A stretch of 64,000 nt of DNA from contig CACZMV010000002.1 in the NCBI GenBank assembly GCA_902782305.1, forward strand, positions 56,174 to 120,173, written 5' to 3'. The notes under the pieces are model-generated. The model searched no databases. It had not been told where the DNA came from and was given only the letters and a program-made list of their open reading frames with translations. This DNA is from an uncultured Prevotellaceae bacterium. GTDB taxonomy: Bacteria > Bacteroidota > Bacteroidia > Bacteroidales > Bacteroidaceae. A program made the translations under genes and the position numbers. Shown in pieces: positions 1-64,000 of this stretch (the stretch's first letter is position 1; each line of letters opens with the position of its first letter).

Positions 1-745
1 CACCAGGGTTGAGTTGGGTCAGACCTAACTGCAACTGACAGGGACCTTCCTCCAGCACATCGTTGACAATGAGCTTATAGACGGTACGGTTGTTGCACTC
101 TTCCAGCGAACCAACAGGCCCCCAGACAGCAGCCTTCAGCGAACCCTTACGTCCGTCGAGCGTAATCCACTGGGTCTTGTAATGCTGATGGGCGGTGGCT
201 GAGTTCAGATAGAACTTGGCAGGATTCTTAGGATCCTTAGAGCGGAACTGGATGACCTTGTTGGTGTCGAGCGACTGACCTTTCTTGTCCTTGCCCAGAT
301 GGCCACGTCCGATGTAGAGGGCCTCCTTGGGAGAAAGGGCGTATTCCTTGCCATCAACAATCACCCAACCGTCGCCTGTACCGCAGTTTACTACGCCCAG
401 CTCACGGTTGTACATAAAGTATTTCTCCTTGATGTTCTTATCGACATCCAGACCCAGTTCCCAGAAGTTTTCCAACTTCAGCGTGGTGTTGACGGGCATC
501 GCTCCACCAAAGATGAAACGGTCGTAGTGTGAATAAGTGAGCAGGATGGAGTCGGGCGACATCACCTTCTCCATGACAAAACGCTCGCGGAGCATCTTGG
601 TGTCGTAGTGTTTCACGTCCTCAGGATGACACGCTGTCTGGAACTTCACGTGCTGGGCACCAACAAAACGATCGGCTTCCTGAGCATTGGCGGTGGAAAG
701 CGAGAGAGCAATAGCTCCCGCAATCATCAGAAAAGTTTTCTTCAT
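1..745 (-). CDS. kduI: 5-dehydro-4-deoxy-D-glucuronate isomerase with signal peptide (KduI, partial)
   Basis: The gene runs off the left edge, so only the N-terminal 248 codons are present. Residues after about 25 align by eye with E. coli KduI through EKV.SPD...TYSHYDR.I.GG.MP, RELGV.N.G..G...VDG, ALY.G.G, N.AP/SATAH.HY, NRT..K.IV.DVLE and CQL.LGLT.L.PG. The zinc-ligand His/Glu cluster of KduI lies beyond the edge and cannot be checked. KduI interconverts 5-keto-4-deoxyuronate and 3-deoxy-D-glycero-2,5-hexodiulosonate in pectin and uronate breakdown. Unusually, the protein begins [22 protein letters not shown], a clear type I signal peptide, which suggests a periplasmic enzyme; known KduI is cytoplasmic. 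The gene starts 15 bp after the GatC-like permease gene and is probably co-transcribed with it, pointing to a shared role in uronate use (inference). Confidence 0.85.
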
Positions 746-760
746 AGTCTATTATTGTTT

Positions 761-2125
761 TTATTTCTTATTTTCTTCCTTCTGAATACGCATACGGTTC
801 CAAACAACCATTGCGATGGTGATAATGGTGAGGATGCCTGCACCTACATAGGCAAGGCTATCAACACACTTGAAGATGACCCATCCAAAGAGTGAAGATG
901 CAAAGTCGAGCGCACCGGCCTGGAAGCCCTCTGGAATATGAGCTGCTGGGTCTTGTGTCTGGGCATAAACGGTCTGGGCAGCCTGTGTGAAGGCGGGAGC
1001 CATATCGGTAACAAACCACAGACCGATGCCAACGGTGACGATACCTATGATAAGGGTCTTCACTACATTACCCTTTGTATAAGGCAGTACCATTACAAAG
1101 ACATAGAACATACCAGCCAGCGAAGCCAAAGGCAGGAACTCATTGCCAGGAAGGACAACAGCCATGAGCAGTGCCAGCGGAATGAGAATCAGAGAAGCCA
1201 CAAGCGTGGTGGGATGACCGATAACCAATGCGGGCGACATGCCGATATATACCTTCTTGCCAGCCCATTTCTTCTGTACCACCTCCTGTGTCTTCTCAGC
1301 AATGGGCTTCAAACCATCGATGAAGAGCTTTGTAATACGGGGAATCAGTTCCATCACTGCACCCATCGTTACACCAAGGAAGAGCACCTTCTTGATATCC
1401 AACTGAGCCACAGCACCTATCAGGGCACCTACGATGACACCCAGCACAATAGGCTCGCCCAGTACGCCAAACTTCTTCTTCAGACCCTCGGCATCAATGT
1501 CCAGCTTGGAAAAACCAGGAATCTTGTCGAGCAACCAGTTGATGCCAATGGCAAAAGCGGTAAAGCTCTGGCAGAAAGGTTGTGGGATGGAGATACCGTC
1601 CATGTCCTCGTAGTATCCCTGGAACTTGTCGGCGGTCAAGTCGGCCATCACCAGCGTAATAATGTAACATACGATGGCTGCAAAATAGCCCCATGCCAGA
1701 CTCTCACCCATCACGAAATAGGCAACAGCACCAATAAAGGCGAAGTGCCAGTAGTTCCACAGGTCGATGTTAACGGTACGGGTACAGCCCGTGATAAGCA
1801 ATAGGAAGTTGACGCCCAGACAAATGGGGATAATCAACGCTCCAACAGCGGTGTTATAAGCTACTGCGGCAGCAGCAGGCCACCCCATGTCGAACACACC
1901 GAGTTGAAGGTCGTAAAGACGTGAAATCTCAGACAGCGGATTGCCGAAGTTGTTGGTTAGCAGAGCCGTAACAATGCCCAAACCCACAAAACCGACACCC
2001 ACATAGAGTCCCGACTTGAGCGACTTTCCGAACTTCATGCCTATGCACAGGCCAATGATGGTAAACAGGATAGGCATCATAACCGATGCGCCTAAGCTGA
2101 TAATGTAACTGAATACTTGTTCCAT
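761..2125 (-). CDS. GatC-like PTS IIC-family permease, orphan
   Basis: A 454-aa polytopic membrane protein with about 10-12 hydrophobic segments and the overall look and length of galactitol-type PTS IIC (GatC, about 450 aa), including the conserved region around GMSPALVIGHPTTL and the N-terminal MPI.FTIIGLCIGMKFGKSLKSGL. GatC normally passes sugar across the inner membrane together with GatA/GatB phosphotransfer proteins. No IIA or IIB gene is visible nearby, so it may act as a PTS-independent permease. It lies upstream of the signal-peptide-bearing kduI (15-bp gap), so a uronate or unsaturated uronate substrate is plausible but unproven. The ATG start is preceded by an AT-rich leader and a Bacteroidales -7 box at 2172-2179. 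Confidence 0.8.
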   Translation of the reverse strand: MEQVFSYIISLGASVMMPILFTIIGLCIGMKFGKSLKSGLYVGVGFVGLGIVTALLTNNFGNPLSEISRLYDLQLGVFDMGWPAAAAVAYNTAVGALIIPICLGVNFLLLITGCTRTVNIDLWNYWHFAFIGAVAYFVMGESLAWGYFAAIVCYIITLVMADLTADKFQGYYEDMDGISIPQPFCQSFTAFAIGINWLLDKIPGFSKLDIDAEGLKKKFGVLGEPIVLGVIVGALIGAVAQLDIKKVLFLGVTMGAVMELIPRITKLFIDGLKPIAEKTQEVVQKKWAGKKVYIGMSPALVIGHPTTLVASLILIPLALLMAVVLPGNEFLPLASLAGMFYVFVMVLPYTKGNVVKTLIIGIVTVGIGLWFVTDMAPAFTQAAQTVYAQTQDPAAHIPEGFQAGALDFASSLFGWVIFKCVDSLAYVGAGILTIITIAMVVWNRMRIQKEENKK

Positions 2126-2171
2126 TGTTTAAATTATCGATAATTTTTGTTTGCTTTAGTGTATACGGTTG

Positions 2172-2179
2172 CAAAGATA
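2172..2179 (-). promoter_or_regulatory. Bacteroidales -7 promoter box for the permease-kduI pair
   Basis: The minus strand reads TATCTTTGC, matching TAnnTTTG. The transcription start would fall near 2167, giving a leader of about 40 nt before the permease ATG. No good -33 TTTG is seen at the right distance; that stretch is occupied by the upstream terminator hairpin. Confidence 0.6.
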
Positions 2180-2181
2180 AC

Positions 2182-2219
2182 AAAAATCAGCGAAACACAT
2201 ATCGTTTTCGCTGATTTTT
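2182..2219 (-). terminator. Intrinsic terminator after murF-alr
   Basis: A perfect 14-bp inverted repeat (2182-2195 and 2206-2219, 10-nt loop). Read on the minus strand, the stem ends GCTGATTTTTG, so the U-run is part of the 3' arm. It lies 28 bp past the murF-alr stop codon. Confidence 0.8.
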
Positions 2220-2247
2220 ATTACTAAATCGTTAACGTAACATAGAT

Positions 2248-4752
2248 TTAATCCTGGAAATACACCTTTTTCACACGTCCACTCACGGCTGTCAGCACCT
2301 CATAAGGGATGGTGTCGAGCACATCGCTGAGCACATTGACGGGCAGATGCTCGCCGAAAATCTCGACGCTGTCGCCCTCCTGACAAGGAATGTCTGTGAC
2401 ATCAATCATGGCGACATCCATACAGATATTGCCGACATAAGGTGCTTTCTGACCATTGACAAGACAATAGCTGGCGCCACGTCCCAGATGGCGCGAGAGT
2501 CCGTCAGCATAGCCAATAGGAATGGCGGCAATCACGGAATCGCGCTTCAACACGCCCTTGCGGCTATAGCCCACCGTTTCTTCCTTAGGCACATGGCGCA
2601 ACTGCAGAATAGTAGTCTTGAGCGTGGAAACGGGCTGGAGATAGCTGGTGGAACTGGTTTGACCAGTCAGACTGGCATCCATAGGATCATAACCATAGAG
2701 ACCCAATCCAAGACGACACATATCCAAATGGCGTTCTGGGAAATGCTCGATACCTGCCGAATTACAGATATGGCGCAGTATCTTATGACTGAACGCAGCC
2801 TGGAGCTTGGTGCTAGCCTCATCGAACTTACGGAACTGTTCTGCTGAGAAGCGGTCGAAGTCGACACTATCAGAACCCACGAAATGGCTGAAGACAGAAC
2901 GTGGAATGATGGCATTCTGATGCTGTAGGCGATGAATCAGCGCATCCATATCCTTCTCAGGGTCGAAGCCCAGACGATGCATGCCTGTATCCAGTTTGAT
3001 GTGTACTGGCCAACCCGTAATACCTTGTTTCTCGGCAGCTTGGATAAGTGCATCCATCAGTCGGAAGGAATATACCTCAGGTTCCAAGTCGTAGTCGAAC
3101 ATGGTCTTGAAGGCAGTCATCTCGGGATTCATAATCATAATGTTCTGCGTAATGCCATTGCTACGCAGAGTGACACCCTCGTCAGCCACAGCCACAGCCA
3201 GATAGTCCACACGATGGTCTTGTAACGTCTTGGCAACCTCCACAGCACCTGCACCATAAGCATCGGCCTTTACCATGCAGACCAACTTGGTTTCAGGCTT
3301 CATGAAGGAGCGATAGTAGTTCAGATTGTTAACCAATGCATTCAGGTTTACCTCTAAGATGGTTTCGTGAACTTTCTGCTCCAGCCGTTCTGTAATGCGG
3401 TCGAAGCCAAAAGGACGAGCACCCTTGATGAGCACCACTTCATCGCGTAGACGACGGAAGACCTCACTGCGCAGGAACTCGTCTGTGCTAGCGAAGAAAT
3501 ACTCCTCACCAACAGAGAACACAGCACGCTGGGAAGTGATATGAGGACCAATGCCTATCAGCTTGTTGATATTGCGCTTCATACAAAGATTGCTAACCTC
3601 ACGATAGAGTTCCGTCGGGGGCATTCCGCTCTGGAAGATATCGCTGAGTATCAACGTTCTGCAACGCTGGTCGTTGACGCGACGACTCATAAAGTCGAGG
3701 GCAATACCCAGCGAGTTGATATCAGAATTATAAGAGTCGTTGATCAACGTACAGCCTCGCTGACCTTCCTTCACCTCTAGGCGCATGGCAACAGGTTCGA
3801 GCGTGGCCATCCGCTCAGCTAACTGGTCTGGAGCAATGCCCAGATACAGGGCTATGGCAGCACAGGCAAAGGAGCACTGCAATGAGGCTTCATCGTAGAA
3901 GGGCAACTGATAGCGCCCGCGCGAACCTTTATATATATAAGAGACATTCGTAGAACTAGCTTGACTAGAGACATTCTCAATATACAGCGGAGCAGAGATA
4001 TTCTCACGGCTCCACCCTATTTTCTCGCCCTGATAGCCACTGCGACGGATGCAACGACTTACAATGTCATCGTCGGAATTATAGGCAATCACCTTAGCAC
4101 CATTGAAGAGTGTCAGCTTCTCCATGCACTTCTCCTCCAACGAGCGGAAATTCTCCTGATGGGCTGAACCCAGAGAAGTGAGCAAACCGATGGTGGGCTG
4201 GATGATGTCGTGTAAGGCTTCCATCTCACCGGGTTCGCTGATACCTGCCTCGAAAAGTCCTACTTGCGTCTGTTCATTCAACAGCCACACACTCAAGGGC
4301 ACACCAATCTGTGAGTTATAACTCTTGGGCGAGCGGGTAACAGTCATCTGAGGCGACAGCAACTGATAAAGCCATTCCTTGACCATCGTCTTACCATTCG
4401 AACCCGTGATACCCACAATGGGACAATCGAACTCATCACGATGGCGCTCAGCCAAACGTTGCAAAGCAGCCAAGGGAGAAGGAACGATAAGAAAATTAGC
4501 ATTTTCAAATGAGGAATGAGGAATGAGAGATGAGAAATGACTCTCCACCACGAAGTTGCGGACACCACGACGATAAAGGTCTTCAATATAACGGTGACCG
4601 TCATTACGGGCAGACTTCAAGGCAAAAAACAGGGTTTCCTCAGGGAAACAAAGGGAACGGCTATCTGTCAACAGCCATCCTATCTTAGCATCGGCAGTGC
4701 CGATTCTGCGGGCGCCAATGAGCGTCGTTATTTTTTCTATGGTATAATTCAT
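2248..4752 (-). CDS. murF-alr: Bifunctional MurF-alanine racemase fusion
   Basis: An 834-aa fusion. The N-terminal half is UDP-N-acetylmuramoyl-tripeptide--D-alanyl-D-alanine ligase (MurF), with the ATP loop GITGSNGKTMVKEW near residue 115, then RSPKSYNSQIGVP and the NDSYNSD motif. The C-terminal half is a PLP-dependent alanine racemase, with VCMVKADAYGAG carrying the cofactor lysine near residue 495, and VGYSRKG, IPIGYADG and NICMDVAMIDV further on. It couples L-to-D-Ala conversion with D-Ala-D-Ala ligation in peptidoglycan synthesis; such fusions are known in Bacteroidota. The start codon lies 4 nt after a strong -33/-7 promoter, so the mRNA looks leaderless. Three short tandem-repeat patches sit inside the gene (4507-4541, 3955-3972, 2653-2679), all apparently in surface or linker positions. 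Confidence 0.95.
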   Translation of the reverse strand: MNYTIEKITTLIGARRIGTADAKIGWLLTDSRSLCFPEETLFFALKSARNDGHRYIEDLYRRGVRNFVVESHFSSLIPHSSFENANFLIVPSPLAALQRLAERHRDEFDCPIVGITGSNGKTMVKEWLYQLLSPQMTVTRSPKSYNSQIGVPLSVWLLNEQTQVGLFEAGISEPGEMEALHDIIQPTIGLLTSLGSAHQENFRSLEEKCMEKLTLFNGAKVIAYNSDDDIVSRCIRRSGYQGEKIGWSRENISAPLYIENVSSQASSTNVSYIYKGSRGRYQLPFYDEASLQCSFACAAIALYLGIAPDQLAERMATLEPVAMRLEVKEGQRGCTLINDSYNSDINSLGIALDFMSRRVNDQRCRTLILSDIFQSGMPPTELYREVSNLCMKRNINKLIGIGPHITSQRAVFSVGEEYFFASTDEFLRSEVFRRLRDEVVLIKGARPFGFDRITERLEQKVHETILEVNLNALVNNLNYYRSFMKPETKLVCMVKADAYGAGAVEVAKTLQDHRVDYLAVAVADEGVTLRSNGITQNIMIMNPEMTAFKTMFDYDLEPEVYSFRLMDALIQAAEKQGITGWPVHIKLDTGMHRLGFDPEKDMDALIHRLQHQNAIIPRSVFSHFVGSDSVDFDRFSAEQFRKFDEASTKLQAAFSHKILRHICNSAGIEHFPERHLDMCRLGLGLYGYDPMDASLTGQTSSTSYLQPVSTLKTTILQLRHVPKEETVGYSRKGVLKRDSVIAAIPIGYADGLSRHLGRGASYCLVNGQKAPYVGNICMDVAMIDVTDIPCQEGDSVEIFGEHLPVNVLSDVLDTIPYEVLTAVSGRVKKVYFQD
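2653..2679 (-). repeat. Nonamer microrepeat inside the alanine racemase half
   Basis: Plus-strand units ACTGGTTTG, ACCAGTCAG, ACTGGCATC at a 9-bp period; adjacent half-units form a small palindrome (ACTGGT/ACCAGT). It encodes the polar stretch LTGQTSSTS. It resembles the patch at 3955-3972 in the same gene. Confidence 0.5.
3955..3972 (-). repeat. CTAG-core nonamer microrepeat inside the MurF half
   Basis: Plus-strand units ACTAGCTTG and ACTAGAGAC at a 9-bp period. The segment encodes SSQASSTN-like polar residues. It is related in core sequence to the TCTAGA array in fkp at 7135-7176. Confidence 0.45.
4507..4541 (-). repeat. Heptamer array in the MurF coding region (AAATGAG/CTCATTT family)
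   Basis: Five consecutive heptamers on the plus strand: AAATGAG, GAATGAG, GAATGAG, AGATGAG, AAATGAC. They are translated on the minus strand as SHFSSLIPHSSFE within the N-terminal MurF domain. The same heptamer family occurs between genes at 10889-10916 and in a lipoprotein signal peptide at 52576-52603. Confidence 0.8.
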
Positions 4753-4756
4753 AGTG

Positions 4757-4787
4757 CAAAGGTACGATTAAGTGAGCACAAAACAAA
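4757..4787 (-). promoter_or_regulatory. Promoter of murF-alr (leaderless)
   Basis: The minus strand has TTTG at 4787-4784, a 19-bp spacer and TACCTTTG at 4764-4757, an excellent Bacteroidales promoter. The usual start 5 nt past the -7 box falls on the A of the murF-alr ATG (4752). Confidence 0.8.
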
Positions 4788-4832
4788 AGAATTTATTCTT
4801 TTTTTTGTCGAGCGTGAGAACTTTCGCCTTAT

Positions 4833-5639
4833 CTATAAGGCAAAATTACTGTATTTTTTGCGTAACTCGGATAGTTTTAACATAGTTTTATCCATGAAAG
4901 CCTGATATTCGGGCGACTCAGGGTGGAACGGCTTATGGGCAAGAGCTTGTCGCAAGGGTTTCCACTCATCAAGGAAAGCCTTAGCCTCAGCAGAAAAACA
5001 AGTTTCTACCAATTGTTCCCAGATATAATCGACAGCCTGCGCTGAGGGATGCAGCATATCCGAAGCATAGAAACGATAGTCGCGTAATTCGTCCATCAGG
5101 ATTTCGTAAGACGGGAAATAGGCGCAGGTGTCGTCAACAGAATTGCTGACCACTGTATTGGCAGCAAGAAGCAACGTAGCTTTCGAGAGTTGGCTTCCAT
5201 GATATCCATACTTACGATAACGGATAGGACTAACGGTCAGAACCACCTTTACTTCTGGATTGCGTTGACGCAAAACATCCATGGCTTTTTGCAGATAGGT
5301 CACACATTCATCAACAGAAAGGAGCTCTTCTTGGAAGAGGTTCTGTGGGCGCTTCTCACAATTGTCCACAATCTCGCCTGTTTCCTTCAATCGATAAATA
5401 TGATTGGTTCCCAAGGTCAAGAACACGATGTGAGGGTTTCCCTCATACTTCTCGATGGTATGTAGAATACTGGCTGGATTATACATCACGCCAAAGGGAT
5501 TAATCGTAACAGGGAAGCCATTGTCACGAAAGCGCTGACCTATCTCATCAGCGAAACACGAACCCACGAAAAGAACCTCTTCGCAGGGCTGTATTTCAAA
5601 AGCAGGCTTCGGTATATCAACGATTGTTCTAAACTCCAT
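4833..5639 (-). CDS. GSCFA-domain protein
   Basis: A 268-aa protein with the family's naming motif at residues 27-31 (VGSCFADEIGQRF), followed by NPFGVMYNP and a C-terminal ASDMLHPSAQAVDYIWE. GSCFA domains (PF08885) resemble SGNH/GDSL hydrolases: the Ser of GSCFA and the D..H of SDMLHPS fit nucleophile and Asp-His positions. The substrate is unknown. It has no signal peptide. It lies between fkp and murF-alr, which hints at an envelope or glycan role, but the function is not established. The short gap to fkp contains an octamer repeat. Confidence 0.85.
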   Translation of the reverse strand: MEFRTIVDIPKPAFEIQPCEEVLFVGSCFADEIGQRFRDNGFPVTINPFGVMYNPASILHTIEKYEGNPHIVFLTLGTNHIYRLKETGEIVDNCEKRPQNLFQEELLSVDECVTYLQKAMDVLRQRNPEVKVVLTVSPIRYRKYGYHGSQLSKATLLLAANTVVSNSVDDTCAYFPSYEILMDELRDYRFYASDMLHPSAQAVDYIWEQLVETCFSAEAKAFLDEWKPLRQALAHKPFHPESPEYQAFMDKTMLKLSELRKKYSNFAL

Positions 5640-5651
5640 TTCCCTATATTA

Positions 5652-5675
5652 CGTTATAACGTTATTTCGTTATTA
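5652..5675. repeat. Octamer microrepeat between fkp and the GSCFA gene
   Basis: Three units, CGTTATAA, CGTTATTT, CGTTATTA, at an 8-bp period fill most of the 42-bp gap. Confidence 0.55.
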
Positions 5676-5681
5676 CGACTT

Positions 5682-8327
5682 TTAACTCCTTGAAACTTGC
5701 AAGCCAGTCTTCGAAAGCGTCATATCAACAAAACGGGCATTGGCATTAGGTTGCTGCATGGTCAGAATCTGTCTGATACGAGCTGCTGACTCTGGGTCTT
5801 TGGCAACCATATACAGATAACCTCCGCCACCTGCTCCTGGCAACTTATAACCTAGACAAAGGTCGTCGATAAGATCAGTTATTCTGCGCACACTGTCTGG
5901 ATTGGTACCGCTATCAATACGCTGGTTTTGTTGCCACGTCTTACTAATCAACTGTCCCATAGCCAAGAAGTCCTGACGCTGGATAGCTTCATACATATCC
6001 ATAGAGTGGGCTTTCATCTCGCGCAACTGAAGCAGTTGCTGATGATGATTGACAAACATACGACGCACGATTTCAGCCAATATCTTCTTGGCAGTGCGGG
6101 TAATACCTGTATAATAGAGCAGATGGCACTGGGCATATTCAGGTTGTGTGAAGACAGCATCCGGCAACCAGCGAACACGTGGGTTCTGGTCGAAACCACG
6201 CTGGGTATCCAACAGTTTAACACCACCCAAGACACCACCGAACTGGTCTTGCCAACCGCCTCCTGTGGTAAGCAACTGTTCCAAGACAAGGGTGCGACGA
6301 CCTATCTCATTCTTATCCCACGCCAACGAACAGAAATCATTGACAGCACCCAGAACGGTAGCAGCAAGGATAGAACTGGTACCCAATCCACTGCCTGCAG
6401 GAATCGCAGAAAGCAGGGTCAACTCAATACCACAACCAAAGGCTTCCAACTGAGCACGCAAGGAAGGATAGGTCTCTTGTGAAAATCCTGGTTGGAAACC
6501 AGCCAACACAAGGGCTGCCTTAGGAATAGAGAAAGGCGAGCCTACCTTATTATATGCTGCCAATTGTTCATAGGTCTCCACCACCTCCATAGCACCCAGA
6601 TCGATGCTTCGCAGGATGATATGTGGTTCTTTGCAAGGCTTGATATAGGTCTGTAAAGGAGGCTGACCGTTCAGTTCTATGGCGATGTTCACCACTGAGC
6701 CACCTTCCATCAGACAATAAGGAGGGGTATCCGTCCATCCACCTGCCAAATCAATGCGGACAGGAGAACGGCCCCACACAATCTGATCGGGATAAACAGA
6801 AAGGCGAGGAGTCTGTTTGGATGCCCACACACCCGCTGTCAATCCTTCACGTAACAGCGAGAAAGCACCATCGCTATCTCCACGGAACATGCAATCGTGA
6901 ATGCGAGTCATCAAAGGAGCCTCAACGGGCAGAGCTGCTGGCTGTGACAAATTCATTTCTTTGAACTCACGAGCAGCATCATCCAAGTCTAACTGATAGA
7001 ACACGCTGTGTTGCCAATTGCGAGCCAGTGCAGGCCAATTACGACTGCGGAACACCTTGCGCTGTGCAAAGAGACGGCGCAGGTTGGCGACATTGGAAAT
7101 ATCCTCCGCAGAGAGGAAGCCCACAGCTTTGCTTTCTAGATTGTCTAGATTATCTAGACCGTCTAGACTATCCAGAACAGGGAAGCGCTTTTCCTGTTGT
7201 GCTGCCCCAGCAAACTTTTCATTGATATCATAACGACGAACACAATACTGTGTCTCGCCTATGGGAATGATGTCGACACATTGTCCTGGTTCCAGAGTTA
7301 TCGTCCAATCATTATCAGGCACACCCGTTATGATATGGTCATGACTCAGTGTCCAATGCTCACCTACGCAACTATTCTCTATCCAGATATTCTGGTTCTG
7401 CTCTGTAAACGGAATCTTCGTAATCGCATTCTGGGTAAAGATGCTAGGATGCGGTTTACGATCGTGATGCATGATGTCACGCTGGTCGTTGACGATGTTC
7501 TGTATAGCCATTGTCGAGGAAATCATCTCGCCTGATGTACCGAAATGATAGAACTCACCGCCCTGCAAAGGAACGATAGCCACGGAGAGTTCATGCAGCT
7601 CCGGGTCGTCAATGGTTGGATGAGTACCCAGCGTACAACCGAACTCGCTATACATATCGTATTCCTTCAGCGTACCATCCTCCTTCATCGATCGTTTCAT
7701 CAACAGTTTGACGGCTCGGTCGGAAAGTAGCCAGATGCCAATATCTGTCAGATAGAAATGGTCTTTCAATAGCTCAGACAACTGTTCCGTGCTGGGCTTC
7801 TGCAGCATCATCTTTAGCACATTCGGTGAACGACGATCGCTGACAAACACACCATGATCTTTGGCGATAGAAGCGTCGAGCCATAAGCCATAGCACACCA
7901 CATCGGCATCGGGAATCTGTCCGATGCGCTCTGCAGCACGGATATACACATCGCCACTGACTATCATGGTGGTCAGTCGCTGTGGAGCCTGTGCCATCAT
8001 ACGTTCATAAAGGGGCAGTTGTAAGTCGAGCAAAGATTGTGAGAGTCGCTGTCCTCGTTCCCAACGGAATACAGGAATCGGAGTCAATATCTTGCCACTG
8101 GGTGCATAGGAAGGAAGTCGACGACTCTGTCCTCCTGCATGAAGCACGATACAACGCTCGCCATTCAACCACTCATGGGCTTGCTGAAGCAACCATGTGG
8201 TTCCTCCACCCGACCCCAACTTATGACCAACTGGGTCGTTGGTACAAAAGAACTCATCGTGTGACAGTCCTGTCACATCGTGGAAACAACCCACCAGATT
8301 TGGTGGCAAAGACAACAGTTTCTTCAT
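5682..8327 (-). CDS. fkp: Bifunctional L-fucokinase / L-fucose-1-phosphate guanylyltransferase
   Basis: An 881-aa protein in two parts. The N-terminal nucleotidyltransferase has the HAGGQSRRLPSYAPSGK loop near residue 62 and a hexapeptide-type middle section. The C-terminal GHMP kinase has WGRSPVRIDLAGGWTDTPP and the ATP loop SAIPAGSGLGTSS. It converts salvaged fucose to fucose-1-P and then GDP-fucose, which Bacteroides uses to fucosylate surface polysaccharides and glycoproteins. B. fragilis Fkp is somewhat longer (949 aa). A linker between the two parts (about residues 385-398) is made of LD-rich triplets encoded by a CTAG nonamer array. The gene starts 10 bp after the yfhO-like gene and is probably in the same operon. 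Confidence 0.95.
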   Translation of the reverse strand: MKKLLSLPPNLVGCFHDVTGLSHDEFFCTNDPVGHKLGSGGGTTWLLQQAHEWLNGERCIVLHAGGQSRRLPSYAPSGKILTPIPVFRWERGQRLSQSLLDLQLPLYERMMAQAPQRLTTMIVSGDVYIRAAERIGQIPDADVVCYGLWLDASIAKDHGVFVSDRRSPNVLKMMLQKPSTEQLSELLKDHFYLTDIGIWLLSDRAVKLLMKRSMKEDGTLKEYDMYSEFGCTLGTHPTIDDPELHELSVAIVPLQGGEFYHFGTSGEMISSTMAIQNIVNDQRDIMHHDRKPHPSIFTQNAITKIPFTEQNQNIWIENSCVGEHWTLSHDHIITGVPDNDWTITLEPGQCVDIIPIGETQYCVRRYDINEKFAGAAQQEKRFPVLDSLDGLDNLDNLESKAVGFLSAEDISNVANLRRLFAQRKVFRSRNWPALARNWQHSVFYQLDLDDAAREFKEMNLSQPAALPVEAPLMTRIHDCMFRGDSDGAFSLLREGLTAGVWASKQTPRLSVYPDQIVWGRSPVRIDLAGGWTDTPPYCLMEGGSVVNIAIELNGQPPLQTYIKPCKEPHIILRSIDLGAMEVVETYEQLAAYNKVGSPFSIPKAALVLAGFQPGFSQETYPSLRAQLEAFGCGIELTLLSAIPAGSGLGTSSILAATVLGAVNDFCSLAWDKNEIGRRTLVLEQLLTTGGGWQDQFGGVLGGVKLLDTQRGFDQNPRVRWLPDAVFTQPEYAQCHLLYYTGITRTAKKILAEIVRRMFVNHHQQLLQLREMKAHSMDMYEAIQRQDFLAMGQLISKTWQQNQRIDSGTNPDSVRRITDLIDDLCLGYKLPGAGGGGYLYMVAKDPESAARIRQILTMQQPNANARFVDMTLSKTGLQVSRS
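7135..7176 (-). repeat. CTAG-core nonamer array in the Fkp linker
   Basis: Plus-strand units TCTAGATTG, TCTAGATTA, TCTAGACCG, TCTAGACTA and a partial TCCAGA, period exactly 9 bp. On the minus strand they encode LDSLDGLDNLDNLE, a low-complexity linker. Because 9 is a multiple of 3, copy-number change would keep the frame. Confidence 0.85.
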
Positions 8328-8333
8328 CCTTCG

Positions 8334-8354
8334 CTATTTACTTATCACTATTTA
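8334..8354. repeat. Short heptamer-like repeat at the yfhO-fkp junction
   Basis: CTATTTA, CTTATCA, CTATTTA, period 7, overlapping the yfhO-like stop codon. It is too short to be sure it belongs with the clearer arrays. Confidence 0.35.
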
Positions 8355-10845
8355 TTTGCGTAGCACCACGCTTTTTCCATTCCATCCAAACCAACAACAG
8401 GATTATCAGCAATAGTACCACATAGGATATATATGCTATTGTCTCTGTACGGTCAATACTCTTGGGGAAGAAACTCAATACTACCTCATGCTTTCCGGGC
8501 TTTACCTGCAAGGCACGCAGCACATAGTTCACTCGTCCCAACTCTTGTTCTACGCCATCTACCGTTGCTGTCCAACCTGGATAGTAAATCTCCGAGAACA
8601 CTACGACACCACCCTTGTCACTTTCCACCTCATAGGTCAGCTTGTTGGGTTCGTAAGCCTTGATGCGAACCAGTCCTACTGAGTCTTGCACAACTCCCTC
8701 GCCCAGGACATCTTTGAACTGCTGGTCGGCCACTGCCTCACGACGAAGATTCAGACCACGAATTCCCTCCAGTTCCTCATTGGCATTGGTCACATAATGT
8801 ACCTTATCTACCAACCAGGCATTGCCATAGGTATAGGGATTCTCCAAAGGAACTGACTGTCCTCCCTGCAAAGGCAGGATGAAATACTTGGTATTAAGCA
8901 TGTTCAGCACCGGATAGATGCTGTCACCATTCACCTGAGTCATGTCACCAGCAGCCTTGCTGATAGCACTCATCGCTGCTCCCATCTCATGCTGGATGTA
9001 CTCATCCACCAGCTCTTGATAACGGCGCAACTTGGCAGCATGGTAACCGCCAATACTCTTCACATAATAAGAGGTTTCGTTTTCGTTGAAAGTAGAAGTG
9101 GCAAGATTCAGCACACGATAGTCTAACGACTTATCCTGCAGAATATGATCGATGGCTTGTGTCATAGGAATAGGCTCATCGCGCACTGTCTGAGGCACGA
9201 ACATCTCGTCGTTCAGATAGCGCTTGTTCACCTGCCACATATCAAACAGGCAGAGCACAATCAATGCAGCTGTCATGTATTCGGCACGCAACTTACGATA
9301 CTGGAAAAGCAACAAGCAGGCTGTACCAATGACGATAATCCAGAACGAGCGCCAGCAGTCAGCCACAAATACAGCGACGCGCATCTCTGTCAAGTTCTGC
9401 AACAAAGGCATCAACTGATCGGCAGGAATCTGACTCAACGCCTGCATTTCATTATAGCTGATGAAATCGGAGAAGAACACCTTTGGCATCAGGGCAAAGA
9501 GCAGGGCAACGCCTCCCGTCAAGGCAAATGATACATACAGCCATTTTGCCTTTTGTTTCAACAGCTCTGGTTCATCCACAATTTTCTTCAAGGCCAGCAT
9601 CGCCAACAGAGGAATGGTGAACTCGGCTATCACAAGGATAGAAGCCACTGTACGGAACTTGGCATACATAGGCACGTAGTCCAGGAAGAAGTCGGTAAAC
9701 GGCATGAAGTTGCGACCCCACGACAGGAGTATCGATAGGATGGTAGCTGCCAACAAGGCCCACTTCATAGGACCTTTCACAATGAACAAGCCCAACACAA
9801 AAAGCATCAGCACAAAGGCACCCACATAGACAGGACCTGCCGTCATGGGCTGATTGCCCCAATACTGTCCCATCTGCTGATAGATTCCTGTATAATAGCT
9901 GTCTGCATGCTTCATGGCAGTCTTGCTTTGCGACAAAGGAACACTAGCACCACCTTTGGCATTGGGCACTAACAACGTCCATGTCTCGTCAATGCCGTAA
10001 CTCCACTGGGTTATATAATCGCGGTCCAAACCACTGCTTGTCTGATTTCCTGCATTCTTCTTTACCAGTTCACTGGCTCCGCGCATCGACTCCTTACTAT
10101 ATTGCCATGTATGATACAGATTGGAAATATTCAGGCAGACGGCAATGACAGCAGCAACAATACATACGCTTGTAGCCTTCAGTAAGTGCTGATAATCTTT
10201 CTTCTTGATACCCTCAATGAAATAGGCAATAACCATCGCTGCAATGATGAACAGATAATAATAAGTCATCTGCACATGGTTCGCCTTGATCTCAAAGGCA
10301 CCAAAGATGGCAGCCACCGCAAGTCCCCACAAGTATTTCCCTCGATAAGCCAGCACGATACCTGCTATCATTGGAGGCAGATAAGCCAAAGCCATCACTT
10401 TCCAGATATGACCTGCAGCAATGATGATGAAGAAATAGCTGCTGAACGCCCATATCACAGAGCCCAGCATGGCCAGATACCAACGGAAATCAAAGGCACG
10501 TAGCAGGATGTAGAAGCCCAACAGATAGGCAAACACATACCACACATTCTCTGGCAACCACAGGTGATAGGCATCAATACCTTGCGACAGCACATTCGTA
10601 CTATTATACGACGGAGCCATCTGATAGGTTGGCATACCTCCAAACAAGGCATTCGTCCATCGTGTCACCTTACCAGTCTGCTCATTATACTCATGAGCCT
10701 CCTGACCAGCACCCCTGCTTGCCGACGAGTCGTGACGATAGAGAATGCGTCCTTCTATGTCAGCAGGGAAGAAATAGGCAAACGATATTCCTACAAATAT
10801 GATCACTACCAACACCTCGGGTAGCCACTGTTTCAAACTTTTCAT
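8338..10845 (-). CDS. YfhO family polytopic membrane protein
   Basis: An 835-aa protein with an N-terminal membrane helix, about 12 hydrophobic segments over residues 10-540 and near the C-terminus, and a large soluble domain at about 560-790 ending in the typical YfhO region (VVVFSEIYYPGWTATVDGVE, then VNYVLRALQVKPGKHEVVLSFFP). YfhO proteins are GT-C-like and are implicated in glycosylation of envelope polymers in Gram-positive bacteria. In Bacteroidota the role is unknown. The location just before fkp fits surface glycan assembly (inference). Transcription probably starts from a -7 box at 10871-10878, divergent from mtnN. Confidence 0.85.
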   Translation of the reverse strand: MKSLKQWLPEVLVVIIFVGISFAYFFPADIEGRILYRHDSSASRGAGQEAHEYNEQTGKVTRWTNALFGGMPTYQMAPSYNSTNVLSQGIDAYHLWLPENVWYVFAYLLGFYILLRAFDFRWYLAMLGSVIWAFSSYFFIIIAAGHIWKVMALAYLPPMIAGIVLAYRGKYLWGLAVAAIFGAFEIKANHVQMTYYYLFIIAAMVIAYFIEGIKKKDYQHLLKATSVCIVAAVIAVCLNISNLYHTWQYSKESMRGASELVKKNAGNQTSSGLDRDYITQWSYGIDETWTLLVPNAKGGASVPLSQSKTAMKHADSYYTGIYQQMGQYWGNQPMTAGPVYVGAFVLMLFVLGLFIVKGPMKWALLAATILSILLSWGRNFMPFTDFFLDYVPMYAKFRTVASILVIAEFTIPLLAMLALKKIVDEPELLKQKAKWLYVSFALTGGVALLFALMPKVFFSDFISYNEMQALSQIPADQLMPLLQNLTEMRVAVFVADCWRSFWIIVIGTACLLLFQYRKLRAEYMTAALIVLCLFDMWQVNKRYLNDEMFVPQTVRDEPIPMTQAIDHILQDKSLDYRVLNLATSTFNENETSYYVKSIGGYHAAKLRRYQELVDEYIQHEMGAAMSAISKAAGDMTQVNGDSIYPVLNMLNTKYFILPLQGGQSVPLENPYTYGNAWLVDKVHYVTNANEELEGIRGLNLRREAVADQQFKDVLGEGVVQDSVGLVRIKAYEPNKLTYEVESDKGGVVVFSEIYYPGWTATVDGVEQELGRVNYVLRALQVKPGKHEVVLSFFPKSIDRTETIAYISYVVLLLIILLLVWMEWKKRGATQINSDK

Positions 10846-10870
10846 ACCTTATCTTATTTCAAATTTGTGG

Positions 10871-10878
10871 CAAAATTA
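10871..10878 (-). promoter_or_regulatory. -7 box for yfhO-fkp
   Basis: The minus strand reads TAATTTTG, about 26 bp before the YfhO start codon. No clear -33 element. Confidence 0.5.
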
Positions 10879-10888
10879 CTAATAATTT

Positions 10889-10916
10889 CTCATTTCTCAT
10901 CCCTCATTTCTCATTT
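10889..10916. repeat. Heptamer array CTCATTT between divergent yfhO and mtnN
   Basis: CTCATTT, CTCATCC, CTCATTT, CTCATTT with no gap. It covers the place where the -33 of the mtnN promoter should be. Same family as 4507-4541 and 52576-52603, in opposite orientation relative to the plus strand. Confidence 0.85.
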
Positions 10917-10922
10917 ATTTTG

Positions 10923-10930
10923 TATCTTTG
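10923..10930 (+). promoter_or_regulatory. -7 box for mtnN-luxS
   Basis: TATCTTTG followed by CAAC; the mtnN ATG lies 23 bp downstream. The -33 region is replaced by the CTCATTT heptamers. Confidence 0.65.
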
Positions 10931-10953
10931 CAACACAAAAAGACACAAAAGTT

Positions 10954-11604
10954 ATGAAAATAGGCATTATTGTAGCAATGGACAAGGAGTTGCGGCAGTT
11001 GCAACAACTCTTCAACGACGGCAACGTGCTCGTCCGCAAATGTGGCATCGGCAAGGTAAATGCAGCCTTAGGTGCCCAACAGATGATTAACGATTTCCAC
11101 CCTGATGTCATCATCAGTAGTGGTTGTGCAGGTGGTAATGGCGACGACATCAATGTTCAGGATGTCATTGTCAGCAGTGAACTTTGTTATCACGACGTAT
11201 ATTGTGGCAGAGCGATTGATGACACCACACAATACGGACAAGTTCAGGGATTGCCCGTCCGTTTCCAAGCAGACCCCTATCTGCTTCGCAAGAGCAAGGA
11301 GCTGAAAATAAAGGAGGAGAATATCAAGATTCATGCAGGACTTGTGGTTACGGGCGACTGGTTCGTGGATAGCAAGGAGAAGATGCGCAGCATCGTCAAC
11401 CTGTTCCCTGAGGCTAAGGCTGTCGACATGGAGTCGTGCGCCATTGCCCAGACCTGCTATATTAATAAGGTACCGTTTATCTCGTTCCGTGTCATCAGCG
11501 ACATTCCCCTTCGCGACACCGACGCCTCACAGTATCACAACTTCTGGGACACCATTGCGCAGAACTCTTTCGAGGTCACTAAGACCTTTGTGCAAAGCCT
11601 TTAA
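10954..11604 (+). CDS. mtnN: 5'-methylthioadenosine/S-adenosylhomocysteine nucleosidase
   Basis: A 216-aa protein of normal MTAN length. Diagnostic features are the start MKIGIIVAMDKEL (Glu12 is the catalytic base position), GIGKVNAA, SSGCAGG, the substrate-binding VDMESCA, and the late SFRVISDIP with the catalytic Asp. It hydrolyses S-adenosylhomocysteine to S-ribosylhomocysteine and adenine, feeding LuxS. The reading frame is open farther upstream to 10867, but that extension passes through the heptamer array and the -7 box, so the ATG at 10954 is chosen. It forms a two-gene operon with luxS, 22 bp away. Confidence 0.95.
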   Translation: MKIGIIVAMDKELRQLQQLFNDGNVLVRKCGIGKVNAALGAQQMINDFHPDVIISSGCAGGNGDDINVQDVIVSSELCYHDVYCGRAIDDTTQYGQVQGLPVRFQADPYLLRKSKELKIKEENIKIHAGLVVTGDWFVDSKEKMRSIVNLFPEAKAVDMESCAIAQTCYINKVPFISFRVISDIPLRDTDASQYHNFWDTIAQNSFEVTKTFVQSL

Positions 11605-11607
11605 TTG

Positions 11608-11621
11608 TTCACTATTCACTA
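11608..11621. repeat. Heptamer pair TTCACTA between mtnN and luxS
   Basis: TTCACTA twice, ending 5 bp before the luxS ATG, so it occupies the leader. Same family as the array at 63840-63874. Confidence 0.65.
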
Positions 11622-11626
11622 TAATT

Positions 11627-12121
11627 ATGGAAGTCATTCAAAGTTTCACCATCGACCACACGCACCTGAAGCCAGGCATCTATGTTTCTCGTGTGGATAA
11701 AGGATTTACCACGTACGACCTACGTATCACAGAGCCCAACAAAGAGCCTGCCGTTGCCCCAGCAGCCATGCACAGCATAGAGCATCTGATGGCTACTTGG
11801 TTCCGCAACTCGCGAGCCAAGGACGATGTGGTTTATGTAGGTCCGATGGGTTGTCTTACAGGCATGTATATCATCATGACGGGTACTTATACTGTCGAGG
11901 ACATGCGCCAGCTTACCATTGAATGTCTGGAGTGGATACTCACACAGACAGAAGTGCCTGCCACAGAGCCACAAACCTGTGGTAACTACCTGCTCCACGA
12001 CCTTCCCATGTGCAAATGGGAATGCCGTCGCTACCTCGATCGTCTGCAAAACGATTTCCACTCGGAATACACGAAGCTAAAGATTACCCTCAATGACGGC
12101 AAAGTCTTTGCCGATGCATAA
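11627..12121 (+). CDS. luxS: S-ribosylhomocysteine lyase (LuxS)
   Basis: A 164-aa protein. The metal-binding HSIEH motif is at residues 49-53 with the third ligand Cys118 (CGNYLLHDL). The catalytic Cys76 is in MGCLTGMY, where most LuxS proteins have GCRTGFY. It cleaves S-ribosylhomocysteine to homocysteine and DPD, the precursor of autoinducer-2. Adjacent mtnN supplies the substrate, so the pair completes SAH recycling. A longer open frame to 11333 overlaps mtnN and is not used. A strong hairpin terminator follows the stop codon. Confidence 0.95.
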   Translation: MEVIQSFTIDHTHLKPGIYVSRVDKGFTTYDLRITEPNKEPAVAPAAMHSIEHLMATWFRNSRAKDDVVYVGPMGCLTGMYIIMTGTYTVEDMRQLTIECLEWILTQTEVPATEPQTCGNYLLHDLPMCKWECRRYLDRLQNDFHSEYTKLKITLNDGKVFADA

Positions 12122-12122
12122 C

Positions 12123-12165
12123 GAAACAGGGCTGGAGTATTTGTTCCAGCCCTGTTTCCTTTTAT
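12123..12165 (+). terminator. Terminator between convergent luxS and the metalloprotease gene
   Basis: A perfect 14-bp GC-rich stem (12123-12136 with 12145-12158, 8-nt loop) followed on the plus strand by CTTTTATTTA. It starts right after the luxS stop. It overlaps the metalloprotease stop and may slow transcription from both sides, but only the plus strand has a U-rich tail. Confidence 0.85.
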
Positions 12166-14642
12166 TTATCTGATTCGTATTTCTCGCGAATCTTCTTTAT
12201 CTGCAACAACAAGTTCTGATAGTGACGTCCATTGACACCATCAGTGGGTTGCGCCTTCAAATACTGCTCTATCTTGTCAAGATGCTGTATGCCATAAAGA
12301 ATGGCATCACTGCGCAGGGACGCTGCTGAGGCAGCTTTCCTATCGTTTTCCGTTGGATTCAAGATTGTTCCTACAATGTGGACGTAAGAGCGCTGCTCCT
12401 GACGAAGATAGTGATTCATGCGCTCATCCTTATTGTTGATAGGCTTCCAAACGATGGCAAAGACATCTTCCAGATACTCCTCAACGGGATAGGGGTCGCT
12501 GGAGCGAAGTGCCGATTTGTGCATGTTATAGATAATGCCTGGCGACAACAGCATAGCGATGGTTGTCAACTGACGGTTCTGAATCTCGTCAACAGCATCA
12601 ATGCCCAGACGGTCAACAATCTCTTGGGGATAGAGCCACAACGGAGCATCAATCATGTTACGACCTATCCAGGCAACAGCCTCTTTCTGCAAAGCGCGAG
12701 GCACAATCTCGTGACTCTTCTCACTGGGCCAATTGTTGTTATAACGTCCATTGATATATCGCTGAACATGGATACAATAACGCTGATATTGGGAACGTGC
12801 CATCTTGTGCACCTCGCCAAGGTCGTCATATTGTCCATCAGGCTGGGCAGTCCACTTCATCAGGTTTGCCACCACGCGCTTCAAGTTCTTGATACCATAT
12901 TCTGTAGCTTTCATCTGGTTGTTACTGAGGTCTTCAGTCTGCGAACGAGGGTCACTGCTCTTTCCCTCATCACCCGAGAAGTGCAGACGAGGGTTAGCCA
13001 AAGCCTTTGTCACCTCCTTGCGCAGGGCCGCTTTCTCCTCATAGGCATCCTTAAACTCTGGGCGCCACTGGTAACCCCACTTGATGGCCCACTTGTCGTA
13101 GTCGTTGATGCGGGGAAAGAGTCCACGCTCACCCACCTTATCTTCAGGCTGAGCCACCCAGTTGAAACGGGCATAGTCCATGATAGAAGCGGTATGTCCA
13201 TGTTGCTCCACCCACTTCTTGTCGCGCAACTTCTCCACAGGAGTGGCATACGAGGCTATCATGTTATGGCGCAATCCCAGAGAGTGGCCTACCTCATGCG
13301 AGCTGACAAAGCGAATCAGCTGTCCCATCAGTTCATCAGGGAAGTCCATGGTCTGCGCACGTTTATCCAACGGGCCACACTGCACCATATACCATTTCTT
13401 CAACAACTGCATCACGCTATGATACCAACAGATATGTGCCTCGATAATCTCACCACTGCGAGGATCAACGACACGAGGTCCATAGGCATTCTCTGTTTCT
13501 GAAGGAAGATAGCGAACCACTGAGAAACGGGCATCGTCCAAACTCATCGACGGGTCGTTGGGCCAGTCCTTAGCCACAATAGCATTCTTGAATCCAGCAG
13601 CTTCGAAGGCCACATTCCAATCCTCGATACCCATCTTCAGATACTTCGCCCACTTCTTGGGTGTTGCAGGGTCGATGTAGAACACTATCTGCTTCTTCGG
13701 CTCTACCAACTTACCAGCTTTATATGCCTTCGGATCTTTAGGCTCCAGCCAATAGCGCGAGATAATGGCATCATGGTCTGGCGCATTATCATCCGTAAAC
13801 TGCAGCACCTTACTCTCAAAGAAGCCTACACGTTCGTCAGCCAGACGTGGGCGCCTTGCGGTTTGAGGCAGCAATACCAGCGAGGTGGTCAGTCCAACGG
13901 TGGCAAAACCACTCTGCGAGGCGGGCACCTTACCCTTGTTCATCGCATAGGTACGAAGAGTCTGTATCTCTACATTGATAGGGAATGTCTTGATGGTGTC
14001 GATAAACGAACGGTCGTTCTGTACAGCCCCTACCCCAACTATCGTACGGTCACTGGCTGTAAAGCTGGTCACCTTGTTATCACTCATCAACCACTTGGTC
14101 ACGTTGATGAGCTGCGCCTGAGTCTTCGGATTACGTCCAATGACCTCAAACTTATAAACTATCGGGTTGGCCACCGACTGCTCCAGTGCTGCACCTATCT
14201 GGTCGCCAGGCTTGGCATATTGCGTCTGCACAAATTCACGAAGCAGCAGGTTCTTTTTGCCATACTGCTCCAGATAGACCGTCGAACGATTTACCTCCTC
14301 ACCACTCAACAGCTTAAAGCCTTGTGGCACACTGGCGAAGCGCGTCACGGCCAGCATCATGCGTCCCACCATCGAGTCGGGCACCTCCATATACCAATCG
14401 TCCTTGATATGACGAACGGTAAACATGCCTTCGCACATGCTTCCACCCTCCTTCACCACTTTATGGTAAGGGTCTTTGTGGTCTGTTACTGTTGTGTCCT
14501 CACAGCACTCTATCTTTGGCTTCGCCTTTTTCTTGGCTGGGATGGAGTCGTTATCTGCAGCGATAGCCGTCTGCTGCCCCATAGCGAGCAGCGCGACGGC
14601 TATCAGTGTTTTAATGATTTTATTGTTATTCTTTGCATTCAT
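12162..14642 (-). CDS. Secreted zinc-dependent metalloprotease (DUF5117/DUF5118 type)
   Basis: An 826-aa protein with a signal peptide (MNAKNNNKIIKTLIAVALLA...TAIAADN). The metzincin-like zinc motif HEVGHSLGLRH is near residue 447, followed by NMIASY and SIMDYARFN, the Met-turn position. Architecture and length fit the large Bacteroidota metalloproteases annotated with DUF5117 and DUF5118. Substrate unknown; it probably acts in the periplasm or outside the cell. It is monocistronic between luxS (convergent) and the BspA-like gene. The start codon lies 5 bp after a -7 box, suggesting little or no leader. Confidence 0.9.
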   Translation of the reverse strand: MNAKNNNKIIKTLIAVALLAMGQQTAIAADNDSIPAKKKAKPKIECCEDTTVTDHKDPYHKVVKEGGSMCEGMFTVRHIKDDWYMEVPDSMVGRMMLAVTRFASVPQGFKLLSGEEVNRSTVYLEQYGKKNLLLREFVQTQYAKPGDQIGAALEQSVANPIVYKFEVIGRNPKTQAQLINVTKWLMSDNKVTSFTASDRTIVGVGAVQNDRSFIDTIKTFPINVEIQTLRTYAMNKGKVPASQSGFATVGLTTSLVLLPQTARRPRLADERVGFFESKVLQFTDDNAPDHDAIISRYWLEPKDPKAYKAGKLVEPKKQIVFYIDPATPKKWAKYLKMGIEDWNVAFEAAGFKNAIVAKDWPNDPSMSLDDARFSVVRYLPSETENAYGPRVVDPRSGEIIEAHICWYHSVMQLLKKWYMVQCGPLDKRAQTMDFPDELMGQLIRFVSSHEVGHSLGLRHNMIASYATPVEKLRDKKWVEQHGHTASIMDYARFNWVAQPEDKVGERGLFPRINDYDKWAIKWGYQWRPEFKDAYEEKAALRKEVTKALANPRLHFSGDEGKSSDPRSQTEDLSNNQMKATEYGIKNLKRVVANLMKWTAQPDGQYDDLGEVHKMARSQYQRYCIHVQRYINGRYNNNWPSEKSHEIVPRALQKEAVAWIGRNMIDAPLWLYPQEIVDRLGIDAVDEIQNRQLTTIAMLLSPGIIYNMHKSALRSSDPYPVEEYLEDVFAIVWKPINNKDERMNHYLRQEQRSYVHIVGTILNPTENDRKAASAASLRSDAILYGIQHLDKIEQYLKAQPTDGVNGRHYQNLLLQIKKIREKYESDK

Positions 14643-14647
14643 ACGTG

Positions 14648-14655
14648 CAAAGGTA
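14648..14655 (-). promoter_or_regulatory. -7 box for the metalloprotease gene (near-leaderless)
   Basis: The minus strand reads TACCTTTG C ACGT ATG. A start 5 nt past the box falls at or 1 nt before the ATG. The closest -33-like TTTG (14675-14672) has a 16-bp spacer. Confidence 0.6.
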
Positions 14656-14727
14656 CAACTAACATCAACAACAAACGAATAAAAACTGTTTATTTATGTT
14701 TCTTTCACTTATCGTCTTTGTTACTTA

Positions 14728-17700
14728 TCATTTCACAACAACTTTCTTTCCGTTAGAGATGTATACACCCTTCCTTGCAGGCTTGCCTTCCAGCTTCCTG
14801 CCCTGCATATCATACCATTGGTTCAGGGTTAATGGTTCACGGTTAATGGTTTCAATTCCCGTGACACCTGCAATCTCCTGGATAGGCACATAGCGAGGAG
14901 CAGGCTGACCGTTCTCCTGACGATGAATGGTATAAGCCTCGAACGGACGGACTGTACGATAGTCACGCTCAAACACACTTCCCTCGAAGTACTGTCCACG
15001 AACCTCGCCCACGTTCAGTGCCCATACTGCCGACGAGCGACTCTGACGCTGCATAGCAGGAACCATCACGATGCTCGAATCTGCCAGAGCCAGCACCTTC
15101 GTCGTCGTTGCAGGCACATCAATGTTCTGGGCTGAGAAGGTTACACGTCCATTCAAGTTGTAATCACTCGTATATTCCTCCGAGTTAGGCATACTAATAA
15201 TATAAGGTGTATTCGCCTCAATGTTCGTAGCTGCCTGCAATCCATTGTCAGTCAGTCTGCGCAACCAGAAGTGCTTGTTGCTTGCCGAGTTGTTGAACGG
15301 AGCTATCACGCCCTTCGACTCGTGCTGAATGGTCTGTACGTCGAATGGCAATGCTATCGACTCCCATCCTCTGCTCGTACCCTTCGACGTCGATTGAGTG
15401 AAGTTGTGCGTATAGCTGATGCGCTCAGCCACGAAGGCCTGTGGTGCATACCAATCGTTATTACCATCCTGAACATCCGTCAGCACAATTTCCCTAGCCA
15501 ATCCGTTGATGACTACGTTCTGAACGTTCGAAGGTGCCAATCGTGCTTCGTTGACATAAACCAACAGGTTAGGATTCGTAATACCTTGCAGGTCACTTTC
15601 AGTCAGAGCCGATTCCTTATTCCATATGATGGCAGCAATCGTTCTTGTGGCTTCCGCGCGTCCTCCACGCTGCTCGAAAGCCTCGTCCAACGTGCGCTCG
15701 CCACTAACCCTTGCCACCTTTCCGTCAAACATAGCCTCGCCCTCAGGTGCATTCTTCGCTGTAAAGTAACCTGGATTCGATGTCCCCCCATCGATATGAG
15801 CGTATGTGTGGTCTACGTGATTTTCGTCATAGGCAGTGCCTGCACCACCAACGAGGTTTGTACATCCATAGAACATACTCGTTCCTTCTGCAACGTTTGC
15901 AGTACTCCATCCACTTCCCACATAGATGGTTTTTAGGTTAGAACACTCTTTAAACATATTAGTAAACTTCGTCACATTCTCCGTATTAAAACTACTCAAA
16001 TCAAGACTTGTCAAACCCGAACAGCCTTCAAACATATAGGTCATTGTAGTTACTTTGTCCGTATTGAAATGGCTCAAATCAAGGCTCGTTAATCTCGAAC
16101 TGCCACCGAACATACCATGCATGTCTGTCACATTATCCGTATTGAAACCACTAACGTCAAGACTTGTAAGTTCATAACAAGCAGAGAACATCAAACCCAT
16201 GTCCGTAACATTAGCTGTATTAAAACTGCTCACATTAAGACTTGCCAAACGTGAGCAACTATCAAACATTGAATGCATATTCGTCACATTCTCCGTATTG
16301 AAGTTACTCAAGTCAAGACTCACCAAGCTAAAACATCTTTCGAACATACTGCTCATGTTCGTCACATTGCTTGTGTTAAAGCTGCTCAAGTCAATCGTCT
16401 TCAGGCTACGGCAGTTCAGGAACAAGTCACCCATATTCGTCACATTCTCCGTATTTACCCCAGCAAAGATGATGTTTTCCAGTCCGGTACAGCCCTCAAA
16501 CATCTGATGCATGTTTGTCACATTGCCCAGATTGAGGCTGCTTAAGTTTAAACTCGTCAGCGATTCGCAGTCGCAGAACATGGAATTGATGTCGTTGACA
16601 TTGTCCATCTTGAGATTCTGAATGCCCGTGATGGTCGTGAGCTTCGTCAATTGGTAGAACCAATAAGCAGTACTTGTCAGCGTAGTACAGTTCGCAAACG
16701 AGTCATCAAAGACTACAGTCGTAATAGTCGATTTGTTACCATACCATTCAGTGCTGACGCCACTAGACCCCAAATCCTCAAACGGTCCTACACCCATACC
16801 ACTTCGTGCATCCTTCTGGTCATCATAATAGAATGTCAGCACTGTGTTTTCTTGGCTCAGCACAGCGTAGGGCTCTGGTGATGCAGAAGGAGCTTCATTC
16901 ACCCTGAAGCTGATGTCGTCGAAGAAGTATTCGGTAGATTGACTCTCTAAATCAAGACAGAATGCTATTACCTGACAACCTACCTGTTCTTCCACAACCT
17001 CTGCCTCATAAGTATAGGTATTCCATTCAGTAGTAAGATTATAATCCCCTACCATTTTCCAGTGGAGGTATTCGTAATTATCTTTTAGCGCCAAGGATTG
17101 AATCGCAGCATTTCTGTTGGCCTTAGCTCGCATTGAGAATGTATACTTCTGACCCAACTGTAATGGTTCACCAATACGAATCAAGAATTCGGACTCACCC
17201 GTTTGGTTAGGATTACTATCATCCAACGACACTACCTTAACACAAAGATTGTTGGGGTCATCGCTGTCCTCCACAATATTGCTTGGCGTCAATTCCTGAA
17301 TCTGGTAGTTGTAACCAATTGCAAAGCTACTGTAATCTGTCATCACAAACTTACCGTTTATCACACGCTCATTATTCGCAGTGAAGTAACCAGGATTTGA
17401 TGTACCTCCATCGATGTGAGCGTAAGTGTAGTCTGTATGGTTCGCATCATATACAGTACCTGCTCCACCAACAAGACTGGTACAATTATCGAACATACCA
17501 TCTCCATTCTCAACCTTATCTGTACTCCATCCACTTCCTGTATAGATTGTTTTCAGCTCTGCACAGTAAGAAAACATATATCGCATATCTATTACTTTGG
17601 ACGTATTAAAGCCACTTAAATCAAGGTTTTTCAGGCTAGAGCATGTAGAGAACATAGAACTCATGTCTGTCACATTAGCTGTATTAAACCCACTCACATC

Positions 17701-18264
17701 AAGGCTCGTCAGACCTTCACAGTCATAGAACATACCGCTCATATTAGTTACATTGCTCGTATTGAATCCGCTTACGTCAAGACTCGTCAGACCAGAACAT
17801 CCAGCGAACATCCATCCCATGTCCGTAACATTGTCTGTTTTGAAGCCACTCACGTCAACATTCGTCAAATTAGAGCAAGCACGAAACATTTCTCTCATAT
17901 CTGTAACATTATCCGTCCTAAGGTTTCCAATACCTGAAATCATAGTCAGAGTTAAGCAACCAGAGAACCAATAAGCGGTACTCGTTAACGATATACAGTT
18001 AGCAAATGAATTATCAAAAACAACGGTGGTTATGCTGGAATAATTCCACTGCCTACCCGCAATAGAACCAGAATCATTCACATAGAACGGGCCAACACTC
18101 AATCCACCTCGTGCATCCTTTTGATCATCATAGAAGAACGTCAGCTTGGTATCGTTGTCACTCAGCACGGCATACGGTTCGGCATTACCATCAGCAGCCC
18201 ACAACTTCATTGGCATAACGACTGCCATTAGCATTGTAACGAATAGTAGTAATTGTTTTTTCAT
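14728..18264 (-). CDS. BspA-like leucine-rich-repeat surface protein
   Basis: An 1178-aa secreted protein with signal peptide MKKQLLLFVTMLMAVVMPMKLWA. Two blocks of about 24-residue repeats of the type LTSLDVSGFNTSNVTNMSGMF (DUF285/BspA family) lie at about residues 100-260 and 535-780. Between them is a beta-sandwich that resembles a carbohydrate-binding module (about 295-455). Each block is introduced by EPYAVLS...T.FYDDQKDAR. The C-terminal 300 residues form a stalk (WESIALPFDVQ...) and a short sorting-like tail (WYDMQGRKLEGKPARKG.YISNGKK). BspA-type proteins act as adhesins in oral Bacteroidota. The tail cassette is nearly identical to that of the next gene upstream. It has its own promoter. 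Confidence 0.9.
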   Translation of the reverse strand: MKKQLLLFVTMLMAVVMPMKLWAADGNAEPYAVLSDNDTKLTFFYDDQKDARGGLSVGPFYVNDSGSIAGRQWNYSSITTVVFDNSFANCISLTSTAYWFSGCLTLTMISGIGNLRTDNVTDMREMFRACSNLTNVDVSGFKTDNVTDMGWMFAGCSGLTSLDVSGFNTSNVTNMSGMFYDCEGLTSLDVSGFNTANVTDMSSMFSTCSSLKNLDLSGFNTSKVIDMRYMFSYCAELKTIYTGSGWSTDKVENGDGMFDNCTSLVGGAGTVYDANHTDYTYAHIDGGTSNPGYFTANNERVINGKFVMTDYSSFAIGYNYQIQELTPSNIVEDSDDPNNLCVKVVSLDDSNPNQTGESEFLIRIGEPLQLGQKYTFSMRAKANRNAAIQSLALKDNYEYLHWKMVGDYNLTTEWNTYTYEAEVVEEQVGCQVIAFCLDLESQSTEYFFDDISFRVNEAPSASPEPYAVLSQENTVLTFYYDDQKDARSGMGVGPFEDLGSSGVSTEWYGNKSTITTVVFDDSFANCTTLTSTAYWFYQLTKLTTITGIQNLKMDNVNDINSMFCDCESLTSLNLSSLNLGNVTNMHQMFEGCTGLENIIFAGVNTENVTNMGDLFLNCRSLKTIDLSSFNTSNVTNMSSMFERCFSLVSLDLSNFNTENVTNMHSMFDSCSRLASLNVSSFNTANVTDMGLMFSACYELTSLDVSGFNTDNVTDMHGMFGGSSRLTSLDLSHFNTDKVTTMTYMFEGCSGLTSLDLSSFNTENVTKFTNMFKECSNLKTIYVGSGWSTANVAEGTSMFYGCTNLVGGAGTAYDENHVDHTYAHIDGGTSNPGYFTAKNAPEGEAMFDGKVARVSGERTLDEAFEQRGGRAEATRTIAAIIWNKESALTESDLQGITNPNLLVYVNEARLAPSNVQNVVINGLAREIVLTDVQDGNNDWYAPQAFVAERISYTHNFTQSTSKGTSRGWESIALPFDVQTIQHESKGVIAPFNNSASNKHFWLRRLTDNGLQAATNIEANTPYIISMPNSEEYTSDYNLNGRVTFSAQNIDVPATTTKVLALADSSIVMVPAMQRQSRSSAVWALNVGEVRGQYFEGSVFERDYRTVRPFEAYTIHRQENGQPAPRYVPIQEIAGVTGIETINREPLTLNQWYDMQGRKLEGKPARKGVYISNGKKVVVK
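14731..15610 (-). repeat. Duplicated C-terminal cassette, copy 1
   Basis: About 880 bp nearly identical to 18438-19319, covering the C-terminal 290 codons of this surface protein. Long stretches match base for base, and most differences are single substitutions. The main exception is the linker before the tail, where this copy has a GGTTAA/GGTTCA heptamer array and the other has a different array. Confidence 0.9.
14819..14853 (-). repeat. Heptamer array in the linker before the C-terminal tail
   Basis: Five heptamers on the plus strand: TGGTTCA, GGGTTAA, TGGTTCA, CGGTTAA, TGGTTTC (35 bp). Translated on the minus strand as ETINREPLTLNQ between TGI and WYDMQGRK. Confidence 0.85.
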
Positions 18265-18324
18265 ATCGCTTTGTTTTTTAGTTATTCTCTATCACAAATG
18301 GGGCTTTATTCCACACTTTGTTTG

Positions 18325-18332
18325 CAAAGATA
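18325..18332 (-). promoter_or_regulatory. -7 box for the BspA-like gene
   Basis: The minus strand reads TATCTTTGC, 60 bp before the start codon and just downstream of the terminator of the preceding gene. Confidence 0.6.
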
Positions 18333-18381
18333 AACACAATTTTCGAGAAAAGCAAGGAAAGGGTAGAAAAGTTTATCAACG

Positions 18382-18420
18382 CAAAAAAAGAGGATGTGCC
18401 TATTCGACACATCCTCCCGT
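18382..18420 (-). terminator. Terminator after the 638-aa surface protein
   Basis: GAGGATGTG (18390-18398) pairs with CACATCCTC (18408-18416). On the minus strand the stem is followed by TTTTTTT. The sequence is nearly the same as the terminator after rpsO at 63789-63830, so it belongs to a repeated terminator family. Confidence 0.85.
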
Positions 18421-18434
18421 TTTACCCATTCAGT

Positions 18435-20351
18435 TCATTTCACAACAACTTTCTTTCCGTTGGAGATATACACACCCTTCCGTGCGGGCTTGCCTTCCAG
18501 CTTCCTGCCCTCAAGGTCGTACCAACTTTCCACTTTCACCTTTCCACTTTCAACTTCTTCTATTCCTGTCGTTCCACCAATCTCCTGAATCGGCACATAG
18601 CGAGGAGCTGGCTGACCGTTCTCCTGACGATGAATGGTATAAGCCTCAAACGGACGGACTGTACGATAGTCGCGCTCAAACACACTTCCCTCGAAGTACT
18701 GTCCACGAACCTCGCCCACGTTCAGTGCCCATACTGCCGACGAGCGACTCTGACGCTGCATAGCTGGAACCATCACGATGCTCGAATCAGCCAGAGCCAG
18801 CACCTTCGTCGTCGTTGCAGGCACATCAATGTTCTGGGCTGAGAAGGTCACACGTCCATTCAAGTTGTAATCAGCCACATATTCCTCCGAGTTAGGCATA
18901 CTTATAATATAAGGTGTATTCGCCTCGATGTTCGTAGCAGCCTGCAGTCCATTTTCAGTCAGCCTGCGCAACCAGAAGTGCTTGTTGCTTGCCGAGTTGT
19001 TGAACGGAGCTATCACGCCCTTCGACTCATGCTGAATGGTCTGCACATCGAATGGCAGTGCTATCGACTCCCATCCTCTGCTCGTACCCTTCGTCGTCGA
19101 TTGAGTGAAGTTGCGCGTATAGCTGATGCGCTCAGCCACGAAAGCCTGTGGTGCAAACCAATCGTTATTACCCTCTGTTACGTCAGTCAAAACGATTTCC
19201 CTAGCCAAGCCATTGATGACTACGTTCTGAACGCCCTGTGGTACCTGCGAAGAGTTGTTCACATAGACCAGCAGGTTGGGATTCGTAATACCTTGCAGGT
19301 CGCTATTAGTCAACTCTGCACTACTATTCCATACAACAGCAGCCACTTTCTCCACTACAACACTCTGTCCGCCAACATACTCCACAGCTTCCGTCATCGT
19401 AGTTGAACCTCCTACGGTGAGCACACCATTTTCGAAGAGAGCCTCAGGTCTGGGAATATCGTCGTAAACAAATTCATAATTCCCTAGCAAACAACGAGTA
19501 TAGTTATTCGTGATTCCCTCGATATTGATAGTATGTGTTCCTTCGCTCAAACGACTGATGTCTGCCGTAATGACTATCGTGTTGCCATTAACCTGCTGGC
19601 TCTGCACAGTTGTTGAATCGTTATCTATCATATATTCAACAGTAGAAAGATTCACATTTGACAAAGCTTCAGACAAGTACACAATATAACGAGATAGCGC
19701 GCCCCATTGGCCATCACTACCCTGAACGCGGAAGTTAAAGTAGTGCAGTCCTACTTGCAGATTATTGATATCAACAGACAATGGAGAATTGACTGAAGTG
19801 CCTGACACAACGGTACGAGAGTCGTAGTCAGAGTCCATCCAGTACTCATAGGCTACCATATCTGCACTACCACGACTATCAGCTGTCAGATAGACAATAT
19901 GACGAGACAAAGCTCCCCATTGTCCATCACTGCCCTGAGCACGGAAGTTAAAGTAATGCAGGCCTACTTGCAGATTACTTATATCAACAGTTAATGGAGA
20001 ATTTACTGAAGTACCTGATACAACAGTACGAGAGTCGTAATCGGAGTCCATCCAATACTCATAGGCTACCATGTCTGCACTACCACGACTGTCTGCCGTC
20101 ATATAAACGATAAAGCGTGATAAGGCTCCCCACGTACCATGATCATCCTGTGCGCGAAAGTTTAGGTAATGGAGTCCAGCCTGCAAACCACTTATATCAG
20201 CCTCAAAGGATACGTCTGGCTGACTTGACACGACAGCAGTTCTTGCGTCATAGTCATTGTCAAACCAATACTCATATCCCCGCATTGACTGAGCTGTGAC
20301 TTGCAATGCAGCTAATAGCAGTATGGTTATTAATAATAAATGTCTTCGCAT
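18435..20351 (-). CDS. Repeat-containing surface protein with shared C-terminal cassette
   Basis: A 638-aa secreted protein with signal peptide MRRHLLLITILLLAALQVTAQ. Three tandem 71-residue repeats follow (YEYW at residues 26, 97 and 168; each has RTxV, LQ.GLHY.NFR.Q and WGALSR.IVY.T), resembling Ig- or fibronectin-like beta units. After about residue 350 comes the same stalk and tail cassette as the BspA-like protein, ending GKPARKGVYISNGKKVVVK. The N-terminal domain is not recognised. It is likely surface-displayed through the tail. It is 17 bp downstream of the beta-helix gene and probably co-transcribed with it, and ends in a good terminator. Confidence 0.85.
   Translation of the reverse strand: MRRHLLLITILLLAALQVTAQSMRGYEYWFDNDYDARTAVVSSQPDVSFEADISGLQAGLHYLNFRAQDDHGTWGALSRFIVYMTADSRGSADMVAYEYWMDSDYDSRTVVSGTSVNSPLTVDISNLQVGLHYFNFRAQGSDGQWGALSRHIVYLTADSRGSADMVAYEYWMDSDYDSRTVVSGTSVNSPLSVDINNLQVGLHYFNFRVQGSDGQWGALSRYIVYLSEALSNVNLSTVEYMIDNDSTTVQSQQVNGNTIVITADISRLSEGTHTINIEGITNNYTRCLLGNYEFVYDDIPRPEALFENGVLTVGGSTTMTEAVEYVGGQSVVVEKVAAVVWNSSAELTNSDLQGITNPNLLVYVNNSSQVPQGVQNVVINGLAREIVLTDVTEGNNDWFAPQAFVAERISYTRNFTQSTTKGTSRGWESIALPFDVQTIQHESKGVIAPFNNSASNKHFWLRRLTENGLQAATNIEANTPYIISMPNSEEYVADYNLNGRVTFSAQNIDVPATTTKVLALADSSIVMVPAMQRQSRSSAVWALNVGEVRGQYFEGSVFERDYRTVRPFEAYTIHRQENGQPAPRYVPIQEIGGTTGIEEVESGKVKVESWYDLEGRKLEGKPARKGVYISNGKKVVVK
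18438..19319 (-). repeat. Duplicated C-terminal cassette, copy 2
   Basis: The counterpart of 14731-15610. The two copies are 3.7 kb apart in direct orientation, so they could recombine and delete or exchange the intervening N-terminal domains. Confidence 0.9.
18523..18557 (-). repeat. Heptamer array in the linker before the C-terminal tail
   Basis: CAACTTT, CCACTTT, CACCTTT, CCACTTT, CAACTTC on the plus strand, 35 bp, encoding EVESGKVKVES on the minus strand. It sits at exactly the site that carries a different heptamer array in the paralogous cassette at 14819-14853. Confidence 0.85.
19664..20276 (-). repeat. Three tandem 213-bp coding repeats
   Basis: Repeats 2 and 3 (about 71 codons each) are nearly identical in DNA, including TADSRGSADMVAYEYWMDSD; repeat 1 is more diverged. 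This suggests recent internal duplication and possible copy-number variation. Confidence 0.85.
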
Positions 20352-20368
20352 AAGCGTACATTTGATAA

Positions 20369-21337
20369 TTATTCTATTCCAACTTTCAAAGTCACATTCA
20401 GTTTTCTGGTAGCTTTATCTACCTCGATATGATGCTCCAAGACTTTGGGCGTAGCCAGATTCAGTGTAAATGGTGCATCACCACCCGTGATGCCTACAAC
20501 TGATCCGTCTGTAGCGATATAACCTCTTGTCCGCAGTTCTTCATCAGACAGGGAACAATTAAGGTTGTCATCTAATAATTCTACATTATCAATATAACCA
20601 TTCAATCCTGTCCAGCAATTTTCTGCTGTAGACGGATATGAGTCATAGCCACTCAGACAGTTCTGATATGAATTATCTGCGGACATTTGGCCTCTAAAAA
20701 TACAATTAATGGCAAAATAGCCAATATCACCAGAATAATTATGATCTTGGTAAAAATTACAATGGTTCAGCGTAGTGCGTCCAGTTGGTCTATTAGTATA
20801 AACATAATATATCTTACTGCTATAGAGGTTTCCCCCTTCAACCTCGCCTAGATACATATTCTTCGTACAATGACTCCTTTCTACATAGAGATCAGAAACT
20901 GTAATTCGATTAGAAGAATCTCCATAAAAATTGTTTCTTCCATAATTCGCAAAGTAACACTGACTAATTCTTAGGCCATTCAGTGACTTATTAGGGATGA
21001 TGTCACCGATAATATGCATACCCGTCAGTAGATAACCAACCAACGTTGGGGTATTATCTATACTGATGGTCACATCACCATCAATAATCGTTCCTTGACC
21101 AGAACCAATAAGATGTATTGCCTTGTTGATAGTAATATTTCCTAAAAAATGGCCCTCACTCAAATAAATTGAATCGCCATCTACCGATGCTTCAATAGCA
21201 CTTGCTATCTTATCCTCGCCAAATATCGTTACCTTACCCTCATGGTGCAATGCTGCGATACCAACTTGCGCTTTAACACTCTGCATGCCTACCATCATGA
21301 GGCACACTACAGAAAAAAGAATCTTCTTCATAATCAT
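20369..21337 (-). CDS. Secreted beta-helix-like protein of unknown function
   Basis: A 322-aa protein with signal peptide (MIMKKILFSVVCLMMVGMQSVKA). The body has evenly spaced short beta-type segments with Asn, Gly and aromatic turns (ITINKAIHLIGSGQGTIIDGDVTI, then NGLRISQCYF, LNHCNFYQD, AINCIFRG), the pattern of right-handed parallel beta-helix or pectin-lyase-fold proteins. No catalytic motif is recognised and there is no GKKVVVK-type tail. It may be a surface or adhesin partner of the downstream repeat protein. Base composition looks more AT-rich than its neighbours. Confidence 0.65.
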   Translation of the reverse strand: MIMKKILFSVVCLMMVGMQSVKAQVGIAALHHEGKVTIFGEDKIASAIEASVDGDSIYLSEGHFLGNITINKAIHLIGSGQGTIIDGDVTISIDNTPTLVGYLLTGMHIIGDIIPNKSLNGLRISQCYFANYGRNNFYGDSSNRITVSDLYVERSHCTKNMYLGEVEGGNLYSSKIYYVYTNRPTGRTTLNHCNFYQDHNYSGDIGYFAINCIFRGQMSADNSYQNCLSGYDSYPSTAENCWTGLNGYIDNVELLDDNLNCSLSDEELRTRGYIATDGSVVGITGGDAPFTLNLATPKVLEHHIEVDKATRKLNVTLKVGIE

Positions 21338-21450
21338 TTGTTTTGTTAGTTATACTTTATTCTAGTTATAGTTCAAATAGATATTGTAGAAACGTGGGAC
21401 TATCCTTGTCTGCTCAGAGGCGAAAAATCCAAAACAACCCACTCTGCTTG

Positions 21451-21458
21451 CAAAGATA
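21451..21458 (-). promoter_or_regulatory. -7 box for the beta-helix/repeat-protein operon
   Basis: The minus strand reads TATCTTTGC in the same context (GTTTATCTTTGCAA) as the BspA-gene promoter at 18325. The leader would be about 105 nt. No clear -33. Confidence 0.55.
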
Positions 21459-21467
21459 AACAAAAAA

Positions 21468-21491
21468 GGTGAAAGCACCAACGCTTTCACC
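21468..21491 (+). terminator. Hairpin with U-rich tail, possible plus-strand terminator
   Basis: GGTGAAAGC and GCTTTCACC (9-bp stem, 6-nt loop) followed on the plus strand by CGTTTATTTTATT. No plus-strand gene lies directly upstream, so it may instead insulate the neighbouring promoter. Confidence 0.4.
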
Positions 21492-21522
21492 CGTTTATTT
21501 TATTGACAGATTTGCAAAAACC

Positions 21523-21616
21523 ACTCACCACACTCACCCAAGATAGGTTAAGCAGTTGAAAATAAGTAAGTTAGACAAAATAAACACTCACCCTACGACT
21601 CACCCAGTGACTCACC
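21523..21616 (+). repeat. Left inverted repeat of the vapE unit, iteron-like
   Basis: The outer 18 bp (21523-21540) and inner 20 bp (21597-21616) are exact reverse complements of 23338-23355 and 23261-23280. The middle matches partly (GGTTAAG..GTTGA against GGTTAAGTGATTGA). It contains five CACTCACC-like units. Confidence 0.85.
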
Positions 21617-21620
21617 TAAG

Positions 21621-21656
21621 CATTCACCCACACATTCGCCCACACATTCGCCCATA
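21621..21656 (+). repeat. Three tandem 12-mers beside the left inverted repeat
   Basis: CATTCACCCACA, CATTCGCCCACA, CATTCGCCCATA. They extend the CTCACCC iteron theme toward the gene. The remainder of 21657-21900 is AT-rich with one small palindrome (TTCCCTG/CAGGGAA at 21760-21775) and no gene. Confidence 0.75.
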
Positions 21657-21903
21657 TTATTAATGGCAAATATAGAGGCAAATATATGTAAAGTTTTTTG
21701 CCGACACGTATTTTCTTTGCTATCGAGCGAATTTTTGCTCCCTCACTAGGAAAAAATTGTTCCCTGCCCAGGGAAAAAGTTTTTCTACGTGTAGTAGCAA
21801 AAATAGGCCTTTGAGGTGTTGCCAAAATTGTTCGAATATTTCAATTAATTGTAAAATTAGTGTGTTAAATGGAACAGAAAAAACACCAGTTTTGGGGAGA
21901 AAA

Positions 21904-21935
21904 TTTGGAAGCGCAAAGGTTTTTTTGTACCTTTG
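21904..21935 (+). promoter_or_regulatory. Promoter of the vapE-like gene
   Basis: TTTG at 21904-21907, 20-bp spacer, TACCTTTG at 21928-21935. The leader of about 90 nt carries a small hairpin (CATGAG at 21959 with CTCATG at 21976), which could affect translation. Confidence 0.7.
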
Positions 21936-22031
21936 CACTCACGAAACTGACAAACCATCATGAGCTAAAACAAAACTCATGAAAAACACGTCAGGGATAA
22001 CATAACAATAACTAATAAAAACATTTATGCT

Positions 22032-23243
22032 ATGAGTAAGAAACTACTTGTAAACGGTGAGGTTATGCATGCCTCCGTAAAGAAAATGCTAAACATCGAG
22101 GAATTTCTTCTGGAGAATTACCAGTTCCGACAGAACGTACTGAACGGAAAGGTGGAGTATGTTATGAAGCAGGCTGACGGGACTATGGGCGAGTACGGCC
22201 CATTGACCAAGAAGTCGCTGAACAGCATCATTCTACGCGCCAAGGAGAATGCTGACGAGGAAATGGGCAATCCACAGGCAGACATCAAGATGTATGTGGA
22301 TTCTGACGAGGTACCTAAGTTCGACCCCATTGCCGAGTACCTGAACTCACTGCCCAAATGGGACGGTCACAACCATGTGGCCGACCTATTCTGCAGGATT
22401 CCAGGTATCAGCACAGAACAGCTCTCGTTCCTGGCTATCTGGATTCGCTCCGTAGTGGCTCACTGGCTTCAGATGGACACACTTCACGGCAATGAGGTGG
22501 TGCCTACGCTGATAGGAGCTCAGGGTTGCGGAAAGACCACTTTCCTGCGACGCCTGTTACCTGAGCATCTGCGCCAGTACTATCTGGATCATCTGAACCT
22601 TTCAAACAAGTTTGACAAGGAGATGGCTCTGACTAACAACTTGCTGGTCAATCTGGATGAGTTGGATGCTATCCGTCCTTCGCAACATGCTTCGCTGAAG
22701 CAGGCTTTGTCGAAGAACAAGGTGAACGGACGACCTATCTTTGGTTGTGCGCAGGAAGATCGACCCCGCTATGCCTCGTTTGTATCTACTACGAACAATC
22801 CGCATCCCTTGACGGATGCTACGGGCAGTCGTCGATACATCTGCATCCAGATTCCCACAGGGCAGTTTATTGACAACTCAGGCAACATCAACTATGAGCA
22901 GTTGTATGCCCAAGTGTTGTACGAGTTGCGAGAACTGGATGCTCCCTACTGGTTTAACAATGAAGAGGTAGCAAGGATTCAGGAGCTGAACCAGAACTAT
23001 GTCGAGCAGAAAGATATGGCTGAGCTTATCAATGCCTGCTTCCGCAAGCCAAAGGACACTGAAGAGGTGAAGCCAATGACTTGCACTCAGATGCTGAACG
23101 TCATTTGGAGCGAATATCCCTCGTTGAAAATCAATCAGAATGCCAAAGTGCATCTGAAAGCAGCCATGAAGGAGCTGGACTACGAAATGGTTAGTCACGC
23201 GCGAGTGGACTACTACAAGGTAGTGCCTAAGAAAACGGCTTAA
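22032..23243 (+). CDS. VapE-family P-loop ATPase / helicase-like protein
   Basis: A 403-aa protein. The virulence-associated E signature PIAEYLNSLPKWDG is near residue 100. Walker A (GAQGCGKTTF) is near residue 163, Walker B (LLVNLDELD) near residue 208, and the sensor-like STTNNPHPLTDATGSRRY near residue 260. VapE domains are found in phage and genomic-island replication proteins and resemble SF3-type helicases. The usual fused primase domain is absent: only about 90 residues precede the VapE core. The C-terminal 70 residues resemble the DUF3874-type tail of Bacteroidota VapE proteins (less certain). No other phage gene is adjacent; the gene is enclosed by inverted iteron-like repeats. Confidence 0.85.
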   Translation: MSKKLLVNGEVMHASVKKMLNIEEFLLENYQFRQNVLNGKVEYVMKQADGTMGEYGPLTKKSLNSIILRAKENADEEMGNPQADIKMYVDSDEVPKFDPIAEYLNSLPKWDGHNHVADLFCRIPGISTEQLSFLAIWIRSVVAHWLQMDTLHGNEVVPTLIGAQGCGKTTFLRRLLPEHLRQYYLDHLNLSNKFDKEMALTNNLLVNLDELDAIRPSQHASLKQALSKNKVNGRPIFGCAQEDRPRYASFVSTTNNPHPLTDATGSRRYICIQIPTGQFIDNSGNINYEQLYAQVLYELRELDAPYWFNNEEVARIQELNQNYVEQKDMAELINACFRKPKDTEEVKPMTCTQMLNVIWSEYPSLKINQNAKVHLKAAMKELDYEMVSHARVDYYKVVPKKTA

Positions 23244-23260
23244 AAAAAGGTGATGGCGTG

Positions 23261-23355
23261 GGTGAGTCACTGGGTGAGTCCCCAGGTGAGTGCCTCATTC
23301 ACGCCAAAGCCTTAGTACTCAATCACTTAACCCCTACTGGGTGAGTGTGGTGAGT
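23261..23355 (-). repeat. Right inverted repeat of the vapE unit
   Basis: The reverse complement of the left repeat, with perfect 20-bp and 18-bp ends. It starts 18 bp after the vapE stop. The following 23369-23430 is AT-rich and shows nothing else. Confidence 0.85.
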
Positions 23356-23430
23356 CTATTTTGAAATTCTTTATTTACTTCACGATGAGTTTCATACTTT
23401 TATGTTTTTATTTAGCTAGTAATAATACCC

Positions 23431-24786
23431 TTATTTGTCATTCTTTTCATCATGAGCACTCATGTTCTTGATAAACAGGTTGACAAGATGCTTCGTGATA
23501 AAGGTTTTCCTGACGGCATGGCGCGCCCTACTTGCTAATGATCTCTTGCCGCCAGATGGGTCAACCGCCTTCGCCTCTGCTTCTGCCACTTGCTGCTCGC
23601 GCTGGTCTATCTTGGCACGCAAGCTCGCTGGAGCGTGATTGTAAAGGAACGTATAGCACGGCCCCGCAGCCTTCATGATATAAGGTGTGAGGAAGGTGGT
23701 CACCACACTGGCTGCCACGATGATAGGATAGACAATAGGATTAAGCACGCCCAAGCTGGTACCCAGTGAAGCGATGATGAACGAGAACTCGCCAATCTGC
23801 ACAAATGAGAAGCTGGTCAGCATCGAGTCGCGCATGGTCTGACCGCCCCACCAGCAACCTAAGGTGCCAAAGAGAATCATTCCGACAATGATGACCAGGC
23901 TTACCCAGACGATGCTGTACCAATATTCCGTCAATGAAGCCGGATTGATCAACATGCCCACAGAGATGAAGAAGATAGCCGCAAAGACATTCTTCAGCGG
24001 TGTCATCAGTTTTTCAATACGGTGCGACTCCATGGTCTCGGCAAGGATTGAACCCATCACGAAAGCACCGAGAGCACTGCTGAACCCAGCTTCCTCAGCC
24101 GTCAGCACCATACCCAGGCACAGACCCAAGGCCAGTATAATCAGCGTCTCGTCATTCAAGTGTTTCTTCACCATGCGTATCAGTGTCGGGATAATCAGTA
24201 TTCCGCAGACAAACCATCCCACGAGCGTAATGGCCAGATCAAAGACCTTGCTGGCCAGTTCGGCACCCTCGAACTGATGACGGATAGCAATGCTGGAGAG
24301 CAATACCATCAGTACCACAGCCACCACATCCTCCACGATAAGTATGCTGGTTGCTCCCTTGACGAAACGCTCCTTGCTCAAACCAGCCTCGTCAATGGCC
24401 TTCATCACGATAGTGGTACTCGACATACAAAGCATGCCCGCCAGAAACAGCGAGTTGACCATGTCAAAGTTAGCATCCCATCCCACGAGGTAGCCAAAGA
24501 GCATCATACCACCGATGATGGTCAACGCACCTATTGCTGCCACCTTACCGCTGCTGATGAGGTTCTTCAGGCGGAACTCCAGACCGATGCAGAACAACAC
24601 AAACAGTACGCCGATGTCGCCCCATGCCTTCACATTGTCTGCATTCACAAAGGTCTTGCCAAACAAGTGCGGACCAACCAAGACACCTGCCACGATATAA
24701 CCCAGCACTACTGGCTGCTTTAGCAACTTAAACAGAATACTGACTACAGCTGCTGTAATCATCAAAATGTATAAATCCTGTACCAT
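23431..24786 (-). CDS. CPA2-type cation:proton antiporter
   Basis: A 451-aa membrane protein with about 12 segments and the Kef/CPA2 landmarks VLGYIVAGVLVGPHL, GVLFVLFCIGLEF, SSTTIVMKAI and ILIVEDVVAVV, with the paired acidic ED of the ion site. It exchanges Na+ or K+ for H+ across the inner membrane. Many Bacteroidota homologues carry C-terminal TrkA-type nucleotide-binding domains; here a short basic tail follows the last helix and no such domain is present. It is the last gene of the large minus-strand series and starts 4 bp after the hydrolase gene. Confidence 0.85.
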   Translation of the reverse strand: MVQDLYILMITAAVVSILFKLLKQPVVLGYIVAGVLVGPHLFGKTFVNADNVKAWGDIGVLFVLFCIGLEFRLKNLISSGKVAAIGALTIIGGMMLFGYLVGWDANFDMVNSLFLAGMLCMSSTTIVMKAIDEAGLSKERFVKGATSILIVEDVVAVVLMVLLSSIAIRHQFEGAELASKVFDLAITLVGWFVCGILIIPTLIRMVKKHLNDETLIILALGLCLGMVLTAEEAGFSSALGAFVMGSILAETMESHRIEKLMTPLKNVFAAIFFISVGMLINPASLTEYWYSIVWVSLVIIVGMILFGTLGCWWGGQTMRDSMLTSFSFVQIGEFSFIIASLGTSLGVLNPIVYPIIVAASVVTTFLTPYIMKAAGPCYTFLYNHAPASLRAKIDQREQQVAEAEAKAVDPSGGKRSLASRARHAVRKTFITKHLVNLFIKNMSAHDEKNDK

Positions 24787-24790
24787 AGCA

Positions 24791-25810
24791 TTACTGCTCC
24801 AAGTTATACTTCAATAGTAACTCTTTGAAAGCTTGTGCTTCAGGAGACTCTTTCATGTCTTTTTCAGCTCCAAGCATCCGTGCCGTCGCATGATCTCTCA
24901 GCTCAAAGAACCTTTGTGCCTGAGGCGTCCAATACAAGTACTCGTATGCGTGGGGAACTCCGGGCTCTACATAGAGCTCTGTGAAAATACCAGCCTCCAT
25001 AAGCTTCTGAGCATAGCTCATGTCTTCGTCGCAGAAAAGATCGAGGCTGCCGACAATCATGAAGGTCTCGGGCAGTCCTTTCAGCTGCTCGATGGTTGCC
25101 ACTGCCGGTGAGAAATATATCATTTCCTCGTCGGTAAGCTCCTTGTCCTGGCCTTCAAGGAGTTTTCCCCATCCAAAGACGTTGTTCTCCTTTGTCCAGA
25201 CACAATGCCCGGCATATTCATTCTTATAAATATCCTTTTCACCGCCGGTACGGTAGTCAAGCATGGGATAGATGAGTACCTGGCCCTTCAGAGGAACCAT
25301 TCCTTTGTCCTTGTTATAAAGAGCCAGACGCGCGGTCAGTCCACCACCGGCGCTCTCTCCCTCAATGACAAAATTATCGGGATCCACATTTAGTTCAGCC
25401 GCATGCTCGTATGCATAAAGAAGTCCTGCATATACTTGCTGAAGCTCCATGGGATATTTGTAAGCGGGATCCAGCGAGAGTGTATAGTCAGGAGCTATCA
25501 CCGTGGCACCGCACCCGTCTGCTACGCCCTGTATCTTTTCCTGATCCATGCTGACATTGCCAAAATGATAGCCGCCGCCGTGAATGAAATAGACAAGCGG
25601 CTTCGTCTCACCCTCTTTGTAATTTGCTGGGCGGAAGACATACATGTTTATCTTCTCATTCCCTACAGCAATGGTCAGTTTCTTAGCGTTCTGGGGCTCT
25701 TTTCCCTCTACGGCCAAATCGACATTTGAGGTCCCCACAGGTACCGTGATGCCATCAATCAGTTCATATCCTTTTGCAAGGAGATTTGTGCTTTTTGTTT
25801 TCATAATCAT
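24791..25810 (-). CDS. Alpha/beta hydrolase (HSL-like esterase)
   Basis: A 339-aa protein with the oxyanion-hole motif HGGG (VYFIHGGGYHFGN, near residue 95) and nucleophile elbow GESAGGG near residue 167. The late GSLDLFCDEDM and GVPHAYEY fit the Asp and His of the triad, as in the hormone-sensitive-lipase/acetyl-esterase family. It has no signal peptide and is probably cytoplasmic. It sits 3 bp from the amidohydrolase gene, suggesting joint processing of one small ester or amide substrate. The substrate cannot be told from sequence. Confidence 0.8.
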   Translation of the reverse strand: MIMKTKSTNLLAKGYELIDGITVPVGTSNVDLAVEGKEPQNAKKLTIAVGNEKINMYVFRPANYKEGETKPLVYFIHGGGYHFGNVSMDQEKIQGVADGCGATVIAPDYTLSLDPAYKYPMELQQVYAGLLYAYEHAAELNVDPDNFVIEGESAGGGLTARLALYNKDKGMVPLKGQVLIYPMLDYRTGGEKDIYKNEYAGHCVWTKENNVFGWGKLLEGQDKELTDEEMIYFSPAVATIEQLKGLPETFMIVGSLDLFCDEDMSYAQKLMEAGIFTELYVEPGVPHAYEYLYWTPQAQRFFELRDHATARMLGAEKDMKESPEAQAFKELLLKYNLEQ

Positions 25811-25813
25811 TAC

Positions 25814-27475
25814 TTAATTCATTTTCTTTCCACAGATATACACTTCGCTCGGCATGTTGTGGCTGAAGCCTTCATGCTCTGCCGTGAGCAGGTCGTTGTC
25901 AAATACCAGGAAGTCTGCGTCCTTGCCGACCTCGATAGAACCCTTGGAGGCTTCGATGCCGAGCTGCTTGGCGCCGTTGATGGTGTATCCTAACATCATA
26001 TCCTCAATGCTCATCTTCTCTTTGGGAGAAGGATATTCTGCATCAACTCTGACCCTTTCAGGGGCGCTCGACTTTTCGTTGATATATCGCGTCATGCCGA
26101 TTTCCATACCAAGATAAGGGCTCCAGGTCAGGAAATCACCATAGATGATGTTATCGCTTGAGAAAGTCACATTGGCGCCGGTGTTCCACATCGTCTTGCT
26201 GCGGTACATCTTGTTCGCACGCTCCTCGCCCAGCAGACTGCGCCATATCTCGGATGGATTGCCGCCCGTACATCCGGCATGCCACCAAGGCGTGTAGTTG
26301 GCTGTAACGCCCAGCTTGGCAAAGCGGTCCATATCAGCGTCATCCTGGATTTCCAGATGCGCACAGGTCACCTTCACGCGGAAATCGTCGCCCAGTTCCT
26401 TCTTGGCCAGCTCCACGCCGTCGAGTACCGTGCGGGATGAGCGCTCGCCTACGGTATGTGCATGGAAGTCCAGTCCTTCCTCGTTGAGCAGCTTCATCAC
26501 CTCTGCCATCTCCTCCTTACTGTAGGTCGTACCACCTCTCTTGTTGGTATCTACGTATGGCGTCACTTGTGCAGCCGTCTCGATTCTCAAGGTACCGTCC
26601 ATGAATACCTTAAAGGTATGGACATTCAGGTGCTCGCTGTCGAACTTCTGGCGGAAACGCTTCACGTCCTCCACCACTTCCTTCGTCTTCTGGGGATTGG
26701 TGAGCGCGATACTTCCGTCGATATAAACCGGCAACTTGCCCTGCTTGTCCAGCTCATACAGACGCTCATAGATGCGCTCGTGAAGTGCCTCGCCCTCAGG
26801 AAAACCTGCGTCGAAGACAACGGTCACGCCAGCCTTTACCGAATAGTCTATCCAGCGCAAAAGCTCTGCATCGATCTGCTCATCTGTTACTTCCAAATCA
26901 TCGAAGAGCATGTGCCAACCCGACGACTCGAATGCGTTTCCAGTCACATGGCCGTCTTTACGTACATAATAACTGAGTTCGGGCACACGGTCGGGTGTCT
27001 CGTCGGTAATGCCGTGCCTGTCAAGTACCTTGGAGTTCACCCAGACGCTATGGCCTTCGCCCTCTAGAATCAGGAGCTCGGCATCGGGGCAGATGGCATC
27101 GAGGTCTTCCTTGACGATGTCATCCCCATTCAGGTATTTACGCTCTAGGATAAACCTGTGACGCTTCAAACCCGGATTGTTCTTGATGCTTGCCGCCATA
27201 AAGTCCAGGGCCTCCTTTTTGCTGGAGCAGAAGATGTATTCCCCCGGATCCATATAGGCGAATCCGATGCTGGTGGTCACATGCACATGGCTGTCAATGA
27301 TGCCTGGCATGATGAACTTGCCACCAAGGTCGATGACCTCTCCCTCGTATGCTGAGAGTCCGGCCTCATCGCCTACATAGATAAACTTGCCGTCCTTCAC
27401 TACCAGGGCGGTCGCCTGAAGATTGTCCTTGTTAGCAGTGAAAATCTTCGCGTTCTTAAAAATCTGATTGTTCAT
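25814..27475 (-). CDS. Amidohydrolase family 3 (YtcJ-like) metal-dependent hydrolase
   Basis: A 553-aa protein with the N-terminal beta-sandwich and first metal motif GIIDSHVHV near residue 60. FHAHTVGERS lies in the barrel, a metal-ligand-type CAHLEIQD near residue 375, and SDNIIYGDFLTW with the catalytic-type Asp near residue 450. It is closed by SIEVGKDADFLVFDND. YtcJ-like enzymes hydrolyse C-N bonds in amides or cyclic imides. It is preceded by a 9-bp gap from a lipoprotein gene and followed by an esterase and an antiporter. These three look metabolically unrelated to the upstream surface genes and may have joined the series by insertion or transfer (inference). Confidence 0.85.
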   Translation of the reverse strand: MNNQIFKNAKIFTANKDNLQATALVVKDGKFIYVGDEAGLSAYEGEVIDLGGKFIMPGIIDSHVHVTTSIGFAYMDPGEYIFCSSKKEALDFMAASIKNNPGLKRHRFILERKYLNGDDIVKEDLDAICPDAELLILEGEGHSVWVNSKVLDRHGITDETPDRVPELSYYVRKDGHVTGNAFESSGWHMLFDDLEVTDEQIDAELLRWIDYSVKAGVTVVFDAGFPEGEALHERIYERLYELDKQGKLPVYIDGSIALTNPQKTKEVVEDVKRFRQKFDSEHLNVHTFKVFMDGTLRIETAAQVTPYVDTNKRGGTTYSKEEMAEVMKLLNEEGLDFHAHTVGERSSRTVLDGVELAKKELGDDFRVKVTCAHLEIQDDADMDRFAKLGVTANYTPWWHAGCTGGNPSEIWRSLLGEERANKMYRSKTMWNTGANVTFSSDNIIYGDFLTWSPYLGMEIGMTRYINEKSSAPERVRVDAEYPSPKEKMSIEDMMLGYTINGAKQLGIEASKGSIEVGKDADFLVFDNDLLTAEHEGFSHNMPSEVYICGKKMN

Positions 27476-27484
27476 AATTTGTTT

Positions 27485-28213
27485 TTAGTTATTCTGCAAA
27501 GATTCTACATAATCGGGGTCGAAGTGACTATGGTATTCGATGCACAACTTTTTATAGTATTCGCGCGTAGCTTCGCTGGTGGTGTCTGCGCGGATGATTT
27601 CATAGTAGAAATGGGAGAGGCCTGGCTCTACCCCACTCTCTGTATGGATGACGTTGTAGAGCGAGTCGCCCAGCACCGGTCGGCAGATGTCCTCGGGATT
27701 GGCTGCATAGTAATTACGGTAGCTCTTGACCTGTATCTCGGTATAGAGGTACTGGAACTTCAGATTGAAGAGGTCGCCCCAATAGCCGCGGTCGCTGGTC
27801 TGGTGCTTGTAACGACCGAAGATGCCGCGCTCAGTGGCCGTCGCTGTCACGTCGTCGATGACTTTGCGTATCGAATCGTACTCGCAGAGAACGGTGGTGC
27901 GTGCCAAATCCTTCAGTTCGAAGGGGCTGGAATTATCGGTAATGCACTTGCGCTCGGTACTCTCACGTGTCTTGTAGTTAAGGGGCGTGGTCTTTCCCTT
28001 GTGGCGTGCAGCCACCTCTTCGGCAAGCGTCTGTGTAGGCGGACCATAGACTTGCGCCCAACTTAAGGCCTGATCCAGTTCATGCTGGAATTCCGTTACT
28101 GTTGATTCACCGCTGGGATTGTCGGCGCGATCACAAGAGGTAAACGAGATGCCGCAAACGAGGATGGCGGCCAGCATCCATATTTGGATGGTCTTCATTG
28201 CTTTCATCTTCAT
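27485..28213 (-). CDS. Lipoprotein of unknown function
   Basis: A 242-aa protein. The lipoprotein signal ends ILVCGISFTSCDRADN, with a lipid-modified Cys. The body is mostly helical and polar with no family I recognise. The ATG at 28213 is chosen; an upstream GTG at 28216 overlaps the previous stop (TAGTGATG), showing translational coupling to the gene before it. It probably acts together with the adjacent Big2/beta-helix lipoprotein. Confidence 0.7.
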   Translation of the reverse strand: MKMKAMKTIQIWMLAAILVCGISFTSCDRADNPSGESTVTEFQHELDQALSWAQVYGPPTQTLAEEVAARHKGKTTPLNYKTRESTERKCITDNSSPFELKDLARTTVLCEYDSIRKVIDDVTATATERGIFGRYKHQTSDRGYWGDLFNLKFQYLYTEIQVKSYRNYYAANPEDICRPVLGDSLYNVIHTESGVEPGLSHFYYEIIRADTTSEATREYYKKLCIEYHSHFDPDYVESLQNN

Positions 28214-28215
28214 CA

Positions 28216-29919
28216 CTATTGAGCTTTTTCAGGTTCCGGTCCGTCGAGCGATGGAAGCGTAGGAATATCCTCCTGGACTCTGCGTGGAGCTGATGCAGCA
28301 GCATCGGCTGAATAGATCTTGGTGACGTCGCCTCTAGCATTGGTTACATTTACCGAAACAGTAATCTTACCTACCTTACCCGTAAAGATGCCGGGGAAAG
28401 CGCTGTATTCGCCGGGACCTACGTCATAAAGGCCATCACCACCCATCGTAGTTTCAATTTCACCACCACTGAGGGTAATGTTGCCGCACGTAGGATAGTT
28501 CACGGCATCCCAATCGTGTCTGATGCCAGTACCGATGCCGGCACCATAGACACCACTGCACCATGCCTTTACCTTTCCACCGGTAATGGTGATATTGCCA
28601 CAGGTGTTGTCAATGTCGCTATACTGATAGCCTGTGCCTATGCCCGCAGCATTGGAGCCGCCACGTGCTTCCACGGTACCGCCATTAATGGTGATGTTGC
28701 CACAAACAGAGGCTTTATTATGCGAGGTACCACCTCCGATGCCAGCAGCATTCGCCCCGCCATTGGCATAAACCTTACCGCCATGGATGGTGATGTCGCC
28801 ACAGGTTGTTGGTTTATTATATGACAAGCCACAGCCTATACCAGCACCCATATATCCACCATTGGCATGTATCTCGCCGCCAAGGATGGTGATGTTGCCA
28901 CAAGTACCACCGTCGCCAGCACCGATGGCAACGCTGTGACTACCGGCGTTCAGCTGATAGTAACCCTCCTCAATGACGATATCGCCACAAGTGCCCAGTC
29001 TATCGGTACCAATAACTGCTGCCTGCTGACTATTGACAGCATCAACGGTAAATGAGCCCTTACCTCTCAAGGTCAGTGTGGTACCAGCAGGACCGGCCTT
29101 CAAATCGGCCTTCCAGTGGTTGTCGCCCTGCCAAGCAGTGTTGTTCGAATTCTCAGCCAATATGATCGTGGCATCGCCTTGACAAGCAATGGGATTATAA
29201 CCGCCAGGGTTCTGATAGCAATGGACGTCAGAGAACACAACGGTAGCGCCTGCAGCAATGGTTAGGGGATAGTACATAGCGCCCGTCAGCACATCGCCAT
29301 CCTGGGCCGTGTAGGCAGCTCCGATAGCTTCAAGGTTGGTCTTTGCCTTGGTGGTTATCAAGCAGGAGACCGACTGCTCACCGCCAACGGTGACGGTAAT
29401 CGTAGCCTGTCCCTCAGCAACGGCCGTTACCTTACCATTCTGGTCAACGGTAGCAATGCTATTGTTGCTGGAGGTCCATACAGCGCTCAGTCCTGTGGTG
29501 CCAGCGTCGTAAATATCGAGTGTCTCATAGTCGCCAACACCAATCAGCGTACTGGTGATCTGTGGGTTGAACGAAACGACCTTCACTTCGTAAGAAGCAC
29601 TGCCAGCCAGATAATACTCATTGGCAGGTGCACTTGCCGTGATAAGAGTTGTACCTACGGACATGGCGGTAACCTTACCCGTAGCAGGGTCGACGGTGGC
29701 CACACTAGGATTACTTGACGAGTACTCCAAGCCATCGGTATTAATCGTTTCGCCAACACGTGTCATCTGGTCGCCAAGACGCAGAACTACCGTGGTCTGG
29801 TTAATCTTTACATAGCTACCTACAGGGTTGTCGAGACTAGCCATAAACTCTTTACAACTGGTCGTGAACAGGGCTGCGAGCAACAGGGCTCCCCCCACTA
29901 AGAGATTGATTTTTTTCAT
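28216..29919 (-). CDS. Lipoprotein with Ig-like (Big2) domains and Cthe_2159-like beta-helix repeats
   Basis: A 567-aa lipoprotein (ALFTTSCKEF). Two bacterial Ig-like group 2 units follow, each with SSNPSVATVDPATGKVTA or SSNNSIATVDQNGKVTAVAEG. After about residue 200 come at least six repeats of the form CGNITITGGKVxAxGGxxAAGIGTG, about 35-40 residues each, typical of carbohydrate-binding beta-helix proteins of the Cthe_2159 type. Each repeat carries a Cys, which is unusual and could form a ladder. The ATG at 29919 is preferred to an in-frame TTG at 29934. It is tightly linked to the membrane-protein gene upstream (8-23 bp). Confidence 0.8.
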   Translation of the reverse strand: MKKINLLVGGALLLAALFTTSCKEFMASLDNPVGSYVKINQTTVVLRLGDQMTRVGETINTDGLEYSSSNPSVATVDPATGKVTAMSVGTTLITASAPANEYYLAGSASYEVKVVSFNPQITSTLIGVGDYETLDIYDAGTTGLSAVWTSSNNSIATVDQNGKVTAVAEGQATITVTVGGEQSVSCLITTKAKTNLEAIGAAYTAQDGDVLTGAMYYPLTIAAGATVVFSDVHCYQNPGGYNPIACQGDATIILAENSNNTAWQGDNHWKADLKAGPAGTTLTLRGKGSFTVDAVNSQQAAVIGTDRLGTCGDIVIEEGYYQLNAGSHSVAIGAGDGGTCGNITILGGEIHANGGYMGAGIGCGLSYNKPTTCGDITIHGGKVYANGGANAAGIGGGTSHNKASVCGNITINGGTVEARGGSNAAGIGTGYQYSDIDNTCGNITITGGKVKAWCSGVYGAGIGTGIRHDWDAVNYPTCGNITLSGGEIETTMGGDGLYDVGPGEYSAFPGIFTGKVGKITVSVNVTNARGDVTKIYSADAAASAPRRVQEDIPTLPSLDGPEPEKAQ

Positions 29920-29942
29920 TTTTGTTTTTATCAATTTAGTTA

Positions 29943-30509
29943 TTATTTACTTGTTCTCTTGGATTCCGTTACGAAACAGGCCACGATGCCATAAGTGATG
30001 GTGGGGCGAATCCATATTTCGGTCAGCATGAAATCGGTATATTGGTCTTGGGGTTCAAGATAGATGTCGAGGTTGTAGAGTGAGGCAATGATCACGTCGA
30101 TGATGAAGATGGTCCACAGGTTGAACTTCGAATAGGTTTTCCACTCCTTACGGGCATAGAAGTAAGTGAGCGTAATGAGGAGATACACTGAGAAGAAGAG
30201 GCACGCCAAGTGGATAGAGTAATAAGCCAATGGGGGCAGGAATAGGATGTCGCGCAACAGTATCGTTATACCCACACACACCGACGTCCAGTAGTTGAAC
30301 TGCTCGGAGGTGATGCGTATGTTGAAGAAGTACATCCACATCATCACCAGACAGGCGATGTAGAATAGGTTAAGCACCAGTTCGGGCCACGTTTCTTTCA
30401 GACCGAAATGAAATACGCCATAAATCATGATGCCCACAGAGAGTGCAGCGGCAACGGCAGTAATGCAGATGTCGAATACTTTGGCTTTCTTCTTAAATCT
30501 TGTCTCCAT
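29943..30509 (-). CDS. Small integral membrane protein, unknown
   Basis: A 188-aa protein with about five or six transmembrane helices and a basic N-terminus (METRFKKKAKVFD). No family is recognised. It lies between the fimbrillin-like lipoprotein and the Big2 lipoprotein with gaps of 14 and 23 bp, so it is probably co-expressed with the surface proteins. Confidence 0.65.
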   Translation of the reverse strand: METRFKKKAKVFDICITAVAAALSVGIMIYGVFHFGLKETWPELVLNLFYIACLVMMWMYFFNIRITSEQFNYWTSVCVGITILLRDILFLPPLAYYSIHLACLFFSVYLLITLTYFYARKEWKTYSKFNLWTIFIIDVIIASLYNLDIYLEPQDQYTDFMLTEIWIRPTITYGIVACFVTESKRTSK

Positions 30510-30523
30510 ATATTTTAATTATT

Positions 30524-31837
30524 TTATTGCGCAGGTAATGTGTGGAAAGGACGGACGGTAAGAGCGTTTACTTTATATTCGCTAAAAACATTTATAATTG
30601 CAGAACTGAATTGAAGGCTATATGCCATACTACTCGGAGTAGCCTCACTCTGACTCCAATAATAGCCAAAGGTGGAAACTAATTCCTTACCCAAACGTAC
30701 TGGTTCTTCTCCAACTTCTACATCATTATCGATATATCCTGCTGCAGGGAGGAAGAGCGAATTACTTCCAATGGTAAATGTACGACCGTTCACACCATAA
30801 GGAGCAGGATAGATCCATGAACTGGAGAAACCGGCCAGGGTCACAAGCTCTGCCTGTGTGGGAACACGCCAGCTGCCTGTAAGTGACGGTGGGTTTTCGA
30901 AGATATTGTATGTGCCATAAGCTTCAGGGCATAGCGCACCCGCATTCATCAGGGCGACAGCAGTCGTGCTATTAAGGACTATGGCAGGGAGCCCGTCAAG
31001 CACGCCGATAGTACCAACGGTAGTGCTATTAAGTGCAGGCAACTTGTTCAGTTTCACACTGGCCGTATAGTTTTTGCCATTCGTAAGATTGGCATTTTTC
31101 GTCGCAGTGTACCAATTGCCAGCGTTGTCCTGGATGGTGAAGGAATAAGCCTGTTTGCCAGAAGTATTACTCAGGGCTACATAGACATCAGAGTTTGCAG
31201 TGCCGAGGGTGCCGGTAACCGCTCCCATCGTCGGAGTGCCATTCGTGGCGATGCTCTGCACCAAACCGACAGCAGCAATGCCGAAGGTCTTCACAGTAAC
31301 AGGATTGGTGCCGTCAGTAAACGAGAACTTGGTGATGGACTGCTTGGCGGTGAGCGTGACACTGGTGGAAGTAAATGTCAGCGGACTGAGAGTGCTTACC
31401 GTGAGCGTACCTTCCGCATAGTCCTGATTGGCAGCAATTCCAGCTAATGTACCTACCTGATTGTCGTAGTTGGCCGTTGCACTGTGATAGCGGAAGGTAA
31501 GTACTTCGTTTACGTTAAACGTTCCAGAAATCGTTCCCGTTAGCGTGGTGTTCGCTCCTGCAGTCTTGGCTCTAAGGGTGCCTACGAGGCTACCATCAGC
31601 TTTTACCACCTTTACCTCATCATTCTCGGCAAAGGTTGCAGTAATAACATTACCACTTTCACTCAGTGCACGGGTGTCTGCGTCGCCCATAAAAGCTGTG
31701 AGGGTGACATTGTAGAAACGAGGAGCATCTGCGCTCTCATCGATATTGCTTGAACATGCGGTGAATGCCAGCAGGACCAGCATTCCGCTAAAAATCTTTA
31801 TTGTTTTCACGTTCTTTGATATTTCTTTATTATTCAT
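30524..31837 (-). CDS. Fimbrillin-like lipoprotein
   Basis: A 437-aa protein starting MNNKEISKNVKTIKIFSGMLVLLAFTACSSNIDE, with lipobox and acidic residues after Cys. The N-terminal half has the fimbrillin look (Tyr-Asn-Val...D.DTRAL.ESG, TFAENDEVKVVKADG, the GTISG.FN strand, and Thr-rich segments with KSITKF.FT). The C-terminal 130 residues (GSWRVPTQAEL, FLPAAGYID, YYWSQSEA) match the Fib_succ-type domain common in Bacteroidota surface proteins. It could be a pilus or adhesin subunit. An upstream in-frame ATG at 31897 is rejected because the first 20 residues are not signal-like and lie in a hairpin-rich gap. Confidence 0.75.
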   Translation of the reverse strand: MNNKEISKNVKTIKIFSGMLVLLAFTACSSNIDESADAPRFYNVTLTAFMGDADTRALSESGNVITATFAENDEVKVVKADGSLVGTLRAKTAGANTTLTGTISGTFNVNEVLTFRYHSATANYDNQVGTLAGIAANQDYAEGTLTVSTLSPLTFTSTSVTLTAKQSITKFSFTDGTNPVTVKTFGIAAVGLVQSIATNGTPTMGAVTGTLGTANSDVYVALSNTSGKQAYSFTIQDNAGNWYTATKNANLTNGKNYTASVKLNKLPALNSTTVGTIGVLDGLPAIVLNSTTAVALMNAGALCPEAYGTYNIFENPPSLTGSWRVPTQAELVTLAGFSSSWIYPAPYGVNGRTFTIGSNSLFLPAAGYIDNDVEVGEEPVRLGKELVSTFGYYWSQSEATPSSMAYSLQFSSAIINVFSEYKVNALTVRPFHTLPAQ

Positions 31838-31905
31838 CCTTCTCCCAGCCATCATTTTCTGTATTTGCTTGATACTGGTATCCCCCCAGTGTAGCACTAC
31901 TCTGC

Positions 31906-31938
31906 AGTAGGGAACTGCTTTTGCGCAGTTCCACTACT
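31906..31938 (-). promoter_or_regulatory. Stem-loop in the 145-bp gap before the fimbrillin-like gene
   Basis: AGTAG-GGAACTGC (31906-31918) pairs with GCAGTTCC-(A)-CTACT (31925-31938): 13 bp with one bulge and a 6-nt loop. It has no U-run on the minus strand, so it may be a processing or attenuation element rather than a simple terminator. This is the largest gap between genes from 23.4 to 60 kb. Confidence 0.5.
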
Positions 31939-31982
31939 TGGAGGGTGGGTTTAATATATTCTCTTTTGTTTCCCATATCGAC

Positions 31983-34900
31983 TTATCTCTTGAAAATCTT
32001 ACGACCGTTCTTGATGATGATGCCACGATAGCTGTCGTCTACCTTTTGTCCTTGCAGGTTATAGACATTATCCGTCTTACCTCTTACATCATCCGTCTTA
32101 TCTGTTACATCTTCTACGCCCGTAGGCTCATCCTTTGAACGGTCGTAGACTATGATTCCGATGCGGTCGTTAGTCAACGGCAGGTTCTCGAAGGTCGTGG
32201 CATCATAAGCCGTGAAGCAGTAGCTCATGGGCTGCATGGACACACCACCGGTAGCACCCACGCGATAGAAGTAACTACTGTTGGCTGACTCGCCGAATAT
32301 CAATGCTCCATACTCATTCAGCAGGTTATCAGACTCCGGCAATGCCATCTGCCATACATCATAGCGACCTGCGAAGGTGGAACACCAATAGTGCATCTCC
32401 TCAAATATATCCTCGGCTTCATCGTCAGAAACTTTAGTCAGCGCTTCCTCCAGTTTTTCGGCCATATCCGGGGTCACTAACGGCGTGGCACCTTCATGCT
32501 TGGCACGTACCAACAAGGGAGCAGCAAAAGGTATAGCCATGCCCTCTTCAGCCGGCTCATAGATGACCGTTACCGCAAAGCGATCGTCATCTGCCTCATC
32601 ATAGATATCGCTGAGGAACAGAATATCATAGTCGGCAAGCATCTCGGCCGTGACGACCTGATCGGGAGCGGGTTCAAGGACGATGGGTTGCCATCCTTGC
32701 TCAATCAGCTCAGAGAAGGCACCGCGGTGGGCTGCACGTCTTTGGGCAATAGCCTGCTGGGCTGCACCACCCTTCTTTCTCTGCTTACGTGCCCAGTCGG
32801 TTTGCTCATATTCTTCGAGGTTGCCCGTAGCCTTATCAGCGTATTGCAAGTAGTAGCGGAAGGGGCCTACTCCCGTTTTGCCGTCGCTGAGAACGAAGTC
32901 GTCCTTGTCGTTGTTCCAGACGTACATCAGTTCCTTCTTAGCCTTGTCGGCAGCTATGAAGCCGTAGTTAACCATGATACGTGCAATATCCTTCGTGCTT
33001 GCCATCGATGCAGCCACTCCATCTTTCGGTATCTTGATAGTCATGGACTTCGTGTGTCCATCCTTGACAAGCTTCATGGCGAAGTTGTATTCAGACTCAT
33101 TGGGTGCACGGAAAGCCAACGGCTCATTGGCTACCACCTGATAGGTCTCACCGCTGGTAATCTGCTTCATCAGAATGTTACCCGTGACGTCCTTCTCAAA
33201 GCGGTAGAATTCAACACCCCCTTGGAACATACTTGCATCTATCGTATAGTCGAAGGGCAGCACCCAAGGCTCGTAGGCATTGTTGGTGCCTCGACGTTTG
33301 TAGGTGATATCGTCTACCGACACTTCTGCCGGACAAATAAGTGTTTGACCGTCGGTGATGGTCAGCGATGAAAGATGTCCGCCAACGACACTGATGATAT
33401 TGGTGCCTACGGCCATTTTCGATTCAACCACGTCAAGGATACCCTTGGCATAGACAGGATAATCCGCCTTTACATTCTTGGCGCTGTCAGCCTGGGCAGC
33501 ATACAAAGTTAGGTCGGTGGGATCAACCCAAGTCCAGTAGTTCACAGCCGCTTCCTCCTTATTGCTGATAGGATATACTTTGCCCATGCTCTTATCCATC
33601 AGAATGAGGCTACCCGTAGCAGAGCAATGGTCAACGACGCCACTTCCCTCCATATGCACAGCTATGCCGGCAATGCTGTTTTGATATGTGTAACGTGCGT
33701 TATCGTCCAATCCAAACTTACGGATGGTTCCGTTGAAGTGGCAGTCACTTATCGTGCCGTAGTTGATGTAGGCTATACCGCCACATGCTTTCGTTGTGAC
33801 CACGTCAGCCTTCACTTGCAGATGCTTCACCGAAGCCCCATAATTGATATTTTTAAAGAGGCCCCAGCAGGCGGTCTTGCCGGTGTAGGTGATGGTATGT
33901 CCACCTCCGTCAAAGTTTCCATTGAGCGTGATGTTGCCATCCCATACACCCAGGTCAATGTCCTGATTCAGACGGATATCACCTATCTTATTATTAACAG
34001 CCAGCAAATCTTCCTTGCTATTGATCTCATATTGAGGCTTCAACACCTTGACAGTGAGGTCAAGACCCTTATATCCATCATAATTCGAAGAAGTCTTGAA
34101 GTAGAGAGTCATCACGCTGCCGCTACTGGTCAGTGTACCTATGTCGTAAGGCTTGCCCTTCTCGCGGCTATAGAAACGGACCTCATTGCTTTGGTCGCGC
34201 AGTCTCATATCGTTCGGCATATCATCCGAATAAGGGATGTCATAGACACAGAGATAATCGTCAACAAAAATAGACCAGCCTTCTGTTGTCGTCACAGTTC
34301 CCGTCAGTTGCAGTCTGCACCCATCGGGAGCAAGCAGTGTCACATAGCGATTGCCTGAATTATAAGGACCGTCCTTACCACCGTTGTCATAGACCTTGAT
34401 GGAAGTAAAATTCACAGGGATGTGCTGCCAGATTATCCCGTCGGGGTCTTGCGGCATATTGATAGAGTTGTCATACTGTGCGTAGAGCGTGAGCTCCTCG
34501 TTGTATAACATTGTCGCATCCTTTGGATAGGTTGTTCCACTGCCATCGACTTTGGTATTCCAACCTTTAAACGGGAAATGGACATCTTGAGGAGTATATT
34601 TGTCCAACTTGATCAGGCTGCCCTTCAAGACATTAATAACTTTTTTATTGCCCTTCACTAGATCCTGCAATATCAAATCTAATAAGGAGCGCGTATTGTC
34701 ATTGGTGTATTGATTGTTGAAACCATAGACGATTGGGGCGGATTCGTACAGAATCGGCTGGTTGCCGGTTCCGATGGTCTGTCGCCAGATGATGCTGTCG
34801 CGGTATGTGCTGTTAAGAAGATAGCATATCTCACCGCTGGCCAACCTGAAGTTGTCCACACCAGTCTCACAGTCTATCTGTGCGCCCTTGCCTTCACCGC

Positions 34901-37900
34901 TTACCAGTGCTTTGGCATCAGTATAGCAACGGTTTAAGGTAGCATCCTTAGTCATATCACTACAGATAGCTCCCGTTCTGCTAGCCTTGAGCGTGTTGTT
35001 AAGCGCCAAGCAGTTTTTAACGGCAGCATGATCGAACATATCGGCAACAACAGCTCCCGCAACACTGGCTACGTTGCTGGTCACTGTGCAATTCTTGACG
35101 TAGCAGTTGGTGATTTCACCATTGCCATTCAAACGTCCGGCAATAGCACCGATGCGGGCATTGTCATTCACACCTTCTACGGTCATGTTCTCCACGCCAA
35201 GTCGGGTAACGGTACCGGTGACGACAGGGAATATACCTACTGCCAAGTTCTGGGCTGTAGATTGTATCTTACCATTGCTGATGATGTAACCGCAACCGTC
35301 ATAGTGGCCATTAAAGCTCTGTATGCTGGCAGCAATCGGGGTAAAGAGCGCACCCTCCATGTCGATGCTGTCGCACTGCTCGACGTAGATTTTGCTGTCG
35401 CCGGTCATGCGGATATATTGATCGACCGCATTCAGGTCGTCAACACTGGCCACCAGGAAGGGCTCTTCCTTGGTGCCTTTTCCTTCCAGATTCGTGATTG
35501 CCGGCGGTAAGACGGTAACCAAAAGGTCTAATCCCTGATAGCAGTTTTCAGCGTTGGACACAAACTCAATCGTCATCTCGTTATCCGAGCTAATGAGTTT
35601 GCCAATGTCGTACTTTTCACCATTATTTATCTTGCTGAAGAAGACACTTTCGCCTTTCTCATTGGTCAGCTTCTTGGTCTTCGTATAATCGCCGTCATAC
35701 ACCGTCATATAATCGCGAGGATTGCCGTCGCTGCCAGGAGCCTCCGTGGCAACGGTTCCGCTGAGACGTAAGAGACAGCCAGCAGGAGCCTTCAGCGTGA
35801 CTTTTCCATTGCAGTTGGGACTATAAGGATTCTGGGAGCCACCGTCGTCATAGACTCTGTAGCTAGCTTCCTGTTGAAGTATCTCGACTTTTGCCTTGCC
35901 GTTAGCAGGCATGTTGGCGGGTAACTTGAAATCCCACATAGCATAGAGGGTGAGGGAATTTCCGGTAGGCAACACCTCTGCATCAGCGGGATAGAAAGTT
36001 CCTTTTCGGTTCTTCTGGGTGTTCCATCCTGAAAAATCGTAACCCGAACGCTCCAAGGGGTAAGGTTTGATCGAGAAGCTTGGCACGTAGTATCTTTCGT
36101 CGGCCTTGTAAATCTCGAACTGCTTTACACTCGGACCACCCCTATAGTTAGGATCGAGCGTGAGCAGTACCTGGTAAGGGTATTCGTTGGCATTGATATA
36201 CTGCACCTGATAGTCGTTGGTACGACGGTAAACCGGCTTGTGGCTGGGGTTGGGCACAGGCCAGCCGTCTGTACGTATGGTCTGGCGCCAAACCGGACTG
36301 TTATCCCTAGAGCCACTGATGAGCCAGCAAACCTCACCATTCATGAAGCAGGACTCGGCAATGTTCCTTCCGCTGTGGACAATGTTTTTGGCACCGCTCT
36401 GATTATCGGCACTCAGGGACGGACCGTCCGTGAAGACAAGGTCTGCCTGGGCGTTGCTACCTATGTTGCCCACAATGTAGCCATAGCGCTTCTGGCCGTC
36501 TTCTTGTCCGATGACGGTATTCTTGTAGCCATAGCTGGTCTCGATGCGCGAATCGTCCGTCTGCTCACCCACCAAGGCACCTACGACAACTTCCGGAATG
36601 CTATTGAAGTCGATGGTACAGCCTTTGGCAAAGCAGTTGAGCAATTTTCCGCTGCCACTCAGACGTCCGGCAAGAGCGCCCACCCTATTGATACGGCCGA
36701 TGGCCGTGAAGGTGCTGTTCTCGATGCCGAGACGCTCCACCGTACCGATGATGTTGTTGAAGAGTCCCAGAGATTCGTCATTGACCAATAACAATTGATC
36801 CTTGTTAAATTCGACATTCCGGATGACATAACCGTTACCATCGTAGTGGCCTTCAAAGCCATTGGTACCGCTTCCGATGGGGAGCATCTGCTTGCCCATC
36901 ATGTCGATGTCGGCAGTCTGCAGCACATAGAAATTGCTGAGCTGCCTGGTTCCGATGTATAAGACGAGATCTTGCAAATCTTCTGGTTTACCTATCAAGA
37001 ATGGCTTAGCCTGGGTTCCATCGCCTAACCTGGCTAGGTCAACGCCGTCGTTCGTAAAGTTACCATTCTTTTTCTTGAACACCATGCCATGACCACTCGT
37101 CGTCAACACGGGTACCGAGTCGAGCACACTGCCTTTGGTGATGTTCTGGAACCAAACGGGATTAGGATTGACTATGCTGGTATCATTCAGTTCAAAGGCA
37201 ATCTCTCCGCTGCCGAGGCTGCCATCATCGAGGGCTAATTTAGAATCAGTGATCTTGGCATAAGAGTCGGAACTTACCAGCGATTCCCCATCGGTGAAAC
37301 ACCGATGTAAACGATTGCCGCTCTTGGTATCGCTAGAGATTTGTCCTGTTCTGGTGGCAGAGACCGTGGTTCTATAAACAAGGCAGTTCTTGATGACCGC
37401 ATGATCGAACATATCGGAAGCTATGCCTCCTGCAACACCTATTCTGCTGTCTTTCGCTGCCTGGGAATCCCCCGTACTACCGTTATGCATCACCGTGCAT
37501 TTATAGACTAAGCAGTTGGAGATTTCTCCGTTGCCTGTAAGACGTGCAGCAATACCGCCCGAGCGTCCGTCCTTTTTCATGTATTTGATGGTCGACTTCT
37601 CCATGCAGAGACGCGTAACCGTACCCTTAACGACACCGAAGAGACCTGCTATGCCATCAGCTTCTATAAGTGCATTGCGGATGGTATGTCCACCACCGTC
37701 GTAGTAGCCGGCGAAAGCGTTACCGTCGCCAATAGGTTTCCACGTCTTGCCACTCAGGTCGAAGTCGGCTGTCTGGAGGAAATGAATGCCGGAGCTGTTA
37801 TTGCCTTCACGACAGTAGTTGCCTATAAACTCCAAATCGGAAATCGTGTTGATCAGGAAGGGCTTTTCGCTCGTTCCCTTTCCAGTGAGCTTCTTAAAGA

Positions 37901-40900
37901 TAGTACCCGATGGCTGGTTGGTATAATTCGAGCCATTGTAATACACGGGAGCGCTGATGCTGTCGAGCACAGGATAGGCATTGTGAGTGACTCCATTGTC
38001 CACGTCCTGACGCCAAGCACCGGCAAAAGCCGTTTTGTCGTTCAACAACCATGTCAGCTCGCCGCTTGACATTTTTGTTTCACTGACTTTAGTCTGGCAG
38101 TTAGTTGCTTTGTCGTCATTCCCTGAGATTTTGTCTCCTGTGGTGAAACAGAAGTCCACCTTTGCATGATCACTGATGCGACCGCTGAGATCGGTATTAT
38201 TCTTGTACGAGTGGCAATGGGTTATGCTGGCATCTTTAGAAGCCTCGCCCACCAGAGCGCCCGCAATACCAAATGTGCCAGCTTGGACATCACAGTTAGC
38301 AGCAAAACAGTCGTGCATCAGACCCGATATCTCGTTTTTTTCATCTGCACAGAGCATACCGGCAATGGCTCCAAAGCGGTTAGTCCCACTAAGCCACTGA
38401 TTGCGACCGTATATGAGTTTGATGTCCTTGACTCCCAAGTTGTGGATACTGCCCGCCACCTTTCCGAAGATGCCTGCGGCACTGTATATGTCGGAAATCT
38501 CGCCATCGTAGATGACTTTGCCACCACCGTCATAGTCGCCCTCGAAGGTATAGGTATGCCCAATGGGAACCCACTTTGAATCCCTATGGTTGTTTGACAG
38601 CACATCCTTCATCTTGATGTTGCCCTTCTGCTTGAAATAGAGACCACGCGTGGGATGACCGTTGTTCACATAGTCAGCAAGCTGCAACAACAAGCCATCC
38701 TCAATGATGAACGGGTCGCCTTTTGTTCCAGAACCCTTCGGGAAAATATCCTTATAATCTTCCCACGCCGCATAGAGAGAGAGGGTTCCCTTACCAATCG
38801 AGCATTGATCTTTGGCTTTATACCAACTGCCTTTACCGTCTCTCTGGTTATTCCATCGTGACAGATATTGAGTTGGCTTGGTCAACCCCAGTTCCTGACA
38901 CGTCGGAATATTGAATCCGATATGAAGACTACCTTCATTCGCAAGAAAGCCGGTTGTTACGGATTCCGGTTTATCGTTGCCATCGAAACTTTTCACCAAA
39001 CTACATGTGACGAAATATTCGATATTAGCCAGTTTTTCCGTACTTGAACCGCCTACGCCGGCACCATTGCCACCAGGTTTTCTCCATTTGTCTTCCTTAC
39101 CATCTCTCCATCCATCATTACTATACGATGCACCTTTGAGATCATTATGATTTTCTGCATCATAAGGGTCGTTCAAGTAATTGCTTGTACCCCTGGAAGC
39201 CCAACTTCCATTAGCATTTTGACCGCCATAGCCGCCATAAGAACCTGCCCTACGAAAATCTTTCCAGTCATGGTCAGTGCTACCACCGGAGCCACCACCG
39301 CCGCCGCCACCGCCGGGGCCACCGGTACCGATGCCTTTGGCACCACCGCCGAAGCCGCCGCCACCGCCGCCGCCACCGCCGGCCATGCTATAATTGTATG
39401 AGCCTGTTTGATGATAGAAACCATCATTTGATTTAGGGCCACCGCTGCCACCATAGGAGCCTGCGTCACCTCCTACGGCATGCAAGTTGCCGAATTCCTT
39501 CGCTACGATAAGGGTACCCATCGGAAGCGCGGTACCACCACTTGAACCAGGTTCACCAGGAACGCCCGCTCCTGTTTTACAACTATAAACAGGTGTTCGT
39601 CCGCCCGAGCCACCGTTACCGCCATTAGCGCCACATGTGCCGATGCCTGCACCGGCACCACCGCCGCCGGCGCCACCGTTACCACCGTTACCACCATAAT
39701 TACCACTAATACTACCCGTCCAATTTCCGCCCTGACCTTGTGAGCCATTGCAGCCATTGGCTGCATGTCCACCATAGGCTTTCAATTCGCCTTCACCCAG
39801 CAGATAGAGCGTACTGTTTTGGGGAAGAAGGATGCCCGCGCCTGCACCGGTCTGTCCGGAAGCATTACCACCTTGGGCTGTGAGCGTGACACCTTTGGGG
39901 ATATAAATATATACCGTAGCGCCGGAACCAATGGTCAGACCACTGCCGGTAGCGCCGTTTTCAAACATGACATCATCATTGACATAGTAACGTCCCTGTT
40001 GAAGTGTATAGCCGGAACTCTGGCTTTCCTCCAAAAAAGTCCAGCCATCAGCCTGAAACTCTGATGAATTTTGTTTTGTTTTTTTCTTGGGTACGGCCTT
40101 ACCGTCGACAAGCTCCCACGTATCGGCTTTGAAGCCGTTCATGATCTTGACGACTTCGGCTTGGTCGGTCTTATTGTAATAATTACATGTATTCCAATTG
40201 TGATGGGTAACGGTGAAGCTCTTATTATTGGTTCCCCAAGTTTTCCACGAACCACCAGCACTATTATAATCTATGCAGTAGTACATATAATAGGCTTTAG
40301 GGCTACCCTGGTCATAAACACGCTGTAAGTTCCAACTGCCCCCGTTACACCATCCGATGATGTCACCAGCATAAGAATCATTTGAATTATTGGTGTTAAC
40401 CTTTCCATCAAAACGACAGTCAGTCATATACACACGTGCATAATCCGAATGACCTATGATGCCTCCAGCGTGGGTACCGTTTGCATTCACTTCTGTAGAT
40501 ACCCACACACGGCTAATAGTGACGGTGGGAGAATCTATAACTTTGCCAATCAGTCCTGCGGAATGGATATTCCCCGTGATTGAGCCCTTCAGGTGCAAGT
40601 TCTTGATGGTTGCATCTTTTGCATAGCAGAAAAGCGCACAAGGCTTACCGTCATCGCGCCAAATGTTAGTAGCAGTTATGGTATGGCCATTGCCGTCGAA
40701 AATACCACAATAGGGAGTATCTTCGCCAACTCCTATACCAGCGCTCGTGGAGAAGTCAGCCTCCAAACGGGCATCGACCCTATATTGACCCTTGGCATTT
40801 GCCACTGCATCACGGAACGCAATCCAGTCGCTGTTATTACGAATAACATGCACGGAACCAGCCGAGACTTTCTCTATCCATAACGTGCTGCCAAGGCTGA

Positions 40901-40934
40901 GCAGCATGATCCATGCTAAATATATCTTTTTCAT
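31983..40934 (-). CDS. Giant multidomain surface protein (GLUG, Flg_new, CUB-like, Gly-rich)
   Basis: A 2983-aa secreted protein (signal MKKIYLAWIMLLSLGSTLW...VSAGS). Many GLUG-like units repeat (GLFG.V.G.V..L....I....R.GAIAGRL.GNGEI.NC.V..C). Three Listeria-Bacteroides-type repeats read W.NQ..GKG..Y.A......L.LYA.W (near 690, 1650 and 2120). Two CUB-like domains have VYDNGG...GPY...VTL.AP.GC.L.L.GTV, then D.L.VYD and SS...MTL.F. A Gly-rich region spans about residues 390-600. The C-terminal tail is VYNLQGQKV...RGIIIKNGRK. It is likely a surface adhesin. The stop overlaps nothing downstream; the start overlaps the preceding gene's stop as ATGA. Confidence 0.85.
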   Translation of the reverse strand: MKKIYLAWIMLLSLGSTLWIEKVSAGSVHVIRNNSDWIAFRDAVANAKGQYRVDARLEADFSTSAGIGVGEDTPYCGIFDGNGHTITATNIWRDDGKPCALFCYAKDATIKNLHLKGSITGNIHSAGLIGKVIDSPTVTISRVWVSTEVNANGTHAGGIIGHSDYARVYMTDCRFDGKVNTNNSNDSYAGDIIGWCNGGSWNLQRVYDQGSPKAYYMYYCIDYNSAGGSWKTWGTNNKSFTVTHHNWNTCNYYNKTDQAEVVKIMNGFKADTWELVDGKAVPKKKTKQNSSEFQADGWTFLEESQSSGYTLQQGRYYVNDDVMFENGATGSGLTIGSGATVYIYIPKGVTLTAQGGNASGQTGAGAGILLPQNSTLYLLGEGELKAYGGHAANGCNGSQGQGGNWTGSISGNYGGNGGNGGAGGGGAGAGIGTCGANGGNGGSGGRTPVYSCKTGAGVPGEPGSSGGTALPMGTLIVAKEFGNLHAVGGDAGSYGGSGGPKSNDGFYHQTGSYNYSMAGGGGGGGGGFGGGAKGIGTGGPGGGGGGGGSGGSTDHDWKDFRRAGSYGGYGGQNANGSWASRGTSNYLNDPYDAENHNDLKGASYSNDGWRDGKEDKWRKPGGNGAGVGGSSTEKLANIEYFVTCSLVKSFDGNDKPESVTTGFLANEGSLHIGFNIPTCQELGLTKPTQYLSRWNNQRDGKGSWYKAKDQCSIGKGTLSLYAAWEDYKDIFPKGSGTKGDPFIIEDGLLLQLADYVNNGHPTRGLYFKQKGNIKMKDVLSNNHRDSKWVPIGHTYTFEGDYDGGGKVIYDGEISDIYSAAGIFGKVAGSIHNLGVKDIKLIYGRNQWLSGTNRFGAIAGMLCADEKNEISGLMHDCFAANCDVQAGTFGIAGALVGEASKDASITHCHSYKNNTDLSGRISDHAKVDFCFTTGDKISGNDDKATNCQTKVSETKMSSGELTWLLNDKTAFAGAWRQDVDNGVTHNAYPVLDSISAPVYYNGSNYTNQPSGTIFKKLTGKGTSEKPFLINTISDLEFIGNYCREGNNSSGIHFLQTADFDLSGKTWKPIGDGNAFAGYYDGGGHTIRNALIEADGIAGLFGVVKGTVTRLCMEKSTIKYMKKDGRSGGIAARLTGNGEISNCLVYKCTVMHNGSTGDSQAAKDSRIGVAGGIASDMFDHAVIKNCLVYRTTVSATRTGQISSDTKSGNRLHRCFTDGESLVSSDSYAKITDSKLALDDGSLGSGEIAFELNDTSIVNPNPVWFQNITKGSVLDSVPVLTTSGHGMVFKKKNGNFTNDGVDLARLGDGTQAKPFLIGKPEDLQDLVLYIGTRQLSNFYVLQTADIDMMGKQMLPIGSGTNGFEGHYDGNGYVIRNVEFNKDQLLLVNDESLGLFNNIIGTVERLGIENSTFTAIGRINRVGALAGRLSGSGKLLNCFAKGCTIDFNSIPEVVVGALVGEQTDDSRIETSYGYKNTVIGQEDGQKRYGYIVGNIGSNAQADLVFTDGPSLSADNQSGAKNIVHSGRNIAESCFMNGEVCWLISGSRDNSPVWRQTIRTDGWPVPNPSHKPVYRRTNDYQVQYINANEYPYQVLLTLDPNYRGGPSVKQFEIYKADERYYVPSFSIKPYPLERSGYDFSGWNTQKNRKGTFYPADAEVLPTGNSLTLYAMWDFKLPANMPANGKAKVEILQQEASYRVYDDGGSQNPYSPNCNGKVTLKAPAGCLLRLSGTVATEAPGSDGNPRDYMTVYDGDYTKTKKLTNEKGESVFFSKINNGEKYDIGKLISSDNEMTIEFVSNAENCYQGLDLLVTVLPPAITNLEGKGTKEEPFLVASVDDLNAVDQYIRMTGDSKIYVEQCDSIDMEGALFTPIAASIQSFNGHYDGCGYIISNGKIQSTAQNLAVGIFPVVTGTVTRLGVENMTVEGVNDNARIGAIAGRLNGNGEITNCYVKNCTVTSNVASVAGAVVADMFDHAAVKNCLALNNTLKASRTGAICSDMTKDATLNRCYTDAKALVSGEGKGAQIDCETGVDNFRLASGEICYLLNSTYRDSIIWRQTIGTGNQPILYESAPIVYGFNNQYTNDNTRSLLDLILQDLVKGNKKVINVLKGSLIKLDKYTPQDVHFPFKGWNTKVDGSGTTYPKDATMLYNEELTLYAQYDNSINMPQDPDGIIWQHIPVNFTSIKVYDNGGKDGPYNSGNRYVTLLAPDGCRLQLTGTVTTTEGWSIFVDDYLCVYDIPYSDDMPNDMRLRDQSNEVRFYSREKGKPYDIGTLTSSGSVMTLYFKTSSNYDGYKGLDLTVKVLKPQYEINSKEDLLAVNNKIGDIRLNQDIDLGVWDGNITLNGNFDGGGHTITYTGKTACWGLFKNINYGASVKHLQVKADVVTTKACGGIAYINYGTISDCHFNGTIRKFGLDDNARYTYQNSIAGIAVHMEGSGVVDHCSATGSLILMDKSMGKVYPISNKEEAAVNYWTWVDPTDLTLYAAQADSAKNVKADYPVYAKGILDVVESKMAVGTNIISVVGGHLSSLTITDGQTLICPAEVSVDDITYKRRGTNNAYEPWVLPFDYTIDASMFQGGVEFYRFEKDVTGNILMKQITSGETYQVVANEPLAFRAPNESEYNFAMKLVKDGHTKSMTIKIPKDGVAASMASTKDIARIMVNYGFIAADKAKKELMYVWNNDKDDFVLSDGKTGVGPFRYYLQYADKATGNLEEYEQTDWARKQRKKGGAAQQAIAQRRAAHRGAFSELIEQGWQPIVLEPAPDQVVTAEMLADYDILFLSDIYDEADDDRFAVTVIYEPAEEGMAIPFAAPLLVRAKHEGATPLVTPDMAEKLEEALTKVSDDEAEDIFEEMHYWCSTFAGRYDVWQMALPESDNLLNEYGALIFGESANSSYFYRVGATGGVSMQPMSYCFTAYDATTFENLPLTNDRIGIIVYDRSKDEPTGVEDVTDKTDDVRGKTDNVYNLQGQKVDDSYRGIIIKNGRKIFKR
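32067..32111 (-). repeat. Heptamer/21-mer array in the linker before the tail of the giant protein
   Basis: Plus-strand heptamers ATTATCC, GTCTTAC, CTCTTAC, ATCATCC, GTCTTAT, CTGTTAC, with a higher-order 21-bp period. They encode DVTDKTDDVRGKTDN between GVE and VYNLQGQK. Confidence 0.75.
39281..39384 (-). repeat. CCG/CCA triplet-rich tract encoding poly-Gly
   Basis: A run of CCA/CCG/GCC triplets encodes Gly stretches such as GGGGGGGGFGGG. A similar tract covers about 39600-39697. Both could slip in units of three and change length while staying in frame. Confidence 0.75.
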
Positions 40935-43900
40935 CGCTTCATTACTTTTCGTCCGTTTTGTATCATAATACCCTTATACCCTGCACCGACACGCTGTCCG
41001 CTGAGGTTATAGACGGGGCTCTCCTTCTCTCCTTCCCTCCTTACTCCTTCCTCAATTCCTGTTGCTGAGCCTGACGAGATGAACTGCACGCTCACCCTGT
41101 CGCCCATCAGCGGAAGGGGTTCGTAGGTATCTTCGTTGAGCACCGTGATGCAATAGCTCATAGGACCCGTGGTGCGGCTGTCGGCGTTGGTAGCATAGTT
41201 GAAGGACTGGTCGAACCAGGTGTCCTCGAACATCATAGCGTCATATTCCGCCAAATCAGCATAGTTCTCAGAGGAAGGTAAAGCCCAGATGTCGAGACGA
41301 TTGCCGTAAGAGGCGCACCAGTAGTGTGGCATCTCGTCGTCCATGTCTTCAATCTCAGCACCTGTCTTCTCGTCCACCAACGGCTGGGCATCGGAACGCT
41401 TGGCTCGTACCAGCAAGGGAAGTGCTGGCGGGAGTTCCATGCTATGGTCGGCCATCCGATAAATGAGTGACACGGCGGCGAGCGGTGCATCGGTATTTTC
41501 GTCAATAACCTCGGCACTGATATCCGTCAGATAAGCCACCTCGTAATAGTCGAGCATACGAGTCGTGACGCTCTGCGGTTGACGAGAATCGAGGAAGATG
41601 GGCTGCCAGCCGTCGGCCATGGCAGAAGCGAGGCTTCGGTGAGCTGCCATGACGTTACTGCTTGCTGGCGACGGGTCTTCCTTGTACCACTCTGTCTGCG
41701 TGAATTTCTCATGCACCTTATCAATCTTGTTGTAGAACTGCACATAGAAGCGATAGGGCTGGATGTCGGCAGGGTTGCCAGACTCGCCGGATAGGATATA
41801 CCTCTGGTTAGCACTATCCCATACATACAGGAGGTCGCCCTTGGCCGCATGACCCGGTATGACATGGTAGGTGGCATAAATATGTCCTTCGTCTGTAACC
41901 GATGCATACATATCCATGAGTGTATTGTCAGTAGCATGCACGGTGATGCAGCCACTGGAGTGGGTCAGCACGTACTCGCCACCATCACCCTTAACCATCC
42001 AAGGCTCGTTGGCATGATAGCTGACGGAGGTGGACTTATCGGTAAGCGTCAGCCGCTGGGTAGCCCCCACCTCCGGCATATCATTCACCCTTTCCAGCTT
42101 ACTATATTCGAAGGGGCCACTGCCCGCAATACCGTCAAAGGCAAACGGGAGCACCCACTGCTCGGTATTGCTCATCACGCTGCGCTTATAGACAATCTGC
42201 TTGACACTCACATCGCCCGTACAGACGAACGGCTCGCCGTCCATAAGGGTCAGCCTGTCGAGCGTAGTACCTCTTTGCACACGGATGGTATCACCACCCA
42301 CTATGACGCGGGGATTGATCTTGTCGAGAATGCCATTTGCAAAGACAGGATAGTCTTTACGTGCAGCCTCGGCAAGAGCCGTCTGCTGGCTGTACTCATC
42401 CGTCGCCTTCGGACTAACCCAGACGCTGTTTCTCACATTTTCAGAACCCACGTAACACAGAGGATGCTCATTGATGACATCCTGATTGCGCGAGCTCTTC
42501 AGTTCGCCCGTGGCAGAACAGTGGTCAACCACAGCCCCTTCCGTTGTCAAGTCACAGACAAGGGCAGCCATGCGCTCCTCTTTCAGCGTATTCTTTTTCT
42601 TTCCAGGAGTCGCCATGATAGATATACGGCCAGCGAAATGACAGTCGCGCATGGTGCCCTGGTTCTCCTTGGCTATTCCGCCACAGTCCACCTCTGTTTG
42701 CACATTTCCGACAACACGAAGACCCTGGAGCAATGCGCCCTTACAGATTTTATTGAACAAACCCACGCATCCTGTCGAAGCGCTGTACTTGATGGTATGC
42801 CCGCCCCCGTAGAAGTTGCCAAACAAATCTATTTGCTCTGCCCAGTTGTTCAGTTCAATATCCCTGACCAGGTAGAACGTACCTTCCTGATTGTTGACAT
42901 CTACAAACTGCTGGGCGGTATAGATGTATCGGCCCGCCTCTGTCTGGAAGCTGACCTTGACATCATGAGCAGGCATGGAGAACGAGAAGGAATAGACGTT
43001 GTTCATGTGGTCGGTGAAGGGGCAGTTCTGAGCATTGTTGCCGAGGGTATCGGAAACGGTGATGCCGACAAGGTGTTGGTTGCCCTCAACGCGCACAGAG
43101 CCCGTGATGACTGCACCGGGAACAGCTGTCTCTTGCGACAGGTTGACCCGATAAACCTCTGCGGGCAACGAGAGCGTGACTGTAAAGGCATCGTTATACC
43201 TTTTCTTGATGCTGGCAGCATAGACGGGATAGGTACCAGCCATGTCCTTGGCATCCTGTACGAGTCTGGCTGGATCAGCAGGGGTCACTCCGCTACAGCG
43301 CTCCGCCTTTGCGTTGCGGATGTTCTCAATATAGTAATTGCCATCAATGGTGCTGCTCCTCTCATCATTGCAAATCATATACATGCGATTGCAATGAATG
43401 TCGAACTGACCGTTGAAGACGTTGTCACGGATGGTCGCCTTCTCTTGCTGATAGGCAATGCCATAGGCCTTCGGTCCGTCTATGGTGGCAACGACGTGAC
43501 AGTGAGAGATGATACCACCTTGAGGGCCGTTCTTTCCTGCAACACCGCCTGCACAGGCATTCTTCGTCGTATTGGCAATCGTTCCACTTATCTCACAGTC
43601 CTCAATGGTACCGGTATTGATTTTGCATATTCCACCAGTGGCGTCTTTGACTCCTTTCAAGTTGGCGTTGACATATAAATGACGCACACTACCAGTAACG
43701 GAATTAAAGAGACTACGTTTGCCACCATAGGTGATGCTATGACCGTTACCATCGAAATCGCCTGCGAGATCGTATGTTTTACTCCATGCATCGCCCAAAG
43801 TAAGGTCGTTGGCGAGAATGAACTCACCATTACTACCGTGGATATCCCCCAACTGCTCCTTAGTAGTGATGGGGACGATATATTCGGGAGACAGCATGAA

Positions 43901-46024
43901 GTGGGCGGCTGGCATGATGAAGGAATAGGTTCCACCGCGGGTATTGGCATCCACATTCTCTTCTGTTAAAGTGACCAAACCGGCCGGGAAGGTCTTGATA
44001 CGCCTTACCTTGCAACCGTCATTGGGAGTCACTGTGAAAGTCACCTTATCGCCCTTTTTCGCAAACTGATTCGACACCGTGAGTTCTCCACCGTAATTAC
44101 TATCCACAAACACTTGTAATGGGGCTATGGTAGGAGCTACGGTTTCATCTGTGTCATCAAGCTTGGTAAAGTGATAGTAAAACATATTGGCAGCCATGTT
44201 AATACTGTCGGGCGACAGACTGATTTTACCGTATTTCATCTGATAGACGGCATATCCTTCATCAGCCTGTGCCTTGACCACGATGACATCTTCTTGCAAG
44301 GCTTGGACGGTCTCGCCTTCCTCGTATGTATTGGTATTGAACAGCGTCACCTTACCATGTTCATAGTTCTTGACGCTCATTTTGTTCTGCGTACCCGATG
44401 CAGTATAGTCGATGGTCACGTCTTGCGATTGCATCTTTAAAATCAGCACGTCTTCGTTCTTGATAGTTTCTGATGCCGTAGGCAGCAACAGACAAAGGTC
44501 GTCGAACATCGGACCCTCGTAGCTGCGACTCTTATTCTCATGCTCGCCCTTCGATTCAACAAGGAACTTCAGCGTGTCGGCCTTAATATCCACTGTACCC
44601 GTCTTGAGCACGGTTTGCCAGCCTTCTGGCTGATTCGAAAGGTTGGCAACAACCCACTTGGACTCAGAAATATCTTTACCGGTTGCCACGATGCTGGCCT
44701 GCGCTTGCTGGGCACTGCATGGATTGATGCTGGCGATGGCTGCAATGCTCAGTTTACCAGCCTTGACATCATCAGCTGTTTTCGAATGATTGGTAATTGC
44801 CACACTCTGCGACATGATGTTCTTCACACTGGCATGCCAATACTTATTGCCGACGGAATCGGTAAACGCCCTCATGGGAAGTCCCCAACTGGCGTATTCG
44901 TAGGACTCTGTCCAACTTCCCATACCCTCGTCAGCAAAACTGTTCTGCAGCACATTATGGTAAACCTCCTTGGATTCGACATCTCCTGTGACAGTGTGCT
45001 TGACACTAAAGCTGTCAGGCATCATAAACACCACGGGGATTTGCTGTCCACTGCGTACCACATTAGGATAGTCGGGAATCATCTCGGGAATATAGGTCTT
45101 GACGCGACCGGATTTATTCGTATCTTTGATGTTGATGGAAAGCACCGGCTCAATACCATAAGTGACGGAGACATCCTGCAACTCAACCTTGAAGCGATAA
45201 ACAACCTCCCATCCGCCGTTGTCTAACCGCTTCGGCTTGCCCACACGCCACGAATTCGAGCAGCCAGTGATGGAAACATTGGCAGGGATATAGCCCTTTT
45301 CCGTTTTAAAGGTAACATCTACCTCTTCACGTGACTTCGGACTCATATCGCTTACGGTTGCCTTGATGTGATCGAGTTCTTCTTTTATATGAACCGCATA
45401 ATGGCTCTTGCCAAAGACAGGAGTCACATGCACGGTGTCTTCATCGTTGGGCATCCAGACGGTAATCATGGTATCTGACTTTTGGTAATGGCTCTGATCA
45501 ACATTCGTAATCTGTACATCCAAAAGTTTGTAATCGTTAGCCTTATCAACATCGGTGACCTTTATCTTGAGCGCACGCCCCGGCACATTCCATAGCATAT
45601 TTTCAGTGGATGATTTCTTAAAACCATATAGCGGCACTAGCGTGCCACCGGTTTGTTGATGAATCACCAGTGTACGCAAGGGGACGAAGGATGCCCACAC
45701 CTCAACAGGGGCAGCGGGCATCTTGAACCTGTAGCGTTGTTTGCTGGCACGGTCTTCGGGGAAACTGCTTTTATTTTCTGCCTTCTTGGGGTCAGAATAT
45801 TCACCATTTTCTTTCTTTGCGTAATATAAGACATCCGCTGACAAACCATAGCCAGGATCCGGTTCACAAGTAACCATCACAGAGTCGCCTGCATTTACAT
45901 ACTGCTGGTCGCCTATGATAATTTTTCCATTTACCATGGCCCTGGGGGTTACAGGATACTTTTGTGCTGATACACAGACTGAAAAGAGCAACAACAGTGC
46001 CGTTAATATGCTGGATGTCTTCAT
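40931..46024 (-). CDS. Large GLUG-type surface protein
   Basis: A 1697-aa secreted protein (MKTSSILTALLLLFSVCVSAQK). It has several beta-sandwich repeats of the bacterial Ig type (VNAGDSVMVTCEPDPGYGLS, KKGDKVTFTVTPNDGCKVRRI) and two GLUG-bearing regions (GDFDGNGHSITYGGKRSLFN..G.V.HLYV and GNFYGGGHTIKYS). A C-terminal region is homologous to that of the 2983-aa protein (YPVFANGILDKI, VSVKQIVYKR, WVLPF). The tail VYNLSGQRVGAGYKGIMIQNGRKVMKR is sorting-like. It is translationally coupled to the 2983-aa gene through ATGA. It is probably a surface adhesin acting with it. Confidence 0.85.
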   Translation of the reverse strand: MKTSSILTALLLLFSVCVSAQKYPVTPRAMVNGKIIIGDQQYVNAGDSVMVTCEPDPGYGLSADVLYYAKKENGEYSDPKKAENKSSFPEDRASKQRYRFKMPAAPVEVWASFVPLRTLVIHQQTGGTLVPLYGFKKSSTENMLWNVPGRALKIKVTDVDKANDYKLLDVQITNVDQSHYQKSDTMITVWMPNDEDTVHVTPVFGKSHYAVHIKEELDHIKATVSDMSPKSREEVDVTFKTEKGYIPANVSITGCSNSWRVGKPKRLDNGGWEVVYRFKVELQDVSVTYGIEPVLSINIKDTNKSGRVKTYIPEMIPDYPNVVRSGQQIPVVFMMPDSFSVKHTVTGDVESKEVYHNVLQNSFADEGMGSWTESYEYASWGLPMRAFTDSVGNKYWHASVKNIMSQSVAITNHSKTADDVKAGKLSIAAIASINPCSAQQAQASIVATGKDISESKWVVANLSNQPEGWQTVLKTGTVDIKADTLKFLVESKGEHENKSRSYEGPMFDDLCLLLPTASETIKNEDVLILKMQSQDVTIDYTASGTQNKMSVKNYEHGKVTLFNTNTYEEGETVQALQEDVIVVKAQADEGYAVYQMKYGKISLSPDSINMAANMFYYHFTKLDDTDETVAPTIAPLQVFVDSNYGGELTVSNQFAKKGDKVTFTVTPNDGCKVRRIKTFPAGLVTLTEENVDANTRGGTYSFIMPAAHFMLSPEYIVPITTKEQLGDIHGSNGEFILANDLTLGDAWSKTYDLAGDFDGNGHSITYGGKRSLFNSVTGSVRHLYVNANLKGVKDATGGICKINTGTIEDCEISGTIANTTKNACAGGVAGKNGPQGGIISHCHVVATIDGPKAYGIAYQQEKATIRDNVFNGQFDIHCNRMYMICNDERSSTIDGNYYIENIRNAKAERCSGVTPADPARLVQDAKDMAGTYPVYAASIKKRYNDAFTVTLSLPAEVYRVNLSQETAVPGAVITGSVRVEGNQHLVGITVSDTLGNNAQNCPFTDHMNNVYSFSFSMPAHDVKVSFQTEAGRYIYTAQQFVDVNNQEGTFYLVRDIELNNWAEQIDLFGNFYGGGHTIKYSASTGCVGLFNKICKGALLQGLRVVGNVQTEVDCGGIAKENQGTMRDCHFAGRISIMATPGKKKNTLKEERMAALVCDLTTEGAVVDHCSATGELKSSRNQDVINEHPLCYVGSENVRNSVWVSPKATDEYSQQTALAEAARKDYPVFANGILDKINPRVIVGGDTIRVQRGTTLDRLTLMDGEPFVCTGDVSVKQIVYKRSVMSNTEQWVLPFAFDGIAGSGPFEYSKLERVNDMPEVGATQRLTLTDKSTSVSYHANEPWMVKGDGGEYVLTHSSGCITVHATDNTLMDMYASVTDEGHIYATYHVIPGHAAKGDLLYVWDSANQRYILSGESGNPADIQPYRFYVQFYNKIDKVHEKFTQTEWYKEDPSPASSNVMAAHRSLASAMADGWQPIFLDSRQPQSVTTRMLDYYEVAYLTDISAEVIDENTDAPLAAVSLIYRMADHSMELPPALPLLVRAKRSDAQPLVDEKTGAEIEDMDDEMPHYWCASYGNRLDIWALPSSENYADLAEYDAMMFEDTWFDQSFNYATNADSRTTGPMSYCITVLNEDTYEPLPLMGDRVSVQFISSGSATGIEEGVRREGEKESPVYNLSGQRVGAGYKGIMIQNGRKVMKR
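41019..41053 (-). repeat. Octamer/heptamer array in the linker before the tail
   Basis: CTCTCCTT, CTCTCCTT, CCCTCCTT, ACTCCTT (period 8, 8, 7), encoding EEGVRREGEKES between TGI and VYNLSGQR. Confidence 0.7.
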
Positions 46025-46046
46025 ACTTCAAAGTTTAATTGTCAAT

Positions 46047-46074
46047 ACCTCTTACTTCTTCCCTCTTACCTCTT
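46047..46074. repeat. Heptamer array overlapping a stop codon and the following gap
   Basis: ACCTCTT, ACTTCTT, CCCTCTT, ACCTCTT. The TAA of the 914-aa protein gene (46066-46068) lies within it. Confidence 0.7.
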
Positions 46075-48810
46075 AATATACTTCTTACCTTGATAAACAT
46101 AGATTCCACGTGGAAGACCGCTGAACGGATCCTTCGTATCAGTTGCCATGCGTACCATGCGACCATGAATGTCGTAAACATTGGGGTCGATACGATTCTG
46201 CATGGACGGCTGTTCCACCGTGGGCACCTGGATGGCCGTAGTCGTCTGCAACAAAGTGATTGGCCAATCGCCTATATATTCATGATAGACCGTTGGACGC
46301 ACTTCACCTGTTTGCGAATCACCACCGACAGGACCGAAAACCACAGACTGCAGTAGTGCACCTTCGTCATCATAGACGAAATACAAGCCACTGGTCACGT
46401 ATGTTTTGCCGTTGGTCTTCACTTCCGAACGAATTTCCAGAAGATGCTGGTCAGAGGCTCTGATGATGTAGTGTTCAGTGAAAATGCTATCACTACCGGC
46501 AGAACCATGATAGCTGGAAACAACATGAATAGTATTGTTCTGACTGTCATAATACTCATAGTAAATGTCACTATCTATGTCAGGAACAACATCATTGCTG
46601 TCATATTCATGACTATACTCCAAACGTTTTTCGCCTGTGATGTAATTATGCGAGAATCCATTGGTAGAGATGGCATTGCCGGCATCGTCATATTTAGTCT
46701 CAATGCTCCAGAAAGGTCTCATCACACCATCGACACTCTCTTCATAGAGGATGTTATTCTTCTCATCAAGCGTGATGCACGCCTCGAGCGAATAGTCGCC
46801 GTTATTAATAATGTATTGGTCGACTCGTTCACCTGTACTGGAATAATAGCCAACGGTTTCTGCGACGGGCGTCACTTTATCGGCTGTGACAAGATCATAC
46901 TCTAACATTCTGACGTATGCAGAATCGTCTGGGAAGATATAGGACTCAAAGCCCAACATTTTGCCTCCATTGATGGGTTCGTAGAGTTTAGAACCCTCAG
47001 GAATACTGCGTGTGATAGCATACAGGCAATTTAAACCGGCATACTGAATGGAGTCGTTATGCATGAGTTCCTCAATGGTAGTGACAAACCGGCTAGATGA
47101 GTTCGCCTCGTCATCGATGCCGATTTCCTCTATCTCGTTATCCTTCTCGTGAGCGCCGTCATCGCTACCGGAGTCTGACAAAGCAGCACGCCTTGGGACG
47201 GCACTATACGTTGTAGGGATGGCTGCATTCGCCTTGGCTTGGATGGTCGTGTTGACAACAGGAATAGGATAGCTATAGTCCTGCGTGAACATGAAGGATG
47301 ACGACTCGCTTTCCTCGGTCAGCAACTGTAACATACTGTATGACGTCAGCTTGTCTATACTGATTTGAGTGAGGCCGGGGCCACTTCCCTGAGTGGAGAA
47401 GCAGTGACGCAACGTGGTAGTCGGCAACATATCCATATGACCTTGGTTATTGTTGTCGGCAGCACCGTAACTGTTCATGATATGTCCATTAGGCATACCA
47501 CACACCATCGGGTTCCAATTACCAACGCTACTGACATCGGATACAGACCCACAATTCTGGATGCTCACCTGCTGCTCAGCATATCCCACAATGCCTCCGA
47601 CATAATCTTTGCCTTTCAATGATCCGAAACTGGCACAATTCAAGATGTCACAATAGGAAGCATATCCCACGATGCCGCCCACACAAGCAGTTCCCTCCAT
47701 GATGTTACCTGCATCAAAGATGAGGTTGGCAATGACAGCATGTGACAGGAGCGTTCCCTTGGCTACTCCCACAAAGCCCAGACAGTCCATGCTCTGATAG
47801 CAGTTGGTAATGCCGCGAATACAGTGACCATTGCCATTAACCACTCCCTGGAACGGATGGTCAGGAGTGCCTAAGGGCATCATGGGCAATGTACTGCTGA
47901 ACACCAGGTCGGACTTGATGTCAACGCCTATGTTACCGGGAATATCGCCAATGGACACCAGCTCGGACAGAACGCGCATCTCACTGGCATCGTTAATTTC
48001 GTAAACCGAACCATCGGCATTGCTTTTAGGCTTGCGCAGACCACACGCCTTACACGTGCCATTGGCATCGAAATCATGGGGTTTCAACTGACCTCCGTGA
48101 ACTGTTTGTGTTCTGGAGCAACGCTCACACTTTTGCGTTTTTTCCACATTGCTCATACAGCTGGCTGTCCCTCCGGCAACCTCTTTCATGAGGCATTCCG
48201 TATAGGGAGTAGGTATGACAACAATGCTATCCTTGCTGCAAGCACCGCATTTGTAATGAGACTCGCCAGCCTTTCCACAGGTAGGATCCCTATGTTGCGT
48301 GAGGTTGAAACGATGAATATGGATGGACAAGTCGTCGATACTTCCTTTATATATGACTTTAGAACCTGTGAAAGACGTTTCTAAAGAAATATCGTGTTTC
48401 CCCTCAGAAATACTGATCCCATCAGCTTGAAAACAGACCGTGTTTGTATGGGAATGACTAATAACAGCCTCATCATCGAGCTTCGCAGTGAAAGAAATAC
48501 TAGCTCCCACAGCATCTCCACCTCCGAACTTAGGGAACACATAGAGTGCAATCTTGAATTTAAGGCATGCCGTTTCCCCCTTTGGAACTGTGACGGAGAA
48601 TTGCAAACTGTGTTCACTATATTCACCATCTACATGAAAGGAATTATCTCCGGAAATCTTATTTAAGTTTTCCAGTTCTGGTTTGGTGATGATAATACCG
48701 TCACTGGTCGTGCCTCCATCCAGGGGGAACTCCAAATCGTCTGCACGGACTGCAGAAAAATGGAAAAGACTAAACAGTATAAACGTAAAAAGGTAATATT
48801 TCTTGCCCAT
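46066..48810 (-). CDS. Cys-motif and GLUG-bearing surface protein
   Basis: A 914-aa secreted protein (MGKKYYLFTFILFSLFHFSAVRADD). After an N-terminal beta-sandwich come CxxC knots (HYKCGACSKD, TQKCERCSRT, NGTCKACGLR) near residues 185-260. GLUG units follow (GVVNGNGHCIRGITN, CVGGIVGYASYCDILNCASFG, DYVGGIVGYAEQ). The tail VYDIHGRMVR...RGIYVYQGKKYIKR is sorting-like. The ATG at 48810 is chosen over a TTG at 48819. It is likely displayed at the surface with the two giant proteins downstream. Confidence 0.8.
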   Translation of the reverse strand: MGKKYYLFTFILFSLFHFSAVRADDLEFPLDGGTTSDGIIITKPELENLNKISGDNSFHVDGEYSEHSLQFSVTVPKGETACLKFKIALYVFPKFGGGDAVGASISFTAKLDDEAVISHSHTNTVCFQADGISISEGKHDISLETSFTGSKVIYKGSIDDLSIHIHRFNLTQHRDPTCGKAGESHYKCGACSKDSIVVIPTPYTECLMKEVAGGTASCMSNVEKTQKCERCSRTQTVHGGQLKPHDFDANGTCKACGLRKPKSNADGSVYEINDASEMRVLSELVSIGDIPGNIGVDIKSDLVFSSTLPMMPLGTPDHPFQGVVNGNGHCIRGITNCYQSMDCLGFVGVAKGTLLSHAVIANLIFDAGNIMEGTACVGGIVGYASYCDILNCASFGSLKGKDYVGGIVGYAEQQVSIQNCGSVSDVSSVGNWNPMVCGMPNGHIMNSYGAADNNNQGHMDMLPTTTLRHCFSTQGSGPGLTQISIDKLTSYSMLQLLTEESESSSFMFTQDYSYPIPVVNTTIQAKANAAIPTTYSAVPRRAALSDSGSDDGAHEKDNEIEEIGIDDEANSSSRFVTTIEELMHNDSIQYAGLNCLYAITRSIPEGSKLYEPINGGKMLGFESYIFPDDSAYVRMLEYDLVTADKVTPVAETVGYYSSTGERVDQYIINNGDYSLEACITLDEKNNILYEESVDGVMRPFWSIETKYDDAGNAISTNGFSHNYITGEKRLEYSHEYDSNDVVPDIDSDIYYEYYDSQNNTIHVVSSYHGSAGSDSIFTEHYIIRASDQHLLEIRSEVKTNGKTYVTSGLYFVYDDEGALLQSVVFGPVGGDSQTGEVRPTVYHEYIGDWPITLLQTTTAIQVPTVEQPSMQNRIDPNVYDIHGRMVRMATDTKDPFSGLPRGIYVYQGKKYIKR

Positions 48811-48824
48811 ATCTTTCAATTATC

Positions 48825-48873
48825 AAGTTTCATGTTTCAAGTTTCATGTTTCAAGTTTCATGTTTCAAGTTTC
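48825..48873. repeat. Heptamer array of seven units between two surface genes
   Basis: AAGTTTC and ATGTTTC alternate: seven perfect heptamers, giving a 14-bp higher-order period. The array is bordered on both sides by TTTCAATTATC, forming a direct repeat (48814-48824 and 48870-48880). Confidence 0.9.
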
Positions 48874-50659
48874 AATTATCTTTTGACTGCTGCGATGCGG
48901 TCTCAGGCAGTACGGCATCGGAGCCACTGCCACAGATAGCCTCGGAGACATTGCCCGAAAGCGTTCCCCCAACGTTGGTACCACAGATACCTCCGGCATA
49001 GTCGCGCACGCCACCTACCCACACACTGTTTTCAGTGGTGCAGCCCGATATAGTGCCTTTGTTCAGTCCGCAGATACCACCGAGGTTCTTGCCGGAACCA
49101 ATGCTATTCATGATCGAGAATACCACACGGCAATTCTTAATCGTTCCTTCGTTGACACCTGCCACGGCACCGATATAGTCCCAGCCACGCATGTTACATC
49201 CTGCCATCGATACGTTTTCCACGGTGGCACCCTTGCCTATGACTCCAAAGAGTCCACGATAGCCAGAGCCAGCAACGGGTTCTTCCGTCTGGAGCATGCT
49301 GATGATGTGACCACCACCATCGAAGGTTCCTTCGAATGCCGTGCTGTCGGCAGCACCGATAGGATGCCACGGTCGCACCATAAAGTTATCGGCAATGAGG
49401 TCTTTGTCAAGACGGATATGGGTCTTGGGACGACGGTTGTTCACATATTCGGATATCCAGTAGAGGTTGCCGAACGACTTGATTACAAATACGCTGTCAT
49501 TGGCGCCACGAGGCTCCGTAGCAGGCTGCTCGTAGGGATGGCTACAGTCCGTTTTTCTGCAGATGCCATATTCGTTGTAGTCATGTCCTTTGCCTGGTTC
49601 CTCAAACAACGCTTTATGATAACACTCACTGCAGGTATATTCCACAAGGATGTGGTCGCACCGCTTCTGTTTGACGATGCGGCTATAACTATAGTCATGA
49701 GGGAATTTCTCGAGGAATCCGCAAGAGTCACAATAAAGGATGTGGCGCGCATCGTCAACGGGGAGTTTCACCTTACCAAATTCAGCATGGTCGGAAGGCT
49801 CCACCAGGTTACAAAGCAGACAGCGCTTGTTATGGCTTTTCCAGTCGGACGTATAGGTGGACCACTGATGGACGTCGGGTACTTCCTCGCCGCAGTCAAG
49901 ACATTTCTTATAGTGGTATCTGAATCGCGACGGGTGGTTTTCGTTATATTGTGCCCAATAGTCGTTGTTGCCATAGGACTTTTTAAAGCGGTGGGGCTCC
50001 TGCTTAACGAGTCCACACTGGTCCTTACTACAGGAATGGATATGCCAGTTCTGGTCTTTTGAACGGTATTGAGATTCATGGGTATGCCAGGTATAGAGGA
50101 AGTAACGTCCACCACCGGCATGGGGTCCGCTCCATGTCTGATCGCTGCGCCTACTGGGCTTGCTGGCACAGACTTGTATAGACTTGAGCACCCTGGTGTT
50201 AAAATCGGCTTTGCCTGTGCGGGTGATATAGAGATGTTCCTGCTTGGGATATGCTCCACCATAAATATCATAGTCACGACCATTGAGTCCGCCTCGATAT
50301 TTATTATCATAATGTGACTTCCTCTCCTGGAAGAAGAGGGCTGGCTCATACAACTTGCCATCAGCATTGAACTTAACACCATACTCGGCTCTTGCCTCCA
50401 CCTTCACACCGGTGATATATTGAGCGGTGTCGGCAGCTGTCTTATGGACGACAAACACATAGCCTCCGCCCCTGCCCTTGCGGAAATCCAATTCTTTACT
50501 GCCGATACCGTCGTAGCCTTGGGCTGAGTCGGCAAGTTCCTTATACTCATTAAGGGCAAAGACCTTGATCTCCGACACCATGCCCTGGGCCCCTGCGGGG
50601 CTAACGGGAAAGGTGCATTGGGCAATGAGTAATGCGAAATATAGGATAACCTTTTTCAT
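48872..50659 (-). CDS. Cys-rich (CxxC) surface protein with GLUG-like C-terminus
   Basis: A 595-aa secreted protein with signal MKKVILYFALLIAQ...AGAQG. An N-terminal beta-domain is followed by six or more CxxC/CxxxxC pairs with nearby His (HSCSKDQCG, KKCLDCGEEV, KRCLLCNLVE, YCDSCGFLE, YTCSECYHK, ICRKTDCSH), spaced 25-35 residues apart like a zinc-ribbon array. GLUG-like repeats lie after residue 450 (GTFDGGGHIIS, YIGAVAGVNEGTIKNC, NLGGICGLNKGTISGC). No sorting tail is seen. The ATG at 50659 is chosen; the in-frame TTG at 50683 abuts the previous stop. Confidence 0.75.
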   Translation of the reverse strand: MKKVILYFALLIAQCTFPVSPAGAQGMVSEIKVFALNEYKELADSAQGYDGIGSKELDFRKGRGGGYVFVVHKTAADTAQYITGVKVEARAEYGVKFNADGKLYEPALFFQERKSHYDNKYRGGLNGRDYDIYGGAYPKQEHLYITRTGKADFNTRVLKSIQVCASKPSRRSDQTWSGPHAGGGRYFLYTWHTHESQYRSKDQNWHIHSCSKDQCGLVKQEPHRFKKSYGNNDYWAQYNENHPSRFRYHYKKCLDCGEEVPDVHQWSTYTSDWKSHNKRCLLCNLVEPSDHAEFGKVKLPVDDARHILYCDSCGFLEKFPHDYSYSRIVKQKRCDHILVEYTCSECYHKALFEEPGKGHDYNEYGICRKTDCSHPYEQPATEPRGANDSVFVIKSFGNLYWISEYVNNRRPKTHIRLDKDLIADNFMVRPWHPIGAADSTAFEGTFDGGGHIISMLQTEEPVAGSGYRGLFGVIGKGATVENVSMAGCNMRGWDYIGAVAGVNEGTIKNCRVVFSIMNSIGSGKNLGGICGLNKGTISGCTTENSVWVGGVRDYAGGICGTNVGGTLSGNVSEAICGSGSDAVLPETASQQSKDN

Positions 50660-50683
50660 AGTTCTAATGGTTTCTTTTATCAA

Positions 50684-52684
50684 CTACATGAATTTGAAAT
50701 CGCTTTTACGCACCAGCAATGCCTGGCCAATGGTCTCTTCCGGATAAGACGTAAGATAGGCATTTTTAGGTTTCAAAGCGAAAATGCCATACTTGTCGTT
50801 ATGGTCATTGTGCAGGATATACCGCTTGTAGTCGAAGAAGGGGGGTACTTCGTCCTTCTTGATGAAATCCGGGCCGAACACCTGACCAGAGTTATACATA
50901 AACTGGATAATCTTGTTGACTTGTCCGGTATGGGCAACCTCATAGCCCACAGGGACATCCTTGAGCAAAGTGCGTACGGTGTTCATCGCCTCTTTCTTGT
51001 CGCTGGTGTTGGCCATCACACCCTGCTGCAGGAAATAAGGTCCTACCTTCATGTTGATGACGCAAGTGTCGTTCCACATATAGATGGCCCCACGGCCGAC
51101 ATGGATGTTGGACGTGTAGGACGTGGCGTCGTCGGCTGGTGCTATATCAATCTCACCATTATTATAATAGATTCTATCATCGTAGTTGAGTCGTGTAAGC
51201 GGGGTGACATAAGCCTTCGCCTGTTCCTCCTGGCCTTCGAGATACTGCCAAGTAATGGTGAACAGGCTATCGTCGCTGCATCGGCGACCAAGACCCTCGT
51301 GACATACCTTACCGCCCAACGTGGGATAGAACACTGTATATTCGACATTGTGGACATGCTCATTGAGTATCTCACCGATTACCTCATGGTCCACCACAAC
51401 CTGATTGCTGACGGATTGGGCAGTGAGTTTGAGCTCAGAGACAGGTATCTCGGCATAGACCTTCTTCCTGACGCGTGGCATGACATTGGTCTCATAATCG
51501 ACATGCTTGCCAACCATCGCGTTGTAGAGCGCGGCAACCTTACGATCCATAATCAGGTCGGCGATAGGTGCCACCTTGATATCAATCAGCTCCACATTAT
51601 TCTCGTCCTTGTCAGCACCGGGGGTGAACTTGATAGACTTGAACCACTCGTCCACAATCTTGCTCTTCAGCGCCATGTCATCGCTTTCATGCAGTCCTGA
51701 CAAGGTGAGGGCGAGGGCACTGTTGCCACCATACGCCTCGATGTGGGTTTCGCGTTGTGTCGAGGTCTTTACCGTCCAGTCTTGTGTCTCCGTACCGTCT
51801 TTCTTTCCGACGCAATAGAGGAAGGAGGCTCCTGCCTGTTTATCGACCGTGGTGCGGGAGTCAACCACATGGCGGTTCATCGTTGTACTGAACTTTATCT
51901 TGCCACCCAACTTGGCATGATAGATGATATGGGTGCCGTAGGTCTGGAACATATTCTGAATGATACGCATGGCCTCGGTATTATTTTGCTGCTGGAGCGC
52001 CTCGGAGGCCAGCTGCTGGTAGCGGCGGAATCCCGGAGAAAGGACTTCGGGATGCTGGCGGGCAATATAGTACAGGTCATAAGGCTCCAGATGGCGCGAT
52101 GCCAGCGTCATACCATCGTGAATGGTGCAGAAGGCAAACTCGTTGCTCACCATGTCGGTCTGGTTGAAGGTCGTAGAGACCTCCGTCTGAAAGAGGACGA
52201 AATCGGTCTTTATCGACGCATTGGCTGTAAGCTTCTTGCAGATAGTCATGGCATCCGTGCCACTATACACATGATGGTAGGAGGACGGAGAGATGTCGTC
52301 AACGACCGTTGTAGAGCCATGCTCTTGGTCGAACTGCTGAATGACCGACAAGTCGATAACGCGGTCGCGCACCTCGTCGTAGTCGCTGTACTTTCCTGTG
52401 CCGTTATAGCCATAGCCCACACCGTAACTGCGATACAGGTCGCCGATGTATGCCTGACGCTGAGCTGCATGCACACGTCTCCAGTGAGCCTCGTCGTAGT
52501 CGCCGTAGGCATTCTCAGGATTGTATTCCTCCATAACCGTTGAAAGGTCGTCTTCCCGGGTACAGGAAGTGAATGAAATGAGAAATGAGAAATGAGAAAT
52601 GAGAAATGCTGCGCATAGCAGTCCCTTCAAAGTCATTCCTGTTTTCACCCTCGTCCGTTTCATATCATTGTTTATGTTCATCAT
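50684..52684 (-). CDS. MACPF-domain lipoprotein (paralogue 6)
   Basis: A 666-aa lipoprotein (lipid Cys41 in SFTSCTREDD, acidic residues after Cys as in surface-exported lipoproteins). The MACPF core spans about residues 85-430: the opening YGVGYGYN, the family signature QTYGTHIIYHAKLGG at 247-261 (canonical Y-G-T-H), and a late AYGGNSALAL...DEWFKSI...IKVAPIADLI. A further C-terminal domain of about 240 residues is not recognised. MACPF proteins oligomerise and form pores; in Bacteroidales the secreted BSAP toxins are of this class. The hydrophobic core of the signal peptide is encoded by four heptamer repeats. It is the last of six tandem MACPF-like genes. Confidence 0.85.
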   Translation of the reverse strand: MMNINNDMKRTRVKTGMTLKGLLCAAFLISHFSFLISFTSCTREDDLSTVMEEYNPENAYGDYDEAHWRRVHAAQRQAYIGDLYRSYGVGYGYNGTGKYSDYDEVRDRVIDLSVIQQFDQEHGSTTVVDDISPSSYHHVYSGTDAMTICKKLTANASIKTDFVLFQTEVSTTFNQTDMVSNEFAFCTIHDGMTLASRHLEPYDLYYIARQHPEVLSPGFRRYQQLASEALQQQNNTEAMRIIQNMFQTYGTHIIYHAKLGGKIKFSTTMNRHVVDSRTTVDKQAGASFLYCVGKKDGTETQDWTVKTSTQRETHIEAYGGNSALALTLSGLHESDDMALKSKIVDEWFKSIKFTPGADKDENNVELIDIKVAPIADLIMDRKVAALYNAMVGKHVDYETNVMPRVRKKVYAEIPVSELKLTAQSVSNQVVVDHEVIGEILNEHVHNVEYTVFYPTLGGKVCHEGLGRRCSDDSLFTITWQYLEGQEEQAKAYVTPLTRLNYDDRIYYNNGEIDIAPADDATSYTSNIHVGRGAIYMWNDTCVINMKVGPYFLQQGVMANTSDKKEAMNTVRTLLKDVPVGYEVAHTGQVNKIIQFMYNSGQVFGPDFIKKDEVPPFFDYKRYILHNDHNDKYGIFALKPKNAYLTSYPEETIGQALLVRKSDFKFM
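52576..52603 (-). repeat. Heptamer array coding the signal-peptide core of a MACPF lipoprotein
   Basis: AAATGAG four times without change on the plus strand, read on the minus strand as FLISHFSFLISF just before the lipobox Cys. Same family as 4507-4541 and 10889-10916. Confidence 0.9.
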
Positions 52685-52687
52685 TCT

Positions 52688-54913
52688 CTAAAAATGTCTT
52701 ATCGTTATATATATCGGGAAATACTTGAAGTAAGCCTGGTTGGAGTAGTTGAAAGCACTCACATACTCTGGATATTCAAGCAGCAGGTCGGTTCCAGAAC
52801 CACTCAGCCGCATGATGCGGGCCTGCCCTGCATCGTCTGTGATGATAGGCAATCCCTGGCCATCGTTATGCTGAGGACCGTCAACCGTCTCATTCTGACC
52901 GAATGGGATGACGCTGTAGCCGGTTGGCCAGTCCAAACCGAGCATGTTACGACCATCGTATTCATGGCCGTAGAAAATACTCATGCGGTTGCCAAGCATC
53001 TTCGTGATACTCTTCGACTGTGCCACAGAGGGCAGATAGCCTTTCAGGTTCAGCGCATTCATCGACCGGCTCACGGCATCAATCCATCGTTTATGTCCAT
53101 ACCTGTCATCTGTATATTCTTTAGCTCGCGCGAAATTGTCGCCTCCGTCCATCAGACAGTAGTTGTATTCTTTATCTCCTTCTTTATACTTATAGAATAC
53201 TCCGTCATGGTCTTTATAGGTTGACCTGTTGAATTCCTTGAAAGCCGAGTCATTCCTCCAGTATTTCAGGATACTATCGTTTGTCAGTACCACCGGTCTT
53301 ACCGACCAGAAGGTGCTGGCCACCTTGGCAAAGTTGGTCGACTGGGCAAGACCTGCGGGTTGTAGGCTGTAGACACTGGTAGTATACGTTTTCAGCTCGC
53401 CCTTTGGCGAGGGACAGGGCTGTGGATGAGCATTGTTCCAGTAGATATACACATTCTTCAGCATATGGGTATCTTGATCGAAGAGCTCACGAATCGCTGT
53501 GCTGTCGCTTTCGGCAAAGATGCTGTCGGAAGGAATATACAACGATGCAGCACCATCCCAGAGGACACGCCCGGGACGATGGCTCTCATCGCCGACGAAC
53601 AGTCCGGAGAAAAAGTACGGATTAAAATGATCCTTGTCATCCTTGATGAGTGGATAAACCACGACACAGGTCTTGTCGCTACGGATGGAAGGCACATATT
53701 CCTGACAGATGATACATGCTTTGTCGTCTCCCAACGAAACTACTCTTACATCAGGACCGTAATTGCCCTTAACCGCCAGCTGGCCATAGGGAGGCTCATA
53801 GGGTTCCTTCATGGGTGCCTCTTTCTTCAGGTACAGTTCATATACCTTGCGCAGTGCCTGACGCGTAGTGAGATCCTCGAACAGTTCATACAACGGCAGG
53901 AAACGGCCGCTGACGAAGGATGCGTTATAGTTAGCGGGCTCAATGCTGACACTGTTTGCCCAGGCATAATAGTCACCATCGCTGATCTTCACTTCAGCAG
54001 CCTTCGTATAATCGAAAGTCTTGTGAAGTGCTTCACCGGTAGCAGCCGAACCACCCTTGACCGTGATCTTTCCATGATACTGAATGGAATGTTGTGACAA
54101 GATCGGACCGAGAATCTGCGGCTTACTGGTATTGACAACCTTTTCGCCAAGGATGACCTCAGCAACCTGCGTCGTCGCATATACCTTGTCTACGCAGGAG
54201 TCGCGGTTGATTTCCATCTGCAACTCGACCATTCCACCGAGATTTGAAGATACCACGAGGTGCGTGCCGTACTTCTGAGAGAATTTAGTGGCATTGTCTT
54301 CGTTGATGCCACTCTCTCCGTTCTTGACCAGTTCGGCAAGCTCATGGCGGAATTCTGCATCAAGCACACTTTCTTCACTGCTAAGATCGTCCAGTTTCAG
54401 ACAGTGCAGCATGCCCGCATCGATGGTATGTGTAGCCATGATGTGCTTGATGAACATATGGGCCCTGTAACAACTCTTCCACTCGCCTCGATAAGTGGTT
54501 TTGTTCTTGCGGTAATACATGCCACAACCCACCACATCACCTCCGTTGACGGTGTATTTCGTCTCCTCATGGCCAAGCTCCTCCAGCGTACAACCACTGA
54601 AGATGTCCAATGAGGTATAATGGCGACGCTCTGAACTGACAATCGGACCATTCGCCTTCTCGGCTGCATAGAGACGCGACATGTTGATGATGGGCTTCAC
54701 TGAAAAACTACTGTCGTCCATCACATTGCCGGCAGCATTGTAGGCATATCCCAAGCGCTGCAGTTTTATCTGTTCATCAGAATAGCCTCTCGTCAAACGG
54801 GGGTCGATGAACTCATCCTCACTCACATTTGTCAGGTCGTCAGAACAGGAAATGAAGAGTGAAGTGCAAAGTGAAGCGAAAAGGATATATATGTACTTGT
54901 TCATATTAGTCAT
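52688..54913 (-). CDS. MACPF-domain lipoprotein with long C-terminal extension (paralogue 5)
   Basis: A 741-aa lipoprotein (FISCSDDLTN, lipid Cys23). The MACPF core starts with LGYAYN near 54 and has the canonical signature KYGTHLVVSSNLGG at 214-227, then VKGGSAATG and the PLYELFEDL end near 360. A C-terminal domain of about 370 residues with no recognised family follows. The start at 54913 overlaps the preceding stop by 8 bp; MNKYIYILF at 54904 is an equally good start. It is one of the two most canonical pore-forming candidates in the cluster. Confidence 0.8.
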   Translation of the reverse strand: MTNMNKYIYILFASLCTSLFISCSDDLTNVSEDEFIDPRLTRGYSDEQIKLQRLGYAYNAAGNVMDDSSFSVKPIINMSRLYAAEKANGPIVSSERRHYTSLDIFSGCTLEELGHEETKYTVNGGDVVGCGMYYRKNKTTYRGEWKSCYRAHMFIKHIMATHTIDAGMLHCLKLDDLSSEESVLDAEFRHELAELVKNGESGINEDNATKFSQKYGTHLVVSSNLGGMVELQMEINRDSCVDKVYATTQVAEVILGEKVVNTSKPQILGPILSQHSIQYHGKITVKGGSAATGEALHKTFDYTKAAEVKISDGDYYAWANSVSIEPANYNASFVSGRFLPLYELFEDLTTRQALRKVYELYLKKEAPMKEPYEPPYGQLAVKGNYGPDVRVVSLGDDKACIICQEYVPSIRSDKTCVVVYPLIKDDKDHFNPYFFSGLFVGDESHRPGRVLWDGAASLYIPSDSIFAESDSTAIRELFDQDTHMLKNVYIYWNNAHPQPCPSPKGELKTYTTSVYSLQPAGLAQSTNFAKVASTFWSVRPVVLTNDSILKYWRNDSAFKEFNRSTYKDHDGVFYKYKEGDKEYNYCLMDGGDNFARAKEYTDDRYGHKRWIDAVSRSMNALNLKGYLPSVAQSKSITKMLGNRMSIFYGHEYDGRNMLGLDWPTGYSVIPFGQNETVDGPQHNDGQGLPIITDDAGQARIMRLSGSGTDLLLEYPEYVSAFNYSNQAYFKYFPIYITIRHF

Positions 54914-56105
54914 CTTCGTAGCTATGTAATGATTTATCCATATAGTTCTTCAGGATGGTGCGTGTCTTGGGGTCGTAGATAACCTGATAGATAGGCACCA
55001 GACGAATGTCGATCAGGGCGGCATCCTGAGGGGTCACCGACGCCTGCCACTTTTTCAGTGTCTCCACGTCTATCGTTCCCTGCTGACCGGTAGTGAATGC
55101 CGTCACGAGCGACAACTTACCGCCACGGGCGGTGATATGGCTCTCTGAATTGCGGTTGCACTTCTCAGCAGCATCCTTGTATTCGACATCGACAGAGGCA
55201 CTGATGGAAATGAATTTGATCTGAACCGTCATTTCAAGCGCCACCTTCACATCGAGCGAAGTAGACACGGAGTCCATATTCGTGACGTTGTAATAGTCGA
55301 GCGAACAACCTAAGACGGAGCGGGTCACGAAGCCGGAACCCACCTCGTCGATGAACTCGCGGCAGATACCGCTGGCAGCATAGGCTGAGGGAGCGGCATG
55401 AATCTTTCGGATAAACTTCTGCATCACGTCTGAGAAGCCGGGGGCATAAATCTCACGGAAGATCGGTACCACCTTGGCAATCGAGTCGGCATCAACGCTG
55501 GGGAAAGTATTGGCCAACGGAGAAGCAGCAATGGCATCGGTTACCTTTTCACGCAGATTCAGGTAGTTGATGTCGCGCGAGAAGTAACTCTGCTTCAAAC
55601 GCATCAACGAATAATAGTTCTTCGTAGTTGAGAAGTTCTTCTTGTTGAAGGCCACATCCACATCTACGGAGAACGCTCCGGCATTCACGCCGATACCGAT
55701 GTCTAACCCCAACGAGTCCTTCAGGGCCTTGGTACTCTCGCTGTAGTAGAACTTCTGCTCGCTGGCTGGGATGTAGTCGTCAACAATATAGGAGGTATTG
55801 TACTTCCTTTCCATATCGCGCAGCGTGCGCATGTTAAACACTTCCATATCAGTGCCGACACAATATGACTCGTTGTCCCTGTAGGTATAGCCTGCACCAC
55901 GAATGGCGCTGATGGCGTCTTCTACTTGCTTCAACTCTTCGGAGGTAGTGGCTCTGGTAAGCCATGATACCGGCGTCGTACTGTTTTCGGTGTTATTGGC
56001 AGTCTGCGGTGTCTCAGGAACACTGAGCCCATCGTCGCCACTGCTGCATGATGCCATTGTCAACATGCCCACTGCTACATATATATGTAATAAGGTGTAC
56101 TTCAT
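54906..56105 (-). CDS. MACPF-like lipoprotein, degenerate signature (paralogue 4)
   Basis: A 399-aa lipoprotein (TMASCSSGDDG, Cys20). The opening GAGYTYRDNESY is near 70. The segment in the signature position reads DEVGSGFVTRSVLGCSLDY (253-271), with VGSG replacing Y-G-T-H. ARGGKLSLVTAFTTG, KKWQASVTPQ and RLVPIYQVIYD close the domain. No extra C-terminal domain is present. It has the same layout as paralogues 2 and 3, so they probably form a subgroup of accessory or immunity-like MACPF proteins (inference). It starts 14 bp after paralogue 3. Confidence 0.75.
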   Translation of the reverse strand: MKYTLLHIYVAVGMLTMASCSSGDDGLSVPETPQTANNTENSTTPVSWLTRATTSEELKQVEDAISAIRGAGYTYRDNESYCVGTDMEVFNMRTLRDMERKYNTSYIVDDYIPASEQKFYYSESTKALKDSLGLDIGIGVNAGAFSVDVDVAFNKKNFSTTKNYYSLMRLKQSYFSRDINYLNLREKVTDAIAASPLANTFPSVDADSIAKVVPIFREIYAPGFSDVMQKFIRKIHAAPSAYAASGICREFIDEVGSGFVTRSVLGCSLDYYNVTNMDSVSTSLDVKVALEMTVQIKFISISASVDVEYKDAAEKCNRNSESHITARGGKLSLVTAFTTGQQGTIDVETLKKWQASVTPQDAALIDIRLVPIYQVIYDPKTRTILKNYMDKSLHSYEDD

Positions 56106-56119
56106 ACCTGACTATTTGT

Positions 56120-57238
56120 CTATTTCGCGTTCGTACGTAAAATATAGTTCACTCTGTCTTGCACCTCACCGGTGAAGAGGTTTGCAATGGATGCAATCTT
56201 CACATCGGTCATGGCGCACATTCTCAGTTGGTCGCTTGCGGGAGTGGGGGCGAAATCAACGCTCTGCATCCACTCCTTGATGCCTTGCGGCGAGGAGGTT
56301 TCACCCGCCAGTATCGCAGTCACCGCCTGTACATTACCACCACGGACGTGGATGTCCAGGCTGTAGCGGTCATGTGAAATCTTCTGGAACTGCTCACTCT
56401 GCACACTGCCTGAGGCTTCAGCACCCATGAGAATTCCCACGCTGGCATTGAGCGCCATACCGACACTCATGTTCTCAGAGAGTGACGACTTGTCTATCTG
56501 CAACGTAAATTCCAGCACGCCACCCATGAACGAGCGTGCCACGAAGCCCCTACCCCATTTGTTCACGAAGTCGAGAACCATCTGATTGCTCACGTTGGCC
56601 TGATTGGTGTTGTAGCCTTCGAGCATCTTCCAGTCGGCATAGAAACCAGGGGCAAACACCATACTGTCGCCCGTTTCCTTGTAGTACATGATGATATTCT
56701 TGTACTGCAGGTCACGGCAGTATGCCACTCGCTTGGTGCGCTTCATGGCAAACACCGACTGGCTCTCCTGTACACTTCCCTTGGAGTAGTTACCTGAGAC
56801 GCTGATGTCAGCCACGATGAAGTTGACGCCAACACTTGCCGACAGTGCCAATTGCTGCGACACGGCACTGCGTGTCTCGGCGGTAATAACCTGTTCCTCA
56901 CTATAGGGAGTATAATCATCGCTGATGAAGTTCAGCCCCTTGACATACTGGATGGAGTCCAGATAATTGAGGTTGAAGATGTTGAAGGCCACTCCTTCCA
57001 GATATTCAGCACCTGTGGCATAGGTATAGCCTACTCCACGCTCGAATCCTGGAGGAGCCAGCAGCCGAGTCTCATAGCCCCCTGGTGCCGGTTCTCCATT
57101 GGCATAGAATGCCCCCATGGCATTTTTACGGCCAAAGGCAGCTTTCTCTTCATTTGTCAATGGGTCGTCACTGCTACAGGAAAACATTCCAAGCACACCG
57201 ACCAGAAGGAGGAAACAATATAAACGGTTCGTCTTCAT
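56120..57238 (-). CDS. MACPF-like lipoprotein, degenerate signature (paralogue 3)
   Basis: A 372-aa lipoprotein (GMFSCSSDDP, Cys21). GVGYTYATGAEYLEG is near 68. The segment in the signature position reads NKWGRGFVARSFMGGVLEF (226-244). VRGGNVQAVTAILAG and KEWMQSVDF end the fold. It is shorter than classical MACPF proteins and lacks the Y-G-T-H. It lies 29 bp after paralogue 2. Confidence 0.75.
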   Translation of the reverse strand: MKTNRLYCFLLLVGVLGMFSCSSDDPLTNEEKAAFGRKNAMGAFYANGEPAPGGYETRLLAPPGFERGVGYTYATGAEYLEGVAFNIFNLNYLDSIQYVKGLNFISDDYTPYSEEQVITAETRSAVSQQLALSASVGVNFIVADISVSGNYSKGSVQESQSVFAMKRTKRVAYCRDLQYKNIIMYYKETGDSMVFAPGFYADWKMLEGYNTNQANVSNQMVLDFVNKWGRGFVARSFMGGVLEFTLQIDKSSLSENMSVGMALNASVGILMGAEASGSVQSEQFQKISHDRYSLDIHVRGGNVQAVTAILAGETSSPQGIKEWMQSVDFAPTPASDQLRMCAMTDVKIASIANLFTGEVQDRVNYILRTNAK

Positions 57239-57267
57239 CTCTTATACTCTTTGATTATGAGACATTC

Positions 57268-58665
57268 TTACTGTCTGAATTTCACATTAAAGTAGCTCGT
57301 CAACACATCACGGGCATCCTTATCGGTAATCAACGCATAGATGGGAGCCAGCGTCATATCGACCATCACGGCTTGGGTATGACGACAACTGTTCTGCCAA
57401 GCCGAGACCTGGTCGTCATTCAATGCGCCGCCAGTGACTAGGATACACACCTGGCTCACATCGCCTCCACGCACCTTGACGGTTGCCGTTGTCTTGCTCA
57501 TGATCTCTTGGCCTACCTTGGAAACGCCAATGTCGAACGAGCCTCTACCACCAACATTCTTATTCTTTATCTTGGTCTGGAAACTGGCCTCGAGGGCTAC
57601 CTTGACACCCAGCGTATCACGGAGCAACGTACTGTCAACACTGATCTGATAGTCGAGCACGGCACCCATCGCCGACTTGCTGATGAAGCAAGGGCCTACC
57701 TCATCCAGGAACTTGTCGCAAATGTCATACTGCTTTGTCTGATTATCCTTCACAGCAGCTAAGTCCTTGACAAATCGCTCCTGAAGAGAGAGGAATCCCG
57801 GCGACAGCAGTTTCTGCTTTTCTTCACGCGTGGTGGCCTTCTCCAACAGGGCCATGATGTTCATGAAATGAATCTCACGGGTAAACTGAGTGGTCTTCTG
57901 GCGCTTGAGGGCGTACTTGTTCTTTGACTTCTCCTGATGACCTGTGCCCACTCCGACAGTGACACTGCCGCTACCACTACCGCCTCCCTTGCTCTTCACC
58001 GAAGTGAAGTCCATGCCAGCCGAGGCATTGACGGTAAGGCCTTTGGTGAGGCTTTCCTCACTATCTCCAGTAAAGATTTCCTGCATGGACTGCGGGAATA
58101 TGGCATCAGTAATCAGCATAACACCCGTAGCACGCTGAATGCTGTCGAGCGTGACCAAGTTGAACAACTGAATCAGCGCTCCGTCGCAATATTCGCCACC
58201 AGGCATGTAGCTATAGCCGGCACCCTTGTTGGCAGAGAACACCGTCGAAACGGAGTCCAACGAAGGATTGGTAGACTGGACAATCGACAGGTTATAGTCG
58301 CCACCAGCTCGTCTGGTAGCGCCCTGCGTGTTGAGCGTCAGCACATTCTCGCGCATCGTTCCCCAGTTCTCACCCACCTGAACAAGAGCCGTGGTAGGAC
58401 CTTCGCCTTCCGACGGATAGACATTTGCCAGTCCCTTCGACGTTGTTACAGACCACTTGCCCGGCACGTTGATGTAGGCAGTATACTCCCCATAGGACGC
58501 ACCTGTACTTACCAAGCCGTTCGCTGGGGCACCGAGAATGGAAAGCGGAGCAGTGCTGCTCTCGCCTCCACTCTTCTCATTGCCTATCATATCCTCGCTG
58601 CTGGAGCATGCTGCCACGAGAGCGGCAACAAGCAACAGCACCGGGTAAGATATGTATCTGTTCAT
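57268..58665 (-). CDS. MACPF-like lipoprotein with N-terminal BACON-like domain (paralogue 2)
   Basis: A 465-aa lipoprotein (LVAACSSSED, Cys20). Residues 40-125 form a BACON/Ig-like beta-sandwich with GKWSVTTSKG and VQVGENWG. The MACPF-like part then starts at GAGYSYMPGGEYCDG. It has DEVGPCFISKSAMGAVLDY (321-339) in place of the Y-G-T-H signature, a Gly/Ser-rich loop at 225-242, and VRGGDVSQVCILVTGG...WQNS...LAPIYALITD. The N-terminal domain is shared only with paralogue 1. Confidence 0.75.
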   Translation of the reverse strand: MNRYISYPVLLLVAALVAACSSSEDMIGNEKSGGESSTAPLSILGAPANGLVSTGASYGEYTAYINVPGKWSVTTSKGLANVYPSEGEGPTTALVQVGENWGTMRENVLTLNTQGATRRAGGDYNLSIVQSTNPSLDSVSTVFSANKGAGYSYMPGGEYCDGALIQLFNLVTLDSIQRATGVMLITDAIFPQSMQEIFTGDSEESLTKGLTVNASAGMDFTSVKSKGGGSGSGSVTVGVGTGHQEKSKNKYALKRQKTTQFTREIHFMNIMALLEKATTREEKQKLLSPGFLSLQERFVKDLAAVKDNQTKQYDICDKFLDEVGPCFISKSAMGAVLDYQISVDSTLLRDTLGVKVALEASFQTKIKNKNVGGRGSFDIGVSKVGQEIMSKTTATVKVRGGDVSQVCILVTGGALNDDQVSAWQNSCRHTQAVMVDMTLAPIYALITDKDARDVLTSYFNVKFRQ

Positions 58666-58721
58666 ATATACAATAATTTTAACAGTCTAAACCGGGTAAA
58701 AAAACATTCCGATTTTAGCCA

Positions 58722-60182
58722 CTAATCATCCAGCTTACCAAAACCGTCTTTTGCTCGATCGAGTTTGTAACTCTTGTCAATCAATTCCTTAAGATCCTTG
58801 TACGCTTTCTGCTCTGCATCAGACTTACCGTTAAAGAGGACGTAAATAGGCTGTACATCAAATCCTGTCAACACTGCCTCTTCAGGTTTGGCACCGAGCA
58901 TCCATGCTGCCAGATCATCACACTTGAGCTCGCCACCGGTGGTAAGAATGCTCACTTTCTTCACGTCATTACCACGTGCATTGAGTTGTGCCTGGGTAGA
59001 AGAAGCTGCGCTGAACGTAGAATCCCTCACCATCACACCTCCATGGAATACGAAGTTCTTTCTCACACTGTCTGGGAGTAACTTTTTGAGACTATCCAAC
59101 TTAGCAGAGTCAACACCGGCAGTGTCTTTCACCTGCTGCTTCCACTTAAAGTCAAGAGCTGCCTTCACGTCTGTGGCCTTCTTGGCTTTGGTAGCGGCAA
59201 CAGCCATTCGGTAGTGAAGTTCACAGCCAAAAAAGGCTTTGGTAACGAAATGTGAACCATAAACCATGAAGAATTCCTGTGCTACTTTCTCCTTGTCAGC
59301 ATCAGTAGTGGCGGCATTGAACTTAGTGATGAAAGCTTCCTTGTAAGCCTTGAAACCATCGGTGAAATTGTCTTGGTTTTGCTGCATGTCAGCAAAGTTG
59401 ATCTCACGGCTGTAAACCGAACGCATCAGAGACTTCTGCATGATCGTAAAATTGAAGCTGCTCTTACGGGTTACAGCCGCATTGTCTAAGTCCAGACTCA
59501 TTTTGACGGCACCGAAGTTTCCACCAGGATGACCATTGACATTAACAATCTTATCCAATACTTCCTCGCTGTGAGCATAGAAATATTCCTCTTTTGCCTG
59601 GGGTGAAATACTGCTAACGACGTTGGGATCATTGGCACTCATCTTGAAAATCTGCTGGCCCGTGCACAACTCAGGAACCGTGTTCTTGTTGGCATAGTAG
59701 CCATAGCCCACAAAGATGTTCGAGTTAAGAAGCTTTTTGAAGCCCTCAACGTCGTTGCCCGACTCCTGGTTCACCGTCTGAGAACCTTCACCAGCACGAC
59801 GCATTTGCTTGGATTGACCATTGACGAAGTTCACCTTGAAAGTCAACTGACGAGCGTCTGCCCAGTTGTTGCCAATATATACTGGCACGCGTGCACTGCC
59901 TATACCACACATTTTGGTAGGCGTGAACTCCATGTTGTTGCTGGGCTCAATATACCAAACACCATCGGTCTTGATGTTCAGGTAATAGGTACCCATGTCA
60001 GCAGAAACACTTGAGAGTTGCTGATTGTTAGCATCAGTCAGTACAGACGAATACATCGGCAACTTGTCCATGAAAGTGGGAACGGGTGTTGACTCAACCT
60101 CAGAAAAAGTTGAATCCGAACAAGCGGTAAGGGCTGATAAAGCCACTGCAGTTACGAAGAACTGTTTCATTAATTTTTTCAT
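58722..60182 (-). CDS. MACPF-domain lipoprotein, first gene of the locus (paralogue 1)
   Basis: A 486-aa lipoprotein (SALTACSDST, Cys21). A BACON-like beta-sandwich at 60-125 (VWYIEPS, VYIGNNWADARQL) precedes the MACPF core: FVGYGYYAN near 158, signature MVYGSHFVTKAFFGCELHY at 306-324 (Y-G-S-H, close to canonical), ARGNDVKKVSILTTGGEL and QPIYVLFNG. The ATG at 60182 is chosen because the open frame up to 60254 runs across the promoter. It probably initiates the whole co-transcribed series. Confidence 0.8.
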   Translation of the reverse strand: MKKLMKQFFVTAVALSALTACSDSTFSEVESTPVPTFMDKLPMYSSVLTDANNQQLSSVSADMGTYYLNIKTDGVWYIEPSNNMEFTPTKMCGIGSARVPVYIGNNWADARQLTFKVNFVNGQSKQMRRAGEGSQTVNQESGNDVEGFKKLLNSNIFVGYGYYANKNTVPELCTGQQIFKMSANDPNVVSSISPQAKEEYFYAHSEEVLDKIVNVNGHPGGNFGAVKMSLDLDNAAVTRKSSFNFTIMQKSLMRSVYSREINFADMQQNQDNFTDGFKAYKEAFITKFNAATTDADKEKVAQEFFMVYGSHFVTKAFFGCELHYRMAVAATKAKKATDVKAALDFKWKQQVKDTAGVDSAKLDSLKKLLPDSVRKNFVFHGGVMVRDSTFSAASSTQAQLNARGNDVKKVSILTTGGELKCDDLAAWMLGAKPEEAVLTGFDVQPIYVLFNGKSDAEQKAYKDLKELIDKSYKLDRAKDGFGKLDD

Positions 60183-60224
60183 AATCCTATTATTTGGGGG
60201 TTTGTATTTATAAACGTTTGGGTA

Positions 60225-60255
60225 CAAAGATAAGCAATTTTTCAAAAAAAACAAA
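60225..60255 (-). promoter_or_regulatory. Promoter of the MACPF/surface-protein locus
   Basis: The minus strand has TTTG (60255-60252), a 19-bp spacer and TATCTTTG (60232-60225), a near-ideal Bacteroidales promoter. The leader would be about 38 nt. No comparable -33/-7 pair was found in the gaps between the next genes down to 31.9 kb. Confidence 0.8.
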
Positions 60256-60280
60256 ACCCAAATGTTAAAACACTCGGATT

Positions 60281-60317
60281 TTGCAGATTTTGAAACAATT
60301 ATTGCAGATTTTGAAAC
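60281..60317 (-). promoter_or_regulatory. Two 16-bp direct repeats, likely operator of the AraC-type regulator
   Basis: TTGCAGATTTTGAAAC at 60281-60296 and again at 60302-60317, identical and 21 bp apart (two helical turns, same DNA face). They lie about 60-97 bp upstream of the expected transcription start, where AraC-family activators bind as tandem half-sites, and directly beside the regulator gene. Confidence 0.75.
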
Positions 60318-60341
60318 TCAAAGCCTGCCATGAAGCAAAAA

Positions 60342-61439
60342 TTACCGGGCTTGGTCGCGCATCCAGGCAGACACTGACTGCCCCATGCGCTGCTTGAAGG
60401 CCAGACTGAAGGTGCTGTAACTGCGGTAGCCACTTTCACGAGCAAACTCCTGGGCGGTAAGGTCGCGACCGGCAGCGGCGGCCTCGTGATAGAGGCTGAC
60501 GAAGTGTTGAATGCGCAGATTGTTGATATAAGTATTGTAAGTCATGTTCTGAGCTGAGAAATACTGGCTCAGATAAAAACGGTTAGTACCAATGGCCTGA
60601 GCCAACTGACTGACGGTCAGGTCGTGCTGCAGGTAGAGCTGTGTATCGATGCAGCGTTTTTGCAAAAAAACCTCCATTTCATCGAGATTTTTTTGATTCT
60701 CAGGGGTGGCATTTTCCTCCTCATTGACCGCCAATGGCTGGCGGATGCTCAGGTCGCTTAACGTCTCCACGCGCCACAGGAGATGGCATATCATCACAAT
60801 GCCACACACCTGGACGATGTATTCGTAAGCCAGTCCCCCATAACCACTCGCGTAAATGGAGAACACCAGCAGAATGACGGCCAGCACCAGGAAACTCTGC
60901 CATACCTCCTTGTGCTCCAGGTCGACATAGTTGTCGCGCAGCCAGCGTCCGTAGCGTCTCACCTCGCGTACCATATATATAATAAGGCCGATGCCCAATA
61001 GCAGCAGATAGATACGCACCATCGGCAGGATGGCATCGCTACAGGTGACGATGCAGTACACCATTCCTACAATCGTGGGCAGCATCATCACCCAGGCTGG
61101 CCACAGCGGTCGCTGGCGGTCTTGCAACATACAGAGCAAGATGACAAAGGCCAAGGGGACGGTCAGCAGGCAGTCGAGCAGTGCGCCAATCAGCAAACTC
61201 AGCAGGATGGCATCAGCTGAAGTGAGCATGACAGGAGGCAAATACCACAGGTGTCCTAACGCAATGACAGCAAAGAACACTGCTGTCCAACGGCGCAACC
61301 GCGCTGGAGGCGTGACGTCGGGGGCAAAGGCGTTACCTCGGCGCAGCAGGAGGTAGAGGCATGCAATGGTTGCCATGACTGTTCCTGCGGCGTAGAGCAT
61401 CATCAGAAACATGAGGTCAAATGGTAATTGCCCGAACAT
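60342..61439 (-). CDS. Membrane-anchored AraC-family transcriptional regulator
   Basis: A 365-aa protein. Residues 1-230 carry seven hydrophobic helices. After a charged linker (NEEENATPENQKNLDEME), residues 255-365 form an AraC/XylS DNA-binding domain: helix-turn-helix 1 LTVSQLAQAIGTNRFYLSQYF, and helix-turn-helix 2 LTAQEFARESGYRSYSTFSLAFKQRMG. It would sense an envelope or membrane signal and act on nearby DNA. It lies 160 bp upstream of the MACPF locus on the same strand, with the 21-bp-spaced repeats between them. It may be transcribed with typA (45-bp gap, no good promoter seen). Confidence 0.88.
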   Translation of the reverse strand: MFGQLPFDLMFLMMLYAAGTVMATIACLYLLLRRGNAFAPDVTPPARLRRWTAVFFAVIALGHLWYLPPVMLTSADAILLSLLIGALLDCLLTVPLAFVILLCMLQDRQRPLWPAWVMMLPTIVGMVYCIVTCSDAILPMVRIYLLLLGIGLIIYMVREVRRYGRWLRDNYVDLEHKEVWQSFLVLAVILLVFSIYASGYGGLAYEYIVQVCGIVMICHLLWRVETLSDLSIRQPLAVNEEENATPENQKNLDEMEVFLQKRCIDTQLYLQHDLTVSQLAQAIGTNRFYLSQYFSAQNMTYNTYINNLRIQHFVSLYHEAAAAGRDLTAQEFARESGYRSYSTFSLAFKQRMGQSVSAWMRDQAR

Positions 61440-61484
61440 CTGCTAGTCGTTATTAAAATGTTGGTTTACGGGAGCGATGCTCCT

Positions 61485-63305
61485 TTATTGCTTGTTAGCC
61501 TTCTTGCGCTGGTCGTGGTCAAGGATAATCTTGCGCATGCGCATCGACTTCGGCGTCACCTCCACCAGTTCGTCTTCCTTGATATACTCCAGGCATTCCT
61601 CCAACGACATGACCACCTTCGGAATGATGCGCGCCTTCTCGTCAGTACCGCTGGCGCGGACGTTCGTCAGCTGCTTGGCCTTGCAGACGTTGACGACCAG
61701 GTCGTTGTCGTGCACGTGTTCGCCAACCACCTGACCCATATAGACGTCCTCGCCCGGGTCGATGAAGAACTTACCGCGGTCCTGCAGCTTGTCGATGGCA
61801 TAGGCAAAGGCGTTGCCGGTCTCCAGAGCTATCATCGAACCGTTCACACGGCGCTCTATCTCACCCTTGTAGGGCTGATACTCCTTGAAGCGGTGGGCCA
61901 TGATGGCTTCACCCTGCGAGGCGGTCAGCACATTGGTGCGCAGACCGATGATGCCGCGCGAGGGAATGTCGAACTCGATATTGGTGCGCTCACCCTGGCT
62001 CTCCATCGAGGTCATCTCACCCTTACGACGGGTCACCATATCAATCATCTTCGAGGCGAACTCCTCAGGGACATTGATGGTGAGTTCCTCAATAGGCTCG
62101 CACTTCACCAACTCCTTCTCTCCTTCCATCCTCATCTCCTTATAAATGACCTGGGGCTGGCCTACCTGCAACTCATAGCCCTCGCGACGCATGGTCTCGA
62201 TGAGCACGGAGAGGTGCAGCACGCCACGTCCTGAGACAATCCACTTATCGGTAGAATCCTCGTAGGGCTCCACGCGCAGCGCCAGGTTCTTCTCCAGCTC
62301 CTTCTCCAGACGGTCGTTGATGTGGCGCGACGTCACGAACTTACCCTCCTTACCGAAGAACGGCGAGTCGTTGATGGTAAACAGCATCGACATGGTAGGT
62401 TCGTCGATGGCAATAGGTGGCAGGGGCTCCGGATTCTCGACATCGCAGATGGTATCGCCAATCTCGAAGTGCTCCAGTCCGATTACTGCGCAGATGTCGC
62501 CGCAATCTACCTGGTCGATACGGCTATGTCCCATGCCGTCGAAGGTATGAAGCTCCTTGATCTTGGTCTTCTCCATCGAACCGTCACGATGGGCAATGGT
62601 TACCTGCATGCCGTCCTTCAGCTGACCGCGATGTACACGGCCCACGGCGATACGACCGGTGTAAGAGCTATAGTCCAACGAGGTAATCAGCATCTGGGGC
62701 GTACCCTCAATCTGCTTGGGGGCAGGAATCACCTCCAGAATCTTGTCCAACAGATAGGTGATGTCTGTCGTGGGCTTGTTATAGTCCTCACCCATCCAAC
62801 CGTTCTTGGCAGAGCCATAGACCACGGGGAAGTCCAGCTGGTCTTCGGTGGCATTCAGCGAGAACATCAGGTCGAACACCATCTCATAGACCTCTTCCGG
62901 ACGACAGTTGGGCTTGTCCACCTTGTTCACCACCACGATAGGTTTCAGTCCAATCTGCAAAGCCTTCTGCAGCACGAAACGGGTCTGGGGCATCGGGCCC
63001 TCGAAAGCGTCCACCAACAGCAGACAGCCGTCTGCCATGTTCAGCACGCGCTCCACCTCGCCGCCGAAGTCGGAGTGTCCCGGGGTGTCGATGATATTGA
63101 TTTTTGTTCCTTTCCAGTTAATACTAACATTCTTTGAAAGAATGGTGATGCCTCGTTCGCGCTCAAGGTCGTTAGCGTCCAACACCTGGCTCGACAGGTT
63201 CTGTCCCTCACGGAACAGGTTACCGGCCAGCATCATCTTGTCCACGAGCGTTGTCTTGCCGTGGTCTACATGTGCGATAATCGCGATATTTCTAATATCC
63301 TGCAT
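61485..63305 (-). CDS. typA: Translational GTPase TypA/BipA
   Basis: A 606-aa protein of normal length. G1 is AHVDHGKTT (residues 11-19), followed by ERERGITI (switch I region), DTPGHSDFGGEVER and NKVDKP. Domain II and the TypA-specific C-terminal region (SRGIIGLRTNVLTASQGEAIM) follow. It binds the ribosome and assists large-subunit assembly and stress adaptation. It is divergent from rpsO, with a -7 box (TAACTTTG) 25 bp upstream. Confidence 0.97.
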   Translation of the reverse strand: MQDIRNIAIIAHVDHGKTTLVDKMMLAGNLFREGQNLSSQVLDANDLERERGITILSKNVSINWKGTKINIIDTPGHSDFGGEVERVLNMADGCLLLVDAFEGPMPQTRFVLQKALQIGLKPIVVVNKVDKPNCRPEEVYEMVFDLMFSLNATEDQLDFPVVYGSAKNGWMGEDYNKPTTDITYLLDKILEVIPAPKQIEGTPQMLITSLDYSSYTGRIAVGRVHRGQLKDGMQVTIAHRDGSMEKTKIKELHTFDGMGHSRIDQVDCGDICAVIGLEHFEIGDTICDVENPEPLPPIAIDEPTMSMLFTINDSPFFGKEGKFVTSRHINDRLEKELEKNLALRVEPYEDSTDKWIVSGRGVLHLSVLIETMRREGYELQVGQPQVIYKEMRMEGEKELVKCEPIEELTINVPEEFASKMIDMVTRRKGEMTSMESQGERTNIEFDIPSRGIIGLRTNVLTASQGEAIMAHRFKEYQPYKGEIERRVNGSMIALETGNAFAYAIDKLQDRGKFFIDPGEDVYMGQVVGEHVHDNDLVVNVCKAKQLTNVRASGTDEKARIIPKVVMSLEECLEYIKEDELVEVTPKSMRMRKIILDHDQRKKANKQ

Positions 63306-63329
63306 ACCTATTTAATATAAATTCGGGTG

Positions 63330-63337
63330 CAAAGTTA
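63330..63337 (-). promoter_or_regulatory. -7 box for typA
   Basis: The minus strand reads TAACTTTGC; the -33 is weak. Confidence 0.6.
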
Positions 63338-63356
63338 CTACTTTTTTCACAAAAAC

Positions 63357-63387
63357 TTTGGTATTTCCCAAAATATTTGTACCTTTG
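63357..63387 (+). promoter_or_regulatory. Promoter of rpsO
   Basis: TTTG at 63357-63360, 19-bp spacer, TACCTTTG at 63380-63387, giving a leader of about 107 nt. Confidence 0.8.
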
Positions 63388-63434
63388 CACCCGCATTTCG
63401 GAAAATCCGGAGCATTTGACGACGTAAACCGCCC

Positions 63435-63489
63435 TGTGATTAGGCAGGCTCATGCGTCTGAAAGATGTTATTGCAAACATTTAATCACA
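63435..63489 (+). promoter_or_regulatory. Structured rpsO leader, candidate S15 autoregulatory element
   Basis: TGTGATTA (63435-63442) pairs perfectly with TAATCACA (63482-63489), enclosing a 39-nt region that can form an inner hairpin (ATGTT...AACAT). The 3' arm ends 9 nt before the rpsO ATG, so the closed structure would mask the ribosome-landing region. S15 represses its own mRNA through leader junctions in several bacteria; that it does so here is inference. Confidence 0.5.
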
Positions 63490-63498
63490 AACAAAACT

Positions 63499-63768
63499 AT
63501 GTATTTAGATCAAGCAAAGAAGGCTGAGATTTTCGGCCAGTACGGCAAGGACGCCAAGGATACCGGTTCTGTTGAGAGCCAGGTTGCCCTGTTCACTTAT
63601 CGCATTCAGCACCTCACCGAGCACCTGAAGAAGAACCACAAGGACTTCGGTACTGCTCGTTCGCTGACCAAGCTGGTAGGTCGCCGTCGTAAGCTCCTTA
63701 AGTATCTTTACAACAAGGACATCAATCGTTATCGTGAACTCATCAAGGCTCTCGGCCTGCGTAAGTAA
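63499..63768 (+). CDS. rpsO: 30S ribosomal protein S15
   Basis: An 89-aa protein with the conserved S15 sequence (GSVESQVALFTYRI.HLTEHLK.NHKDF.T.RSL..LVGRRRKLL.YL). It binds 16S rRNA at a three-way junction and helps assemble the platform of the small subunit. Monocistronic, with its own promoter and terminator. Confidence 0.98.
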   Translation: MYLDQAKKAEIFGQYGKDAKDTGSVESQVALFTYRIQHLTEHLKKNHKDFGTARSLTKLVGRRRKLLKYLYNKDINRYRELIKALGLRK

Positions 63769-63788
63769 TCGGTACGACGAATTAAAAC

Positions 63789-63830
63789 AAGAAGAGGGTG
63801 TGTCAAGATAGGCACATCCTCTTCTTTTGT
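63789..63830 (+). terminator. Terminator after rpsO
   Basis: AAGAAGAGGGTGTG (63789-63802) pairs with CACATCCTCTTCTT (63813-63826; one G-U pair, 10-nt loop), followed by TTGTTCT. The core matches the terminator at 18382-18420. Confidence 0.85.
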
Positions 63831-63839
63831 TCTCACTCA

Positions 63840-63874
63840 ATCACTGTTCACTGTTCACTGTTCACTATTCACTA
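63840..63874. repeat. Heptamer array TTCACTG/TTCACTA downstream of rpsO
   Basis: ATCACTG, TTCACTG, TTCACTG, TTCACTA, TTCACTA: five heptamers, 35 bp, ending 1 bp before the stop codon of the next gene. Same family as 11608-11621. Confidence 0.9.
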
Positions 63875-63875
63875 T

Positions 63876-64000
63876 TTAGTTCTGTCCCAAGTTGCCACCG
63901 TCTCCGTTGTCACCGCCAGAGTTGCCTCCGGTGCCGCTACCGCCCTGGTTCTGGGTTCCATTGTTGTCCCCGTTGTCGTTACTAGAACTGCCGTTGCCAG
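63876..64000 (-). CDS. C-terminus of a Gly/Asn-rich protein (partial)
   Basis: About 40 codons are present before TAA, reading from the right edge: almost only Gly, Asn, Ser, Asp and Gln (for example GNSGGDNGDGGNLGQN at the end). Such tails occur on some Bacteroidota HU-like and surface proteins. The rest of the gene is outside, so the family cannot be named. Confidence 0.5.
   Translation of the reverse strand, partial: GNGSSSNDNGDNNGTQNQGGSGTGGNSGGDNGDGGNLGQN

Follow-up and report, generated by a model that had tools for sequence, protein, structure and literature searches.

Six-gene and three-gene sets of MACPF lipoproteins in Bacteroidota suggest a bacterial multi-part pore machine

The array and its surroundings

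The window (the whole 64,000-nucleotide stretch analysed, from an uncultured Prevotellaceae bacterium) carries six tandem genes, labelled m1 to m6 in the present analysis, which are followed by four genes for large secreted-type proteins. The features are as follows:

AraC-type regulator gene: 60342-61439, minus strand, upstream of m1 (HTH_AraC E 1.7e-11; N-terminal half hydrophobic)
Promoter-like site TATCTTTG: 60225-60232, minus strand, TTTG lying 19 bases upstream of it and the m1 ATG 42 bases downstream
m1: 58722-60182, minus strand, 486 aa, MACPF lipoprotein without C-terminal domain
m2: 57268-58665, minus strand, 465 aa, MACPF lipoprotein without C-terminal domain
m3: 56120-57238, minus strand, 372 aa, minimal MACPF lipoprotein
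m4: 54906-56105, minus strand, 399 aa, minimal MACPF lipoprotein
m5: 52688-54913, minus strand, 741 aa, long MACPF lipoprotein of the LA class
m5 C-terminal domain: about 52691-53830, minus strand, about 380 residues
m6: 50684-52684, minus strand, 666 aa, long MACPF lipoprotein of the LB class
m6 C-terminal domain: about 50687-51517, minus strand, about 280 residues
g7: 48872-50683, minus strand, secreted-type, 603 aa, directly after m6 (GLUG below cut-off)
g8: 46066-48819, minus strand, secreted-type, 917 aa, GLUG motifs (E 2.1e-5)
g9: 40931-46024, minus strand, secreted-type, 1697 aa, InlB-B-type repeats (PF18998 E 3.9e-13)
g10: 31983-40934, minus strand, secreted-type, 2983 aa, Listeria-Bacteroides repeats (PF09479 E 2.5e-9)
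g12: 29943-30509, a gene that shifts position around the locus between relatives

Intergenic gaps are 56 bases or less and there is one promoter-like site: TANNTTTG near m1 is the sole one on the minus strand from 42.8 to 60.2 kb. This call rests on the Bacteroidales promoter consensus, and the motif shows no significant enrichment across the window (39 occurrences for 31.4 expected). With g7 to g10 following at gaps of 0, 52, 41 and -4 bases, the unit extends beyond the six MACPF genes. Among the six-gene loci of relatives, g7 lies downstream of m6 in 24 of 25, g8 is found in all 25 (in L102 divided between two frames, in L095 truncated where the contig ends) and g9 in 23 of the 24 with room; g10 comes after g9 in L036, L037 and L042, the loci checked that far downstream. 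The AraC-type protein is a candidate regulator of the array, and its gene lies near m1 in some loci only, its position not being fixed. No clear immunity gene was recognised around the array. The gene g12 was rejected as a specific immunity partner, being present in 60 of 249 genomes of the genus, against 20 of 398 for m4.

Six paralogous MACPF lipoproteins

The earlier note had read 50684-60182 as six tandem MACPF-like lipoprotein paralogues, and the open reading frames, blastp and domain searches bear this out. The MACPF profile PF01823 scores above the Pfam cut-off in five of the six window proteins (E 1.4e-7 to 4e-12), namely m1 (1.3e-8), m2 (4e-12), m3 (1.4e-7), m5 (1.4e-10) and m6 (3e-11). 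It also matches all six alignment members scanned for each of m1, m3 and m5, and just one of six for m2. The window m4 has no Pfam MACPF match in its own sequence; six of its seven alignment members do (E up to 1, best 4.6e-10). Within the array, blastp links m2 to m4 (E 3e-42), m2 to m3 (6e-30), m1 to m2 (9e-27), m3 to m6 (7e-15) and m5 to m6 (8e-5), with about 17-27% identity in the main alignments. The Pfam match of m5, the most distant paralogue, ties it to the others, as does its similarity to m6 in a profile comparison (E 2e-10). Judged by their sequences, m1 to m6 are true paralogues.

Against the PDB, the m6 profile matches the solved structure 2qp2 (E 3e-5), the sole significant MACPF match among the six. 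MACPF matches of m3 are weak (E 0.026 or higher) and rank below an unrelated viral protein (0.0039). No significant MACPF match was obtained with m4 (top match C6, E 0.36), m2 (top match an insecticidal protein, E 0.21) or m5 (a lipase alone, E 0.4), and m1 gave no match. PF01289 is absent from all six at E up to 1 (HMMER, usual filters), PADLOC returned nothing for m1 to m6, g7 or one each of X, Y and Z, and none of eight proteins scanned came near an NCBIfam cut-off.

By pattern, each paralogue carries an SpII lipoprotein signal with an acidic export signal in 16 to 19 of 19 orthologues, as had been noticed for most members: an acidic residue lies at +2 to +7 from the lipid Cys in 18 of 19 orthologues of m1, 19 of m2, 17 of m3, 19 of m4, 16 of m5 and 17 of m6, the remainder being rows unmatched by the lipobox pattern, among them one fragment and the window m3 (..MFSC). 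The alignment of the six shows the opening GY.Y motif, the closing block and a segment in the signature position, as described in the earlier note. The canonical signature, (Y/W)GTH...GG, is replaced in three members. In 19 orthologues each, m2 has a fixed GPCF and m4 has GxGF (mostly GSGF) instead of GTHx, and m3 has WGRGF in all 19. G[T/S]H is retained in m1 (G in 19, T in 15 and S in 4, H in 19), GTH in m5 and YGTH in m6.

Domain architecture separates the members further. Only m5 and m6 possess a C-terminal domain, m1 to m4 stopping after the MACPF part. A region of about 150 residues precedes the MACPF part of m1, and the N-terminal regions of m1 and m2 may, by inference only, be BACON-like. 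In hand-picked hairpin segments, alternation reached a shuffle p < 0.05, uncorrected for multiple tests, in the following numbers of orthologues: for CH1, m1 11/18, m2 3/19, m3 0/19, m4 11/19, m5 0/19 and m6 7/19; for CH2, m1 2/19, m2 13/19, m3 3/19, m4 19/19, m5 4/19 and m6 0/19. Alternation is uneven across the paralogues and this counts against the pore reading.

The lack of canonical GTH in all 19 orthologues of each of m2, m3 and m4 would agree with a scheme in which one or both of m5 and m6 are active toxins and the degenerate m2 to m4 act as brakes or immunity proteins, disrupting the ring on the producing cell. We consider this scheme improbable: m4 and m2 retain the strongest CH2 alternation, loss of GTH is no proof of lost insertion, and in the three-gene relatives described below the short member is as constant as the two long ones.

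Conservation of the six-gene set

Of 28 loci, counting that of the window, 26 have all six genes in one and the same order, and the two loci short of six genes are contigs of just 3.2-3.5 kb. The six-gene loci fall into 24 groups at 95% and 20 groups at 90% DNA identity of m2, and their carriers are Prevotella-like bacteria, many from the rumen. Each of m1 to m6 forms a separate clade (support 99-100). Median dN/dS is 0.17-0.32, a rough estimate by a simple method at high dS, and indicates purifying selection on the paralogues. Orthologue identity is 48-56% for m1, 70-76% for m2, 75-81% for m3, 72-78% for m4, 62-67% for m5 and 69-73% for m6, so that the signature-deviant m2, m3 and m4 rank among the best-conserved members.

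BSAPs carry MACPF domains and are lipoproteins of the cell surface (PMC12853789), and the array could likewise be an arsenal of independent single-component toxins with differing targets, as the high divergence of the paralogues might suggest. To this possibility we give little credence. Number and order are fixed, with neither gain nor loss in the 26 loci, a pattern more in keeping with obligate partners than with a toxin arsenal in flux, and orthologue sequences are conserved rather than variable. Moreover, four of the six members have no C-terminal domain of the receptor-binding type and so make weaker candidates for BSAPs acting alone. As for the pore complex proposed below, the observed co-inheritance would likewise be expected of any lipoproteins that are useful together.

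Three-gene relatives and the C13-protease lipoprotein

Three-component MACPF operons occur in other genera of the same family, which makes the six-gene set part of a wider kind. They encode a short protein S, a long m5-like LA and a long m6-like LB, and the set is complete in 16 of the 18 loci having LA and LB matches. S leads in all 16 triplets, the order of LA and LB being interchangeable; gene X sits between them in L051 and L174. Thirty-five loci were chosen for PF01823 matches, often clustered, and so give no estimate of triplet frequency. Among them, L048 proved to be a six-gene array cut short, several contain single genes, and L056-L058 have no match to the six family profiles.

In the phylogeny, m5 clusters with LA (support 100/98) and m6 with LB (89/85). 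The m2 profile matches S across nearly its full length (E 2.8e-22). None of seven S proteins scanned reaches the Pfam MACPF cut-off, three scoring 15-18.5 bits of 21.5, and S is called MACPF because of profile matches to m1 to m4 and m6. The grouping of m1 to m4 with S has support 53/87, and their placement with LB instead withstands the AU test (p-AU 0.187). Distances of S, LA and LB correlate (r 0.88-0.93 across the nine of 16 triplets compared, uncorrected for the species tree). The S + LA + LB operon is probably the ancestral form, and m1 to m4 are likely to represent an S-like subunit that was copied to four and then diverged.

Every one of the 16 triplet loci with room, which are of two types, also encodes a lipoprotein that combines binding-protein and C13-protease domains; in three of the 24 six-gene loci examined it is encoded upstream of m1. 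Its gene is not beside the window array, where no protease lies in cis, and neither C13 nor C11 has a match in the window's own genome (88% complete). Both proteases presumably belong to clan CD. C11 was rejected as a specific partner, being present in 11 of 12 array genomes searched and missing from that of the window.

The proteins might instead form a non-lytic surface assembly, whether as a ring, a scaffold or a complex for binding, on the producer or its vesicles, with g7 to g10 serving for attachment or substrate capture. The linkage of g7 to g9, about as tight as that among the MACPF genes, the adhesin-like repeat content of g7 to g10 and the lack of alternation in CH1 of m5 and CH2 of m6 are in line with this, as are reports of several Bacteroides MACPF proteins for which assays detected no antimicrobial activity (PMC4999547). 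It appears unlikely, as the fetched triplet loci have the C13 protease without any blastp-detectable relative of g7 to g10, an arrangement that looks like regulated activation, and as MACPF proteins of known function in the phylum are described as killing (PMC12853789).

Comparison with known systems

The array shares with BSAPs the PF01823 domain and the export signal after the Cys (PMC12853789, PMC4999547), and some BSAPs have a BACON N-terminus or no C-terminal domain. BSAPs as described there work singly; here there are six fixed paralogues or S + LA + LB triplets, an arrangement that, as had been proposed, is unlike the single-gene toxins. The 2025 BSAP survey counts proteins singly, 20 of 214 being without C-terminal domain, and its sections 9 and 10 do not mention operons (PMC12853789).

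CDCLs, from the same phylum, are described as two-component, protease-activated and complement-like in mode, and their platform-and-recruit mechanism is, according to their authors, otherwise known for complement alone (PMC11169675). As in the array, neighbouring genes encode SpII lipoproteins, the short subunit first (m1 to m4 in the window) and then the long (m5 and m6), and the components lie on separate tree branches; activation is by C11, the relatives of the array having a C13 gene (PMC11169675). CDCLs were, however, identified by PF01289, which m1 to m6 lack while matching PF01823, and are described with two or three components against six here. Among the matches listed in the open-licence PMC literature, preprints excluded, there was no multi-gene MACPF operon from Bacteroidota.

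The complement membrane attack complex consists of C6, C7, C8 alpha, C8 beta and C9. Several different MACPF chains join one ring, some initiating and one polymerising, and the likeness is one of analogy only, complement being made of eukaryotic plasma proteins with extra domains and the array of bacterial lipoproteins from one operon.

A proposed multi-part pore

We give an even chance to the array encoding one surface-displayed, hetero-oligomeric MACPF pore complex of six lipoproteins, whose targets would be other cells, in all likelihood other Bacteroidota sharing the habitat. The following model can be drawn. Given their signals and acidic tethers, m1 to m6 would reach the outer surface as lipoproteins. 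By their architecture and by analogy with CDCL-L and the BSAP C-terminal domains, m5 and m6 would bind the target and act as platform. They would then recruit m1 to m4 in turn, which, like CDCL-S and C9, would provide most of the barrel; m1 to m6 would thereby hetero-oligomerise, form a pore and kill. Proteolytic activation is likely in relatives whose operon includes the C13-protease lipoprotein, and the large secreted g7 to g10 probably aid contact or attachment. A narrower version, to which we lend somewhat less than even belief, is an obligate six-subunit MACPF pore that arose from a family-wide, ligand-sensing and C13-protease-activated three-component system whose polymerising subunit was duplicated.

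Taken as a whole, the six-gene set and its three-gene relatives suggest a bacterial multi-part pore machine. If this is true, the six-part and three-part sets of Bacteroidota would be a simple genetic system for the choice and order of pore subunits, and an obligate six-subunit pore would exceed the complement membrane attack complex in its number of different MACPF chains. A requirement for partners may explain why several Bacteroides MACPF proteins gave no antimicrobial activity in assays (PMC4999547), and the linked binding-protein/C13-protease lipoprotein suggests a testable trigger.

The six-gene array and its likely transcription unit

The six MACPF-like lipoprotein genes (m1 to m6), whose lipoprotein signals are established, are all adjacent on the minus strand, from 60182 down to 50684:

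m1, minus strand, first gene of the array, 486 aa
m2, minus strand, second gene, 465 aa
m3, minus strand, third gene, 372 aa
m4, minus strand, fourth gene, 399 aa
m5, minus strand, fifth gene, 741 aa
m6, minus strand, sixth gene, 666 aa

Only m5 and m6 extend beyond the MACPF part, by ~280–380 residues. The intergenic gaps from m1 through m6 are 56, 29, 14, -8 and 3 bases, and m6 is followed by four large secreted-type genes (g7 to g10) with gaps of 0, 52, 41 and -4 bases. A single promoter-like site lies 42 bases 5' of the m1 ATG; no further TANNTTTG occurs on the minus strand between this site and 42.8 kb, and the motif as such shows no enrichment across the window. Given the single site and the short gaps, m1-m6-g7-g8-g9-g10 likely constitute one transcription unit of ~28 kb.

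MACPF membership

The earlier note had claimed six adjacent MACPF-type lipoprotein paralogues, and this was borne out: an HMM check of all six with PF01823 (Pfam) placed five above the cut-off. The exception, m4, has no match in its window copy, yet six of the seven sequences in its alignment match. The orthologue scan, which covered the alignment members of m1 to m5, gave 6/6 matches each for m1, m3 and m5 and just 1/6 for m2, though the window m2 has the best score of the six; m2 is the weak member as judged by the Pfam matches of its orthologues. It is linked by blastp to m4 (E 3e-42) and m3 (E 6e-30). Paralogy and sequence-level membership are established. A search of the own genome gave four matches, every one inside the array, and missed m2 and m4, so another diverged copy elsewhere could escape likewise.

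Conservation of the set

The m4 profile matches 20 of 398 genus genomes (own genome counted) and, across the family (399 genomes, 30 genera), the own genome only. A second collection yielded 27 array loci whose titles read Prevotella, Prevotellaceae or Bacteroidales; for 15 of them the isolate name is of RUG, Rumen_Coassembly or Red_deer type (RUG presumably meaning rumen), the remaining names being uninformative on habitat. Gene-number variation, which the earlier note had proposed to survey, proved nearly nil: among the 28 distinct loci of both collections combined, window included, 26 carry all six genes in identical order and the other two lie on contigs 3.2 and 3.5 kb long. The complete loci form 24 groups at 95% and 20 at 90% m2 DNA identity, and a single gene of 156 is disrupted (m1 of L095, split or cut close to the contig edge). 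Fixed set and co-inheritance are established. Two locus pairs from the species collections, L041/L150 and window/L095, are not independent, since their m2 DNA is 99% identical.

In two trees (four loci and three loci), a branch supported at 99–100 separates each of m1 to m6 from all the rest. Identity to the window copy, measured in five relatives (six for m4), is 48–56% for m1, 70–76% for m2, 75–81% for m3, 72–78% for m4, 62–67% for m5 and 69–73% for m6. Median dN/dS values, obtained by a simple method at median dS of 0.7–1.1, are 0.32, 0.22, 0.17, 0.20, 0.25 and 0.19 from m1 to m6. The canonical signature is retained in m5 (GTH, 19/19), m6 (YGTH, 19/19) and m1 (as G[T/S]H), and is swapped for other fixed letters in m2 (GPCF), m3 (WGRGF) and m4 (GSGF in 17/19). 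Loss of the signature under strong constraint suggests that m2, m3 and m4 are specialised members rather than decaying ones.

Three-gene relatives

PF01823 matches occur in 21/120 genus, 28/301 family and 17/247 order genomes (own genome counted in each), often clustered within genus and family genomes. Thirty-five loci were picked for such matches, one being a partial six-gene array, and were searched with profiles built from sequence clusters for a short gene (S) and two long ones, m5-like (LA) and m6-like (LB). LA and LB are both present in 18 loci, in an order that switches from locus to locus; S is found in 16 of these, always first, while L046 lacks it and L178 begins within LA at a contig end. 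In L051 and L174, a lipoprotein gene (X) lies between LA and LB. None of the 7 S proteins scanned passes the PF01823 cut-off, and S is the weakest triplet member as MACPF by sequence. S, LA and LB show correlated distances (r 0.88, 0.93, 0.93; 9 of 16 triplets, uncontrolled for the species tree).

In the tree, m5 falls with LA (support 100/98) and m6 with LB (89/85), and constraining m6 to LA is rejected (p-AU 0.006). m1 to m4 cluster as one group (96/89). The S profile matches m2 at E 2.8e-22 and m1, m3 and m4 at 1e-15 to 1e-16; the tree joins m1–m4 with S at a support of 53/87 and is also compatible with their placement with LB (p-AU 0.187), so that descent from S is no more than likely. The S and the LA of L169 have N-terminal BACON matches above the cut-off, and four more of the 7 scanned S have matches below it. 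m1 and m2 have no Pfam BACON match; as m2 aligns with S along nearly its full length, its N-terminal region is probably BACON-like. A second triplet type (~440+796+426 aa) in L164, L165 and L166, likewise with a C13-protease lipoprotein gene, falls outside S, LA and LB in the tree.

Downstream and flanking genes

The 25 relatives having all six genes all carry g8, which in L102 is spread over two frames; 24 of them carry g7, and g9 occurs in 23 of the 24 loci with room for it. L033 (G007) is the one relative observed in which the downstream part is reduced: at 14000–19300 it has no g7 open frame, and g14 stands directly after g8, in the place of g9. In the window, g14 (27485–28216) encodes a 243-aa lipoprotein, a candidate surface protection protein; its relatives lie directly after g8 in G007 (85% identity) and upstream of m1 in G040 (59%). 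An AraC-type regulator upstream of m1 varies in position among loci.

g12 (29943–30509), a 188-aa hydrophobic protein whose position shifts around the array, is present in 60/249 genus genomes. Downstream of the array, g13 (28216–29934) encodes a lipoprotein that contains Big_2 and beta-helix repeats and resembles, at ~35% identity, the 1185-aa LB MACPF proteins at L171:3982-7536 and L172:4646-8203; the one scanned of these two has the same beta-helix repeats after its MACPF part. g13 is a separate gene in the window, while in L171/L172 its counterpart looks fused to LB MACPF. Genes with a weaker resemblance to g13 occur close to the array in L036 and L203. The window also encodes, at 14728–18264 and 18435–20351, two large proteins of secreted type whose C-terminal parts are very similar. 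In L191 and L193, five to six X-like lipoprotein genes (~470–505 aa) run upstream of m1, adjoining the Y/Z protease module.

Known systems and proposed mechanism

The array had been described earlier as unlike the single-gene BSAPs, which holds for its set structure and, additionally, for m1–m4, which lack a C-terminal receptor domain. The available text of a 2025 BSAP survey (PMC12853789) tallies MACPF proteins one by one. Within the open-licence literature (preprints and most subscription papers fall outside this scope), neither a title on multi-gene Bacteroidota MACPF operons, among the titles listed, nor a paper combining MACPF, Bacteroides and legumain was found. The PF01289 test sets m1–m6 apart from CDCLs, which are adjacent short and long lipoproteins activated through a C11 protease, the long subunit serving as platform and the short one being C9-like (as described in the available text of PMC11169675).

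The array probably works as follows: after the predicted export, m5 and m6 would attach to the target and start a ring, which m1–m4 would join as barrel subunits, giving a heteromeric pore on other cells that may kill them. What PMC11169675 describes of CDCLs is the precedent for this mechanism. In hand-picked putative hairpin segments (CH1, CH2), alternation supports m4 best, followed by m2 CH2 and m1 CH1, and is not supportive in m3 CH1, m5 CH1 and m6 CH2. As the sets of six and of three parts are fixed, they make the ordering of subunits in a MACPF pore testable in bacteria.
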